51,433 nt of DNA from positions 1 to 51,433 of the IMG/VR virus record IMGVR_UViG_3300010885_032905. One strand, given 5' to 3'. This document shows positions 1-51,433 of this stretch, piece by piece. Each line of letters starts with the position of its first letter. The stretch's first letter is position 1. Source of the DNA: a virus. The notes below the pieces were generated by a model, which was not told where the DNA came from, ran no database searches, and saw only the letters and a list, made by a program, of their open reading frames with translations. A program made the translations under genes and the position numbers.

Positions 1-336
1 GAACATCTTGTTGGTGTCTGCGAAACGCCCTTCCTTGATGGTGTCAACCCAGATCACAGTAGCTGGTCCAAACGCAGCACGGGTGGCTGGTATGGGGCAC
101 ACGAAATCTGCTATGGCCCAGTGCCCTGCTTCCACTGCTTTGTCGCTGAGCCAACCCATGCGGCGTGCTTGCTCTATCCTATCAGCTTCAGTGAATCCCA
201 GATCCTTGTTGATCTGTGCACGCACATCATCTGCGTTCCAATGCACTGCCTTGAGCTTGGTCTTAAGTGCCCTGGCCAACATGGTCTTGCCGCTACCGGG
301 CAGGCCCATGATCAGTATCTTCTTGTTAGGTGTCAT
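1..336 (-). CDS. Adenylylsulfate-kinase-like P-loop protein (partial, C-terminus outside window)
   Basis: The first 112 residues of a small P-loop kinase are present; the rest lies beyond base 1. Residues 11-18 form a Walker A loop (GLPGSGKT) directly after the first beta strand. They are followed by a WNADDVR motif, which in adenylylsulfate (APS) kinases is the DGDNVR-like substrate loop, and later by a DFVCPIPATR segment that matches the family's SFISP-x-R region. The family phosphorylates adenylylsulfate using ATP, but phage members may act on another nucleotide or sugar, so the substrate is inferred only. The ATG at 336 has a GGAGAC ribosome binding site at 341-346, and the gene start overlaps the end of thyX by 11 bases. 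Another small nucleotide or polynucleotide kinase cannot be excluded. Confidence 0.72.
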   Translation of the reverse strand, partial: MTPNKKILIMGLPGSGKTMLARALKTKLKAVHWNADDVRAQINKDLGFTEADRIEQARRMGWLSDKAVEAGHWAIADFVCPIPATRAAFGPATVIWVDTIKEGRFADTNKMF

Positions 337-982
337 CTGTGTCTCCTAGCATAGGGAATTGTTCTTGTATAATTGCCCAACAAGCATCTGCTATCTCGCG
401 ATGCTCCTTCTGGGTACCGTTGGCACGGCGTAGGTCACAGTAGTGTACCCAGCTGCGGAGGCTGCCTGCCATGTAGATCCTGCTTTCAGTGAGACCTTCT
501 GGCAGCAGTGCGCGGGCCTGTTCCTTGGCAATGCCCATGTTAATAGCCTTGGCATATTGACGCTTGGCATCTTCTATGGCCATAGCCTGCATGCTAGTCC
601 ACAGCTGTTGTAGTTCGGCATCATTGATCTCGATGCTGTTCTGACGGTTCTTGGCATCCTGTAAGCGTGCTTCTCTGGTAACGAATCCCAGAGCTTGTGT
701 TGGATCTGCATAGCGCTGGCTGAACTCTTGGAAGCTGAAGCTGCGATGCCGCAGTATCTGCCGTGCTATGTCTCTGGTGGTGTTGATCTCCATGGTCATG
801 TGGACCATCTCTAGAGGAGACCAATGTGCGTTGTTGATGAGGTATCGTATCAGCTTGGCGCTGGTACCGTGATTGTTTTGGTTGGCAGGGTTTGATACCC
901 TAGCACAGTATGCCACCAGCTCTTCAGCTGAACTGCATTCTTCAATAGTAGGTTTTGATATCGCTACAAGTCTTGCTGTCAT
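326..982 (-). CDS. thyX: Flavin-dependent thymidylate synthase ThyX
   Basis: A 218-residue protein of normal ThyX length. It has the family signature RHRx7S: R78-H79-R80 followed by S88 within RHRSFSFQEFS. The upstream segment NNAHWSPLEMVHMTMEI is the conserved helix and strand before the FAD site. ThyX methylates dUMP to dTMP using methylene-tetrahydrofolate, FAD and NADPH, and many lytic phages carry it to supply thymidylate for replication. It is followed by the kinase-like gene with an 11-base overlap, suggesting co-translation. No strong ribosome binding site is seen before the ATG at 982. The signature motif makes the identification firm. Confidence 0.95.
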   Translation of the reverse strand: MTARLVAISKPTIEECSSAEELVAYCARVSNPANQNNHGTSAKLIRYLINNAHWSPLEMVHMTMEINTTRDIARQILRHRSFSFQEFSQRYADPTQALGFVTREARLQDAKNRQNSIEINDAELQQLWTSMQAMAIEDAKRQYAKAINMGIAKEQARALLPEGLTESRIYMAGSLRSWVHYCDLRRANGTQKEHREIADACWAIIQEQFPMLGDTDDT

Positions 983-1023
983 GCAATATTGTTGCCTAAC
1001 ACGCCAACCTAATCAATATACGT

Positions 1024-1401
1024 TCACTGAGATTTCTTAGATCTAGGTGATTTTCGTTTTTTCTTGCCCTGTTTGGCTATCATCTTGAACTGATCTGCGG
1101 TGTTTAGATTATCAAATAATCCAGCTGCCCATGCATCAACGTCGGCTCTTAATCTAGGAAAATTGATGCTCATCCTGCAGCTGCGTATTTCACTTTGCTC
1201 AGGATCAAGTTCTCTTTCTTGTTCTATTATCTCAGCGAAATGCTTACCGCTGACCTTGATCACGCTGCCGTCTTTGGTCTGTATGATAACATTCTTTATG
1301 TAACGAGTGGGCGGCTCGTTCTCTATTATCAAGCTTTCAAATATCTCTTCCCACGCAGTATCGTCCGCTTTATCAATTATCTTCTTAGGAGATGCTGCCA
1401 T
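1024..1401 (-). CDS. Unrecognised 125-residue protein with a basic tail
   Basis: I do not recognise this protein. It is hydrophilic, with an acidic first half and a strongly basic C-terminus ending in a run of Lys, Arg and Ser (residues about 108-125), which could bind nucleic acid. The frame is open back to 1461. The start at 1401 is preferred because an AAGGGA ribosome binding site precedes it and a late-promoter motif (AATAAATA, 1431-1438) lies 29 bases upstream, which would exclude the 1461 ATG from the message. It stands alone between thyX and the radical SAM genes, with its own promoter, so it is probably expressed late. Confidence 0.7.
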   Translation of the reverse strand: MAASPKKIIDKADDTAWEEIFESLIIENEPPTRYIKNVIIQTKDGSVIKVSGKHFAEIIEQERELDPEQSEIRSCRMSINFPRLRADVDAWAAGLFDNLNTADQFKMIAKQGKKKRKSPRSKKSQ

Positions 1402-1430
1402 TACCGTGATCCCTTGCGAACTCACACTAC

Positions 1431-1438
1431 TATTTATT
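1431..1438 (-). promoter_or_regulatory. Late promoter motif AATAAATA
   Basis: AATAAATA on the minus strand ends 29 bases before the preferred start of the 125-residue gene. It matches the nnTAAATA pattern found ahead of several recognisable late genes in this window, including gp20, gp21, gp25 and gp48. Confidence 0.55.
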
Positions 1439-1472
1439 GTGCCAGGCATTCCAAAATGCATCAGTATATCTC

Positions 1473-2870
1473 CTAATCTAACAGCGCACTCATCTCAGGA
1501 AACACTGATTTGAAATCTAAGTTACGATGTTTATCTAACAGCATTACCCATTCCTTGAGTTCAGGTAATCGTTCGCTCCAGTCTTCTTGATCCATGAAAT
1601 CCAATAGTCCGCGCAGACGTTTGATACCGTAACCAGCATTTATGATCTGCTTCTTGTCCATATCTTCGCCTACTCCAGTGCACAGCTGCCAGTTATCCTC
1701 CAACCACATGAAGAACTCTTCAAACTTGGCTCGCACCATCTGTTTGGCCCACTTGGGCAGCACCTTGACGTTGAGCTGCGGTGGCCAGTAGGCCAGATGC
1801 CAGTTGATCATCCCAGCACCAGCAGGCCATGTGTTGAACTTCTTGAATCCCTGTGTGAGCTTCCACTTGATCATGTCTGGTATGTAGTAGATGTTCAGTG
1901 CCATCACCGTTACTGCGGTGGTAACCGTTACGTGATCTGGTGTGTTGTCCAAGCGATGCATGTTTTCTACCAACTGCGCCCATTGGCTAGGATAGCGGAT
2001 GTAATCATTCTTTTCACCAAAGCTGTCTATGCTGAAGTGGAACTTAACTTCTCTGAACTGAGCCCAGATATCAAAAAGTCGTTGAGGAAGCTCAACTGCA
2101 TTGCTGTTGTAGCGCAGCTCGATGTTCTTGGCATATCCTCTGCGTATGACTTCTTCAAGCAGGGTGTAATGTTCTTCGATGATGGTGCTTTCACCACCAG
2201 CAAAATACAGCTGCTTCATGTGCGGTATTTGATCATAGAGTTGTTCCCAGAACCTAGGATTTTCCATGTGCCAGTTATAGCTGGCCCCATGCTGCTTGCC
2301 CTTGTCAGCCCAGTTCCAGCTCTCTCTAAGCCTGTCATTAGTAATCTGAGGATGCAGTTCAGTCCACTCCTTGATCCAACCGCTGCTGTCATGTGGGCTG
2401 CACATCACGCAGGCCAGTTGGCACTTGCTGCCCAATCTTAGATCAAGATAGCGTATGCGCGGACTGACCGCACCATCTTCGGTGGTATCACCTATGATAT
2501 CATCTAGCCCCAGCTGTCCAACCCAATATGCTGTTTCCCAGTTGCGCTTGCTCTGCACTCCGGCTGCTTCTTCTTTGTAGCACTTGACACAGCTCGGTGG
2601 CTTTTCGCCGCGTAACATCATCTTGCGCACGTTGCGCATGTAATCATTGTTCCATGCATCCATCAGCGTGCTATTGTTAAGGTTAGCTGGTGTGCCGTCG
2701 TCAGTGCGCAGCACACCAATCTGTCCGCCGGCTAGTTTCTTGGTGCTGTCAGGGTCTTGTACGCTGCTGGCATTGGCTGTGCAGCAAACACGCATGGCAC
2801 CGTCTGGTCTGCTGCTGAGATGCACCCAGGGTAGGGCGCAGAATGTCTTGCTGGGTAATTCTTGAGTCAT
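1473..2870 (-). CDS. Radical SAM protein, twitch/SPASM-like
   Basis: A 465-residue radical SAM protein. The cluster-binding motif Cx3Cx2C is at C150, C154 and C157 (KCQLACVMC), after a beta strand (IRYLDLRLG). The 140 residues before it hold a cysteine-rich module with FCALPW near the start, a CC pair at 29-30 and CVKC at 94-97, like the auxiliary-cluster (twitch/SPASM) segments of radical SAM enzymes, here N-terminal. Such enzymes cleave S-adenosylmethionine to make a radical that modifies peptides, sugars or other small molecules. The ATG at 2870 overlaps the stop of the preceding radical SAM gene (ATGA), so the two are probably made together and may act as a pair. The substrate is unknown. 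Confidence 0.85.
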   Translation of the reverse strand: MTQELPSKTFCALPWVHLSSRPDGAMRVCCTANASSVQDPDSTKKLAGGQIGVLRTDDGTPANLNNSTLMDAWNNDYMRNVRKMMLRGEKPPSCVKCYKEEAAGVQSKRNWETAYWVGQLGLDDIIGDTTEDGAVSPRIRYLDLRLGSKCQLACVMCSPHDSSGWIKEWTELHPQITNDRLRESWNWADKGKQHGASYNWHMENPRFWEQLYDQIPHMKQLYFAGGESTIIEEHYTLLEEVIRRGYAKNIELRYNSNAVELPQRLFDIWAQFREVKFHFSIDSFGEKNDYIRYPSQWAQLVENMHRLDNTPDHVTVTTAVTVMALNIYYIPDMIKWKLTQGFKKFNTWPAGAGMINWHLAYWPPQLNVKVLPKWAKQMVRAKFEEFFMWLEDNWQLCTGVGEDMDKKQIINAGYGIKRLRGLLDFMDQEDWSERLPELKEWVMLLDKHRNLDFKSVFPEMSALLD

Positions 2871-3970
2871 ATGGTATTTACTGTGTTGTTGAATTGACTA
2901 GCAAACTGATCGAATCCAGATCCGCAGGTTTTGGCACATACACGCAGTTTGCCATCAGTGATGCTGGGTTTGGACCAACTGTCAGCTATCTTCTTGAAAT
3001 ATAACCCATTTATAATTGATTCCAGTGGGTTTACAAGCGCATTGACGTTGTTGATATCGTGATCTATCAGTGTCCACATCTCGCTCTTCTTGTGCGGCCA
3101 ATACCATACATACAGCTGATTAGCAGTCCAGCAGCAGGGGAAAGCCAGCCCTTCTGCACTGATATAGAGGCTCTTGTCTTCGGCTACCTTGCATTTCACG
3201 CAGGTCTGGTCAACATAGCGTTGCATGCTGCCAAACTGTTCAACCAGCGCCTGTTCTTTCACCAAGCTGTCATTGTGATATTCCGGATTTTCTGGCTTTT
3301 CTAAATAATACTCAACCATGCCATTGCGACTCCAGACTTCTTGCCTGTCCTTGCCTTCAAGCTTGGTATTGCTGAAGAACCTCCCAGTCTTCTTTGTGCG
3401 AAACTGACGGAATCCCATCTTCTCGCTCAGAGCTCTGGCTTCCTCAACCTGATGCTCATTGTGTTTGAACACTATGAATTCCCACTGTGCGATACCGCCC
3501 GCATCTATGAATGCCTGTATGTTCTCAACAATCTTGTCCCAGTTGGTACCACGGCGATACATGTGGTTGGTATCAGCCAGGCCATCCAATCCAAACTTGG
3601 CATAGTCACCTTTCTTGCTGAGTATCTTGCCCAGCTTGGCCCACCATGCAGGAGTGCGAGCACTTGCATTAGTGTGCATGCCCAGCTTGATATCTGGATT
3701 GATCTCACGCAGCCATTCATAGACTTCTAGAGTATCGTTAGCTGCGATAGGATCACCATAGTTGCCGCACATATACAGCTTCTTGAGCTGCTTCACGAAC
3801 TGTTCTGGCATGATGCGCTGTATGTCCTCAAGGCTTAGTTCTGCCTGCGGTAAGAACTCGTTATCTGGTCCGCCAAACTTATTGCGTCCGCATTGTGGGC
3901 AGCTAGCGTTGCACTTGGCAGTTATCTCCAAGTGTATGGTGTTTATGTCTGCGTAATCATATATCATCAT
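2867..3970 (-). CDS. Radical SAM protein with C-terminal cysteine-rich domain
   Basis: A 367-residue radical SAM enzyme. The canonical Cx3Cx2C motif is at C20, C24 and C27 (KCNASCPQC) right after the first beta strand. CGNYGDP at 68-74 occupies the place of the usual SAM-binding GGE loop. The C-terminal part has CVKC (257-260), a CC pair (279-280) and C345/C349, consistent with a SPASM-type auxiliary iron-sulfur domain. The gene starts at the ATG overlapping the 78-residue gene's stop; a second ATG follows immediately at 3967. It is different in sequence and domain order from the next radical SAM gene, so they are not a recent duplication. Function within the modification cassette is inferred from context only. 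Confidence 0.86.
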   Translation of the reverse strand: MMIYDYADINTIHLEITAKCNASCPQCGRNKFGGPDNEFLPQAELSLEDIQRIMPEQFVKQLKKLYMCGNYGDPIAANDTLEVYEWLREINPDIKLGMHTNASARTPAWWAKLGKILSKKGDYAKFGLDGLADTNHMYRRGTNWDKIVENIQAFIDAGGIAQWEFIVFKHNEHQVEEARALSEKMGFRQFRTKKTGRFFSNTKLEGKDRQEVWSRNGMVEYYLEKPENPEYHNDSLVKEQALVEQFGSMQRYVDQTCVKCKVAEDKSLYISAEGLAFPCCWTANQLYVWYWPHKKSEMWTLIDHDINNVNALVNPLESIINGLYFKKIADSWSKPSITDGKLRVCAKTCGSGFDQFASQFNNTVNTI

Positions 3971-4203
3971 TGATCATCCATCAGTAGCACAACTTCGGTG
4001 CCAGGACCCACACGGCTAGGAAGGTCACCGTACTGTTCAATATACCAAGTTATGACTGTTCGATACCAAGCATGGCTGTCGTGATAAGCTGCCTTATTAA
4101 ATCGAACCAGATCATGATTACCAAATCCTTCGCCTGCACTCAAAACTCTAGCTGCTTCTTTCTGCAACTGTCTGGCCGTTAGCGAACTTAAATCCTTGGT
4201 CAT
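3967..4203 (-). CDS. Unrecognised 78-residue protein between methyltransferase-like and radical SAM genes
   Basis: A small soluble protein I do not recognise. It is probably mostly helical (residues 1-60, with several Trp and Tyr in the middle), followed by a short GTEVVLLMDD strand-like tail. No cysteine is present. Both ends overlap neighbours by four bases (ATGA at 4200-4203 and at 3967-3970), so it is translated in lockstep with the repeat-methyltransferase gene before it and the radical SAM genes after it. It could be an adaptor or a substrate of those enzymes, but nothing in the sequence proves this. Confidence 0.68.
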   Translation of the reverse strand: MTKDLSSLTARQLQKEAARVLSAGEGFGNHDLVRFNKAAYHDSHAWYRTVITWYIEQYGDLPSRVGPGTEVVLLMDDQ

Positions 4204-6209
4204 TTTCTTCCTATCAACATGAATCTCGTGTAAAGTGTAAGGTCAAGTTCACCTTCATACAGCAATTCGGACATTGGATACTTTGATTTAAACGCATCTA
4301 TATCTTGCATGCTGTTGTTGTGCTGATCATTCTCATACCAATCGTTGTTCTGTAATATCACCAGTTTACCCTGTGGTATGTTGTTCCACCAGGTATCGTC
4401 TGAGCCCATGTGATCACAACTGGTATTGATTATCGTGTCAGCAGATTCCCAGACATTCTGTTCCGTCCCATCGTATTTCAACGTAACATAATCAAAATTA
4501 TCATATTGCATGCTATTAACATCCAGAGTTGATGCTTTGAAAGCCCAACCATCTTTCACGCTTGCACGGTTTAAACTATCAGCTAGATTAGCACAAGCAG
4601 GATCGACATCAAAGCTACGAACGCAATCTATGCCTAGATTACTTTGTTCTCTCAGCAGTAACCAACCAAGCGTACCCATCCAACCACACAGTGTCCAAGT
4701 ACGACCTAGCTTGAGTTCCAGAGATGCTAACTTGTTTATCAACCATAGTTTGCTAGAAAGCTGTCCTCGACTAAACGCATCAAATACGTTTACGCTGGTA
4801 CCAACCGCCGAATCTACAAGATTGAAATAGGTCTTAATGAAGTGTTCTCGATCAGCAACAATGTCCCAGAATCGATGAAAAACATTCATGTGTTCAGGAT
4901 CATCGCGCAAGCGAGCTAGTAGCGTAGGCGACCATGACATCAGCTGTGAGATTGATTGTAGCTCAGTTGGTCGAAGAGTGAGCAAGAATGAAAGTATGGT
5001 TGTGTCTTTGGCCATGAGAACCAGCATTGGTTTTGACCATGACATGATAGCATTAAAATGAGTCATATCATTTAGTGACAGTTTAGCCAAGACATTATTG
5101 ATCAATCTATGATCCATTAACAGTGTTTTGAGATGGGGTATCTTACCATGTATTGCATCACCTAACCAAGACAGCATGCTATTAAATTGCGCTGTTTCCT
5201 GCTCAGTAAACTTATTAAGAGTCTGTAACATAGATTGATTGGCCAGCAATGCTATCAAGGCATCGCTAAATTTCAGCACAGCTTTCAGTAGATTCAATTG
5301 GTCGTCGTCGCAGCGATGCAACAATGACGATATATCATGCCTAGCTGCGATCGACAGCATGCTCGGTGTCCAATCAAACACCATAGCAAGATCAGATAAT
5401 TCTCCACTGGTAAGTTTGGCTAACATATTCAGGAATTTAGCATCAGCTGTTAGGGTCAGCAGCGCAGGTGTCCACTCGGTCACTCGCTTGAATTCCTGCA
5501 GTTCAGCCGGAGTGAGCTTAGCCAGCATACCTATAGCACCAGTTGAGCTAACCAGAGATAGCATGGCCGGTGTCCACTCGGTCACTCGCTTGAATTCCTG
5601 CAGTTCAGCCGGAGTGAGCTTAGCCAGCATACCTATAGCACCAGTTGAGCTAACCAGAGATAGCATGGCCGGTGTCCATGACATCACAGATCTTAACTGC
5701 GTTAATTCATTGTCGGTCAACTTGGCTAGAAGATCAATAGCATTAAACTCGGCACACAGTGATCTAAGCGCAGCTGTCCATCCTATGCAGCCAACAAAAG
5801 AAGCACGATCGTTGCTGGTCATCTTTGCCAATGCACCAAACAGATCAACCGATACTACCAGAGCGGTCATAGCCGGAGTCCATGCTGCTACATCTTTGAA
5901 GCAGGATAATTCATCATCAGTAAGTTTGGCCATGAATGCATGCATGATATCACTGCGAACAAAATGATTCAATAGCGCATCCGAACAATCTGTAAGCTGT
6001 GCAAGACAAGCTAGCTCTGTGTCGGTAAATCTAGACAGTTCGGTGATTATCTCTGGATGATTGGTTATGAGAGATACCAATCCCTCTGACCATTTTGAGA
6101 TCTCTGCAAAAGCTTTCTGCTCATCTGGTGTTAGCTTTAGAATGAATGATAATAGCTGCGGTTTAGTAGACAATCGCAACAGCAGTTCTTTATCTGTTAG
6201 ATATAACAT
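4200..6209 (-). CDS. Helical-repeat array fused to a methyltransferase-like domain
   Basis: A 669-residue two-part protein. Residues 1 to about 455 are some thirteen units of about 34 residues with the pattern LaKLTxxELxxFxxxxxWTPamLsL, predicted as paired helices forming a solenoid. Two neighbouring units are identical even in DNA (5467-5678). Residues about 460-669 resemble a class I SAM-dependent methyltransferase: a GWMGTLG glycine loop, an acidic SFDVDP motif on the next strand, and a conserved NTSCDH segment. This domain closely parallels the whole protein encoded just upstream, so the gene probably arose by duplication plus addition of the repeats. The start at 6209 is chosen over 6284 because its ATG overlaps the upstream stop (TGATG) and follows an AGGGAAA ribosome binding site. 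Repeats usually bind another protein or peptide; the target is unknown. Confidence 0.82.
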   Translation of the reverse strand: MLYLTDKELLLRLSTKPQLLSFILKLTPDEQKAFAEISKWSEGLVSLITNHPEIITELSRFTDTELACLAQLTDCSDALLNHFVRSDIMHAFMAKLTDDELSCFKDVAAWTPAMTALVVSVDLFGALAKMTSNDRASFVGCIGWTAALRSLCAEFNAIDLLAKLTDNELTQLRSVMSWTPAMLSLVSSTGAIGMLAKLTPAELQEFKRVTEWTPAMLSLVSSTGAIGMLAKLTPAELQEFKRVTEWTPALLTLTADAKFLNMLAKLTSGELSDLAMVFDWTPSMLSIAARHDISSLLHRCDDDQLNLLKAVLKFSDALIALLANQSMLQTLNKFTEQETAQFNSMLSWLGDAIHGKIPHLKTLLMDHRLINNVLAKLSLNDMTHFNAIMSWSKPMLVLMAKDTTILSFLLTLRPTELQSISQLMSWSPTLLARLRDDPEHMNVFHRFWDIVADREHFIKTYFNLVDSAVGTSVNVFDAFSRGQLSSKLWLINKLASLELKLGRTWTLCGWMGTLGWLLLREQSNLGIDCVRSFDVDPACANLADSLNRASVKDGWAFKASTLDVNSMQYDNFDYVTLKYDGTEQNVWESADTIINTSCDHMGSDDTWWNNIPQGKLVILQNNDWYENDQHNNSMQDIDAFKSKYPMSELLYEGELDLTLYTRFMLIGRK
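5467..5678 (-). repeat. Perfect 102-base tandem duplication inside the repeat gene
   Basis: The sequence repeats without mismatch at a period of 102 bases over 212 bases (2.08 copies), exactly 34 codons, so the reading frame is kept. Other units of the same protein array differ strongly in sequence, so this pair is a recent duplication or a gene-conversion event. Confidence 0.97.
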
Positions 6210-6934
6210 CAGCGTTTCCCTATCAACATGTATCTCTCGTAGGTACCACAGTCTAGTACACCCTTGTAGTATACCCGACTGCATCTAGCCCGAGCACTTA
6301 GCTCGAACATGCTGTTCATACTGTTCACATGTCCAATGTGATCGTCATGATTACTGCATTGCATGACCACAAACTTTCCCGCTGGGATCTTGCTGTACCA
6401 AGCATCAAAATCATCTAGGTGTTCACAGCTGGTGTTTATTATGGTATCAGCACTGTCGCAGATGAGCTCATCATCGCCGTTGTATTTCTTGGTAGTCCAC
6501 CAAAAATCGTGATATTCTAACTGGTTAACATCCAGCGTGCTGGCTTTGAATCTCCAACCATCTGTGACGTCTGGTCGATTCAGGGTATCGGCTAGTTCTG
6601 CACAGCTTGGGTCTATGTCAAAACTGCGTAGGCTATCAAATCTAAGATCATTCTGTCTGCGCAGCATGAGATACGCTAGCGTGCCTATCCATCCGCACAT
6701 TATCCAAACTTTGCCTAGGTTTAGATCAAAACGACCCAGCTGATCTATCAACCACAGCTTGCTGTTGAGCTGACCATTGCTAAATGCATCAATCCATGCT
6801 ACGTGTTCTGAATTTGGATGGTCTATCAATGCCATGTAGCGGTCTACGAATTGATCAGGGTCATCTACAATCGCAGAAGCTCGCTGTAGGTTATGCAGAT
6901 GCTGCTTCAGCAGTGCAGATAATTCTGAATTCAT
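6209..6934 (-). CDS. Class I methyltransferase-like protein
   Basis: A 241-residue protein that parallels the C-terminal domain of the next gene almost end to end. Shared landmarks are a DAFSNGQLNSKLWLID segment, the glycine loop CGWIGTLAYL, the acidic SFDIDP motif, a KASTLDVNQ segment, NTSCEH, and a C-terminal RYMLIGKR. The glycine loop followed by a strand ending in D-x-D fits a SAM-binding Rossmann-like fold, so methyltransferase activity is likely but inferred. The start at 6934 overlaps the stop of the preceding gene (TGATG); the longer frame from 6985 would overlap it by 52 bases. It sits in the coupled cassette between glycosyltransferase-like and radical SAM genes. Confidence 0.78.
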   Translation of the reverse strand: MNSELSALLKQHLHNLQRASAIVDDPDQFVDRYMALIDHPNSEHVAWIDAFSNGQLNSKLWLIDQLGRFDLNLGKVWIMCGWIGTLAYLMLRRQNDLRFDSLRSFDIDPSCAELADTLNRPDVTDGWRFKASTLDVNQLEYHDFWWTTKKYNGDDELICDSADTIINTSCEHLDDFDAWYSKIPAGKFVVMQCSNHDDHIGHVNSMNSMFELSARARCSRVYYKGVLDCGTYERYMLIGKR

Positions 6935-7803
6935 CAAAGCATTAATCCTTTCCTCGGAGGATGCATGTAGTTTGATTTGAACCAAATGCTGGATAGCTGG
7001 TCTAGCTCTGGTATGATCATATCAAAATCCTCGCGAAGCCTTCTTGCATATTGTAGCAGCATCTGATCAACGTTCACAAACTGCATCTTCTTCCACTGCT
7101 TATCAAACCACGAATAATCGTTAATCACGCTGTTTTCTATCTCACCAGTGTATAGCTGATGAAAACCTTGCCTAGCACCTAGCATCGCCCATGTGCCATG
7201 CGTGATATCGCGTCCTATGGTCATCCAAACGTTTAATTTGCTGCGGTTACCCTGGTATATCAACGATCGTTCCGCTATTGGATCTGACATGGGTTTACCA
7301 TCTACGTAGCTCATCTTGACACCCTCGCGGAAACCCGCACGCCAAGCTTGGAATGGTGTCGCGTTGTTAACACTAACGCTGCCCAAGAAATCTATCTGAT
7401 AGTAGCGCATGGTCCAACAGAAATCAGTGGTATCACCGTTTTCGTGAGTGTTAGAGTTTAGCAGCACCAGCCTGTCCCAGCACTTTATACCCCCGTTACC
7501 ATATTCAAGTCCATTGATTGCATTCTTGCTCTTGAAGCTGAACACCACATCCTCATGGCCAGTGTCATCCAACAACTGATCAAACGCTTGGTCAGTTATC
7601 CAATTATCACCGTCGATGGTCATAAACCTAGACGTGCTACTGGCTAAAGCACAGGCTTTATGTGCGCTATCAAATCCTTTGACGCGATGGATGCGTTTAG
7701 CATTGGGAATTATCTCCAACACCCTGGCCCAATTCTCTTCGCTGTTTGGTTCATCATAGCTGATATAGAACGTGTCTAGATCACGTGGCCAATATTCTGT
7801 CAT
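6934..7803 (-). CDS. Glycosyltransferase-like protein, tandem family copy 4
   Basis: A 289-residue member of a family repeated through 6934-10934. Shared landmarks are FYISYDEPNSEENW near the start, KRIHRVKGFDSAHKAC, then a beta strand ending in TIDGD, and a later NGLEYGNGGIK loop and WRAGFREGVK segment. The DGD at the end of a strand resembles the DxD metal and nucleotide-sugar site of GT-A glycosyltransferases, so a sugar-transfer role is likely but not proven. Its start overlaps the preceding stop by four bases (ATGA). It is most like the 302-residue copy (10026-10934), sharing HENGD/DFCW segments absent from the shorter copies. Confidence 0.7.
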   Translation of the reverse strand: MTEYWPRDLDTFYISYDEPNSEENWARVLEIIPNAKRIHRVKGFDSAHKACALASSTSRFMTIDGDNWITDQAFDQLLDDTGHEDVVFSFKSKNAINGLEYGNGGIKCWDRLVLLNSNTHENGDTTDFCWTMRYYQIDFLGSVSVNNATPFQAWRAGFREGVKMSYVDGKPMSDPIAERSLIYQGNRSKLNVWMTIGRDITHGTWAMLGARQGFHQLYTGEIENSVINDYSWFDKQWKKMQFVNVDQMLLQYARRLREDFDMIIPELDQLSSIWFKSNYMHPPRKGLML

Positions 7804-8489
7804 ACAGCTAGGCTCCGCTCATATTCTTCTTGCAACCATCGCCAATCATTGATCTTCATCAGTTCTGCAGTACCTCTATTGGCAGTACCAAACCTACTGC
7901 CAGCTTGAGCACCTAGTAGACACCACTTACCGTGTTCTCGATCTTGCCCGCGAGTGCACCAAGCTTCTAAACGTGCCTGTGTCTCCTTGTCTACTTGGCC
8001 GTCTATCACGCCACTGGCTAGCTTGGCACATTCCCTGAATGCACTGCGCCAAGTATTATATGGATCAGTGTTGAATGCAGTGATATTAGAGACCTGATGT
8101 ACTACCTTGTATTTTCGATTGATGCTGCTGGTCATGTCTGGTTTGAAATCTCTGTCTATGAGCTTGCGCACTTCTGCCGCAGGTAAAAGCTTGACAGCAC
8201 CATAACCGTAAACCAGATCATTGATGGGATTACGAGCTCTAAACACATGCACATGATCCAGTTCATGTTCATTGGCCCTATAACTAAAATCAAAATCATC
8301 AAATATAACTGCATCACCGTCTATGCAATAGAAAAGATCAGTGGTGACCATGTTGCTGGCCACTATATGAGCTTTATGCAATCCCTTGACACCATGCAAG
8401 CGTTTGGCATTTGGATACCTAGACTTTAAACCCTGCCAATTTTGCTCAGCGTTTGGTTCTTCGAAACTGATGAAAACCATGTCATACAT
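7800..8489 (-). CDS. Glycosyltransferase-like protein, tandem family copy 3 (short)
   Basis: A 229-residue compact copy of the same family. It begins MYDMVFISFEEPNAEQNW, followed by KRLHGVKGLHKAH, the strand and acidic motif CIDGDAVIFDDFDF, a NDLVYGYGAVKLL loop and WRSAFRECAKL. It lacks the extended C-terminus of the 289- and 302-residue copies. The gene overlaps the previous one by eight bases and the next by four, so all copies are translated together. The intact DGD suggests it keeps whatever catalytic function the family has; sugar donor and acceptor are unknown. Confidence 0.7.
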   Translation of the reverse strand: MYDMVFISFEEPNAEQNWQGLKSRYPNAKRLHGVKGLHKAHIVASNMVTTDLFYCIDGDAVIFDDFDFSYRANEHELDHVHVFRARNPINDLVYGYGAVKLLPAAEVRKLIDRDFKPDMTSSINRKYKVVHQVSNITAFNTDPYNTWRSAFRECAKLASGVIDGQVDKETQARLEAWCTRGQDREHGKWCLLGAQAGSRFGTANRGTAELMKINDWRWLQEEYERSLAV

Positions 8490-10026
8490 TTGATGTGTTC
8501 CTTAATAGATCGGCGATATCAGATCTGTTTATTGTCCTGTCTTGCTGATCAACACGATTATTGAATCTATCGTCCAGCCATTCAAAATCATTGATCAGTT
8601 TCAATCTTTTTTGATCTTTGGTGCTTACGTGTTCTAGATAGAAATCAAATCCGCTGATAGCACCATGCATGCTGTCAACTGCAAATGGCACTGTCGTAGC
8701 TGTGGTCATCCAGATCAACAAACGTTCGAGGCTCTCTGACCAGTCCCCGTTTACTATGTTGCTGCACAGCTTCACAGCTTCTCTGAATCCGCTGCGCCAT
8801 GACGATCTGGCATCGACATTATAATTTGTGATCGCAGCTATGTCAGGTACCATCTTGATATTGCCAACCGTAGTAGTGAAATCTAACCAATTGCGATTGA
8901 ACCGCCGAACCGCATCAGTAGGCCATAGTTTGATCGCACCCCATCCGTAACTGAGACCATTTACTGGATTATAGCTGTGCCAGATGTGCAGGTAGTTCCT
9001 ATCATAGTCAGGTGGATGATAATCAAAATTAAAGTTTGGATCAGCTACGGTATCAGCATCTACTGTCCAGAACATGGCAGTAGAGCTTAGTTCAGCACAG
9101 CGTTTGTGTGCATTGTGTATGCCTTTAATGCCGTGCACTCTCTGTGCGCGAGCAAACCTATCCTTCAATAATTCAAAGTTTGTGTCAGCGTCTGGTTCGT
9201 TATATGATATGAAAAATATGTCACAGGGCACAGTTGATGACGACAACTCATCCATTACCTTGAGTGATGAAAAATACCCCTGTTGCGATTCATCGCCGTT
9301 GGGTTGATAATCACCGGGTACCAAATATATACCTGTTGCACCAGCTGATTGCACACCGGTGTCAGTTATGGTCTTCCATCCATGTGGATATTTCCTATCC
9401 CAGACATTGGGTCTCCAAGTGAGATCCATGGCCCGATGTGGATTTACTGTATCCATGACCAGCCAATACATCTCACTGCTTGTTTGAGCCGCAGCCAGCA
9501 GGCATGCAGATATTGGGTCGGCGGTATTTTGTATCCATTTAGATCCCGGATATCTATCACAGAATGCTTGATATTTCTCAGCACAGTCATCCCAGGAAAC
9601 GAAGAACCTGTCAAACTGGCGCAGTGTAATAGGCTGGTGGTCGGCTACTTTCACACGGTCAAGCCAGCCAGTCTCTGCCTCTGCAGCAGACGGCACATGT
9701 TTGGTAGGTATCAGGAACACCCCAGCAAATTCATTTTTCTCGTAAGGTGAAGCAACCGAACCATCTGCATATCTATTCTGCCACACATGCGGATATTGCC
9801 TATCCCATTCCTCTGGCTTCCATTCAAAATCAAAAGCATCAACTAGCTCTACATCATCAGTCACTAACCAAAACATCGAGGTATAGCAAAGCAGTCTTGC
9901 TGCAGCACAAGCTGCAGCCAGTGTATTTGTGTTGGTCAATCGCAGTGCATTAGGATGTTCAAGCTTGAACTCATCATAGGCTGCAGTGTTTCCAACACCT
10001 CGGCTGACAAATATTATATCATACAT
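8482..10026 (-). CDS. Triple-domain glycosyltransferase-like protein
   Basis: A 514-residue protein made of three consecutive copies of the family's domain. Copy one (about 1-140) starts MYDIIFVSRG and has TDD in place of the family's DGD. Copy two (about 140-265) starts FDRFFVSWDD and has MDT. Copy three (about 265-514) starts CDIFFISYNEPDAD, has VDADTV and retains the HGIKGIHNAHKRC and NGLSYGWGAIKLW segments of single-domain copies. Copies one and two also share WDRxYPHxW and a GVFLIP/GIYLVP strand. Only the third looks complete, so the first two may be binding or structural modules. The start overlaps the preceding stop (TGATG). Confidence 0.72.
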   Translation of the reverse strand: MYDIIFVSRGVGNTAAYDEFKLEHPNALRLTNTNTLAAACAAARLLCYTSMFWLVTDDVELVDAFDFEWKPEEWDRQYPHVWQNRYADGSVASPYEKNEFAGVFLIPTKHVPSAAEAETGWLDRVKVADHQPITLRQFDRFFVSWDDCAEKYQAFCDRYPGSKWIQNTADPISACLLAAAQTSSEMYWLVMDTVNPHRAMDLTWRPNVWDRKYPHGWKTITDTGVQSAGATGIYLVPGDYQPNGDESQQGYFSSLKVMDELSSSTVPCDIFFISYNEPDADTNFELLKDRFARAQRVHGIKGIHNAHKRCAELSSTAMFWTVDADTVADPNFNFDYHPPDYDRNYLHIWHSYNPVNGLSYGWGAIKLWPTDAVRRFNRNWLDFTTTVGNIKMVPDIAAITNYNVDARSSWRSGFREAVKLCSNIVNGDWSESLERLLIWMTTATTVPFAVDSMHGAISGFDFYLEHVSTKDQKRLKLINDFEWLDDRFNNRVDQQDRTINRSDIADLLRNTSNV

Positions 10027-10934
10027 CAGCTTGCCGATATGTGTCGTATCTGATCAATGCTCACCAGAGGTCTCGGTGGATTGATATAAACTTTCTTGAA
10101 GAACCTGCTTTGATCAGCGTCGAGATCAGATATATCAATGTTCAATTGCTTTCTTAGCCTATCTCCCAGAAACTTAGAATGATCAGCTATGTCAACTGAC
10201 TTTACCGACTGCCATTTTTCATTGAACCAATCGTAATCTCTGATCATGGTATGATCGTCGTCGGTTAGATTACATTCGTATGCGCCAAGACGAGCACCGT
10301 ATATGCTCCAAATCCCGTTATCTACATCTGCACCAACGCTGGTCCATATCAACAACTTGTGCAGATTATAGATCCATATCCTGCGAGCAAAATCAGCAGG
10401 CTTGACCTTGCGTCCAGATTCAAGGCTCATCTTGACACCTTCTCTGTATCCGCTGCGGAAAGCCTGATATTCGCTGCCATTTATCATGCTGGTGCTATAG
10501 GTTCCAAACACGTCGTGGTATTTGGTATTCCAACAGAAGTCTACCTTGCCTGCATCGCTGTCGCTGTTCTCATGGCTGTTCATGTTGCGCACGAACGCTT
10601 TGCTCCACAGCTTTAGACCACCGTTTCCGTATACCAATCCATTAACATGATTTCTACCAGCCCAGGTCCAGGCATGATCGCGCTGAGTTTCATTGATGTT
10701 GATGGTCAGATCTAAGAAACTGGGATCTAATCTGTTATCACCGTCTACGGTTACGAAATATTCAGTGTCAGCTATGTCTGCACAGGCACGGTGTGCTGCA
10801 TCAAATCCCTTCACACCGTGCACACGTTTGGCCCACGGTATGAGATTTATTAGCTCTGAATACAATAATTCTGCGTTTGGTTCGTCAAAACTAAGGAACA
10901 CAAAATCAAATTCTGACATATTATGCTGCATCAT
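10026..10934 (-). CDS. Glycosyltransferase-like protein, tandem family copy 1
   Basis: A 302-residue family member with the clearest motifs: FDFVFLSFDEPNAELL, KRVHGVKGFDAAHRAC, the DxD-like TVDGDNRLD, NGLVYGNGGLKLW and YREGVKM. It is the first of the four tandem copies. A GAGG ribosome binding site sits just before two adjacent ATGs (10934 and 10931); a third in-frame ATG at 10919 would give the N-terminus typical of its relatives, so the exact start is uncertain. It overlaps the preceding gene's end and couples to the triple-domain gene by TGATG. Glycosyltransferase activity is inferred from the GT-A-like acidic motif and context. Confidence 0.72.
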   Translation of the reverse strand: MMQHNMSEFDFVFLSFDEPNAELLYSELINLIPWAKRVHGVKGFDAAHRACADIADTEYFVTVDGDNRLDPSFLDLTININETQRDHAWTWAGRNHVNGLVYGNGGLKLWSKAFVRNMNSHENSDSDAGKVDFCWNTKYHDVFGTYSTSMINGSEYQAFRSGYREGVKMSLESGRKVKPADFARRIWIYNLHKLLIWTSVGADVDNGIWSIYGARLGAYECNLTDDDHTMIRDYDWFNEKWQSVKSVDIADHSKFLGDRLRKQLNIDISDLDADQSRFFKKVYINPPRPLVSIDQIRHISAS

Positions 10935-11463
10935 ACCTCACATATATGCTGTAATCATCTGATAATCCAACTGTCACTGGTATGCTGTCAGTGGAGCTGG
11001 CTGTGACAGCATGAGGATATAATTCTATCCTCTTGATCAGATAATTGGGGTCATTCTTCATGGTTATATAGAACACGATGTTCTTGGCTCTTCCTATCAC
11101 ATCTACAACAAATCCATCTGCATTGCGTTGCCTGATGACGATTGGACTGGTTTGCGATTCAGAAGGGATAAACTTGCCGTTGAATGCAGCTGTCTCGGGA
11201 TCTATCAGCTGCCAGAATTTCTTAAAAGCCGGAGCCCTTTTCTTGTATATGATGCTGGGATGTCCTAGCTCATCATCACCTATGTAGTATTCTATAAGCT
11301 TTGATCTACCTTCTAGGATATCTACGGCGGTGTTAAACTCCATGGGTATCTTGCGCAGCGCTGTGTCATCTGGGCGTTTGTCCGTGAACCCCACATGCCT
11401 GATCTCCAGCGTGGTGTCGTCGTACCATGCCCATGCCTGTTCAGTCTCTGGTTCGTTGCTCAT
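10921..11463 (-). CDS. Unrecognised 180-residue protein in the glycosyltransferase cassette
   Basis: I do not recognise this protein. It has no signal peptide, membrane segment or catalytic motif that I can see. It looks like a mixed alpha/beta or beta-rich soluble protein, with a C-terminal strand-rich part (YSIYVRYDAA at the end). The ATG at 11463 is used because the longer frame begins with TTG. It overlaps the end of the upstream glycosyltransferase-like gene by 23 bases and runs into the start of the next one, so it belongs to the same coupled unit. Structural or accessory roles are both possible. Confidence 0.65.
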   Translation of the reverse strand: MSNEPETEQAWAWYDDTTLEIRHVGFTDKRPDDTALRKIPMEFNTAVDILEGRSKLIEYYIGDDELGHPSIIYKKRAPAFKKFWQLIDPETAAFNGKFIPSESQTSPIVIRQRNADGFVVDVIGRAKNIVFYITMKNDPNYLIKRIELYPHAVTASSTDSIPVTVGLSDDYSIYVRYDAA

Positions 11464-12316
11464 AATATCCAAGAATCTCGTCTGTTATGAATCCCTTTAC
11501 ATGATAATGCAGAGGGAAAAGCTGCAGGTAATTGCCTATCTTGCACTCAAGATTTGGATTAAAGAACACGCTCATGTGACCAGTCCAATCTTCTGAGATA
11601 CCAGGACCCCAGCCTTGTATCTCGCTTTTCATGTGTGTAAACGTTGGCAATGATCTTATGTTATACCATGTTTGATCAAGGTCTATTATCTTCAGCAATA
11701 GTGCAAAAACCACGTCAGTGCTCACTATCCTTGGCCTGTGCTCGGGCAATAGGTGTTCTTCAAAGAATCTTTCCCAGTTTAAAAACATGTATTTGGCCAT
11801 GGCAAAAATATCAAACACCTCAGTAGTTTTCTTGAAGTACATGAAAGCAGTATAGACATCTGGTAGATTGTTTTCAGTGAATGTCTTGCGATAGTAATCC
11901 GCAGAGACACCATCTGCACGATAGTTTAACACGCGATTGCATATCACGAAATCCTTGGAGGACATCTGATTCCACCAACTATCGATATCGTTGAAGAACA
12001 GCATATCACAATCCAGCTTGATGGTTTCTTCATAGGGGCTCATGTGCAGAGCTTTCCATTCGTTTTCAAGCTTCCAGCTGCTGTCCTTTGCATGGTCACC
12101 CCAGGGTATCTCGATTATGTTATCAAATGCCCATTTCCATTCATCGCGCACGGTCGTTCCAGGTGTTATGCCTATAGTTAGATACGGCACTGTCTTTTGG
12201 CTAGCGCGAAGGCTCATGGCCAGTGCATATGCTAGACGCACATAATCTGTTTCGCCGTTATTTTGTGCGAAAGTGAAAAAACCACGCGGCCGCTTGTTGA
12301 TATCATTGGACTGCAT
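11441..12316 (-). CDS. GT-A-type glycosyltransferase-like protein
   Basis: A 291-residue protein with the layout of a nucleotide-diphospho-sugar transferase. Residues 10-50 carry a strand and helix (FFTFAQNNGETDY, then a conserved LAYALAMSL helix). A strand ending in KLDCDMLFF gives a DxD motif near residue 103, preceded by SPYEETI. The pattern, with FAQNN at the start and SP-x-EET-x-x-x-D-x-D in the middle, is shared with the next upstream protein (FAHNN, SPFEETILVDAD), so the two form a second glycosyltransferase-like subfamily distinct from the 6934-10934 copies. It overlaps its upstream neighbour by 14 bases. Confidence 0.74.
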   Translation of the reverse strand: MQSNDINKRPRGFFTFAQNNGETDYVRLAYALAMSLRASQKTVPYLTIGITPGTTVRDEWKWAFDNIIEIPWGDHAKDSSWKLENEWKALHMSPYEETIKLDCDMLFFNDIDSWWNQMSSKDFVICNRVLNYRADGVSADYYRKTFTENNLPDVYTAFMYFKKTTEVFDIFAMAKYMFLNWERFFEEHLLPEHRPRIVSTDVVFALLLKIIDLDQTWYNIRSLPTFTHMKSEIQGWGPGISEDWTGHMSVFFNPNLECKIGNYLQLFPLHYHVKGFITDEILGYYEQRTRD

Positions 12317-13211
12317 ATGATATGATCTCTTCCTTGTGGCGTAACACAGCTTGCTTGTTCATCATGTGAACGTTATTGGAAACATTATGCATCTGAAATA
12401 CGCCTTGCACACTTTCGCTGGTTATCAAACAGCGTCCAGAATTGAACGCATGCAGTTCATCGTGCTCCATGCTAAAAAGTATATGATCTACAGGCAACGA
12501 AGCAACAGTACCATATTCCATAAGATTGTTTGCCATGTGTATGGCTATGCTCAGGGCATAATCGTTGCGGAAATACCCACTGTGGCTGAACTGATAGAGG
12601 TATTGATAATATTCATAGTTTTCTTTGATAAAATTCATGAGTTCAAATATCAATTTGCACTTTTCAGTCTTCCTAAAATAGATAGCAGTGGCCCAATATA
12701 GTGGTATGCTCATGTCATTGAACCGATTATCAAAACCAAAATTATTCTGTTTATGATCTAGATCTTTGGTCTTGCGATTGCACATGAAATCTTCTATGTT
12801 ATCCCAGACCAGATCCATGGTATTATCTAGCATGAGATAATCAGCATCCACTAAAATCGTTTCTTCAAACGGACTCAGCTCGTATACATTAGGGCGATTG
12901 ACATTGGTGTAGCTGTCAGTGAAAGAACTATACCTGGTGTCGTGGAACTTACGATTACCAACCGCAGAGCGATCGACCTCATCAACTATGATCCTATCAA
13001 ATGCAGCACGCATGATGCTATCGCTATAGTTGACTTCTAGATGGCCTATGGTTCCAGAATCGGCTATCAGTGCCACGTTGTTATGTTTGAGATGTTTCTT
13101 GATCAGCAATGCATTGCAAAGTGCTATCGACCCATAATCAATCTTTGAATTGTTATGGGCAAATATCACATATCCGCGAGCTAGTTTGAACCCAGTTGGG
13201 TAATTAATCAT
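12303..13211 (-). CDS. GT-A-type glycosyltransferase-like protein
   Basis: A 302-residue relative of the following gene. It has GYVIFAHNN near the start, SPFEETILVDADYLMLDN with a DxD motif around residue 110, and a helical C-terminal half. Proteins of this form occur in aquatic T4-like phages and are usually labelled as nucleotide-diphospho-sugar transferases; donor and acceptor are not known. The ATG at 13211 overlaps the stop of the preceding 118-residue gene by eight bases and is preferred to an upstream TTG. It is the first enzyme of the coupled modification cassette. Confidence 0.72.
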   Translation of the reverse strand: MINYPTGFKLARGYVIFAHNNSKIDYGSIALCNALLIKKHLKHNNVALIADSGTIGHLEVNYSDSIMRAAFDRIIVDEVDRSAVGNRKFHDTRYSSFTDSYTNVNRPNVYELSPFEETILVDADYLMLDNTMDLVWDNIEDFMCNRKTKDLDHKQNNFGFDNRFNDMSIPLYWATAIYFRKTEKCKLIFELMNFIKENYEYYQYLYQFSHSGYFRNDYALSIAIHMANNLMEYGTVASLPVDHILFSMEHDELHAFNSGRCLITSESVQGVFQMHNVSNNVHMMNKQAVLRHKEEIISYAVQ

Positions 13212-13560
13212 CAACAAACTCGTAAATGCTTTTCACAGTCCTAGCATTTCGTAATTTTGCGTATTCTGTATGATATAGATTGGTAGCCTCAAAGTATTTG
13301 CCAAATATATCATCAAAGAATCCAGAAATATCTGTAATCTCGACAGGATTGCCATTCTCATCTATGAGCACAACCCTGGTCCTCTGTTGATCTATCAACA
13401 GCTTGACGAATACTATCAGTTCTTGGGTTATCTTGAAGACCCCACCGTTGCAGGCATGGGTCAGCATGTTGTTGACTTTGATCTTGAGATCTTCTTTGCG
13501 ATTGAACAGCGCTATCCGATAGTTAGAAAAATCAAGCGCTTTTTGCAACCTCTCATCCAT
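13204..13560 (-). CDS. Conserved small phage protein, function unknown
   Basis: A 118-residue soluble, mostly helical protein (DERLQKALDFSNYR at the start, YFEATNLYHTEYAKL near the end). I recall similar short proteins in T4-like cyanophages, but no function. The start at 13560 is chosen because the longer frame begins with a GTG that lies inside the ribosome binding site (GAGGTG, 13567-13572). That site is itself inside the arm of an inverted repeat (13570-13591). It heads the coupled run of modification genes, so transcription of that run may begin just upstream. Confidence 0.72.
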   Translation of the reverse strand: MDERLQKALDFSNYRIALFNRKEDLKIKVNNMLTHACNGGVFKITQELIVFVKLLIDQQRTRVVLIDENGNPVEITDISGFFDDIFGKYFEATNLYHTEYAKLRNARTVKSIYEFVDD

Positions 13561-13569
13561 GGTATACAC

Positions 13570-13591
13570 CTCGTGAATATTACATCACGAG
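13570..13591 (-). promoter_or_regulatory. Inverted repeat overlapping a ribosome binding site
   Basis: CTCGTGA (13570-13576) and TCACGAG (13585-13591) form a perfect 7-base-pair stem with an 8-base loop. On the minus-strand message the 3' arm includes most of the GAGG ribosome binding site of the 118-residue gene, so the hairpin could hide the site or bind a protein. No U-run follows, so it is not a standard terminator. Confidence 0.55.
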
Positions 13592-13622
13592 TTTGGCGCG
13601 ATTAGAAGGTTATGTCAAGATA

Positions 13623-14567
13623 TCAAAGGTTGGTTACAGTAGTGTATGTTGGATTAGCTATGGTCAGCACACCACCAGCCTTGTATTGATCTATCTGGCT
13701 GGTTAGAGTACCTGTCACGTGCCCCGCATAATAATAATAATAACTGCCGCCTGCATCATTGAACGTTACGGTTGCACGTATTAGGCTACCATTGCCGCCA
13801 TTGGCTCCAACATAATTCTCACGTCGTACCTGTATGCTGTAATAGATACCAGAATAATAAGGGCCTGTGCCGTAGTGTATGAAAGTTTCTTGGTATGTGC
13901 CAGTCAGACCAAAATAACCAACGTTATTGGTTATGCTACCACCAGATCCGGTGTAGGTAGTAGTGCTAGCACCTAGCTTCACCGTGCCAACCAGATTCAA
14001 CAGATTGGTCCATGCGGTGTTGATAGAAGTGGTGCTGCCGCCAACCCTGGAACCAGAGAAACGTATCTGTCCACCGCTGTTGAAGAAATATCTAGCAGCA
14101 TTCTCGCTGCCAAAGTCAACCGTGAACACATGAGTAAGCGTGCCATTCCATGGTGTTGTACGGGTGCTGGTCAGAGCACTGCTCAGCGTCATCTGCGTGA
14201 GGCTAGCTAGATTACGATTGGTATCAAGCGTGCTGATATTTGTGGGTATGGTGCCTTGCTGTACTATCAGATCGCCAACAGCTACAGCAGGCTGTAAAGT
14301 CAATGCTGAGCCAGTATGAGTGTTGAGGGTTGCCATCGCATTGCGCAGATTATTCCATGCATTGATGGTGATCAAATTTCCTACGACTACATCGCCCAAC
14401 AACGTGGATGTTTGGCCATAACCTCGAGTGCCGTATCCAACACCTATTAATGCTGCTACTTTATCTTGGGCAGCTGCATCAGACACGTAGGCTACATTAA
14501 CGGCCGTGTTACCCACGAACCCGTTGTAGTCAGCTGCCTGTATTATGCCGCCAACTGCATACGTCAT
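13623..14567 (-). CDS. Fibre-like or virion structural protein
   Basis: A 314-residue protein rich in Gly, Thr, Ser, Asn and Tyr, typical of phage fibres and tail-tip proteins. The N-terminal quarter (YAVGGIIQAADYNGFVG, then an INAWNNLRNAM helix) looks like an attachment domain; the rest is predicted beta strand with a Tyr-rich patch (GGSYYYYYAG) near residue 275. It probably sits at the end of the baseplate or fibre system. The start at 14567 follows the previous stop directly and has an AGGACG ribosome binding site; the longer frame begins with GTG. Assignment rests on composition and on position after a clear fibre gene. Confidence 0.68.
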   Translation of the reverse strand: MTYAVGGIIQAADYNGFVGNTAVNVAYVSDAAAQDKVAALIGVGYGTRGYGQTSTLLGDVVVGNLITINAWNNLRNAMATLNTHTGSALTLQPAVAVGDLIVQQGTIPTNISTLDTNRNLASLTQMTLSSALTSTRTTPWNGTLTHVFTVDFGSENAARYFFNSGGQIRFSGSRVGGSTTSINTAWTNLLNLVGTVKLGASTTTYTGSGGSITNNVGYFGLTGTYQETFIHYGTGPYYSGIYYSIQVRRENYVGANGGNGSLIRATVTFNDAGGSYYYYYAGHVTGTLTSQIDQYKAGGVLTIANPTYTTVTNL

Positions 14568-14568
14568 T

Positions 14569-15528
14569 TCAGGCACGTCCTATGACGATCTCGACCAAAC
14601 CAACGTCAGGCGTTCGTTTTTCCGCCAATGCTCTCCCTATGATTGAATGCGGATCTTCTCCGCCGTCTGCTGCGCGGGCCACACCCGGTGTTGAACTGCT
14701 TACCAAACGATCGCCCTTGCCGCAAGAACCTATGACTTTGCAGGGCGTCCTACCAAGCAATGCTACATAAGGATGGGTGATATCGTCGCCTGCTGCACTG
14801 TTCATCTGCAAAGCTGGTTTGTCCGATATCACACCAAATACATAAATGTCTGTATCAGCAGTGGTCTTGGTTATCTCAGCAGATCCACCTATGCGAACTA
14901 CGTCGCCTATTTCCATTGGGGTATCTGCTGCATAGCGTTCTGCAACGTCTGCGTACAGGGCTTGAGTAGCAGTACCATTGAAGGTGGTAGCATATACCGT
15001 GTTAAATGCCAAACCAGCTGCGCCAAGATTGTAAACATTATCAGTGGTCGGAACATTGGTTTGGTTGTTATAGAATAGATTGGGCGCACCTGTTAGTGTA
15101 CCAGTCATTGTCACTGTGCCAAAATGGGCACTGGTAGCGGTCACATTGCTGGTTGTTATAGTCAATGTATCCATCACATTAGAATACACTGCAGCGAACC
15201 TGTAGCTGCTGCTACCTAGGTCCCATGCACCGTTTGAATTTGGTACGTTATCTTGATTATCCTTGAACATCACAGCATAAGCGCTGCCCGTATAAAGCTT
15301 TAAGGTCTGTGCATTGGTATCATACCACAGCATGCCTTGCAATGGCGGTGTCGGAGCCGAGGTACCTGCAAAGTTCTGCATGGTCCAGAGCACGTCTTGC
15401 AGCACAGGTGCTCCGTAATTTACATAACCCTTGCCTGGGAACGCAATTGGAGCAGCTGATGTGTTCAACGTGCCATCTGACACCGTAGTCAGCAAAGACC
15501 CATTAAATTGATATATGTTAGTTGACAT
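14569..15528 (-). CDS. Tail fibre-like protein with a widespread C-terminal beta domain
   Basis: A 319-residue fibre protein. The N-terminal module (about 1-95) contains VNYGAPVLQDVLWTMQNF and QGMLWYDTNAQTLKLYTG and is shared with the protein at 48751-49800. The middle has short NxxNLGAAG-type repeats. The C-terminal part begins ADVAERYAADTPMEIGDVV (about 198) and continues with VALLGRTPCKV and KGDRLVSSSTPGVA, a pattern found at the end of many phage and bacterial fibre proteins. The start at 15528 is used because the upstream in-frame GTG is inside the AGGTGA ribosome binding site. A late promoter motif lies 27 bases upstream. Confidence 0.8.
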   Translation of the reverse strand: MSTNIYQFNGSLLTTVSDGTLNTSAAPIAFPGKGYVNYGAPVLQDVLWTMQNFAGTSAPTPPLQGMLWYDTNAQTLKLYTGSAYAVMFKDNQDNVPNSNGAWDLGSSSYRFAAVYSNVMDTLTITTSNVTATSAHFGTVTMTGTLTGAPNLFYNNQTNVPTTDNVYNLGAAGLAFNTVYATTFNGTATQALYADVAERYAADTPMEIGDVVRIGGSAEITKTTADTDIYVFGVISDKPALQMNSAAGDDITHPYVALLGRTPCKVIGSCGKGDRLVSSSTPGVARAADGGEDPHSIIGRALAEKRTPDVGLVEIVIGRA

Positions 15529-15555
15529 GTCGTTCACCTGCTATGATTGGTAGCA

Positions 15556-15563
15556 TATTTAGC
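15556..15563 (-). promoter_or_regulatory. Late promoter motif GCTAAATA
   Basis: GCTAAATA on the minus strand ends 27 bases before the fibre gene start at 15528. The identical octamer precedes gp25. It lies in the short gap before the fibre gene. Confidence 0.75.
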
Positions 15564-15568
15564 AACTC

Positions 15569-16159
15569 CTACACCGTCTGGATTCTGATCGTATAAACGA
15601 CCTGTATCTGCCTATTGAGGCTCTTCTGCACAGGACTAAAGATCACATGTGTTAGCAACCTACCAGTGTTAGGTCCATTACTGCTAAAGGCCTTTAATCC
15701 CAATTCATTGAAAACATAGTTACCAGTAATGTTGGTAGCTGTATCAAATGCATCTTGACCTGCTGGTTCACCTAGGTCAAGAGTGCATGTGACTATGACA
15801 TCAGTGAATGTCGTGCCATCTACATGTGCTGTACTGATATAATTTTGTGCCGGATTTAGATCTAGTGGGCTTTGATCATTGACAACTTTATAATAGGTTT
15901 GATTATAAAGCGTTGCAGTTTGACCTATGACATTAGGAGGAAGATAAGTTATGGTTCCTATCTCACTTACTGTTGCCCCACCATTACCGAAGCACATCTC
16001 CTGTATCCATCCCTGCGGACGATCAGCGATAGTCTGTGCTAAGCTGATGCTGAAATTCTCATAATTTATAGCATTCTTCTTGTCAACAAGCACTTCACCG
16101 GTGATCACATCTCTGATCAACACATGCCCTGTGATCCAATTTTTGCTTTCTTGTATCAT
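15569..16159 (-). CDS. Virion structural protein, conserved in aquatic T4-like phages
   Basis: A 196-residue protein. The N-terminus GHVLIRDVITGEVLVDKKNA followed by YENFSISLAQTIADR and WIQEMCFGNGG is, to my recollection, characteristic of a structural protein encoded beside the large tail-tip proteins of T4-like cyanophages. The rest is strand-rich, ending in HVIFSP and VVYTIRIQTV. No enzyme motif is seen. A GAGG ribosome binding site lies 11 bases before the ATG, overlapping the end of the 44-residue gene. Its first 20 residues resemble the end of that small upstream protein. Confidence 0.74.
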   Translation of the reverse strand: MIQESKNWITGHVLIRDVITGEVLVDKKNAINYENFSISLAQTIADRPQGWIQEMCFGNGGATVSEIGTITYLPPNVIGQTATLYNQTYYKVVNDQSPLDLNPAQNYISTAHVDGTTFTDVIVTCTLDLGEPAGQDAFDTATNITGNYVFNELGLKAFSSNGPNTGRLLTHVIFSPVQKSLNRQIQVVYTIRIQTV

Positions 16160-16164
16160 GCTGA

Positions 16165-16299
16165 TTAAGACCTCGTACTTACTAAGATCTCATCAGTAGC
16201 AGCATCCTTGATTACGAGAAAACCGTATATCATAACGGCTCCGTCCTCATCCGGCAGCGTGGTCTTAACTGTATCTTCGTTTTTTGGCGCGTCTTGCAT
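16165..16299 (-). CDS. 44-residue protein resembling the N-terminus of the next gene
   Basis: A short frame between two large structural genes. Its C-terminal half, GFLVIKDAATDEILVS, follows the same pattern as GHVLIRDVITGEVLVD at the start of the 196-residue structural protein downstream (identical or similar at most positions). The N-terminal half is acidic and Asp/Glu/Lys-rich. A GGAG sequence precedes the ATG at a long spacing of about 13 bases. It starts 8 bases after the stop of the 3711-residue gene and ends 5 bases before the next ATG, a tight fit that supports it being real. Confidence 0.62.
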   Translation of the reverse strand: MQDAPKNEDTVKTTLPDEDGAVMIYGFLVIKDAATDEILVSTRS

Positions 16300-16306
16300 G
16301 ATTTAT

Positions 16307-19300
16307 TTAGCTCCTCGTTCCAGGGTGATCTTGCAAGAACTTGGCCATGCTTGATTTGCTGTACTGCAGCCCATTTGCCTCAGCTGCCCATCTGTAACCG
16401 CCGGGTATTGCAAGATTTACGCTGGCATCAAGTACAGGTTCCCCTACAACATGGCTTATGCTGCTACCAAATTTCACTTCAGCTCTAGGAGTTGCAAGTC
16501 TCACATTGCGCCAACCTGCAACCGGCGCTGCAGTAAAGCTCACATAGGTGCCAAACATGGATTGGCTTGGATTTTCGACTATGGTATAGGTACCAACCGT
16601 TGCATCGATCTCAGTGTCAACCTGCACAGTTGTTCCAACAGTAACCACTATGTTGCCACCAATAGGCAGGCTGCCTTGTCCTGCAGCAAACAGGGTAGTA
16701 ACGCCATCACCGTCATAGAAGATGCTGTCGTACAATACGCTCACATTGGCAACCGGAGTGTTAAAGGTGCCGCGCTGGAGTTGTTCTAGGAATCCTCGAT
16801 TTGGATATAGTTCTGTTGGCTCGGCTCTCACCGACCAATAGTCTATACGCTCGTCCCCTATCCAAATCGTACCACTTTGATATTCTGTAGGCATACCCAA
16901 CACTGTTATATCTGCAACTTCAATAGCATCACTGTATACGGTAACATCAGACAGCAACCTAGTTCTATTTGCATCGCTCAGCACTGTGCTGGTCTTTTCA
17001 ATATCAGTTGATATAGTTCTCCATGCAATAGCTGGTTTTTCTGGCAGATTAGACATGTATTGTACGTCTATTACATCGTTCAATGTGTGCGCTATGCCAG
17101 GTGCAAAGACCAGTGCAGCATCACCACGGTATTCTGTCTGCCAACCATATGCCTCCCAGGGTACTATGTCCCATCCAGGAATGGCATCAACTGTTATCAG
17201 CTGATAATCGTACATCAGGGTAAGCTGATCGCCCTGCGTTATGTTCTCCCCAGAGTTGTAAACCTGCTGCCATACCATCAATGTGCTATCATCATATGGT
17301 TTGAAAGTTAGCACATAAGTACCCGCCTTGTTGCCCGGTACCACTGGATAGCAAGGTCCAATCAACCTCTGTGCGTTAAAGTCATAGCTGAGATCTTCGT
17401 TATAGGTTATCACCTTGATGATATCGCCAGTGGTAGGCTGGTATGGGTTAGTTTCCCAGCCAAAGTAACCATTCCAACCAATCTCGTCCCAGCCGGGAGG
17501 AGAGTTGTTAAACACCAACAACCCGCCCTGTACTTGGAATGACCAACCGTATGCAGTATCAACTACTACCAAACTAACAGGTGCATTCACTATAGGAGCT
17601 GCATAGAAAACTACGTTAGGACCAACAATGGTGTAATCGTTTCCATAGGTTTGAAGATTGCTACCAACATAAACCAACAACGCTGCAGGATTTTCAGGCA
17701 TATAGATCGCAGCAAACACTGTTTGAATACCATCTGATCTATATTCTTGCACAGATGGCCCTGCGTACTCTAGTCCATTTATCAACAGCGTTGTGCTGTA
17801 ATACTGCGGTTTGGTGCTGCTAGGCGGTGGATATAGCGCATAGAAATACTGTCCAGTTTCAGCAGGAATTATTTGGTCTCTGACTATGCTGAAATTGGTA
17901 TTACTAAATGCTGATATTACCAATGTGCTATCGTTGGGTGGTGCAGGATCGATTGTTATTATCTTGCCTGTAGCTGTGATTGCAGCATTAATGCCATTCT
18001 GCAGCATGACACCGTCTAGGGTTATCATCGCAAAATTGATGTCATCATTGGGTAGTGGCGATCCGATAGCAAATCGAGTCTGAGATCCGTCGCCGGTGAA
18101 TATGTCCTGTGATAGCATGTTAGTAAACAATGCAGCAAATGTTGCATCTGTTCCGTTTCCAGTCGTGCTGTTTTGGGCTATCGGAGATGTTGGATGCAGG
18201 CTATAGGTGCCCTGGTTGCCCATGATAGCTGCAAATATACCCCACTGTATGTCAATCACAGATCCTGCGCCTGCACCGTTGGTGGTGTAAGAGTAGGATA
18301 GTGGCACGTATTGGTATATACCACCCTGTGTTATGCTTAATCCTGTGATAGCTCCGGTTCCTATCTCTATATTAGTGACCGTAAGCTCTACCTTATAGGT
18401 TTCACTGGTAGCGTAATCGTCTTCTAGGATCAGAACATCGCCTATTTCATAACCTCGGCCGCCATCCAAAATACTTGTCTGTGCGGCTGTAACCTCATTC
18501 ACTATGACCTGAGCAGCATCACCGTTGGCTGTCAATCCACCTGCCAACGCAATGCTATCGCCAGGCAGATAACCGTATCCGCCTGTAACCACAGATACCT
18601 GTTTGATACCCAGTCCTGTTCCACCCGCAGATATGGTTAAAATCTGCAGAGTTTTGCCAGTTGGTGGCACTGGGAATACAATCTGGTTAGTAGCCCAATT
18701 GATCACGTAATCAGCTGTGATACCGTAATCCAACAACACACCATCCATCTGTACCAGCACTGCTGCAGTGTCCATTGGTTTGATTCCCATGGCAAAGTGA
18801 TCAGCCTTACCATCTAGATCATAAACTCTGGTATAAATGATAGGCGACCCACCCGATGGCTGAGAATACACATCCATCCTAGTGCTTTCTAGCAATCTCG
18901 CAGTGTATAATTCTTCTGGATGGTTTTCGCCGACATACGGCTGCAAGAATTGATTACCGTCATTGATGATATCGATTGGTCCGGTTGGTGCGGGCAAGAA
19001 GGTGGTACCAACATATAGCATGAATATGTTTGGAGACGAGTTGCTGTCTGGCGGTACGTTGAATACCAAGGTCTGACCGCCCCAAACTGGCTGGAATGCT
19101 GCACCGTATCCACTGCCCATGGCATATGGTTGATATGACACTGGGATAACATCACCCTTGAATAGATCATATTCGCCGCTAGTATCCAATGTCCATGCGG
19201 TTATCGCACCATATTCGTCCACAGCTGCAACAGTTATATCAGTGGCTGCCAGTCTGGGCACTAGATCCAATACCAGCTTGTCACCTATCGCATATCCAGC

Positions 19301-22300
19301 ACCACCTGATGCCAATAACAGCGACGTGACATAATTTGGTATTATCCAATCCACGCCATAGTATTGCAGTTGGCTGTTAGCCCAAACCACTACCATTCCC
19401 GGATCTTGTACCAGTCGGCGCAGGTTAAATGCACGTTTTGATCCAGTACCGTAGAATGAATCATAATCTGGTACCACACCACCTTGCACCAATACATCGA
19501 GGTAATTGGTAAATGCAGACTGATCTGCGTCCCAGCCTGTTGGTGCACCCCAAGGGGCTTTCTGCCAGCCAGGCGAATAATCGAAACCAAGGCTATCCAT
19601 TATGATGCCACGATAATCACTGTTGGTGATAAGATTTGGATCGTCTTTGCGTATCATGTTTGCAGTAGGAGAATAGAATTCTACGATCCTGTCAAATGCA
19701 CCAAAGCTCACGGGTAGATAGGTGTTGTTTTCAAATTCCCAGGCCTTGGCTGCCCATGGATAGCTTTCCCAGCCAATGGATATGCTAGCTACTCTATCAA
19801 AGACCAGTTTCATCTTGAGAGTACGGATCAGTTCTGGATTGGTAAGATAGTTTTGCTGCCATGCATTGACAGTGTTGCCGTGGATGTTGACATTAACATT
19901 GTCAAAGTCAGTGACATAGACTTCGTCAAAATCTGCTAGCGTGCGCTGTGTTATGAATTCTCTGACCTTGACATGGTACGGCTTTATCTCATTGACGTAG
20001 GCCAGCAGCGCATCACTGTAATCAGGCTTGTATATCTCGCTATGGCTCAGTGGTATGTTAAACCCTTCTAGGGTTATGAAACTGGTCTTGAATATCCAAT
20101 CCACGAATCCCTGCTCCACCAGGATATAGTTTATCATGTTGAAGAACAGTTCGTTTAGGTATACCGATTCACCTGGCACATCCGGATTTGGATTGTTGAA
20201 TATCGCGTAGCGCAATCCATCAATGATGTTGCCAAACTCAACATGCGGGAATATATCAAACCCAGTGCTATCAAAAGGAGTAGTGCCAAACAACATGGTA
20301 TTGATGCTACCATTATAAACGCCATCACTGATCTGTATGGTACCATTCTGATAACCTACTGTCACCCATGCTCCAACATTGTTGGTGAGTATCCATTTGT
20401 AGATAGCCCAATAGCCGTCGCCTCGGTTGAGAACTTTGACAGTGACATTAGCTTGATTGCTGTACTGCTCCCTATCAAGGAGATTAGATACAGTGTAAGT
20501 TGGTATGGTGGCAGCAGTTACACCGCTGCCTATCAGATACCAATCAACATAGTACCAATAATTCGGAGTGTTAAATGCCTGTACAGCTAGGCGAGTCCAC
20601 AGATAATTGCCATTATTGTAATCGTAGCTGTAGAGGTTCCAGAGATTGTTATTGTCAGCACCGCCGAGCACTAACACGGTTGATCCAGACGGTATGTTAC
20701 CTGCTAGGCTATCTCGACTGCTGATGGTTCCCACGGTGTAATCAGCAGCCGGAGCTGGTTGTGCCCTGTCAAAATACTTCTTCCAATCCGAACGATTTAT
20801 GTCAGGTGACAGCAGTATGGTCAGCAGCAGCTGATTAGACTTATCAACATATGACTGTGCAGCTAGTAATCTGTACTTAAACCAACTCTGCCTAGGACGT
20901 ATCAGTGTGCCGTAACGCATTATGTCACTGAGATATGGATCTGGAACGTTTTGATCCTGTCCGTCCTTGCTGGTCAAGCTGTCCTTTAACTTGAGCCAGA
21001 AATAATCACTTGGTATGCTAGTTGGATCATTCTCTCTGACCAGATCCCACTGCTTGTAATCATTTTGATTGTTCTCAAGATGTGTGTACAGCAGGCTAAG
21101 CACGGTTTCTTCACCGCTGAGTGCATACCCAACATTGGCAACAAGTATGTTTCTATCATCTATAGCAGCATACCATCTTACACCGTAGCTAGTAGGATAG
21201 GTGATGATATTAGCTATCTCTAGAGTGGTAACATTCCTCGTAGGAGGCAGTGGTAGCGTAGTTGCATTCTTGACCCAGAAATAATACAACGTTTGAGCTG
21301 TGTATGCAGCTGTGTATGTGGTCAATGTAGTATAGGCAGGATTGCTGGAGTTCAGCACGGTTCCTGACGGTGTGTAATTGATACCGTACTGTACGAAACT
21401 CACTTGGTTTGCAACATAGGTAGCCCATTGATCAGGTGGTACTGGACTTTGTACCCATTCGTACACGTCTACGGTAGTACCCTGTGCTATCTTGCCCCAG
21501 TTCTGCCAACGGTATGCAGTATCACCAATCTCATAATCCAAATATCGTATGCTGCTGAGATCCCACCAGGTCTCACCAATGTGTTCAGGACCCCAGGCTC
21601 TGGCCGAATCGATCGGATATAGCAGCGGGTCTCCGGTATTGTATGCAGCAGGATCGTATATGCTCCTACGATCAAGATTTTTCTGCGCTAGGCTTGGAAT
21701 GAAACCCTTGGCAGGATCATAATATTCAAGGTATGCATAGATGCTACCAGAAGTCTTGTTGTATAGTTTGCCCTGCAGCATCAAAGCTGCATCTACCTTA
21801 GGCTGCTGACTACGCTGTGGCATCCAGTCGCCGTTGATATAGCTGTACACTGTCCAACCGCCGCGACCGTAAGCAGTGTGGTCAACATAGGCCACGTCGC
21901 CGGGCTGCCAACCGCCCAGAGGTGGATATTGATCTCTGTCTGTTTCGGTAGAATATCGAATGCGCTTGTAGGAATAGAACTGCCCGCCCGATCCCAGAGA
22001 ATAACTGCTAACCGGAACCGTAAAGCTATTGCCGTTGCCGGTTACATTGCTGACAACAAACGTGCCTTCTAGTGCAGTCACATTGCTGATACCCGTGAGC
22101 ACCACGATATCGCCGGTACCAACATCCACGTTGCCTGAACAATTTATGATGGTAGGTATGCCAGAATTAGCTGGAGCTGTGTTGATTACGTTAACAGGTG
22201 CTTGATTAAACTGCCAGACTGTCCATCCCTGTTTGTCATCTATGTACTGCCATACAGTGTCCCCGTTTTTCATTGGATTAGACGTGAGAGCCTGCGTGCT

Positions 22301-25300
22301 CCACAGGCTGGTAAGCATGCTGAGGTTTGATACGGTATAGGTGGTTTCGCCCTGCAGTACGTATCCCGATGTAGGCAAATCTACTTTATAGTCCTGATCA
22401 AGGCTGCTGCGGATCGGAAATAGCGGGTTGGTCTCGCTGCTATAACTGGTCGGAGGTACTACTATCTTTGGATCATTTGGTATGAGTACTATCACACCGT
22501 CTAGATCCTTGTCGCTGGTCTGCTTACCAAAAACAGTGATCTGTTGAGGATCGTTAATGTATTGGTTCTGAGGTATTATGAAATCAATGCCTATGTTCAG
22601 AGCAGTGCTACCAAATCTAGATGCTCTTAGCGCATATTCTTCGTAATAGCTGAAATCGCTGGTAACTGGTATGATGCTATTGTTACGCAATAGCTTGCTG
22701 ATAGCGCCCCTAGTGCCCTTCTGTCTTATGAATCCCTGATAGAACTGGAATTCTGTTGAATCTTCTAGCAGAAGATTCTGCAGATACAACCTCTGCTGGA
22801 ATCCGATCTGGTGCTTGGCTAGATTTGAAATCGCAGTTACATCTACGGCTGCCAAGCTGGTGCCACTTACTACCAAGTTGCCAGTCACAGGATCTATGCT
22901 GGTATAATTTTTTGGTTGTTCAATGTTGTAATACTTGCGGAAATCATCGGCTGTCTTTTCAAAATTAGGCACGGTGTTCCACTGATTGTCAGTGCCATTT
23001 TGATACAAGAAATAACCTGGAGCGTCGACACGACCATTCCAATCGTTGGTCCTATATGCGTATAGCTTCAATCTCGGCTGTGCTATATTGTACAATGGGT
23101 CATAGATGGTATCACCAAATGCTGTTTGGTTGTCTATCAGTATTACGCTTTCCAATGTGCTACTGAATAAACGCATGCCGTAGATGTTCTGTGGTCCTAT
23201 CGCATTGATTGTTATCGTATTATCATAGCGCAGAACTTCCAGATTTGGACCATCAATGCGTCCGCCAGCCTTGTCAATCACAGGATAGGTGCCGCTGATT
23301 ATGCCGTTAACAAACTGCACATTACCAAATGCTTGCTGGTACTTTGCAGTGATAGCTAGCGGACTCAGAGTTATGAAGTTACCGTTAGCCCAATTGCCTT
23401 GGCTCCAGAAAAGGAATTCTCGTCCAGCTTGAACCCAGTCTAGCGTGGTGTTACCATCCTGGTCGTATTGGTCAAAGATCCATCCTTGGAATTCTTGATA
23501 GCGTTGCAGGCTAATCAAGAAATCAAAGACTTCTTGTTTGGTAGCAAAGATCGTGCCGTACTGTACTTCTTCTGCAGCCTTAACTGGCGTTTGATACCAC
23601 GTGACTCTGTCATTGCCTACTACCAGAGTGCTCTTGGCACCAAATTTATTGCTAGGTATTATCAAGAAGTACTGATTGACACCGTCGTAGCCCAGCACCT
23701 TCCATCCGTTCTGCACCTGCGTGATTATTACACCGCTATAGAAACTGGTCCTTATGCTGGCACTGCGGTAGAGATATGTCTTGACATTCTCAGTGGGTAT
23801 GAGCTGAGTGCTGTAGCCAATCTGTCCAAAGCTATCAACAGCGAGGTAGCTGTTGCTGCCAATGAATCCGCCTACCTGATGAGCAAGCTGCACGTTGGTA
23901 CCGCGCACTATGTTGCCTAGATACTGTGTGATGTTTAGATTCTGGCTGATCACATATTCACTGATCCAGTGCTGTACACCACCGCTACCATAGTAGGTCA
24001 GGGTGCTTTCGTTTGGTACCTGGATGTTACCACCGACTGCACTAGGATTCTCCCTGTGCACATACAGCTGGCTGTTAGGCCGCCTGTTATTGGTATCTAT
24101 GTAGATCCACTGATCGGTCTCCTGTTCAGAGAACACGTTAACATTTCTCAGGGTATCCCAGTTGTATTCTATGAACTGAGCAGGTTTCATTAGATAGCTG
24201 TATTCTGCCACCACGAAGTTATATTCGTTGCTGTAATACCAAACTGATTCAACTGGAGCGCCATCTCCAAACTGCCAGTCAGCTTTGGCCTGCTCAGTGC
24301 TAGGTAAACTGGCAACTGTGCCAGCTGCCAGCGGCGGGAGCAGATTTCCCTGTTCATCAACGGGTATGCAATTCAGCAGTCCTGGTCGCACTCCTGCTAG
24401 ATAAATGCCTGCACGCGGTCCTTGCCTGATCAAACCTGCTGCCAAATCTTCCCACATTGCAGTGTTACCGCGTGTGTACGGAGCTGGACCATATTCATCT
24501 GTCCACCAGCTTGGTTGCTGGCTAAATCCCAGCATTTCCCAGGGTGCTAGATGCGGACGATCAGTGTCATAATACCAACGGTAGATGCCCTGCCAATAGC
24601 CGGGACCGTATCTACCATTGCGATCGGGGCAGTTTGAATAATTCCAGGTAAACTGATCGTTTTGATCATAGGTCGTATTAGCGCGATAATCAACCTGATT
24701 GTTTATGACCCACTTGTCGAACATGGGATAGTTGATGCTCAAGAACTCTTTCAGTGTGAAGTCACTGTTGCGCCAACGACCCGGCGTGTAAGGAGTGATA
24801 TCAAATGCTAGCTGGGCCTGAGGGTCCATATATGCATTGGGCATGTTATTGAATAGATCCAGTTCGAACTGCAACCACGCAGCTGCAACCGGATTGGTTA
24901 GCTGTGCAGGATTAGACGTAGATTGCTGTCCATACATGATGGTACCCAAAGGCATGCCGTCGTAGGCCATGATGATCCTAGCACCGTTGTGGCACTGGAT
25001 GGCAAGATGCATGCCTTGCAGATATACCACAGGTTGATATGCTGGGGTCACACCAAGTCGGGTAGCAGTGGGTGGCACGTATGTGGGATTAGTGCTCTTT
25101 AGATGGGTATAACCACCCTTTGGACCATCTGGACCGCTATTAGCCCAAGGACTGGCTGGATTTTTGCCAAGGTTTATCTGTTTGTAGGCAGTGTTTACCC
25201 AGGTCTCTGGACTCTCGGCTGCTGTGTATCCGTTTCTCCACAGGTTTAACAATGCGTTTATGAAACGATTGTAGAAGCGATTATAATCGCGTTGTGCAAA

Positions 25301-27442
25301 TTGCATAGCCAGCATTGGATCTGTCTTGCTCTGCACCGAATTAATACCCACAGTCACGTTACTGCTGGACAGTATCATTGGTTTGATCAGAGGAGCTCTG
25401 TTCTGCAATATGGCCAAACCAAGTCCACGTATCTGAGGAGTATCGCGCCAGTTATTATTGTTGTGCGGCTCGCCTTCAAATCCAGGTTGATTTATCAATA
25501 TCGTTTCAAACTGTTGCAGGAACTGGCTCTGCGTGACAGATGAAATCTGCAGATTGTTGGGGTTGGCCCGCAGGTTTGGTGGTACCTCGTAGTACCCATT
25601 GCGATGTATTGGGCTGCTGTTGCTCCAGCTCCTGATGTTTACACGCTGTCCATAAACAGCAGGTACTGCAAGCTTTACAATGTTATCAGATACTGTGTAA
25701 TCTACACCTTGCTTCAGCAAAACAGATTGCTGATCATAGATCAGTGTAACGTATATGCTGGGCAACAATCCAGGATTTGCAGCTGGTATCTGATCGATAA
25801 CGAACGAGTCTGTGGTAGCATTTACGGTATAATCGTTTACGATGTACTGCCTGCTTGGTTCGGGAGACCTATACCACTCGTTATTGAATTCAAATCCCTG
25901 CGGCTTGTTGTTCCTATAGTAAGCATAACCATATATAGGAGTATCAGCAGCGTCGCTGACATATTGATAGGTCTGACTGACGATGGCATTATCAAACACA
26001 TAGTTACCAAACTGGTCAGTCTTGGGTGAGAATCCAAGTTCGGTATCAACTGCAGCATATACATCCTGCTTGTAGGTAAAGACAGTGTTGCCCGCAAACG
26101 TGCTGCTTGGATAGATGCTAGGATCGTCTAGTGCGTTACCATCGTAGTCATACAGCATGAATTTAGGTGCCTCGAACGGCACTCGCTGCTGCGACCTCTT
26201 CCACGCAGTACCATCATACCAATATTGCACATGTCCAATGTATGAACCAGTGGCTGATAATGGTATGGTATCAAACAGGCACAGTATGGTTTCACCATAC
26301 ACAGGAGGACCTCCAATCAAGGTCAAGGTTATCACGCCAACCGTGGTTAAACCTTCTACTTGATAGACTCGATTGTTAACCAATGAATTAGTATCACCTG
26401 TGACCAAGATGGTGTCACCGTCTTGTAGATAGATACCAGGGAACACAGTGTACGAAGTTTGACCTACTATGCTAGTAAACACATCAGATACATCTGATAG
26501 CACATAGGTCACGTTTGGACGTCCTATGTAACCGTTGTTGTATAGCTGCATGTCAGATTCAAATTCTATTATAGGACGTGCTGCTCTCTGCTGGAATGAA
26601 GCAAATACCGATGTCTTTGATTTGACTAGGACATCTATATGGAACCAACGGTTGTTGCTGCTCCACTGGTTAGTAGGATGCTTGCTACGACCTATGGTTA
26701 GATAGTCCTTAATATAAAGCTGATCGTCGCCGTCCCAGCCCAGCGTGTCCCATGCACGTTCATCCCAGTTAGGATCTAGATACTCAGGGGTAGCGATCAA
26801 TTCTATGTCACGACCAACACCGTTTATGAGAAATGGATTACCATTCAGTGCTAGATCCGAATCATTGGTTGTCTGTATCACCAATCCGGTGGTGAACACC
26901 AGAGGTTCATTGATTATCTCACCAGTGCTGCTCAGCTGATATGGACCAGGATAGGTATACTGTCTCTGTCCGATAGCTGTGCGATTGAGATCCGTGTTTG
27001 CCAGCAATATAACTGGATCAGGACCTGCTGGTATCCAATAATATTTGGTATAATTGATCAGCTTATCTATATCAATCGGCGGCGACCAGCTGTAGTATTC
27101 CTGTTCAAACAGCCTGCTTTGATTGTCAATGTTTGCACCCTGGAACTGCAGAGCATTGACGAAATCATGATAGAACATGATGTTGGTAACAGCACCGCTG
27201 TTCAAGTTAGTGCTAACGCTGGTCTCAGGCAGCTGATAATCTGCGCGAGATTTGGTTGGTTCTCCCACATAGAAATCAGTCATAGGGTCGTAGTAGCTTG
27301 GTTTGGTCCCTATGTAACCGTTAATGAATTCCACGCTCTCCGGTTGAAATAGATGATCAACCGTAGCCGAGAAGAATTTGGTAAGCGTATCAGTTTGATT
27401 GACGCCTGGTAGAAGTTTAATAGGCCTACGATGTTCAACCAT
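16307..27442 (-). CDS. Giant virion structural protein (3711 residues), downstream of gp6
   Basis: The largest gene of the window. It sits where T4 has gp7 and where T4-like cyanophages carry very large tail-tip structural proteins. Around residue 1560 a segment with LYLQNLLLEDSTEFQFYQGFIRQKGT is of the type conserved in those proteins. The region from about 2700 has repeated GGxGYxxGDxLxL turns (near 2710, 2955 and 2995). The last 600 residues carry at least three beta modules beginning DGxxTxF (near 3115, 3240 and 3575), each followed by a VxVxGxxQxxG-type strand. No enzyme motif is evident. It overlaps the gp6 stop by eight bases, so it is translationally coupled to the baseplate wedge gene. 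The exact position in the baseplate is inference. Confidence 0.83.
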   Translation of the reverse strand: MVEHRRPIKLLPGVNQTDTLTKFFSATVDHLFQPESVEFINGYIGTKPSYYDPMTDFYVGEPTKSRADYQLPETSVSTNLNSGAVTNIMFYHDFVNALQFQGANIDNQSRLFEQEYYSWSPPIDIDKLINYTKYYWIPAGPDPVILLANTDLNRTAIGQRQYTYPGPYQLSSTGEIINEPLVFTTGLVIQTTNDSDLALNGNPFLINGVGRDIELIATPEYLDPNWDERAWDTLGWDGDDQLYIKDYLTIGRSKHPTNQWSSNNRWFHIDVLVKSKTSVFASFQQRAARPIIEFESDMQLYNNGYIGRPNVTYVLSDVSDVFTSIVGQTSYTVFPGIYLQDGDTILVTGDTNSLVNNRVYQVEGLTTVGVITLTLIGGPPVYGETILCLFDTIPLSATGSYIGHVQYWYDGTAWKRSQQRVPFEAPKFMLYDYDGNALDDPSIYPSSTFAGNTVFTYKQDVYAAVDTELGFSPKTDQFGNYVFDNAIVSQTYQYVSDAADTPIYGYAYYRNNKPQGFEFNNEWYRSPEPSRQYIVNDYTVNATTDSFVIDQIPAANPGLLPSIYVTLIYDQQSVLLKQGVDYTVSDNIVKLAVPAVYGQRVNIRSWSNSSPIHRNGYYEVPPNLRANPNNLQISSVTQSQFLQQFETILINQPGFEGEPHNNNNWRDTPQIRGLGLAILQNRAPLIKPMILSSSNVTVGINSVQSKTDPMLAMQFAQRDYNRFYNRFINALLNLWRNGYTAAESPETWVNTAYKQINLGKNPASPWANSGPDGPKGGYTHLKSTNPTYVPPTATRLGVTPAYQPVVYLQGMHLAIQCHNGARIIMAYDGMPLGTIMYGQQSTSNPAQLTNPVAAAWLQFELDLFNNMPNAYMDPQAQLAFDITPYTPGRWRNSDFTLKEFLSINYPMFDKWVINNQVDYRANTTYDQNDQFTWNYSNCPDRNGRYGPGYWQGIYRWYYDTDRPHLAPWEMLGFSQQPSWWTDEYGPAPYTRGNTAMWEDLAAGLIRQGPRAGIYLAGVRPGLLNCIPVDEQGNLLPPLAAGTVASLPSTEQAKADWQFGDGAPVESVWYYSNEYNFVVAEYSYLMKPAQFIEYNWDTLRNVNVFSEQETDQWIYIDTNNRRPNSQLYVHRENPSAVGGNIQVPNESTLTYYGSGGVQHWISEYVISQNLNITQYLGNIVRGTNVQLAHQVGGFIGSNSYLAVDSFGQIGYSTQLIPTENVKTYLYRSASIRTSFYSGVIITQVQNGWKVLGYDGVNQYFLIIPSNKFGAKSTLVVGNDRVTWYQTPVKAAEEVQYGTIFATKQEVFDFLISLQRYQEFQGWIFDQYDQDGNTTLDWVQAGREFLFWSQGNWANGNFITLSPLAITAKYQQAFGNVQFVNGIISGTYPVIDKAGGRIDGPNLEVLRYDNTITINAIGPQNIYGMRLFSSTLESVILIDNQTAFGDTIYDPLYNIAQPRLKLYAYRTNDWNGRVDAPGYFLYQNGTDNQWNTVPNFEKTADDFRKYYNIEQPKNYTSIDPVTGNLVVSGTSLAAVDVTAISNLAKHQIGFQQRLYLQNLLLEDSTEFQFYQGFIRQKGTRGAISKLLRNNSIIPVTSDFSYYEEYALRASRFGSTALNIGIDFIIPQNQYINDPQQITVFGKQTSDKDLDGVIVLIPNDPKIVVPPTSYSSETNPLFPIRSSLDQDYKVDLPTSGYVLQGETTYTVSNLSMLTSLWSTQALTSNPMKNGDTVWQYIDDKQGWTVWQFNQAPVNVINTAPANSGIPTIINCSGNVDVGTGDIVVLTGISNVTALEGTFVVSNVTGNGNSFTVPVSSYSLGSGGQFYSYKRIRYSTETDRDQYPPLGGWQPGDVAYVDHTAYGRGGWTVYSYINGDWMPQRSQQPKVDAALMLQGKLYNKTSGSIYAYLEYYDPAKGFIPSLAQKNLDRRSIYDPAAYNTGDPLLYPIDSARAWGPEHIGETWWDLSSIRYLDYEIGDTAYRWQNWGKIAQGTTVDVYEWVQSPVPPDQWATYVANQVSFVQYGINYTPSGTVLNSSNPAYTTLTTYTAAYTAQTLYYFWVKNATTLPLPPTRNVTTLEIANIITYPTSYGVRWYAAIDDRNILVANVGYALSGEETVLSLLYTHLENNQNDYKQWDLVRENDPTSIPSDYFWLKLKDSLTSKDGQDQNVPDPYLSDIMRYGTLIRPRQSWFKYRLLAAQSYVDKSNQLLLTILLSPDINRSDWKKYFDRAQPAPAADYTVGTISSRDSLAGNIPSGSTVLVLGGADNNNLWNLYSYDYNNGNYLWTRLAVQAFNTPNYWYYVDWYLIGSGVTAATIPTYTVSNLLDREQYSNQANVTVKVLNRGDGYWAIYKWILTNNVGAWVTVGYQNGTIQISDGVYNGSINTMLFGTTPFDSTGFDIFPHVEFGNIIDGLRYAIFNNPNPDVPGESVYLNELFFNMINYILVEQGFVDWIFKTSFITLEGFNIPLSHSEIYKPDYSDALLAYVNEIKPYHVKVREFITQRTLADFDEVYVTDFDNVNVNIHGNTVNAWQQNYLTNPELIRTLKMKLVFDRVASISIGWESYPWAAKAWEFENNTYLPVSFGAFDRIVEFYSPTANMIRKDDPNLITNSDYRGIIMDSLGFDYSPGWQKAPWGAPTGWDADQSAFTNYLDVLVQGGVVPDYDSFYGTGSKRAFNLRRLVQDPGMVVVWANSQLQYYGVDWIIPNYVTSLLLASGGAGYAIGDKLVLDLVPRLAATDITVAAVDEYGAITAWTLDTSGEYDLFKGDVIPVSYQPYAMGSGYGAAFQPVWGGQTLVFNVPPDSNSSPNIFMLYVGTTFLPAPTGPIDIINDGNQFLQPYVGENHPEELYTARLLESTRMDVYSQPSGGSPIIYTRVYDLDGKADHFAMGIKPMDTAAVLVQMDGVLLDYGITADYVINWATNQIVFPVPPTGKTLQILTISAGGTGLGIKQVSVVTGGYGYLPGDSIALAGGLTANGDAAQVIVNEVTAAQTSILDGGRGYEIGDVLILEDDYATSETYKVELTVTNIEIGTGAITGLSITQGGIYQYVPLSYSYTTNGAGAGSVIDIQWGIFAAIMGNQGTYSLHPTSPIAQNSTTGNGTDATFAALFTNMLSQDIFTGDGSQTRFAIGSPLPNDDINFAMITLDGVMLQNGINAAITATGKIITIDPAPPNDSTLVISAFSNTNFSIVRDQIIPAETGQYFYALYPPPSSTKPQYYSTTLLINGLEYAGPSVQEYRSDGIQTVFAAIYMPENPAALLVYVGSNLQTYGNDYTIVGPNVVFYAAPIVNAPVSLVVVDTAYGWSFQVQGGLLVFNNSPPGWDEIGWNGYFGWETNPYQPTTGDIIKVITYNEDLSYDFNAQRLIGPCYPVVPGNKAGTYVLTFKPYDDSTLMVWQQVYNSGENITQGDQLTLMYDYQLITVDAIPGWDIVPWEAYGWQTEYRGDAALVFAPGIAHTLNDVIDVQYMSNLPEKPAIAWRTISTDIEKTSTVLSDANRTRLLSDVTVYSDAIEVADITVLGMPTEYQSGTIWIGDERIDYWSVRAEPTELYPNRGFLEQLQRGTFNTPVANVSVLYDSIFYDGDGVTTLFAAGQGSLPIGGNIVVTVGTTVQVDTEIDATVGTYTIVENPSQSMFGTYVSFTAAPVAGWRNVRLATPRAEVKFGSSISHVVGEPVLDASVNLAIPGGYRWAAEANGLQYSKSSMAKFLQDHPGTRS

Positions 27443-30400
27443 TGGTTAACCCCAACTGTGCCTCTGTCAAGCTGCCAACTATCACTATGTTTGCTACGGT
27501 AGCACAGCTGATGAATATCTCATCTGGATTAGCAATAATCTCGAATAGATCACCAAATTTAGCAGTACCGCTAGTTGGTACTATCACTATGGTAGCAACT
27601 ATTGTGGCCAGATTCATCTGTATGTAAGTAGACATTTCAGTGAAGAAGAAGCTCTGACCAAAATCCCAATTTGTTAGCGCAAAATAGTTGTCTATCTGAG
27701 ATTTAACGAAACTCTTGACTTCGTTGTCACTGTATGCCGTACCGGGTACCTTTACTACCTTGAACAAAACCTGATATTCTGGTAGTGCCTGTGCACCAAA
27801 CAACAGCTTGTAGGTAACTGGATGCCATATGATCTGATCGGTCATCATCTTGTACTGTTCAAAGTAGCTGAATGTGCTTTTCAACTCTTCGGTTGTTGGT
27901 GGCAAAGGTATGGTATCTCTGCTGCCATTTACGGCAATCCAATTGCGAAGATTGGTATCATAGGTAGAAGTTAGCACGAACGTGTCTATGATGTTCATGA
28001 TAGCAGGATCAACACGTTGATCGTATGTAGCGTAGTGCTTCCACAGATAGCTGAGATTGTTACGACCTATCCTAACCTTGTAATCGGCGGTGACATCGAC
28101 CAAAGCACCGTTGGTGTATTGCAGGAATCGCTTGCCATTGATGACAAACGCTAGCTCCCCTTCTAACCAATTTCCGTTTGGCGGAACTGGTACGCTGAGG
28201 CGAGTGGTATAGATCCGCGATTCTGCTATATCTATGGGTTGATAGTATTGATAACCTTCACTGCTGGTATACCTCACCCAGAACACATACTTTGAAGGTG
28301 GAGTTGCATCGGGATTTACTATGGTCACGAACTCGTCTGGATCATCTGGAAGAGGTGGATTTTGGCTGCTCCAGAATGTGACTCTAACGCTTGCAGGATC
28401 AGCATAACCATCAGGATATATTTCCTGGCCATAGATCTGCCACAGATAATCTTTGCCCAGTGCTGGAGCTGGTGCCGGTGGCAGAGGCGCGGGATTTACG
28501 CCCAGAACGCTGACATAGTCATATTGTGGTTTACCAGTTTGTTGGTTTATCACCTTGCCTGCATTTGAAAAATAGAATCTGGTCTGATCAACGCTTTCAA
28601 ACACATATCGCTGCGACCTCGTCTGTATGATCCAGCTGTTTGTATTGTAAATGACCCTGACCAACCAGCTAGCATCCCTGTTGGTGTTGCTAGTATCTCC
28701 TGCATATGCCTGGCTGAATTGAGGATCCAGGCTGAGATTGCTGTTGCTGATAACGTACCATGTCAGCAGCTGTTGATTATAGCCTATACCAAAGGTCTGT
28801 TTATCATCCATTGCTGCAGCTATAGCTGTGATCTCATCGTTGGTTAATGTGGTATCAAATGCTGCACATACGCTTGTAACATAGCTATTGCTCTGTGGAA
28901 CCGATCCCAGAGTCACGGCCCCCTTGCCTGTGATAAGCAAGCCTGTATTGTTGATCCCAGTACCATCGCCTACGATGCTTACCACATTAGTCCAAGCACT
29001 GACATTGGCTGCATTGGTTAGTTTAACTATGCTACCTGCGCTGATGTACTGCTCGCCGCTGCCGGCTGCACCATACTGACCCAACCTCTGCGGTGTCCCG
29101 CTTATTGCAAAATAACCAGTGCTGCTGCCTATGGAAGCCGTCGATGAGATCCATTGCAGATTAGGCGCTGTGTATCTGTCAAAATTCTTGTAGTAGAAAT
29201 CTCTGAGCTCAAGTGCGGCACTAGCGAATCCAGAGCCGCCGTCTAGCATAGGTTGTATGTTATCTACCACATACACGCGATTAGGAGTGCCCACATTGAT
29301 GAGCACTTCTTGTGCATTGGTATCTTCTTCTTCATACAGTATGCCATCAGTAGCAAACACATTTAGGTTCTGATAGGTACCGGTTGGATCATTGATGTCA
29401 ATGTATCTGCTCTGTCCGCTGTATACTCGGTTTACAGCTTTGACTTTCAGTGCTTGGCTGCTCTGCAGAGGGAAGATGTTGTAATCTTCGCCGTTCACCA
29501 TGCGATCCTGGGTGTAATATACCTGTTCTGCAGCCAGTGCTATCTGAGCATTGGTCTGAGCACTTTGGCTATTTGAAACCGTATACTGCAGGCTGGTGTT
29601 GAATGCTATGCTATAGAGATTGAACAGGTTATCATTATACGCAAAGTTAAACTTGAGATTGCTCATATCAGTTGGTCGTATCTGATATTGCTGTCCATTG
29701 CTCACTCTATACCACACTCGCAGTAGTCCGATTGGCACGTTACCAAAATTGCCATCAGCAAAGCGTAGGCTGATCTGATCAGCACCATTGTTATCTCTGG
29801 TTATGACGCTGTAGATATTGCGAATGTTCTTGTCAATGCTATTGTATATGATGTTGAATCCGTTAACGCTTGGAACCTGAGTCCAATCTGTGGTAACCAA
29901 CCCTGCTGTGTTGATGTTTTGCACCCACACATCTGTTTGATTGATGCCATTTACGTTCACATCTATGACACGATTGGCTATAGCTAGATCTAGGAGATAA
30001 TCTGAGTATCCCATTGATCCTTGCTTGAAGAACAAGAAAAATCCAGTGTCTGGACTGCCGTAACCGTTGCCATCGTTACGATATATTATGTACCAGCTGT
30101 TGATGGGATTTGGATTGCGTTCGTAGAAGTAACCTGTGCTACCAAGCACTGTTGCGTTGCTGCCAGTTTCTGTATAGAAGTCTGGATTGCACAGTTCAAA
30201 ATTCATGCTGTTACCAGCTACTGATGCGCTGAAACTTATGGAACTTGTTGGTATGGCAGTGTTGTTAAGTGCATACAAGTCAGTTGGTATGTTGTTGACC
30301 ACGCCACTCTTGGCAGGATTACCAAAGAAGTTTGTGCTGTTAAGGCTGGCATTCAGAACTAAAATGAATTGCTCCTGCCAATCTGGATTGTTTTGGTCAT

Positions 30401-30839
30401 TCCAGTTGATCGGAGTGTTCTTGAGATCCAACCCGTTGGCATCATACACATCTTGGTTGGTCAGTATCTGTGTTATCTTTAGCAGACCAGTCGAAGGTAT
30501 GCTGCGCTGAGGTTGATAGCTGAGCATGCGTGCCAAGCGGAAGATGCTCTCGCGACGCTGTGCAGTATCAAGGAAGTTCTCGCGGGTGTTGAGATCCATC
30601 CTGAACGCAATGCTTTGCCCGAGGTAGGCCAATAGGTCGATGATAGCAACGAATTCACTGCTTTCTGTCCAATCGTTGAAATCTTCTGGATAATTGAGGC
30701 GAATGTATTCTACCATAGCTGTGCGTATGGTAGGGAAATCGTAGCTAGCAAAGTTCACAGTGGTAAAGGCTTGGTAAATTACCTGCCAATCTTCTGCTGC
30801 GAATAGTTGCTTCTGACGTTGTTGTTGACTAACTGCCAT
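27435..30839 (-). CDS. 6: Baseplate wedge protein gp6
   Basis: A 1134-residue gp6-type protein, longer than T4 gp6 (about 660). The N-terminus has the family hallmark FNDWTESSEFVAIIDLLAYL and the helix with RENFLDTAQRRESIFRLARM, followed by LSYQPQRS. The C-terminal 150 residues (NEVKSFVKSQIDNYF, NWDFGQSFFFTEMSTYIQ, then strands with IIANPDEIF) are the gp6/baseplate-J-like end that forms the ring around the hub. The middle, about residues 150-950, is expanded with beta-rich sequence and may contain additional wedge or fibre-binding domains. A GAGG ribosome binding site precedes the ATG. It lies between gp25 and the giant structural gene, in line with T4 order. Confidence 0.9.
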   Translation of the reverse strand: MAVSQQQRQKQLFAAEDWQVIYQAFTTVNFASYDFPTIRTAMVEYIRLNYPEDFNDWTESSEFVAIIDLLAYLGQSIAFRMDLNTRENFLDTAQRRESIFRLARMLSYQPQRSIPSTGLLKITQILTNQDVYDANGLDLKNTPINWNDQNNPDWQEQFILVLNASLNSTNFFGNPAKSGVVNNIPTDLYALNNTAIPTSSISFSASVAGNSMNFELCNPDFYTETGSNATVLGSTGYFYERNPNPINSWYIIYRNDGNGYGSPDTGFFLFFKQGSMGYSDYLLDLAIANRVIDVNVNGINQTDVWVQNINTAGLVTTDWTQVPSVNGFNIIYNSIDKNIRNIYSVITRDNNGADQISLRFADGNFGNVPIGLLRVWYRVSNGQQYQIRPTDMSNLKFNFAYNDNLFNLYSIAFNTSLQYTVSNSQSAQTNAQIALAAEQVYYTQDRMVNGEDYNIFPLQSSQALKVKAVNRVYSGQSRYIDINDPTGTYQNLNVFATDGILYEEEDTNAQEVLINVGTPNRVYVVDNIQPMLDGGSGFASAALELRDFYYKNFDRYTAPNLQWISSTASIGSSTGYFAISGTPQRLGQYGAAGSGEQYISAGSIVKLTNAANVSAWTNVVSIVGDGTGINNTGLLITGKGAVTLGSVPQSNSYVTSVCAAFDTTLTNDEITAIAAAMDDKQTFGIGYNQQLLTWYVISNSNLSLDPQFSQAYAGDTSNTNRDASWLVRVIYNTNSWIIQTRSQRYVFESVDQTRFYFSNAGKVINQQTGKPQYDYVSVLGVNPAPLPPAPAPALGKDYLWQIYGQEIYPDGYADPASVRVTFWSSQNPPLPDDPDEFVTIVNPDATPPSKYVFWVRYTSSEGYQYYQPIDIAESRIYTTRLSVPVPPNGNWLEGELAFVINGKRFLQYTNGALVDVTADYKVRIGRNNLSYLWKHYATYDQRVDPAIMNIIDTFVLTSTYDTNLRNWIAVNGSRDTIPLPPTTEELKSTFSYFEQYKMMTDQIIWHPVTYKLLFGAQALPEYQVLFKVVKVPGTAYSDNEVKSFVKSQIDNYFALTNWDFGQSFFFTEMSTYIQMNLATIVATIVIVPTSGTAKFGDLFEIIANPDEIFISCATVANIVIVGSLTEAQLGLTNG

Positions 30840-30851
30840 ATTGTTGCCTCA

Positions 30852-31250
30852 TCATGCCACGCTGTCTAATGCCAACGCTCGGCGATCAAACTGAACGCTG
30901 AAATTGTTGACCACATTGTACGGACGGTATAACAAGGTCATTTGCACCATCAGTCCCTGATTGAATTCTTTCACTACTGTATCCTGCAGCACTACTCTGG
31001 TCTCGCTGGCGACTACTCGCTCTACTTCTGCCCTAACTGCATATATTACAGCATCATCGAATGGTTCGAATAATAAGTTCCAGATTTTGCATCCGTAGCT
31101 GGGCATCATGACACGCTCACCTGGCAGCGTATTGAAATGATAGAGTAGATCTCTCTCAATCAGAGGGATATCTGTGAAACTCTGTTGTTTGCTGTTGGTG
31201 TCCAATGTGCTGTAACCATAGAACACCTTAGATGGTACGATAAATGCCAT
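30852..31250 (-). CDS. 25: Baseplate wedge protein gp25
   Basis: A 132-residue protein, the same length as T4 gp25, with the GPW/gp25 family pattern. The helix DLLYHFNTLPGERVMMPSYG is the classic EPR-type region that joins sheath and baseplate; it is followed by CKIWNLLFEPFDD and a helix with EVERVVASETRVVL, then two final strands. gp25 nucleates sheath assembly on the baseplate together with gp6 and gp53. The gene has its own late promoter motif 31 bases upstream and is followed after 12 bases by gp6. Confidence 0.93.
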   Translation of the reverse strand: MAFIVPSKVFYGYSTLDTNSKQQSFTDIPLIERDLLYHFNTLPGERVMMPSYGCKIWNLLFEPFDDAVIYAVRAEVERVVASETRVVLQDTVVKEFNQGLMVQMTLLYRPYNVVNNFSVQFDRRALALDSVA

Positions 31251-31281
31251 GTGGGATCGCTAAACCTCATACTTACTGTGA

Positions 31282-31289
31282 TATTTAGC
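31282..31289 (-). promoter_or_regulatory. Late promoter motif GCTAAATA
   Basis: GCTAAATA on the minus strand ends 31 bases before the gp25 start, in the 54-base gap after gp5. It is identical to the motif ahead of the fibre gene at 15528. Confidence 0.78.
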
Positions 31290-31304
31290 GATAGAAAACA
31301 GGCG

Positions 31305-34244
31305 CTAATTGCCGCCGCTGTTGATAGGACTACCGTTGCAGAAGTTTGTACATTCGACCCTGCGACGGTTTTGCAATCCAGGTATTACCTTGCCTCCGGC
31401 ATGGCAATAACTCATCCATTTCTCCGTTACATTGAAACTGCCAGTGTTAAGGATGGCCGCGATGCTGTTGCAATTACCGATGTTGTAGGTGAAACTCACC
31501 AACATATCAAACTGCGTTTGGGTTATATTGGCACGAACTGATTGTGCAACCTTTTGTTCTCGAGGCAGCAGATCCTGTTTGAACAGCTCAAATACTTCTG
31601 CTTCGGTCAAAGCACTATTGAGGCTACGCTTCTGACCACCGATAGTCACGTAGTTGCCTGCACGCTCGTCTGGTAACAGAAGGTGCCCTATTCCTATGGT
31701 AGGCAATCCAGCGATGTCCAGATAGACTTGGCTGCGTTTGCCTTCAAACCGGGCTATGAATTCAGCACCTGCCTGGCTGGTTCTATAGGTACCAGCTGGC
31801 GCAAGATCCTTGCTGGTGCCGCTAAAGCTGTACACTGGCTGTCCGTTATTATCATATCCCTGGCCCTTATACACACCAGGATCACTGTTGGCATTGGGCG
31901 AACCTTGCAGGTCCAAAGGTTTAGATTGTCCACCAACCACTTGTCCAGGGTTGAAAGGCTGTCCGGTATATGGATCAACTGATGAGCCAGTCTCTACGTG
32001 ATTGTTGTAACCAGGTGCTGTTGCTGCATGACCATCAAACGGTTCATGAGTTGGTAACTGGCTCAATATGGTATTGAAGAGATCAAATTTAACGACGCCA
32101 GGAGATACCACTGTGCTATTCTTTAGCTGAGTGTCTATGGGTTGCTTGGCATCTGGACCTTCTTTGGCTGCTGCAGGAGCAGGACCATTGAGATCAATCC
32201 TTGCGCCGCCTAGCACTATGTTATTAGCTGTGCCGAGGCTCAACAATCCGTTGCTATCAACGGTGAGGTAACCACCAACTGCGAGATCATAGCTGCCATA
32301 TGCCCAATCAAACATGTTCTTCTTGGCAGTGCGGCTCATCAGACCATCGCTGCGTAGGTACATGTCTCTGTTGCTGGTAAGATGCATGTCTTTGTTGGCA
32401 TTGATCATTATCATGCCAGATTCTACCGAGGTATTATTGGTAGTAGGCACACTGACATTGCTGGTATCGTTTTGCAGCGTGCCAATTATCACAGCAGCAT
32501 TGCTGCCTTGGCACTCGTTACCAAGGCCAAATGTCACGGTTAAAGTAGTTAGATTTCCGCTCTCATTAAGAGCAGTGCTTTGTAGTATGACTGTAGGGGT
32601 GCTGGTATTTAGATTATTTGTTACTGGTACTGTGTTACCGCTGGTTGCGCTGTTGGTATTGGTGTCGGCAGAGACCGGAACAGTGGTACTTGGGTTCTGA
32701 GACCAGAACATGTCTGCATTTTCCTGACCTATCTCAACCGAGCTCATCGCAGCTGCAACTCTCGGCAATTGGTCAGCTGGGACTTGGTCATTCACTCCTA
32801 TGCCAGTCTTCTGGCTCACTATGTTTGAATAGGCACTGGGATTGTTACCACCATCTCCAGCAGGAGCCCAGCGATTTACTATGCTAGATATGGTAGTATA
32901 TCCGCTGTTATGATAGCTGTTAAGCAATGCTACCTGTGCATTAGCTCCATCCTGCGGCGTGACAAATGTTGCAAATCCACTGGTACCACCAACATAACCA
33001 GGTTGTCCCTGTGCGAACGCGCCGTCGCGTATGTTTCCAGGATTATTATTACGGACACCTATATTTGGTCCTGTTCCAGGTGCGTGCACGGAACTGGTAT
33101 TGACACCCACGTTTGGATTGTAGGTAGTGGTCGTCTTCTGATTGGTACTGTTCCAAGGTATGCCGGTGATGCTCATGCCAGACACGAACTGGCCTGTTAT
33201 GTTATTGGTAGGAACAGTGATGCTAGCAGTGGTGCTGGTATTGCTGATATAGGGAACCTGAGAAGTGTTGGTAGTTTGCGCAGTCACTATCTGACCGCTG
33301 TTAGGATTGGCATCTGATTGTGCATTTACCAAAGTGCTGGTAACCTGTCCTCGAGCTTTCATGTAAATGCTGCGCCCAGCCTCTATGTTGACATCAATGT
33401 CTCCCTTGAGATTGAGCGTTCCTTCGCTGCGTATGCTTACAGTGCTGGATCCGTACACATTGATAGCACCGTCATTGCCCAGTTCCATCCAGCTGTTGCC
33501 ATCTCTGGTGATCATGTAGATGAAACCATCAGTGTCATTGATGGTTATCTGCGCACCCTGTTGCGTTCTCAACCTTATGAATTTGGCCAAGGGATTGTCA
33601 TCAAAAACTATCTGGGTACCACCAGGCGTGAGCATACCGTACACAGAATTGATAGGATTGTTGCGTCTAGCACCCGCTGTGGATGTGCCGCGCACCGTAT
33701 CCTTATCCAGTCCCTGTATCTGTAATTGTGAGGCTAGCGGCGTATATACCGGGGCATTGATGGTATCTACTGCAACGTTAGCTTTGAGCTTGTTGTACTC
33801 GCTGACCGGTAATCCATTGCTGGTCTCATCACCTGGTATACCAGGTACCATGTGATCCATGTTCTGCTGATAGAGGCAACCAAACCATATGCCGCGGCCG
33901 GGATCGCCGTTTATGAAACAGCAGAGAACTTCGTTTTCCAGATCAGGCGGCACGAACCAGAAACCGTAGCTCCTCTGGCTGTTGTCCCAGTTTGGTCCAT
34001 TGGTATTATCATATACGCTGGTAGCTCCAGCAAACGGACTTGCATAAGAACAGGTAAACCATTGAGTCTCGTCTGTGGGATCACCTGAGACTTCTGGTAT
34101 CCAAACCTTGAGTCGTCCCATGCGCTGTGCATCATTGTTAGCCTTGACAAACCCAACATAGATCTTATCAAGCTGAGTCGCACGGCCTTCCGGTTCTAAG
34201 TCGTAGGCTCTGCCGCTGACCTGAGTCCTTGATAATGTAGGCAC
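31305..34244 (-). CDS. 5: Baseplate hub spike gp5 with C-terminal GH24 lysozyme and an extra domain
   Basis: A 979-residue central spike protein (T4 gp5 is 575). Residues about 25-135 form the OB-fold (VYVGFVKANN-type strand, then GFWFVPPDLENEVLCCF and a GDPGRGIWFGC segment). Residues about 215-300 and 600-680 carry the repeated short strands of the triple beta-helix. A domain starting NNPGNIRDG (about 395-510) resembles the NNPGNIR modules of phage wall-degrading virion proteins. The C-terminus is a T4-lysozyme-type GH24 domain with E834, D843 and T849 at the same spacing as Glu11, Asp20 and Thr26 of T4 lysozyme, and PTIGIGH. In T4 the lysozyme lies before the beta-helix; here it lies after it. 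It cuts peptidoglycan during injection. Confidence 0.92.
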   Translation of the reverse strand: MPTLSRTQVSGRAYDLEPEGRATQLDKIYVGFVKANNDAQRMGRLKVWIPEVSGDPTDETQWFTCSYASPFAGATSVYDNTNGPNWDNSQRSYGFWFVPPDLENEVLCCFINGDPGRGIWFGCLYQQNMDHMVPGIPGDETSNGLPVSEYNKLKANVAVDTINAPVYTPLASQLQIQGLDKDTVRGTSTAGARRNNPINSVYGMLTPGGTQIVFDDNPLAKFIRLRTQQGAQITINDTDGFIYMITRDGNSWMELGNDGAINVYGSSTVSIRSEGTLNLKGDIDVNIEAGRSIYMKARGQVTSTLVNAQSDANPNSGQIVTAQTTNTSQVPYISNTSTTASITVPTNNITGQFVSGMSITGIPWNSTNQKTTTTYNPNVGVNTSSVHAPGTGPNIGVRNNNPGNIRDGAFAQGQPGYVGGTSGFATFVTPQDGANAQVALLNSYHNSGYTTISSIVNRWAPAGDGGNNPSAYSNIVSQKTGIGVNDQVPADQLPRVAAAMSSVEIGQENADMFWSQNPSTTVPVSADTNTNSATSGNTVPVTNNLNTSTPTVILQSTALNESGNLTTLTVTFGLGNECQGSNAAVIIGTLQNDTSNVSVPTTNNTSVESGMIMINANKDMHLTSNRDMYLRSDGLMSRTAKKNMFDWAYGSYDLAVGGYLTVDSNGLLSLGTANNIVLGGARIDLNGPAPAAAKEGPDAKQPIDTQLKNSTVVSPGVVKFDLFNTILSQLPTHEPFDGHAATAPGYNNHVETGSSVDPYTGQPFNPGQVVGGQSKPLDLQGSPNANSDPGVYKGQGYDNNGQPVYSFSGTSKDLAPAGTYRTSQAGAEFIARFEGKRSQVYLDIAGLPTIGIGHLLLPDERAGNYVTIGGQKRSLNSALTEAEVFELFKQDLLPREQKVAQSVRANITQTQFDMLVSFTYNIGNCNSIAAILNTGSFNVTEKWMSYCHAGGKVIPGLQNRRRVECTNFCNGSPINSGGN

Positions 34245-34285
34245 CGATTAACTCCTGGGATGCTTGTTTATAAATTTATCACCGT

Positions 34286-36886
34286 TCATGCCCCTGCATG
34301 ATATCCTTGTCCGCCAGTTACTATAGGTCCAGGTGCTGCACGAAAGTCACTTGGTCCGGTAGTATCGGTAGGAGCGTTTATTGTAGCACTGTCGCCGGCC
34401 AACGCAGTTTGTGCCAAGACATCTTTAGAACACTTCAGTTGCTGTGTGAACTTGCCACGATTGAAAAGATTTTCAACCTGCATGATGTTGTAGATTCCGT
34501 TGAAAAAATCCCCGCTACCCGGACCTGTCTTGGCCAGACCAGTATCCTCATCTATGACTATTCCAGTCTTGAATTCCAGCAAGATGCAGTTATCCCCACC
34601 AAGATAGTCAGCTGTTGGATTGCTATTGTTCAATGCAGCTGTCACCTGTTGGCTTTGAGCATACTGCAGGGCTTGATAATCCATGAATATGTTTCCAGTT
34701 GGTATCCACCAGGGATCGCCGCGTATACCAAGGTCTATCTGTAAGAATGCAGTACCATCAAACAGATTGCCAAATATCGCACCAACAAAACCAGTTCCCG
34801 GCGCATAGGCCTGCGGATCTCGGTCTGGCGTGGTCTTGGTCTGATCAGCATTTTGTATGGCATTCACGCCATAGGGCTTTGGATCAAACATACCAACCAC
34901 AGGCAGCGGAGGTTGAGTGATATCGTTGAGCTGATAGTCTTCTAAGAACGTTGTAGCCAGAGTTGATTCCCTGTTGGTTAGGTAATTGGCTTTTTGGTTT
35001 AGAAAGTTCTTAACAGCTGGATTGTCATTAAGCGCTGCTGCTGCAGCAAGATCACCGGCGCTGTAATGGTTGAATATCAGCTGATTGTTATTGCTGCTGC
35101 TGCTGGTACTAGGTCCAGGAGTGGTCGACGGTGTACCGTTGCCGGTAACGAGATTTGTTCGCTCGGCTATCAAAGCGTTGCGCTGCACAGAGTCTATAGA
35201 ATTGTTACCAGTGGTATCAACTTGCCGCACACCATTGGCAAAATTAAATGTGTTACCGCCAAGCAGCTTGTCTATCTGTGCAATCCTATTAGCTGCTGGA
35301 CTGGTCTGATCTTGAGGTAGCAGACCCTTTACCTGTAGATATCCCTGGCTGTTCTGGGCAGCCAAAGGACCAACACCAAATTGGTGATAGGCATTGCTTT
35401 GATTCCATATGGGCTGCGTGATAGCCCAATAATTGTCTATCTTGATATCAAAGGTCACTACCTCTGTGTTTTTTCCAGTATAGATGTAATCGTAACGCTT
35501 CACCAAACGATTGTTGCTGATGAGGTACCGCAACTTGGATAACTGCGTGCTCTGCTTCTGTGCAGCTATGGCAGACTGCATGTCAGTGTAGGCTTTGGTT
35601 GATTCGGTGGGGATCAGGGTGTAGGTTATCTCTATCTTGTAATCCTGTAGATCAAAATCCCAGCCAACTATCTTCATGCTGCTGTATACTGTTACATATT
35701 TCAGTATGCCCTGTCCAGACAGGCTGGCCCCGCCTGTGGTAGATGCATCTTCACCTGTGATCCAAGCTCTGGCATTTTCAGACAGATATACCACAAAGTT
35801 CACGATGTTCTCTATGGCCTGTCCCTTGTTTATGGAAATCACTGTCTGATTGCCCAGCGCCGATGCCTGCATATCAGTGTTTCTAGCTACCTGATTGTTG
35901 ATATCAGCTGCTTTGAGATTCCATGTCTTCCATACGTCAGGGTAAACTATCTTGTAGGTCGTTCTCTGTACGCCATCGTGGTTGAGTTCAGTTTGTTGCT
36001 TGTTCAGCGCTTCTTGATAGCCCAAGAAGAAATCAGCCAGCGTAACTGCCTTGATCTTGATGTTGGCCATGGGTGTGGCTTTTTGGTTCATCTCACCCAT
36101 CACGTTGTCGCAGATCATCTTGATGCTATATGTGCTACCAACGTGCGTGGCCTGCACAGAGATGTTCTGCACTACAACTCTGTAGAGATTGTAATAGAGG
36201 TTGTCTGCGATCAAGTTACCATCTTCGTCATAGCCCTTGAACCATATCTCCAAGAAATAGGGGCAGCGCATGTGATTGGCTACCAAACCTTCTTGAGCTG
36301 CTGCGTAGATCTTGTCCATGAGGCTCAAACCAAGAGGTTCGCTGACTGTGAGGTCAAATTCCTGCACTGCCCACATGTTGCGCTTGGTGTTGTTAGCAGC
36401 ACATGATGCGATGCTCTTGAGTTCCAGTATGTTAAATCCCGCAGTGACGCCGCTTTCGGCTATCACGGTCTTGGCCATGGCATTGCTGTTTGGATTGGCG
36501 ATATCCACGTTGTTGTAGGCTTCTTCTTCGCTGGTCAGGAACCATCTGATGTGATAGGTGTAGTTGGCCAATGCATTCAGTGGATTTGAAGCTGGGTTGA
36601 AATTCAATCCTAGGCCAGCTATCCTAGCGTCAAAACTGGTATCAGCAGGCGTGGTAGTTGTGGTGGTTATAGGCTGTCCGTTTTGCCTGTCTCGATTGTA
36701 GATCTGATCAGCAAACCTCAGTGCATTTGGGCCGGTAAATCGAGGATCAAACGTGTTGTTATAGACATTGACCTTGGCACCTGCGTCAGGCGAAGCAGGA
36801 TTAGTAGCCGGTATCGCAGCAACGTTGGTAGCGGTTGGGCCTGGTCTCACGAAATTGTTGAGAAATTGCGGAAGAACATCTACCAT
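34286..36886 (-). CDS. Probable baseplate hub protein (gp27 position)
   Basis: An 866-residue structural protein between gp53 and gp5, so it most likely forms the hub to which the gp5 spike attaches, as gp27 does in T4 (391 residues). I see no decisive family motif. The N-terminal 100 residues are Pro, Asn, Ala and Thr rich. Residues about 105-480 are mixed strands and helices (LTVSEPLGLSLMDKIYAAA, YFLEIWFKGYDEDGN, and VVQNISVQATHVGSTYSIK), a pattern seen in tube-like hub domains. The last 150 residues are low-complexity. The start at 36886 overlaps the gp53 stop (TGATG). The gp27 link rests mainly on gene order. Confidence 0.6.
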   Translation of the reverse strand: MVDVLPQFLNNFVRPGPTATNVAAIPATNPASPDAGAKVNVYNNTFDPRFTGPNALRFADQIYNRDRQNGQPITTTTTTPADTSFDARIAGLGLNFNPASNPLNALANYTYHIRWFLTSEEEAYNNVDIANPNSNAMAKTVIAESGVTAGFNILELKSIASCAANNTKRNMWAVQEFDLTVSEPLGLSLMDKIYAAAQEGLVANHMRCPYFLEIWFKGYDEDGNLIADNLYYNLYRVVVQNISVQATHVGSTYSIKMICDNVMGEMNQKATPMANIKIKAVTLADFFLGYQEALNKQQTELNHDGVQRTTYKIVYPDVWKTWNLKAADINNQVARNTDMQASALGNQTVISINKGQAIENIVNFVVYLSENARAWITGEDASTTGGASLSGQGILKYVTVYSSMKIVGWDFDLQDYKIEITYTLIPTESTKAYTDMQSAIAAQKQSTQLSKLRYLISNNRLVKRYDYIYTGKNTEVVTFDIKIDNYWAITQPIWNQSNAYHQFGVGPLAAQNSQGYLQVKGLLPQDQTSPAANRIAQIDKLLGGNTFNFANGVRQVDTTGNNSIDSVQRNALIAERTNLVTGNGTPSTTPGPSTSSSSNNNQLIFNHYSAGDLAAAAALNDNPAVKNFLNQKANYLTNRESTLATTFLEDYQLNDITQPPLPVVGMFDPKPYGVNAIQNADQTKTTPDRDPQAYAPGTGFVGAIFGNLFDGTAFLQIDLGIRGDPWWIPTGNIFMDYQALQYAQSQQVTAALNNSNPTADYLGGDNCILLEFKTGIVIDEDTGLAKTGPGSGDFFNGIYNIMQVENLFNRGKFTQQLKCSKDVLAQTALAGDSATINAPTDTTGPSDFRAAPGPIVTGGQGYHAGA

Positions 36887-37194
36887 CAGATTATCCTCGC
36901 TAGGCTATCCTTGCTGGGAACATAGATCACTATTCCAGACACGAAATCGTAGATTGGATCTTTGATGATATCCGGGTTGCGCAACATGAATACCCACCAA
37001 AGCATGCTGTTGCTGTACAGTTGGCTGGCCAATAGATCAGGTCTGTGATTGTAAGATGTTGATACCTGATACAAGCTATCTGTGCTAGCAGGCAAGATGT
37101 ATTGCCCGTTCCAATAATTTAGATACTGCACGTAGTTGTTTGTCTGTGGTGTCCTGTAGTATAAGCTGCTCTTATCGTAGGTGACCTGTGTCAT
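36886..37194 (-). CDS. 53: Baseplate wedge protein gp53
   Basis: A 102-residue protein with the gp53/LysM-like baseplate pattern: YNHRPDLLASQLYSNSMLWW, FMLRNPDIIKDPIYDF, then VSGIVIYVPSK. This arrangement is typical of the short gp53 proteins of phages with T4-like baseplates; T4 gp53 itself is longer (about 196). It helps lock the wedge and connects to gp25 and the sheath. The ATG at 37194 overlaps the gp48 stop (ATGA) and has AAGGA eight bases upstream; an ATG at 37200 is an alternative. Confidence 0.87.
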   Translation of the reverse strand: MTQVTYDKSSLYYRTPQTNNYVQYLNYWNGQYILPASTDSLYQVSTSYNHRPDLLASQLYSNSMLWWVFMLRNPDIIKDPIYDFVSGIVIYVPSKDSLARII

Positions 37195-38045
37195 ATCCAT
37201 TTTCCTTGTTTCATCAACTCACCCGTACGGAACGCATCTAGATTAAAGGCCTTCAATCGAGCAGGCGTGTTCTGTACTGTCAAGCTGACGCTGAGGTTGA
37301 ACACAGCAGGCAACCATATATAACCATCTTCTCCTTGTAGATCTTGCCTAAACAATCTAGATGTCATGAGCGCACTGTTGGTGACATCATCGTAGGAACT
37401 AAGCTGAGGCGTTGTCTGCACCTTGCTATACCCAGGAATGTTGGTTTGGCTCTGAGCATTGCTATATGTTTGTATATTGGCTAGATCTATGGGAACGTAG
37501 TCTATGTCGTTGGGTAGATCAAATGAGAATTGTGTTACCACTACCGGAAGCTGATTGAACATGTATTGACCATACGCATCAAACAGCAGCACAGGCGGTG
37601 GCGTACCCAGATTGTTGCCACTGCCAAAATACATCTTGGTCACTGTGCGCATGAAATGTATGGCCGCTAGAGCATAGATGCCTTCCTGTTGGTTCTGCAC
37701 GCTGAATGCACCGTTCACGGTAAATTTCATGGCAGGTGTTCGATTGTAGGCCAAAATCTCTTGGTTTACGTGCACCAGGTCTATGGCTTGGTATTCAACA
37801 GTCTGATCAAAGGTTATCTGTGGTTGATAGGGCCAGACCATACCGTTGGTTGCCCTTAGTGGTTGTAACAGGCCGCTGCCACCATAGATATCCAGCGCAG
37901 CTGCAGGTTTTGGACGCAACCGAACGCGGCGACCAAACGCATCGCTGTTGTTGGAGAAATCATTGCCTTGGTTGCTGTTGTTAGACTGAGTAACAGCGCT
38001 CTGACCAGGTTGTCCGCTCCCATTAGGCGACCATGTATCTGCCAT
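37191..38045 (-). CDS. 48: Baseplate tail-tube cap protein, gp48-like
   Basis: A 284-residue protein starting with a disordered Asn/Gln/Ser-rich stretch (1-37) and a basic RRVRLRPKP motif. The core has GMVWPYQPQITFDQTVEYQ, HVNQEILAYNRTPAMKFTVNG and the helix EGIYALAAIHFMRTVTKMYF followed by TPPPVLLFDAYGQYMF, a pattern I associate with the gp48 tube-cap proteins of T4-like cyanophages. It probably caps the hub and starts the tail tube. A late promoter motif lies 29 bases upstream, making it the first gene of the long minus-strand baseplate operon. The alternative is gp54, a relative of the same fold. Confidence 0.8.
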   Translation of the reverse strand: MADTWSPNGSGQPGQSAVTQSNNSNQGNDFSNNSDAFGRRVRLRPKPAAALDIYGGSGLLQPLRATNGMVWPYQPQITFDQTVEYQAIDLVHVNQEILAYNRTPAMKFTVNGAFSVQNQQEGIYALAAIHFMRTVTKMYFGSGNNLGTPPPVLLFDAYGQYMFNQLPVVVTQFSFDLPNDIDYVPIDLANIQTYSNAQSQTNIPGYSKVQTTPQLSSYDDVTNSALMTSRLFRQDLQGEDGYIWLPAVFNLSVSLTVQNTPARLKAFNLDAFRTGELMKQGKWI

Positions 38046-38195
38046 AAATATCCTCTGTTGTCAGCATTAAATGTTATTTATGGTAGTTAAATTGGTCCGA
38101 TATTGGACTTATCAATTTGACTTATTTGATGTAAACGTCACACAGTAACGATTAGTAATAATAGCTCAAAATGAGCAGCAAGGCAAGAGCAACAA
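38046..38195. other. Divergent intergenic region between gp48 and gp55
   Basis: This 150-base AT-rich gap separates divergent transcription units. It holds the gp48 late promoter motif. For gp55 there is a TTGACT at 38117-38122 but no convincing -10 at the right spacing, and a small GCTCA/TGAGC hairpin (38164-38176) 19 bases before the start. I cannot assign a promoter for gp55. Confidence 0.4.
38075..38082 (-). promoter_or_regulatory. Late promoter motif CATAAATA
   Basis: CATAAATA on the minus strand ends 29 bases before gp48, at the head of the baseplate operon in the divergent gap shared with gp55. Confidence 0.75.
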
Positions 38196-39050
38196 ATGGC
38201 AGCAGTACCCAAGATCAAATATCTAACCAACAAAGATCTGCTAGAAGAGATACACCGTAGCAAGGGTACATATTGCGAATTCATAGAAAACAGATACTCT
38301 AATTACGACATCATCGTCAATGATCTTGCCAAAGTTACCAAAGATAGGCTGGACGATGCCTGCAAGGTCAAGACCGATCAGCTGGTAGCTGCTGCAAAGA
38401 AGGCACAGATAGCCGCAGGCATACGAAATCCCGTGATAGACGTTGAAAGCCATAGAGTCAATGTCGAGGACATAGTCATACGCCTCATGACTTTTGATCA
38501 CATACCTATCAATGAAGAGAAAGTAAACAAAGCTAAGACAGAATCAGAACGCCATATCAAGTGCAATTTCCCACCTTATCAGCACTTCGTGTTCAAAGAA
38601 GATGCATTTGTGTGCGTGGGTAAGAGCCATTGGCAGGGTGGATTGGAAAATGGGTACTTCTCAGTCACGCACGGCAAGATGACCAACAAGCTGGCCATGA
38701 TGTTCATGAAACTGGTAGAACGCTATGGTCATCGCGGCAACTGGCGCGGTTACACCTACATTGACGAGATGAAGAGCCAAGCTCTGTTACAGCTTAGCCA
38801 GATTGGACTGCAGTTTGATGAGAGCCGTTCGGAGACGCCAAATCCATTCGCATATTACACAGCTGCCATAACCAACAGCTTCACTCGCGTGCTCAACATA
38901 GAAAAACGCAACCAAAACATCCGAGATGATATCTTGATCATGCACGGTGCAACGCCAAGTTACACGCGTCAAACCGAAAATGACATGAAGAATCAACAGG
39001 CTAGGGCTGCCGCAGATGCGGCTGCAAGCGCTGCCAAAGAGAGCACTTGA
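38196..39050 (+). CDS. 55: Late-transcription sigma factor gp55
   Basis: A 284-residue protein (T4 gp55 is 185). The diagnostic part is residues about 185-255: TYIDEMKSQALLQLSQIGLQ, FDESRSETPNPFAYYTAAI and SFTRVLNIEKRNQNIRDD, which correspond to the sigma region-2-like core of gp55 proteins in aquatic T4-like phages. gp55 binds host RNA polymerase and recognises the late -10 motif; nnTAAATA motifs occur before many structural genes here. The N-terminal 120 residues are basic and helical, longer than in T4. It opens the plus-strand island and is not preceded by a late motif itself, as expected for a middle-expressed regulator. Confidence 0.93.
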   Translation: MAAVPKIKYLTNKDLLEEIHRSKGTYCEFIENRYSNYDIIVNDLAKVTKDRLDDACKVKTDQLVAAAKKAQIAAGIRNPVIDVESHRVNVEDIVIRLMTFDHIPINEEKVNKAKTESERHIKCNFPPYQHFVFKEDAFVCVGKSHWQGGLENGYFSVTHGKMTNKLAMMFMKLVERYGHRGNWRGYTYIDEMKSQALLQLSQIGLQFDESRSETPNPFAYYTAAITNSFTRVLNIEKRNQNIRDDILIMHGATPSYTRQTENDMKNQQARAAADAAASAAKEST

Positions 39051-39083
39051 TCATTCTGTGCTGATGCCGTAACATACTAGTGC

Positions 39084-40103
39084 ATGGCAAAAGACATAGA
39101 CTTTTCAAAGACAGTGTACTTTACCGATCTACACTACGGTCTCCGCAACAACAGCAGAGAACACAATGCCAGCTGTGAGCAATTCATAGAATGGATGATT
39201 GAGCAAGCCGAAGAATGGGGCAGCAAGAACTGCATCTTCGGAGGCGACTGGCATCACAATCGCAGCGTTATCAACGTAAGCACGCTCAATTACTCAGTGA
39301 GCGGGCTTAAAAAGCTCAACGATTATTTTGATAACGTGTTCTTCTTGCTGGGCAATCACGATCTGTTCTACAGGGACAAGTATGAGATACATAGCATCCC
39401 ATACATCAAAGAATTCCCTAACATCCACCTAATAGAGACACAGCAGGTATTTGACGGCGTTAGTTTCATACCGTGGCTGGTAGGCGATGATTGGAAAGCT
39501 GTGCCCAAGATCAAAGCTCCATACATGTTTGGACATTTTGAGCTACCAAGGTTCAAGATGAACGCTATGGTTGAGATGCCAGATCACGGACTGCTGAACG
39601 AGACGCACTTTGCTAACCAGGATCAGGTATTCACAGGACACTTCCACAAGCGACAGAACCGTGGCAAAGTGTGGTACACAGGCAATTGCTTCCCTCACGA
39701 TTATTCAGATGCCTGGGACGATAACCGAGGTATCATGCTCTGGGAACCAGGTAAAGATCCAACGTTCCGTGCATGGCCAGGTGCTCCAAAGTATCGCGTA
39801 GCACCATTGAGCAAGCTGCTGGAAGATCCAGAAGCCATCATCGATGCCAAGACCTATGCTCGCATCGCAGTTGATCTAGACGTGACCTACGAAGAAGCTA
39901 ACTTCCTCAAGGAGCTGTTCGAGCGGGAACTTAATGCTCGCGAGATCAACTTACAGGTTGCCAAGGTTGATGCACAGGGTGCGATACCAGACGGTGACAT
40001 CAACTTTGAAAGCGTTGACACAATCGTGATCAGCCACTTGCAGAGCATAGAATCAAATACCATAGATCGGCAGCAGTTGATCCAGATCTATCAGAGCATA
40101 TAA
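39084..40103 (+). CDS. 47: Recombination endonuclease subunit gp47 (Mre11-like)
   Basis: A 339-residue calcineurin-like phosphoesterase, the same length as T4 gp47. The metal-binding motifs are in order: D15-x-H17 (TDLHYG), GGDWHH with D55, GNHD at 90-93, and GHFH near residue 185. With gp46 it forms the phage Mre11-Rad50 complex that resects double-strand ends for recombination-dependent replication and degrades host DNA. It ends two bases before gp46 begins, as in a T4-type 47-46 operon. Confidence 0.95.
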   Translation: MAKDIDFSKTVYFTDLHYGLRNNSREHNASCEQFIEWMIEQAEEWGSKNCIFGGDWHHNRSVINVSTLNYSVSGLKKLNDYFDNVFFLLGNHDLFYRDKYEIHSIPYIKEFPNIHLIETQQVFDGVSFIPWLVGDDWKAVPKIKAPYMFGHFELPRFKMNAMVEMPDHGLLNETHFANQDQVFTGHFHKRQNRGKVWYTGNCFPHDYSDAWDDNRGIMLWEPGKDPTFRAWPGAPKYRVAPLSKLLEDPEAIIDAKTYARIAVDLDVTYEEANFLKELFERELNAREINLQVAKVDAQGAIPDGDINFESVDTIVISHLQSIESNTIDRQQLIQIYQSI

Positions 40104-40105
40104 GC

Positions 40106-41890
40106 ATGTTGAAACTGAAAAGCGTAAGCCTCAAGAACTTCCTATCAGTTGGCGCAGTCACGCAAGCTGTTGACTTGGATCGCAATGGATTGACTCTTGT
40201 GTTAGGCGATAACCTAGATCTAGGAGGCAACGGTTCGCGCAACGGCGTGGGCAAGAGCACCATACTACAGGCTATCAGTTACGGACTTTACGGCGAAGCA
40301 CTAACCAACATCAAGCGCGATAATCTTGTCAACAAGATCAACGGCAAGAACATGGCCGTGAGCATCGAGTTTGAGCTCAATGGTCACACTCATCGCATCG
40401 AACGTGGTCGCAAGCCTCAGTTCTTCCGTTGGATGGTAGATGACGAGAGCAAGGTTGGCGAAGAAGCCACAGACGAAGCACAGGGCGATGCTCGCGACAG
40501 CCAGAAAGATATTAACAAGCTGATAGGCATGAGCTACACGCTGTTCAAACACATCGTGGCACTGAACACCTACACTGAGCCATTCCTCGCCATGGGCGCT
40601 GCTAAACAACGCGAGATCATTGAAGAGCTGCTGGGTATCACGCTGTTGAGCCAGAAAGCTGAGAACCTCAAGGAACTGATCAAGGGCACCAAAACTGACA
40701 TCGATCAGGAAGAGTTTCGCATTCGCACGGTCAAGACTGCCAACGAGAAAATAGCCAAGACCATCGAGGATCTGCAAAACAAGATAAACAACTGGGATGC
40801 CAAGCATCTTAGCGAGATAAGCACGCTTGAGTCAGCTATAGAACAGCTGGAACTGCTAGACATCGAAGCTGAACTAGAAAGCCACAAGCTGGTAGAAACT
40901 CACAAGGAATTGGGCAAGGCACTGGCACAGCTGCGCAAAGATCAAACCCTCAAGAACAGGCACGCAACACAGCTAGAAACACAGCTGAACAATCTTCTCA
41001 GCCAATTTGAGCGTGCCAGCGTGCACAAGCAGTGCCCCATGTGCGAGCAGCAGATCAAGGATCACAAGCACGAAGATATCGTCGGCGATCTTGAAAGCAA
41101 GATAGCCATGTTGGACCACCAAGTAAACTCTGAGAAACAAGAAATAGCAGATCTACAGCTGCAGATTGATGAGATCGAGCCTGTGTATCTTGCCATGGGC
41201 ACGCCTAGCACATTCTATCCAACTCTCACAGAAGCAGTGAACCACAAGAGCACGCTGGAATCGCTGCACAAGGATCTGGTCAAGGAACGTGCTACTGACA
41301 ATCCCTATCTGGATCAAGCAGACAGCTTACAGAGCACAGTACAAGAAGTCAGCTACGATCAGCTCAACACGCTGATCAAGAGCCGAGAACATCAGGAATT
41401 CCTGCTCAAGCTGCTGACCAACAAGGACAGCTTCATACGCAAGCGCATCATCGATCAAAATTTGGCATACCTCAATTCGCGCTTGAATGATTATCTAGAC
41501 AAGCTGGGATTACCACACACAGTCAAGTTCCTAAACGATCTCACTACTGAGATCAGCTTGCTGGGCCAGGATCTAGATTTTGATAACCTATCTCGAGGTG
41601 AGCGCACACGTCTCATCCTTGGTCTAAGCTGGAGCTTCCGCGATATCTTTGAAAACATGAATCAAGCTATCAACTTGTTGTTTGTTGACGAATTGTTAGA
41701 CAGCGGTCTCGATCCTGCTGGTCTCGAAGGCTCGGTTGCTGTGCTCAAGCGCATGGAACGCGAGCGTGGCAAGAACGTTTTCGTGATATCGCACAGAGAA
41801 GAATTGATCACTCGTGTGAGCAACGTGCTAAGCGTGATAAAAGAAGGAGGATTCACCACCTTCAGCTATGAACATGAGATAATTACCTGA
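40106..41890 (+). CDS. 46: Recombination endonuclease subunit gp46 (Rad50-like ATPase)
   Basis: A 594-residue SMC/Rad50-type ATPase. The Walker A loop ends in GVGKST (47-52). A long coiled coil (about 180-460) is interrupted by the zinc hook CPMC at 310-313. The ABC signature LSRGERTRL lies near residue 495 and the Walker B LLFVDE near 525, followed by the D-loop SGLD. It drives the gp47 nuclease through ATP hydrolysis. Its stop overlaps the start of the next nuclease gene (TGATG), linking three DNA-processing proteins in one unit. Confidence 0.96.
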   Translation: MLKLKSVSLKNFLSVGAVTQAVDLDRNGLTLVLGDNLDLGGNGSRNGVGKSTILQAISYGLYGEALTNIKRDNLVNKINGKNMAVSIEFELNGHTHRIERGRKPQFFRWMVDDESKVGEEATDEAQGDARDSQKDINKLIGMSYTLFKHIVALNTYTEPFLAMGAAKQREIIEELLGITLLSQKAENLKELIKGTKTDIDQEEFRIRTVKTANEKIAKTIEDLQNKINNWDAKHLSEISTLESAIEQLELLDIEAELESHKLVETHKELGKALAQLRKDQTLKNRHATQLETQLNNLLSQFERASVHKQCPMCEQQIKDHKHEDIVGDLESKIAMLDHQVNSEKQEIADLQLQIDEIEPVYLAMGTPSTFYPTLTEAVNHKSTLESLHKDLVKERATDNPYLDQADSLQSTVQEVSYDQLNTLIKSREHQEFLLKLLTNKDSFIRKRIIDQNLAYLNSRLNDYLDKLGLPHTVKFLNDLTTEISLLGQDLDFDNLSRGERTRLILGLSWSFRDIFENMNQAINLLFVDELLDSGLDPAGLEGSVAVLKRMERERGKNVFVISHREELITRVSNVLSVIKEGGFTTFSYEHEIIT

Positions 41891-42495
41891 TGGCCGTGAA
41901 TGGGAAAGCAAAAGGTTCAAACTTTGAACGTAAGATAGCTAACACCCTGTCTGCACGCTTTGAATCTGCTCTTGGTGTAAAGAACGGTTTTCGCCGCAAT
42001 CCCGACAGTGGCAGCTTCTTTGGAGGCAGCAACAAGGCTAGAACAGAAAGCTACAGCCTAGACTATGCAGTTTTCGGGGACCTGATATGTCCTCGTAACT
42101 TTACCTACAGCGTTGAATGCAAGCACTACAAGACAGCTCCTAGCTTCCAGAGCGTGCTCAATCACACGGTTACGCAGTGGGATCAATGGCTTGCGCAGGC
42201 AGAACAAGACGCAGCCAGCAGCAAGCGAGCTATGAGCCTCGTTATCAAGTATAATAACGTGGATATCATGGTGTTCCTCAAACAGGCCATTCCTGGTAAG
42301 TATCATAATAGATACAAAGACTTCTACATACATTTGCTGGACGACTGGCTGGCTCAACCGGATGACCATTTCCTGTCATCGAAGTTGACAGCTGACACCA
42401 CTGAACACAATGCTATAACAGTAACGGAGACAGACAATGGCAGCCAAGAAAACAGCGGCAAAGAAGCCAAAAGCAACGGATTCCAGCCAGGCTGA
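41890..42495 (+). CDS. PD-(D/E)XK nuclease-like protein, possible Holliday junction resolvase
   Basis: A 201-residue protein with a nuclease-like N-terminal domain. KGSNFERKIANTLSARF holds the family's first acidic helix (E13). RRNPDSGSFFGG is followed by an Asp strand (GDLICP) and then SVECKHYK, matching D-x(n)-ExK of PD-(D/E)XK enzymes such as archaeal-type junction resolvases and RecB-like nucleases. The C-terminal 35 residues are disordered, and their codons overlap the start of the next gene by 59 bases. Context with gp46/gp47 supports a recombination role. Confidence 0.8.
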   Translation: MAVNGKAKGSNFERKIANTLSARFESALGVKNGFRRNPDSGSFFGGSNKARTESYSLDYAVFGDLICPRNFTYSVECKHYKTAPSFQSVLNHTVTQWDQWLAQAEQDAASSKRAMSLVIKYNNVDIMVFLKQAIPGKYHNRYKDFYIHLLDDWLAQPDDHFLSSKLTADTTEHNAITVTETDNGSQENSGKEAKSNGFQPG

Positions 42496-42790
42496 CAAAC
42501 CTTGGTTCCCAGCAGATGCCAAACCAGCAACTGCTGCCACTGCTCCCGTAAAGAAGATGAGTCCGTGGCAGCGCCGAGCTGCTCCGGTCAACTATGGTAC
42601 GCTGGCCAAGCCAGGTATCAGCATGCGAGAAGTGTTCAATCTACACATTGAAGAAAAGCACAAGAAATTGTCCGACGCTCAGCGCGAAGCTGTGTGGAAG
42701 GTCGTTGGCTCAAAACTACTATTAGAACCACTAAGCAAACTCAAAGAAATCACTGACGCAGAAGTCAAGGCTCATTCAGGCTCCAAGTAA
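42437..42790 (+). CDS. Small basic protein with a Lys/Ala-rich tail, unrecognised
   Basis: A 117-residue protein. The first 45 residues are Lys, Ala and Pro rich (AAKKTAAKKPKA, then TAATAPVKK), like histone H1-type or DNA-binding tails. The C-terminal 70 residues contain a more ordered helical part (GISMREVFNLHIEEKHKKL, QREAVWKVVG). I do not recognise a family. A clear GGAGAC ribosome binding site precedes the ATG at 42437, which lies inside the end of the nuclease gene in another frame. It is the last gene before the structured intergenic region. Confidence 0.75.
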   Translation: MAAKKTAAKKPKATDSSQADKPWFPADAKPATAATAPVKKMSPWQRRAAPVNYGTLAKPGISMREVFNLHIEEKHKKLSDAQREAVWKVVGSKLLLEPLSKLKEITDAEVKAHSGSK

Positions 42791-43283
42791 GCTACAGTTC
42801 TTACTCTCTTTCTAATCTACATATTGGCTCAATAATGGTGATGTGGTCACCCGGTGAAAGGATACATTACAGTGTATCAAACTCACCGGATGGGGATTCT
42901 ATCTGCTAGGCCCCTGCCAAATAAATCAGAAAAAGGATCACAGCCGCCGTGTGACTGGCCTGCTGTGATGCAAGATGTGTCTCGCCGTTTGACCTTCTTG
43001 TAGCTTGGGTAAACTCCCATAACCGAGTATTGAGATAGAGATATCTCAGAGAGATGGCATCCGTATGTTGGAATGTAGGTACTCCGCCAACTGCTGAAAG
43101 GCAAGGATGAAAGGGCAATGGTGTCGTTCGAACCAGAATGATATTTCACATGGTCACTCCCTGGACAAGGGAGTGATATGGCTGCTAATCGACCAGAATA
43201 ACTAATAAAGGATTGTTAAAGAGAAATGTTAGATGAGCTTTAGCTCAGCTAACTGATGAGCGCAAGCTCATCACTGATACCTC
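42791..43283 (+). ncRNA. Candidate structured RNA between convergent genes
   Basis: These 493 bases carry no convincing gene but many precise hairpins. In plus-strand order: GGTGA/TCACC (42837-42851); CCGGTGA/TCACCGG enclosing GATACA/TGTATC (42851-42889); ATCACAGC/GCTGTGAT (42937-42969); TGAGATA/TATCTCA closed by a GAGA tetraloop (43031-43048), flanked by GAGTA/TACTC (43025-43029, 43080-43084); TCACTCCCT/AGGGAGTGA (43154-43176); and the two terminal hairpins at 43228-43273, one with a GCAA tetraloop. GNRA loops appear only when read on the plus strand, so the RNA would be the plus-strand transcript, possibly the tail of the gp55-gp46 message. I could not match it to tRNA, tmRNA, or the conserved core of group I introns. 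Confidence 0.5.
43228..43273. terminator. Twin hairpins at the convergent gene ends (probable bidirectional terminator)
   Basis: Hairpin one is GTTAG-a-TGAGC with a four-base loop and GCTCA-g-CTAAC-type arms (43228-43253). Hairpin two is TGATGAGC-GCAA-GCTCATCA (43254-43273), a perfect 8-base-pair stem. They share the GATGAGC arm, so alternative pairings are possible. Read on the minus strand they are followed by a T-rich stretch, but no full U-run follows on the plus strand, so terminator activity is likelier for the gp26 message. Confidence 0.5.
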
Positions 43284-43472
43284 TTACATCTGTTGCTGTT
43301 TCTTAGGATTCATATTGTCAAAGTGTTTTTGGATCATCTGTCCTAGATTCTTGCGCTGATCAAGCGTTAACAGATATGCATCGTTGTAATCCAGTCCACC
43401 ATTCATGTAGAATACCAGATTGTTGATATCATGCTCAACGATACCTCGATTTTCGTCCATCAGCTTGATCAT
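43284..43472 (-). CDS. Small frame after gp26, probably reached by -1 frameshift
   Basis: A 62-residue frame with NLVFYMNGGLDYNDAYLLTL in the middle, a pattern (FYMxGGxxxxDAxxLT) that recalls short tail-assembly chaperone parts in phages with T4-like baseplates. It occupies the position of gene 51 relative to gp26, but T4 gp51 is about 249 residues, so I do not give the name. The two possible ATGs (43472 and 43460) lack a good ribosome binding site. The frame is open upstream to the slippery heptamer in gp26, so it is likely made mainly as the tail of a 357-residue gp26 fusion. Confidence 0.68.
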   Translation of the reverse strand: MIKLMDENRGIVEHDINNLVFYMNGGLDYNDAYLLTLDQRKNLGQMIQKHFDNMNPKKQQQM

Positions 43473-43480
43473 CTCTGTGA

Positions 43481-44356
43481 TCAGGTCGTGGTCTGAGGTC
43501 GATAACGTCTTGAGAAAAAAAGCGCGGGATCAAAGCTCAGCTCTTCGTCCCATTCATTGCCACAAGCTTCGCATTTAGCCAAAGTCTTCTTGGGTGGTCC
43601 AACCACGTTCAAATTGTTCACAGCTTCTGTTATGGTCTCTGCAGTGTTCATGTCTATGTTGGTTAACCACTCTGCGATATGCTCTTTGTCCGTGACTGTT
43701 TGTGCATCCTCTCCCAGTATCTCGATGGAAGTGATGCTGTTTGCCAGCAATTTGAATGTCAGCTGTGACAGTTTCTCTATGCTCTTGGCCAACAGTCCAG
43801 CTCTGGTAAACTCGTCACTAGTTCCTTCATCTAACTCTATGGCATTGATGGTCTGCTGTTCTTCCAGCTGTTTCTGCAGCAGCATGCTGCGCTGTTCAAA
43901 ATCATATGGTTTGACGTTCACGCGCATGTTACCATCGATGTTGATCTTGGTCTCGCTGTCCTCGATATATGTCATGCCATCCAGTAGATGGTTGCACTGA
44001 ACTTCAAAGTTGTTCTCATGCCCACACTTGGCACACTTGCGTTCTATCTCAAACTTGCCGCGATTGGTAGCAGATTTGATGCCTAGGAAGATAGCATCTA
44101 GATCTGGCTGCAGCAAGCGTTTGACATCTTTGACATCAGGCACGCAGCTGGTGATCACGCTTTCTAACGCATATCCGTTAAACAGCGCATCTGGCGTGTT
44201 CAGCATGATGTCGTCGATAGCAGTGAGACCAAATATCCTCACTTCTTGTCGATCATTGAGCACAACTTCCCTGTTGCGATACCATCTACCGCCGCTGGGT
44301 AATCTGATCCACAGTGCTGGCCGCCTGAAATAGCGCTGTAGCGGGTTATCGACCAT
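43481..44356 (-). CDS. 26: Baseplate hub assembly protein gp26
   Basis: A 291-residue protein with the N-terminus NPLQRYFRRPALWIRLPSGG typical of gp26-type proteins in T4-like phages (phage T4 baseplate protein family). Two CxxC pairs, C108/C111 (CAKCGHEN) and C262/C265 (CEACGNEW), look like a zinc ribbon. In T4, gp26 is needed for hub assembly together with gp51, probably as a chaperone. The start at 44356 is preferred: a GGAGAT ribosome binding site precedes it, whereas the ATG at 44371 has that sequence inside its own codons. Near its end lies a T-TTT-TTC slippery sequence. Confidence 0.83.
   Translation of the reverse strand: MVDNPLQRYFRRPALWIRLPSGGRWYRNREVVLNDRQEVRIFGLTAIDDIMLNTPDALFNGYALESVITSCVPDVKDVKRLLQPDLDAIFLGIKSATNRGKFEIERKCAKCGHENNFEVQCNHLLDGMTYIEDSETKINIDGNMRVNVKPYDFEQRSMLLQKQLEEQQTINAIELDEGTSDEFTRAGLLAKSIEKLSQLTFKLLANSITSIEILGEDAQTVTDKEHIAEWLTNIDMNTAETITEAVNNLNVVGPPKKTLAKCEACGNEWDEELSFDPALFFSRRYRPQTTT
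43514..43520 (-). promoter_or_regulatory. Slippery heptamer T TTT TTC, candidate -1 ribosomal frameshift site
   Basis: On the minus strand, codons 280-281 of gp26 read TTT TTC, preceded by T, giving the heptamer T TTT TTC in the X XXY YYZ phase for -1 slippage. The zero frame stops ten codons later at 43481. The -1 frame is open from the heptamer through the 62-residue downstream frame, with 14 linking codons. A TGATCA-N6-TGATCA hairpin begins 30 bases downstream, farther than the usual stimulator distance. Confidence 0.7.
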
Positions 44357-44368
44357 GGTGCATATCTC

Positions 44369-44376
44369 CATAAATA
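44369..44376 (+). promoter_or_regulatory. Late promoter motif CATAAATA (tape measure)
   Basis: CATAAATA ends 54 bases before the tape measure gene start at 44431. It faces the minus-strand motif at 44389-44396. Confidence 0.6.
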
Positions 44377-44388
44377 TTGCTGCAACGA

Positions 44389-44396
44389 TATTTACG
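44389..44396 (-). promoter_or_regulatory. Late promoter motif CGTAAATA (gp26)
   Basis: CGTAAATA on the minus strand ends 32 bases before the gp26 start at 44356. Each of the two motifs lies downstream of the other, so the two predicted start points fall at nearly the same base. Confidence 0.55.
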
Positions 44397-44430
44397 CTGA
44401 TTTCCAGCAGGTCGCAGAGAATTTATACGC

Positions 44431-46674
44431 ATGGCATCAGATTTTGAATCAGGTTCGGGTCCTTGGGCTAAAGATGCTACCCTCAGAGATCTGATCTCCG
44501 TAAGCGGTAACCAAAATAAGATACTTGGTTTGATCGCTACAGCGCTTAAGGTAGATTCAGATCAGTTAAAAAGCCTCACTGGTGGTTTATCTATTACCAA
44601 CAGAGAAATGGCTGCTAGCCGACGACAGACCGATGAAATTATCAAAGAAGCAAAGGGCACCACCAAGGTAGCATTAAAAAGCGCAGATTCGTTAAACAGC
44701 ATACTAAAAAACAAGACTGCTGGTTTAAAAGGCGAATTCAGTTCTGCTATAGGTGGTATTGGGGAAGCTTTAGCTAAGAACGGCAAATACAGCAAGCTAG
44801 TAGCAGCTGCAGAGCTATTAGGTACAGGTCTAGAAGCTCTATATAACAACGCTACTGCTCTTTCTGATGCTACTCTACAGGCATATGACAGCGGTATTGT
44901 TTTCAGTGGTGGTATGCATGAAGTTGCTAGGACCATGGATGCCACCGGTCTTGGTTTAGAAAAATTTCAGAAAGTCATACTTCGCAATAGCCAAGTGGTA
45001 TCAGCTGTGGGTATACCTAGGTTACAGGCCCTAAGCGAGAGTTTCAAGACTCTAACTAACAGAGGTGTTGATCTTGGCACTGATCTCGAGGGTGCTCAAC
45101 AAACCCTGCTAAGCTACATGGAGATACAGAGATCAAGTGGTCAGCTTACCAAGAAAGATGATAAGGAACTTACAGCTGGTGCCATGGCTTATGGCAAACA
45201 GTTAAACGAGCTAAGCCAGCTCACCGGCAAGCGACGCGAACAACTGGATCAAGAGGTCAAGGAGCACATCAAACGTCCTAGATTGCAGATCATGCTTAGT
45301 AGCATGACTGGAGATGCTAGAGCTGCTGCTGAACAGGGAATACGAGGTTTAGCGCCTTTGGGCCCAATGGCTGAGAAGATGGAAAATCTCATGGCAGGCT
45401 ATCGTGCCAGAGGTTTAGCTGGTATGCAAGATGCTGATGCTAATCTAACCCAGGCAATAATGAATTCTGGGCACATGAACGATTTCATAGAAGCATATAA
45501 TGCTACCATGCAAGGTAACACAGCTCGGCAAAAAGAAGCATTTACTGCGCTAGGCGGTGGTATACAAGATTTCGTTAGGCAGCGGGCAAATTATAATGGT
45601 GCCACACAGTACGTGATGGGACAGCAGATTGAATCTGCACAGGAGCTAGCCACAGCTTCAACTGCATATAGCCAGAAAGTTGATGCTGCTGGCAAAGGGG
45701 TGCCAGATGATGTCAAAGCTATATCAGGTGTGCAGCAGGCATTTGCTGAGGCTGCAGCTAAGTTTGATACAGCATTGTTGGACCTAAGCAGCCGTATAGT
45801 ATCATATGCCGCACCAATGTTACAAACACTTGGTGATACAGCTGTGAAAGCTGCCACAGGCGTGCAAGATCTTGTGAATTTCCTTGGTTATGGTGAATTA
45901 CCTCGCGGCGGAGATGGTAAGATTGATTGGAGCAGGGTAGTTGTAGCAGGTTTAGACATAGCAGCGCCGACCGCGGCTGCCATAGGCGGTGCAGCGATTA
46001 CCAGACGTATGCTTAACCGCGAAGGCGAACCAGAACTGCGCGATAACTTACATCCTGAAGTAGATCACGAAGCTCGAATGGGCCGATCGCGCATGCGACG
46101 CAGCGGCATGAGGCGACTCACTGGTGGTCTTGGGTGGTTACAGTCACTGTATCTGGGTGCAGAAGCAGGGCTTGAAGATCAAAGCATAGGAGTTGGAGCT
46201 GCAACAACTGGTGGTGGATTAGTAGGTGGTGCAGTAGGCGAACGTGTACTTGGTGATGCTGTTGATAAGCTAACGCTGCGTATGGCCAGTGACGGAAGTC
46301 TAAGGAAGGCAGTAGTAGCTGGACTGATCTCACTGGGCGGACATGCCATTGGGCAGTTGGGCGGTACAGAGCTTGGTGCTATGACATCTAGACAGCTGGC
46401 AGAGATGGCACTGGGTGCAGGTCCGCAGCAGTCTGTTGCACCAACAGACAACGGTGATAATGCTGGTGGCACTCAATACGGTAATACTGGGCCGGTGACC
46501 ACTGATGGAAGCACTCCTGCAGCGCAACCAAGCAGCGGCGCATCTGATCTGCGGCAAACCAATGGATTGCTACAGCAGATGATAGATAAGCTAGATGCTC
46601 TGATCTCGACTGAACAATCTTCTACCCGCACTCTCAGCGAAGCCTATGCCAGAGGACAGGGTGTGGTACATTAA
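44431..46674 (+). CDS. Probable tail length tape measure protein (gp29 position)
   Basis: A 747-residue protein: long alpha-helical N-terminal half rich in Ala, Leu, Lys and Gln (about 20-480), followed by a Gly/Ala-rich region with hydrophobic helices (VAAPTAAAIGGAAI and TTGGGLVGGAVG, about 500-640) and a disordered, Ser/Thr-rich end with a final short helix (LLQQMIDKLDALI). That architecture, and position next to the hub assembly gene gp26 and before the portal, fits a tape measure protein equivalent to T4 gp29 (590 residues), which sets tail length inside the tube. No conserved motif confirms it. Its own late promoter motif precedes it. Confidence 0.68.
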   Translation: MASDFESGSGPWAKDATLRDLISVSGNQNKILGLIATALKVDSDQLKSLTGGLSITNREMAASRRQTDEIIKEAKGTTKVALKSADSLNSILKNKTAGLKGEFSSAIGGIGEALAKNGKYSKLVAAAELLGTGLEALYNNATALSDATLQAYDSGIVFSGGMHEVARTMDATGLGLEKFQKVILRNSQVVSAVGIPRLQALSESFKTLTNRGVDLGTDLEGAQQTLLSYMEIQRSSGQLTKKDDKELTAGAMAYGKQLNELSQLTGKRREQLDQEVKEHIKRPRLQIMLSSMTGDARAAAEQGIRGLAPLGPMAEKMENLMAGYRARGLAGMQDADANLTQAIMNSGHMNDFIEAYNATMQGNTARQKEAFTALGGGIQDFVRQRANYNGATQYVMGQQIESAQELATASTAYSQKVDAAGKGVPDDVKAISGVQQAFAEAAAKFDTALLDLSSRIVSYAAPMLQTLGDTAVKAATGVQDLVNFLGYGELPRGGDGKIDWSRVVVAGLDIAAPTAAAIGGAAITRRMLNREGEPELRDNLHPEVDHEARMGRSRMRRSGMRRLTGGLGWLQSLYLGAEAGLEDQSIGVGAATTGGGLVGGAVGERVLGDAVDKLTLRMASDGSLRKAVVAGLISLGGHAIGQLGGTELGAMTSRQLAEMALGAGPQQSVAPTDNGDNAGGTQYGNTGPVTTDGSTPAAQPSSGASDLRQTNGLLQQMIDKLDALISTEQSSTRTLSEAYARGQGVVH

Positions 46675-46704
46675 TTTGATTACCACGGTAGCCAGCTAGC
46701 ATAC

Positions 46705-46712
46705 TATAAATA
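46705..46712 (+). promoter_or_regulatory. Late promoter motif TATAAATA (gp20)
   Basis: This copy is identical to the T4 late promoter consensus TATAAATA. It ends 25 bases before the gp20 start and lies in the gap after the tape measure gene. Confidence 0.88.
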
Positions 46713-46737
46713 TCGAACCAAAGATAGGCAAATCATA

Positions 46738-48510
46738 ATGGCATCGTGGAAGAAATACTTCTCAGCAGTACCAACACAGGCGCGCATGCAGCAGCGCATG
46801 GAACAGTGGAACAGCGACGGTGATGCCAAACCAGGCAGCAGTGCCAAGTATAACAGTTATCTACCAGAAGTGTACAGTGGTGCACCTAACCGAATAGAAC
46901 GCTACGTTCAATACGAACAGATGGATCTAGACAGCGAGATCAGCCGAGCATTGGATACCATCAGTGATTTCAGCACCCAGAGCTTTGAAAAAGACGAAGA
47001 ACCTTTTGAAATCAATTACAAAGGCAAGCTTAGCGAGACTGAGATTAAGCTGCTGACTGAAACACTACAGCAGTGGTGCAGCCTCAACAAGTGGCGCCAG
47101 CGACTGTGGCGCTTGTTCCGTAACACCATCAAGTATGGCGATCAGATCTATGTGCGTGATCCGGAAACTTTCCGACTGATATGGATTGATCCAACCAAGG
47201 TTGAGAAGATCATCGTGAACGAGAACAAGGGCAAAAGCATCGAGCAGTATGTGATCCGAGAGATGGATTTCAACCTCAACACCTTGGTTGGTAGCAACAT
47301 GTTGGTGCACGATCAATATGCGTTTCCAGGAGGATATCCTCGCAGTGGTAATCCAGCAAGCGGTGCAGGATCCTACAACTATGGGCAGGCTAGCACACCA
47401 GGATCAAGACAGAGCCGATTTGACAACATGCCGCAAGATACAGCTGTGGATGCTACTCACGTGGTGCATTTCAGCCTATCAGAAGGCATGGATAACCAAT
47501 GGCCATTTGGTACCAGCATACTTGAGAGCATCTACAAAGTTTACAAGCAGAAGGATCTGCTCGAGGACTGCATACTGATCTATCGCATCGTGCGTGCGCC
47601 TGAACGCAGAGTTTTCTACATTGACGTGGGTTCACTTAGTGGTCCTCGCGCCATGCAGTATGTGGAGCGCATCAAGAACGAGATCTATCAGCGCCGAATT
47701 CCCAACAGAACCGGCGGTGGTGTCAGCGTGATCGATGCCAGCTACAATCCAATCAGCATCAACGAAGATTTCTTCCTAGCTACCAACGCAGAAGGCAAGG
47801 GAACTCGAATCGAAAACCTAGGCGGTGGTGAGAATCTCGGCCAGATTGACGATCTCAAGTACTTCAACAACAAGATGATCCGCGGTCTAGGGGTGCCCAG
47901 CAGCTATCTGCCAACTGGACCAGACGATGGTACAGCTGTGTACAACGATGGCAAGGTTGGCGTGGCATTCGTGCAGGAATATCGCTTTAGCAAATACTGC
48001 GGTCGACTGCAAAATCTTCTATCGCCTGTGCTAGATAACGAATTCAAGCTGTTCCTAAAGCATCGCGGTATAGAGATACAGAGCAACCTCTTTGAACTGC
48101 AGTTCTTCCCTGCTCAGAGCTTTAGCAACTATAGGCAGATGCAGATAGACGGTGAGCAGATTGGCTTGTTCAGCACGCTGATGGGCACAGAAGCTACCAA
48201 ATATGTCAGCAAGCGATTTGCACTAGAACGCTATCTTGGCTGGACCCAGGACGAGATATCTCGTAACGAAGAGATGTGGCGCGAAGAGAATGCAGATAAA
48301 GTCAAGACCAAGACAGGTACTTCTGCTGGCAGCGAACCTCCTGGTATGAATGCCATAGGTATTAGACCATCAGCAGCTGAACCGGCGCCAGGCGGAATAC
48401 CAGCCGATCTTGGCGGCGAACCAGAGGCTGAAGGTGCAGCTCCTGCAGGAGAAGGAGTTCCTCCAACTCCGGGGACTCCGCCTGGTGGTGGCGTGGTTGG
48501 CGGCGCGTGA
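46738..48510 (+). CDS. 20: Portal vertex protein gp20
   Basis: A 590-residue portal protein (T4 gp20 is 524). The N-terminal YNSYLPEVYSGAPNRIERYV and YEQMDLDSEISRALDTISDF, and the central VDATHVVHFSLSEGMDN and RVFYIDVGSL segments, are characteristic of T4-type portals. Later GVPSSYLPTG marks the crown side. The last 75 residues are Pro/Gly/Ala-rich and probably flexible. Twelve copies form the vertex that initiates prohead assembly and carries the DNA packaging motor. It has its own TATAAATA late promoter. Confidence 0.96.
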   Translation: MASWKKYFSAVPTQARMQQRMEQWNSDGDAKPGSSAKYNSYLPEVYSGAPNRIERYVQYEQMDLDSEISRALDTISDFSTQSFEKDEEPFEINYKGKLSETEIKLLTETLQQWCSLNKWRQRLWRLFRNTIKYGDQIYVRDPETFRLIWIDPTKVEKIIVNENKGKSIEQYVIREMDFNLNTLVGSNMLVHDQYAFPGGYPRSGNPASGAGSYNYGQASTPGSRQSRFDNMPQDTAVDATHVVHFSLSEGMDNQWPFGTSILESIYKVYKQKDLLEDCILIYRIVRAPERRVFYIDVGSLSGPRAMQYVERIKNEIYQRRIPNRTGGGVSVIDASYNPISINEDFFLATNAEGKGTRIENLGGGENLGQIDDLKYFNNKMIRGLGVPSSYLPTGPDDGTAVYNDGKVGVAFVQEYRFSKYCGRLQNLLSPVLDNEFKLFLKHRGIEIQSNLFELQFFPAQSFSNYRQMQIDGEQIGLFSTLMGTEATKYVSKRFALERYLGWTQDEISRNEEMWREENADKVKTKTGTSAGSEPPGMNAIGIRPSAAEPAPGGIPADLGGEPEAEGAAPAGEGVPPTPGTPPGGGVVGGA

Positions 48511-48514
48511 CAAC

Positions 48515-48522
48515 CATAAATA
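48515..48522 (+). promoter_or_regulatory. Late promoter motif CATAAATA
   Basis: CATAAATA ends 19 bases before the 70-residue gene at 48542, immediately after the gp20 stop. Confidence 0.65.
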
Positions 48523-48541
48523 TGCCAGTTGGGGAAGAAAA

Positions 48542-48754
48542 ATGAGAGCTGACGAGTTTGATGCCGGTTATTACACACCATCAGATGACAAATTTAATCA
48601 AGCACATCTGCACGATACTAGGCGGCCTCGATTGACATTGATTCAGCTTAACAAGCTCAAGAAGATGCGTGCTGCCAAGGATCTAGAAGATCTGGTGCAT
48701 GCAGATCATCTTGAGATACAGTATGCACCTATGGAAGAAGGTCCACCGGCATGA
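48542..48754 (+). CDS. Small protein between portal and fibre genes, unrecognised
   Basis: A 70-residue protein, basic and helical in the middle (RRPRLTLIQLNKLKKMRAAK) with an acidic end. The frame is open farther upstream, but the start at 48542 is chosen because a GGGGAAGA ribosome binding site and the late promoter motif lie between it and gp20. Its stop overlaps the next ATG (ATGA). Small proteins of this type occur beside the portal gene in aquatic T4-like phages; a prohead core or scaffold accessory role is possible but unproven. Confidence 0.72.
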   Translation: MRADEFDAGYYTPSDDKFNQAHLHDTRRPRLTLIQLNKLKKMRAAKDLEDLVHADHLEIQYAPMEEGPPA

Positions 48755-49800
48755 CCTATACCATACCCTATCAAGCATCTCTGACTGCCCAAGGTAACAT
48801 CGTAGTAGCAGACAGCACCATTAACACTACCAGCACCAGTTTGGCATTGATTGGCGCAAACAGCGTGAATTTTGGTCTGTATGTGAATCAGGATTTCGTA
48901 AACCTGCTGCAAAATTTTGCCAAGAACACTGCTCCTACCAGTCCTTTAATTGGACAGTTATGGTATGACACCATCAGCGAAAGCCTAAAGTATTACACTG
49001 GCAGCGTTTGGCAACTACTGACTCCGCCATTTGATGGTGCAGCTGGTACAGCTACGCTTAGCTTGGCAGGTGGCACAGACATCGCATTGACCCTAGCTAA
49101 CAATCAAATAATCTATGCTGTGAGCGCTGTTACTATACCTCAAGCTGGCTTGCCAGACAGCGTGCTGATAAACAGCACATCTCCACCCTATGCACTAGCA
49201 TCTAGATTTCCTCAGGGTCTTGGCCCGGGAATCACATTGGCCACTACCAGTGGCGGCTTCCAATTCTATGGCACAGCCAAGACAGCCAATGCTTTGGCTA
49301 GCAACATGACACTGAGCGTGTCGGGTAGCGCTAGCGGTAGCGTGAGCTTCAATGGTAGCAGTGGTGCTACTCTTCCTGTGAATCTTAATAGCGTGGTTGC
49401 AGCTGGCCATTATACCAACGTAACTGTTGGCAGCAATGGTATAGTGATAGCCGGTGGCAGCATCACTTCAAATGACGTGACAGCCGCGCTTGGTTATACT
49501 CCTGGTGTAGCCAACGGTCCTGCTAACGTGCTATCATTTGGCAGTAACATTAAACTAGACGGTGTTATCGGGGGCAGCAATGTGTTCTATGGTAACAGTA
49601 ACATCATCATACATACGACATTCATAGATAATCCAATGCCAACCAATGGCATCATACTGTTACCTATCGGCAGTGTCATACCAACTGGCTGGTATATAGC
49701 TAATGGGCAAACTGCTACCATACCAAATGGCGGCGGCAGCGTAGTCACTGAAACTCTCAGTGCTCCTGCTGGTACGAATTACATACAGAAAGTTTACTGA
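48751..49800 (+). CDS. Fibre-like structural protein with tail-collar-type C-terminus
   Basis: A 349-residue protein. Its N-terminal module (about 1-92), with NFGLYVNQDFVNLLQNFAKN and QLWYDTISESLKYYTG, matches that of the fibre protein at 14569-15528. The centre is Gly/Ser/Thr-rich with short NSVVAAGHYTNVTVG-type repeats common in long tail fibres. The end (LLPIGSVIPTGWYIANGQT) has the pattern of tail collar domains (phage tail collar family). It couples by ATGA to the preceding small gene. Its place between the portal and prohead core genes is unusual for a fibre gene. Confidence 0.77.
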   Translation: MTYTIPYQASLTAQGNIVVADSTINTTSTSLALIGANSVNFGLYVNQDFVNLLQNFAKNTAPTSPLIGQLWYDTISESLKYYTGSVWQLLTPPFDGAAGTATLSLAGGTDIALTLANNQIIYAVSAVTIPQAGLPDSVLINSTSPPYALASRFPQGLGPGITLATTSGGFQFYGTAKTANALASNMTLSVSGSASGSVSFNGSSGATLPVNLNSVVAAGHYTNVTVGSNGIVIAGGSITSNDVTAALGYTPGVANGPANVLSFGSNIKLDGVIGGSNVFYGNSNIIIHTTFIDNPMPTNGIILLPIGSVIPTGWYIANGQTATIPNGGGSVVTETLSAPAGTNYIQKVY

Positions 49801-49862
49801 TCTCTGTATCTGTCATTAATCTGTAATTTTTCACCTATATTACACCTGATTCGTCTGTCGTC

Positions 49863-49870
49863 ATTAAATA
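49863..49870 (+). promoter_or_regulatory. Late promoter-like motif ATTAAATA
   Basis: ATTAAATA ends 45 bases before the acidic core gene start at 49916. It is a weaker match to the nnTAAATA pattern, but is the only one in this 115-base gap. Confidence 0.5.
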
Positions 49871-49915
49871 CAGCCGAGTCTGTTACAACATCTTACAACA
49901 CAGGAGACTAAGATA

Positions 49916-50890
49916 ATGGCTAAGAGTAAGCTAGAACAAGTCCTGGAGCATCTCGTCGCTGGCGACGAAGCCAAGGCAAAAGACCTACTGCATCAAGTAT
50001 TCATTGAAAAGGCTCGTGCTATTCACGAAGAACTGATCAGTGCTGATGAGGACATGGAAGAAGAAACACTGGGTGGTGACGAAGGCAAGCAGCTGCGTCA
50101 CGACATGATGCACCACAGCGATCACATCGAAGAGCTCAGCAATGAGATCGAATCAGAAGAGATCATGGGTGAAGACGACGACATGATGGCAGCTGATGCT
50201 GACATGGACATGGCTGATGCTGAAGACGATCTCGGCGATGCTATGGTCGCAACTGATGATGCTATGGACGACGAAGCAATGAGCGGCGACGTAATGAGCG
50301 ATATCGAAAGCACCATGGGAGATCTTGAAACTGCACTTGCAGATCTCAAGGCTGAATTTGAGCGCCTAGAAGGTGGTTCAGATGACTCTGAAATGGGCGA
50401 CATGGATGACATGGGCGGCGAAGAGATGAGCGACGAAGAAGGCGAAGGCGAAGAAGAAGGCGAAGAAGAGATGGACGAAATGTTCACCGAAGAAGACTTC
50501 GACGATCTCGCTGAAGCAGTTGAACTTGAGAAAGTCACCGTCCCTACCAAGGGAGAAGTGGGTTCAGGCAAGTTTAGTCCACGCGACGCTGATACCAAGC
50601 AAGACAGCCCAGTTCCTCCAAGCCAGACTTCACGCTTTGGTGCAGCTCCGATCAAGACAGGAACTGGCCCTAAGGCAGATGGTTATGCGCTACAGGCAGC
50701 TCCAAAGAGCGACAAGCTTCCAATTGAAGCCAAAGGTAACCAACGCAAGAAGGCAACTGATGGCATGGAAAATGAGCAGAGCGGCAAGTACGGTGCTAAG
50801 GAAGATAGCAAGAGTGCGCTAGATACTACCGATCGCACATTTGGTAAAGGCAACCAAACAAGCCCACTTACACACGCTCCGCGCAAGTAA
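49916..50890 (+). CDS. Acidic prohead core protein, gp67-like N-terminus
   Basis: A 324-residue, very acidic protein. The first 40 residues (KLEQVLEHLVAGDEAKAKDL, then a second helix with ARAIHEELI) parallel the start of T4 gp67, an 80-residue prohead core protein with a helix of the same pattern followed by an acidic tail. Here the acidic region runs to about residue 200 and is rich in Asp, Glu and Met, followed by a Lys/Ser/Pro/Thr-rich end. It lies just before gp21, as gp67/68 do in T4, so a scaffold role with cleavage by gp21 is likely. Ribosome binding site AGGAGAC, 49902-49908. Confidence 0.75.
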   Translation: MAKSKLEQVLEHLVAGDEAKAKDLLHQVFIEKARAIHEELISADEDMEEETLGGDEGKQLRHDMMHHSDHIEELSNEIESEEIMGEDDDMMAADADMDMADAEDDLGDAMVATDDAMDDEAMSGDVMSDIESTMGDLETALADLKAEFERLEGGSDDSEMGDMDDMGGEEMSDEEGEGEEEGEEEMDEMFTEEDFDDLAEAVELEKVTVPTKGEVGSGKFSPRDADTKQDSPVPPSQTSRFGAAPIKTGTGPKADGYALQAAPKSDKLPIEAKGNQRKKATDGMENEQSGKYGAKEDSKSALDTTDRTFGKGNQTSPLTHAPRK

Positions 50891-50912
50891 TTGATAGAGC
50901 TGATACGATACA

Positions 50913-50945
50913 AAAATACCGCAGGAATTGATCCTGCGGTATTTT
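50913..50945. terminator. Rho-independent terminator after the prohead core gene
   Basis: ATACCGCAGGA and TCCTGCGGTAT form a perfect 11-base-pair stem with a five-base loop, flanked by an A-run before and TTTT after. It lies 22 bases after the acidic core gene stop and would work for both strands. gp21 beyond it has its own late promoter motif. Confidence 0.95.
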
Positions 50946-50987
50946 CTTATAAAAAACACCTATTTAGAACCTGTTTATCAAACTGTC

Positions 50988-50995
50988 ACTAAATA
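50988..50995 (+). promoter_or_regulatory. Late promoter motif ACTAAATA (gp21)
   Basis: ACTAAATA ends 27 bases before the gp21 start at 51023 and follows the terminator, so gp21 is transcribed separately from the core gene. Confidence 0.78.
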
Positions 50996-51022
50996 TCGCA
51001 CCACAACTACAAAGGTAGTGTC

Positions 51023-51433
51023 ATGAAAGATAATATGCTAGTTGAACACCTTGCCTACGACACTGCAAAAGCCGAAGTCATCACTGAATCGGCTGGTGAG
51101 GGCCAACCAAAGAATGTCTACATGAAAGGCATCTTCATACAGGGCGGTCTGCGCAACCATAACGGTCGCGTGTATCCCGTGAATGAGATCCGCAAGGCGG
51201 TAGAGACCCTGAATGAGTCAATCAGGCAGGATAGCGGAGTGCTCGGTGAGTGTGATCACCCACAGGAACTCCAGATACATCTCGATCGCGTAAGTCACAA
51301 AATCACTGAAATGTGGATGGATGGAGCCAACGGATATGGTAAGCTACAGATATTGCCAACTCCTTGCGGTGAAATTGTCCGCACACTACTGCAAAGCGGC
51401 ATCAAGCTTGGTGTTAGCAGCCGCGGTTCAGGA
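51023..51433 (+). CDS. 21: Prohead core protease gp21 (partial, C-terminus outside window)
   Basis: The first 137 residues of the T4-type prohead protease. The segment GGLRNHNGRVYPVNEI and then GVLGECDHPQ with H79, and VSSRGSG with S132/S133, correspond to the His and Ser regions of the catalytic centre in T4 gp21. It activates inside the prohead, cuts scaffold and capsid proteins after Glu-type sites, and then degrades itself. AAAGG at 51011-51015 serves as its ribosome binding site. The remaining residues lie outside the window. Confidence 0.93.
   Translation, partial: MKDNMLVEHLAYDTAKAEVITESAGEGQPKNVYMKGIFIQGGLRNHNGRVYPVNEIRKAVETLNESIRQDSGVLGECDHPQELQIHLDRVSHKITEMWMDGANGYGKLQILPTPCGEIVRTLLQSGIKLGVSSRGSG

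Follow-up and report, generated by a model that had tools for sequence, protein, structure and literature searches.

We identified a gene that is very probably a T4-like tail assembly chaperone of the gp26/gp51 type, with -1 programmed ribosomal frameshifting yielding a short and a long form. It lies in a virus record of 51,433 nucleotides from a large phage related to T4 (IMG/VR record IMGVR_UViG_3300010885_032905), and this whole stretch is called the window here. The claim is firm only as far as sequence goes, where comparative genomics establishes the slippery site, its phase, the coding nature of the -1 frame and the standing of the long form as the equivalent of T4 gp51. Part of it has evidently already been published.

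In the proposed mechanism, most ribosomes would translate 291 codons and then stop, giving the short form. Some would slip back by one base on the heptamer T TTT TTC, where the two Phe tRNAs could re-pair with UUU UUU, and would read 76 further codons in the -1 frame, producing a long form of 357 amino acids. Slippage at low frequency would make short copies numerous and long copies few. If lambda G/GT is a guide, both forms may coat the tape measure protein during assembly of the tail tube or hub and then leave. What we infer is that the shift takes place, how efficient it is and that the products act as chaperones.

A gp26-like gene with an open -1 frame at its 3' end

The window carries T4-superfamily genes for portal, head protease, late sigma factor and SbcCD. 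The gp26-like gene occupies positions 43481–44356 on the minus strand and comprises 291 codons followed by TGA (43483–43481), the zero-frame reading that would give the short chaperone form. A probable Shine-Dalgarno sequence, GGAG (44366–44369, minus strand), lies nine bases 5' of the ATG at 44356. We prefer this start to the upstream ATG at 44371 because the methionine at 44356 is invariant among relatives. The product, which carries paired CxxC motifs, matches the Pfam family PF12322 (T4_baseplate; 57.1 bits, E = 2.7e-15, above the gathering score of 24.5) and phrog_150 (E = 1.8e-19). An AlphaFold model of a 296-residue reading of the gene has a mean pLDDT of 92. Foldseek comparison of this model with the PDB gave nothing at E ≤ 0.001, and phmmer found no match for the protein among PDB sequences; by these measures it has a confidently predicted fold without a solved relative.

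The slippery heptamer T TTT TTC is located at 43514–43520 on the minus strand, inside the overlap of the two frames, and fits the pattern X XXY YYZ. It is read in the zero frame as CTT TTT TTC and is followed by ten codons (SRRYRPQTTT) before the TGA. The T run in the window contains seven T (CTTTTTTTC), and in most relatives only six. The -1 frame extension (43284–43514, minus strand) reads LKTLSTSDHDLITE-MIKLMDEN... and stays open for 76 codons to a TAA at 43286–43284. It includes a 62-residue frame of the kind annotated as a small gene (43284–43472, minus strand), whose methionine is separated from the slip by 14 linking codons. The extension is predicted to be all-helical (pLDDT 82). Neither it nor the 62-residue frame has a convincing family match in PHROG or Pfam.

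An earlier sequence-only reading had proposed this arrangement, namely a heptamer in exact -1 phase ten codons before the gp26 stop, a -1 frame open through the 62-residue frame, a small frame without a good ribosome binding site, and a 291-residue gp26 made alongside a 357-residue fusion. Recomputed coordinates place the heptamer in that phase at 43520–43514, both lengths were reproduced from the start at 44356, the -1 frame is open as described, and we likewise see no convincing Shine-Dalgarno sequence before the 62-residue frame.

Sites of this kind are rare in the window. An in-phase T TTT TTY occurs only three times in approximately 20,100 codons of open reading frames of at least 100 amino acids, and a long open -1 frame follows only the one in gp26. 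The others, in the frames at 34289–36886 and 11444–12316 (both minus strand), were rejected as candidates, the -1 frame being shut within about ten codons.

Several features of the surrounding genome deserve mention. The divergent neighbor (44431–46674, plus strand) encodes a predicted virion protein of 747 amino acids that has no match of its own in Pfam or PHROG. Syntenic genes are found in RaK2, GAP32 and CBB, the one in RaK2 carrying an annotation of similarity to a tape measure protein. Approximately 490 bases without a clear gene (42791–43283) separate a convergent open reading frame, which ends at 42790, from the gp26 -1 frame, and a gap of several hundred bases is seen at the matching place in some jumbo relatives. 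Elsewhere, at 3711 codons, the open reading frame at 16307–27442 (minus strand) is very long for a phage gene.

Conservation of the slippery site among relatives

A search of phage records at the DNA level returned nothing, so relatives were gathered by protein searches. They include ten IMG/VR records, 17 jumbo phage records, cyanophages, KVP40-like phages, Delftia phage PhiW-14 and Aeromonas phage ZPAH1, all of which have the arrangement seen in the window. Of the 211 gp26 loci surveyed, two are truncated. The relatives are not independent and some loci represent one contig taken twice; we therefore regard 72 clusters at 70% identity as a better count than the 203 usable loci outside the Ackermannviridae.

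All 203 of these loci have an in-phase T TTT TTY and an open -1 frame at the matching Phe-Phe, with T TTT TTT in eight loci and T TTT TTC in the remainder. The codon ahead of the first Phe specifies any of ten residues across the 72 clusters (Ser, Asn, Leu, His, Thr, Ala, Asp, Arg, Tyr or Val). Nonetheless, its third base is T in 72 of 72, and the first Phe codon is TTT in 72 of 72. From pooled codon usage, the probability of a T-ending codon followed by TTT throughout is 1e-38, a figure that ignores kinship among the clusters. In 19,471 gp26 codons of the clustered relatives there is one other in-phase copy of the heptamer. The arrangement is not due to chance.

Past the slip, the first 13 codons, which precede the first ATG in many relatives, have a dN/dS across relatives of 0.24 in the -1 frame, 1.05 in the zero frame and 1.49 in the +1 frame. 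Selection in the -1 frame is stronger still beyond codon 13. The zero-frame tail shows no conservation, and its length ranges from 0 to 11 codons. By these ratios, purifying selection past the slip acts on the -1 frame and not on the zero frame. The fusion suggested by the sequence-only reading is thus strongly supported by the heptamer, phase and open frame in relatives and by protein-level selection on the linking codons.

That reading also held that relatives keeping both frames while lacking the heptamer would speak against a frameshift. Such relatives occur only in the Ackermannviridae (Kuttervirus, Taipeivirus, Miltonvirus and VAP7), which keep both frames and lack the conserved heptamer. 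Their gp26 3' ends (L033, L035, L121, L122 and L215–L232 in our survey) have ATTTTC, GTTTTC or GTTTTT before the stop, the stop is overlapped by ATG, ATT or ATC, and the -1 frame is open and conserved. Either a different site or a non-canonical shift may operate in this family, or the downstream frame may be reached by coupled re-initiation.

RNA structure downstream of the heptamer

Canonical -1 frameshift cassettes have an RNA structure about 5–9 bases past the slippery site. Folding of the approximately 75 bases that follow the heptamer is more stable than that of synonymous-codon shuffles, with mean z-scores of -2.1, -2.5 and -1.5 in three groups. This extra stability is absent further downstream and inside gp26. 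Contiguous stems of up to 13 base pairs begin 3–12 bases, mostly 5–7, 3' of the heptamer, and compared with synonymous-codon shuffles they are significant in 35 of the 72 clusters at p ≤ 0.05, and in 25 at p ≤ 0.01. Compensatory changes of base pairs are found in one stem family.

In the window itself the downstream region has a folding z of -0.37 and the stem search gave p = 0.55, neither of which exceeds chance. The hairpin noticed in the sequence-only reading is present (TGATCA-CAGAGA-TGATCA, 43466–43483, minus strand) and starts 30 bases after the heptamer. The data do not support it as a stimulator in this genome, and it is not the general one because stems in many relatives start much closer to the heptamer.

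Alternative routes to the downstream frame

Another possibility is that the -1 frame forms a small gene of its own and that no fusion is made, with translation beginning either by coupled re-initiation at the gp26 stop or at an independent start. The frame is annotated as separate in several phages, ATGA overlaps occur in some relatives (Phosso, Atu_ph07), and an ATG, GTG or TTG lies within the interval from -5 to +20 relative to the zero-frame stop in 41 of the 72 clusters, so some separate initiation is possible. However, a Shine-Dalgarno-like site precedes the first -1 start in just three of 72 clusters and the -1 frame is under selection upstream of its usual first start, which together favor entry by slippage. 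In the window the first -1 start comes 14 codons past the slip. A separate gene would also leave the invariant heptamer without a use, and T4 has the fused form as a single gene, gp51. We consider this explanation improbable, though the strongest of the alternatives.

Slippage of RNA polymerase on the T run, rather than of the ribosome, could in principle produce the same shift, and the seven T of the window might be misread by polymerases at a low rate. In most relatives, however, the run has just six T, the phase and the third bases obey the tRNA re-pairing rule X XXY YYZ, and RNA stems at a distance of 5–7 bases are typical of ribosomal shifts; we give this reading very little weight. Less credible again is a decayed fusion or a sequencing error that leaves the -1 frame unexpressed. 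A broken fusion in one genome is conceivable, given that the fused form exists as T4 gp51, but the arrangement is conserved across 72 divergent clusters with the -1 frame under purifying selection. Ribosomal frameshifting remains the explanation that we prefer.

Relationship to T4 gp26 and gp51

T4 gp26 (208 amino acids, ending ...LKEFFELL) and T4 gp51 (249 amino acids) both match PF12322, which covers only residues 1–201 of gp51. The C-terminal part of gp51 shares phrog_634 with the -1 frame pieces of cyanophages and vibriophages. Across the superfamily as a whole, the alignment is too diverged for a search at the DNA level. Direct profile comparison of the extension in the group containing the window gave 2.5% with gp51 and 0.4% with the cyanophage extensions, neither of which is significant. 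The connection runs through intermediates: the extensions of the window group match those of RaK2-like phages at 99.8%, the RaK2-like extensions match those of cyanophages at 55% (E = 1e-4), and the cyanophage extensions match the gp51 C-terminus at 96%. None of 60 column shuffles reached the observed score of this chain. Linked in this way by profiles, the window extension is homologous to the C-terminus of T4 gp51.

Frameshifting is not proposed for either T4 gene. In-phase TTTAAAC and TTTAAAG occur in T4 gp26, whose end lacks a useful -1 frame, and a single T TTT TTG is found close to the start of T4 gp51.

The gp51 proteins of cyanophages and marine vibriophages have been reported to be without the first ~200 residues (PMC3037559). 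These residues would be missing because the protein is made by a shift from gp26. Genes in three surveyed loci that are annotated as baseplate hub assembly catalyst, or truncated gp51 (L030:3232–3369, L031:3223–3366 and L036:2908–3075), are the -1 frame pieces of gp26, and their annotation as separate genes is therefore probably wrong.

We tentatively extend this to a broader scenario, which we hold at somewhat below even odds. A frameshifted gp26 with a downstream stem would be general in the T4 superfamily, jumbo phages among its members, and its distribution suggests that it is probably ancestral. The gp26 and gp51 genes, both essential in T4, would have arisen by a duplication that came later and took the place of the shift, truncated gp51 would be an artefact of annotation, and the Ackermannviridae would have evolved another, non-canonical shift or coupling.

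T4 gp51 is required and yet absent from the particle, and gp26 and gp51 both appear in the list of hub assembly chaperones (PMC3004832). In the annotation of PA5oct (NC_071039.1), an ESI-MS/MS mark is found on portal and on the neighboring structural protein and none on gp26, which is consistent with a chaperone that is absent from the virion.

Comparison with known systems

The sequence-only reading knew of no frameshift in hub chaperones of the gp26 type. This appears to have been overtaken, since T4-like tail assembly chaperones were identified by Vladimirov, Gautam and Davidson (2022, Virology 566:9–15), as cited in PMC10885494 and PMC12846349. The strategy has evidently been described, because the paper on phage Adele (PMC12846349) credits the 2022 study when it refers to poly-T sequences as known -1 signals in T4-like TAC-N genes. 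According to the PRFect paper, some T4-like phages have two genes in place of a shift, one short and the other a longer fusion (PMC10885494), and T4 is listed as the exception among phages with frameshifted tail chaperones (PMC5009743). On this jumbo group, the stem or the Ackermannviridae shift we found no statement in the literature, in which the 2022 paper is represented by those that cite it.

The comparative evidence shows that much of the T4 superfamily, jumbo phages included, carries the predicted shift, and that in T4 the two forms come from two genes. Many genes labeled hypothetical or truncated gp51 would be re-labeled as the end of gp26. A prediction for T4 is that the ratio of the long to the short form (gp51 to gp26) matters.

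The gene resembles T4 gp26 and gp51 in its PF12322 domain, in the pairing of a short and a long form, and in the homologous C-terminal extension of the long form. In T4 and Aes508 the two proteins come from separate divergent genes with no heptamer, whereas the window, cyanophages, KVP40-like and RaK2-like phages encode the pair in one gene.

The comparison with lambda G and GT made in the sequence-only reading holds for the arrangement of one gene, a -1 shift near its 3' end, and a short and a long product. As with lambda gpG/gpGT, P2 E/E+E' and further frameshifted tail assembly chaperones (PMC5009743), the short product would be the major and the long product the minor one, with an inferred role in assembly. 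The lambda heptamer is different, however, and these systems show no detectable similarity to gp26 in sequence or fold; neither gp26 nor its extension matched the lambda-type tail chaperone family, and the Foldseek search of the PDB was empty. Further differences from these systems are the paired CxxC motifs and the divergent orientation relative to the structural neighbor in the window. By analogy, then, the gp26-like gene would work like G/GT while standing outside the lambda G/GT sequence family.

Phage Adele (Vandenendeviridae) and the Andersonviridae likewise have a conserved -1 shift in a tail chaperone whose downstream piece is annotated as hypothetical (PMC12846349). Their invariant site is GTTTTT, which is nearer to the RTTTTY of the Ackermannviridae than to the T TTT TTC described here.
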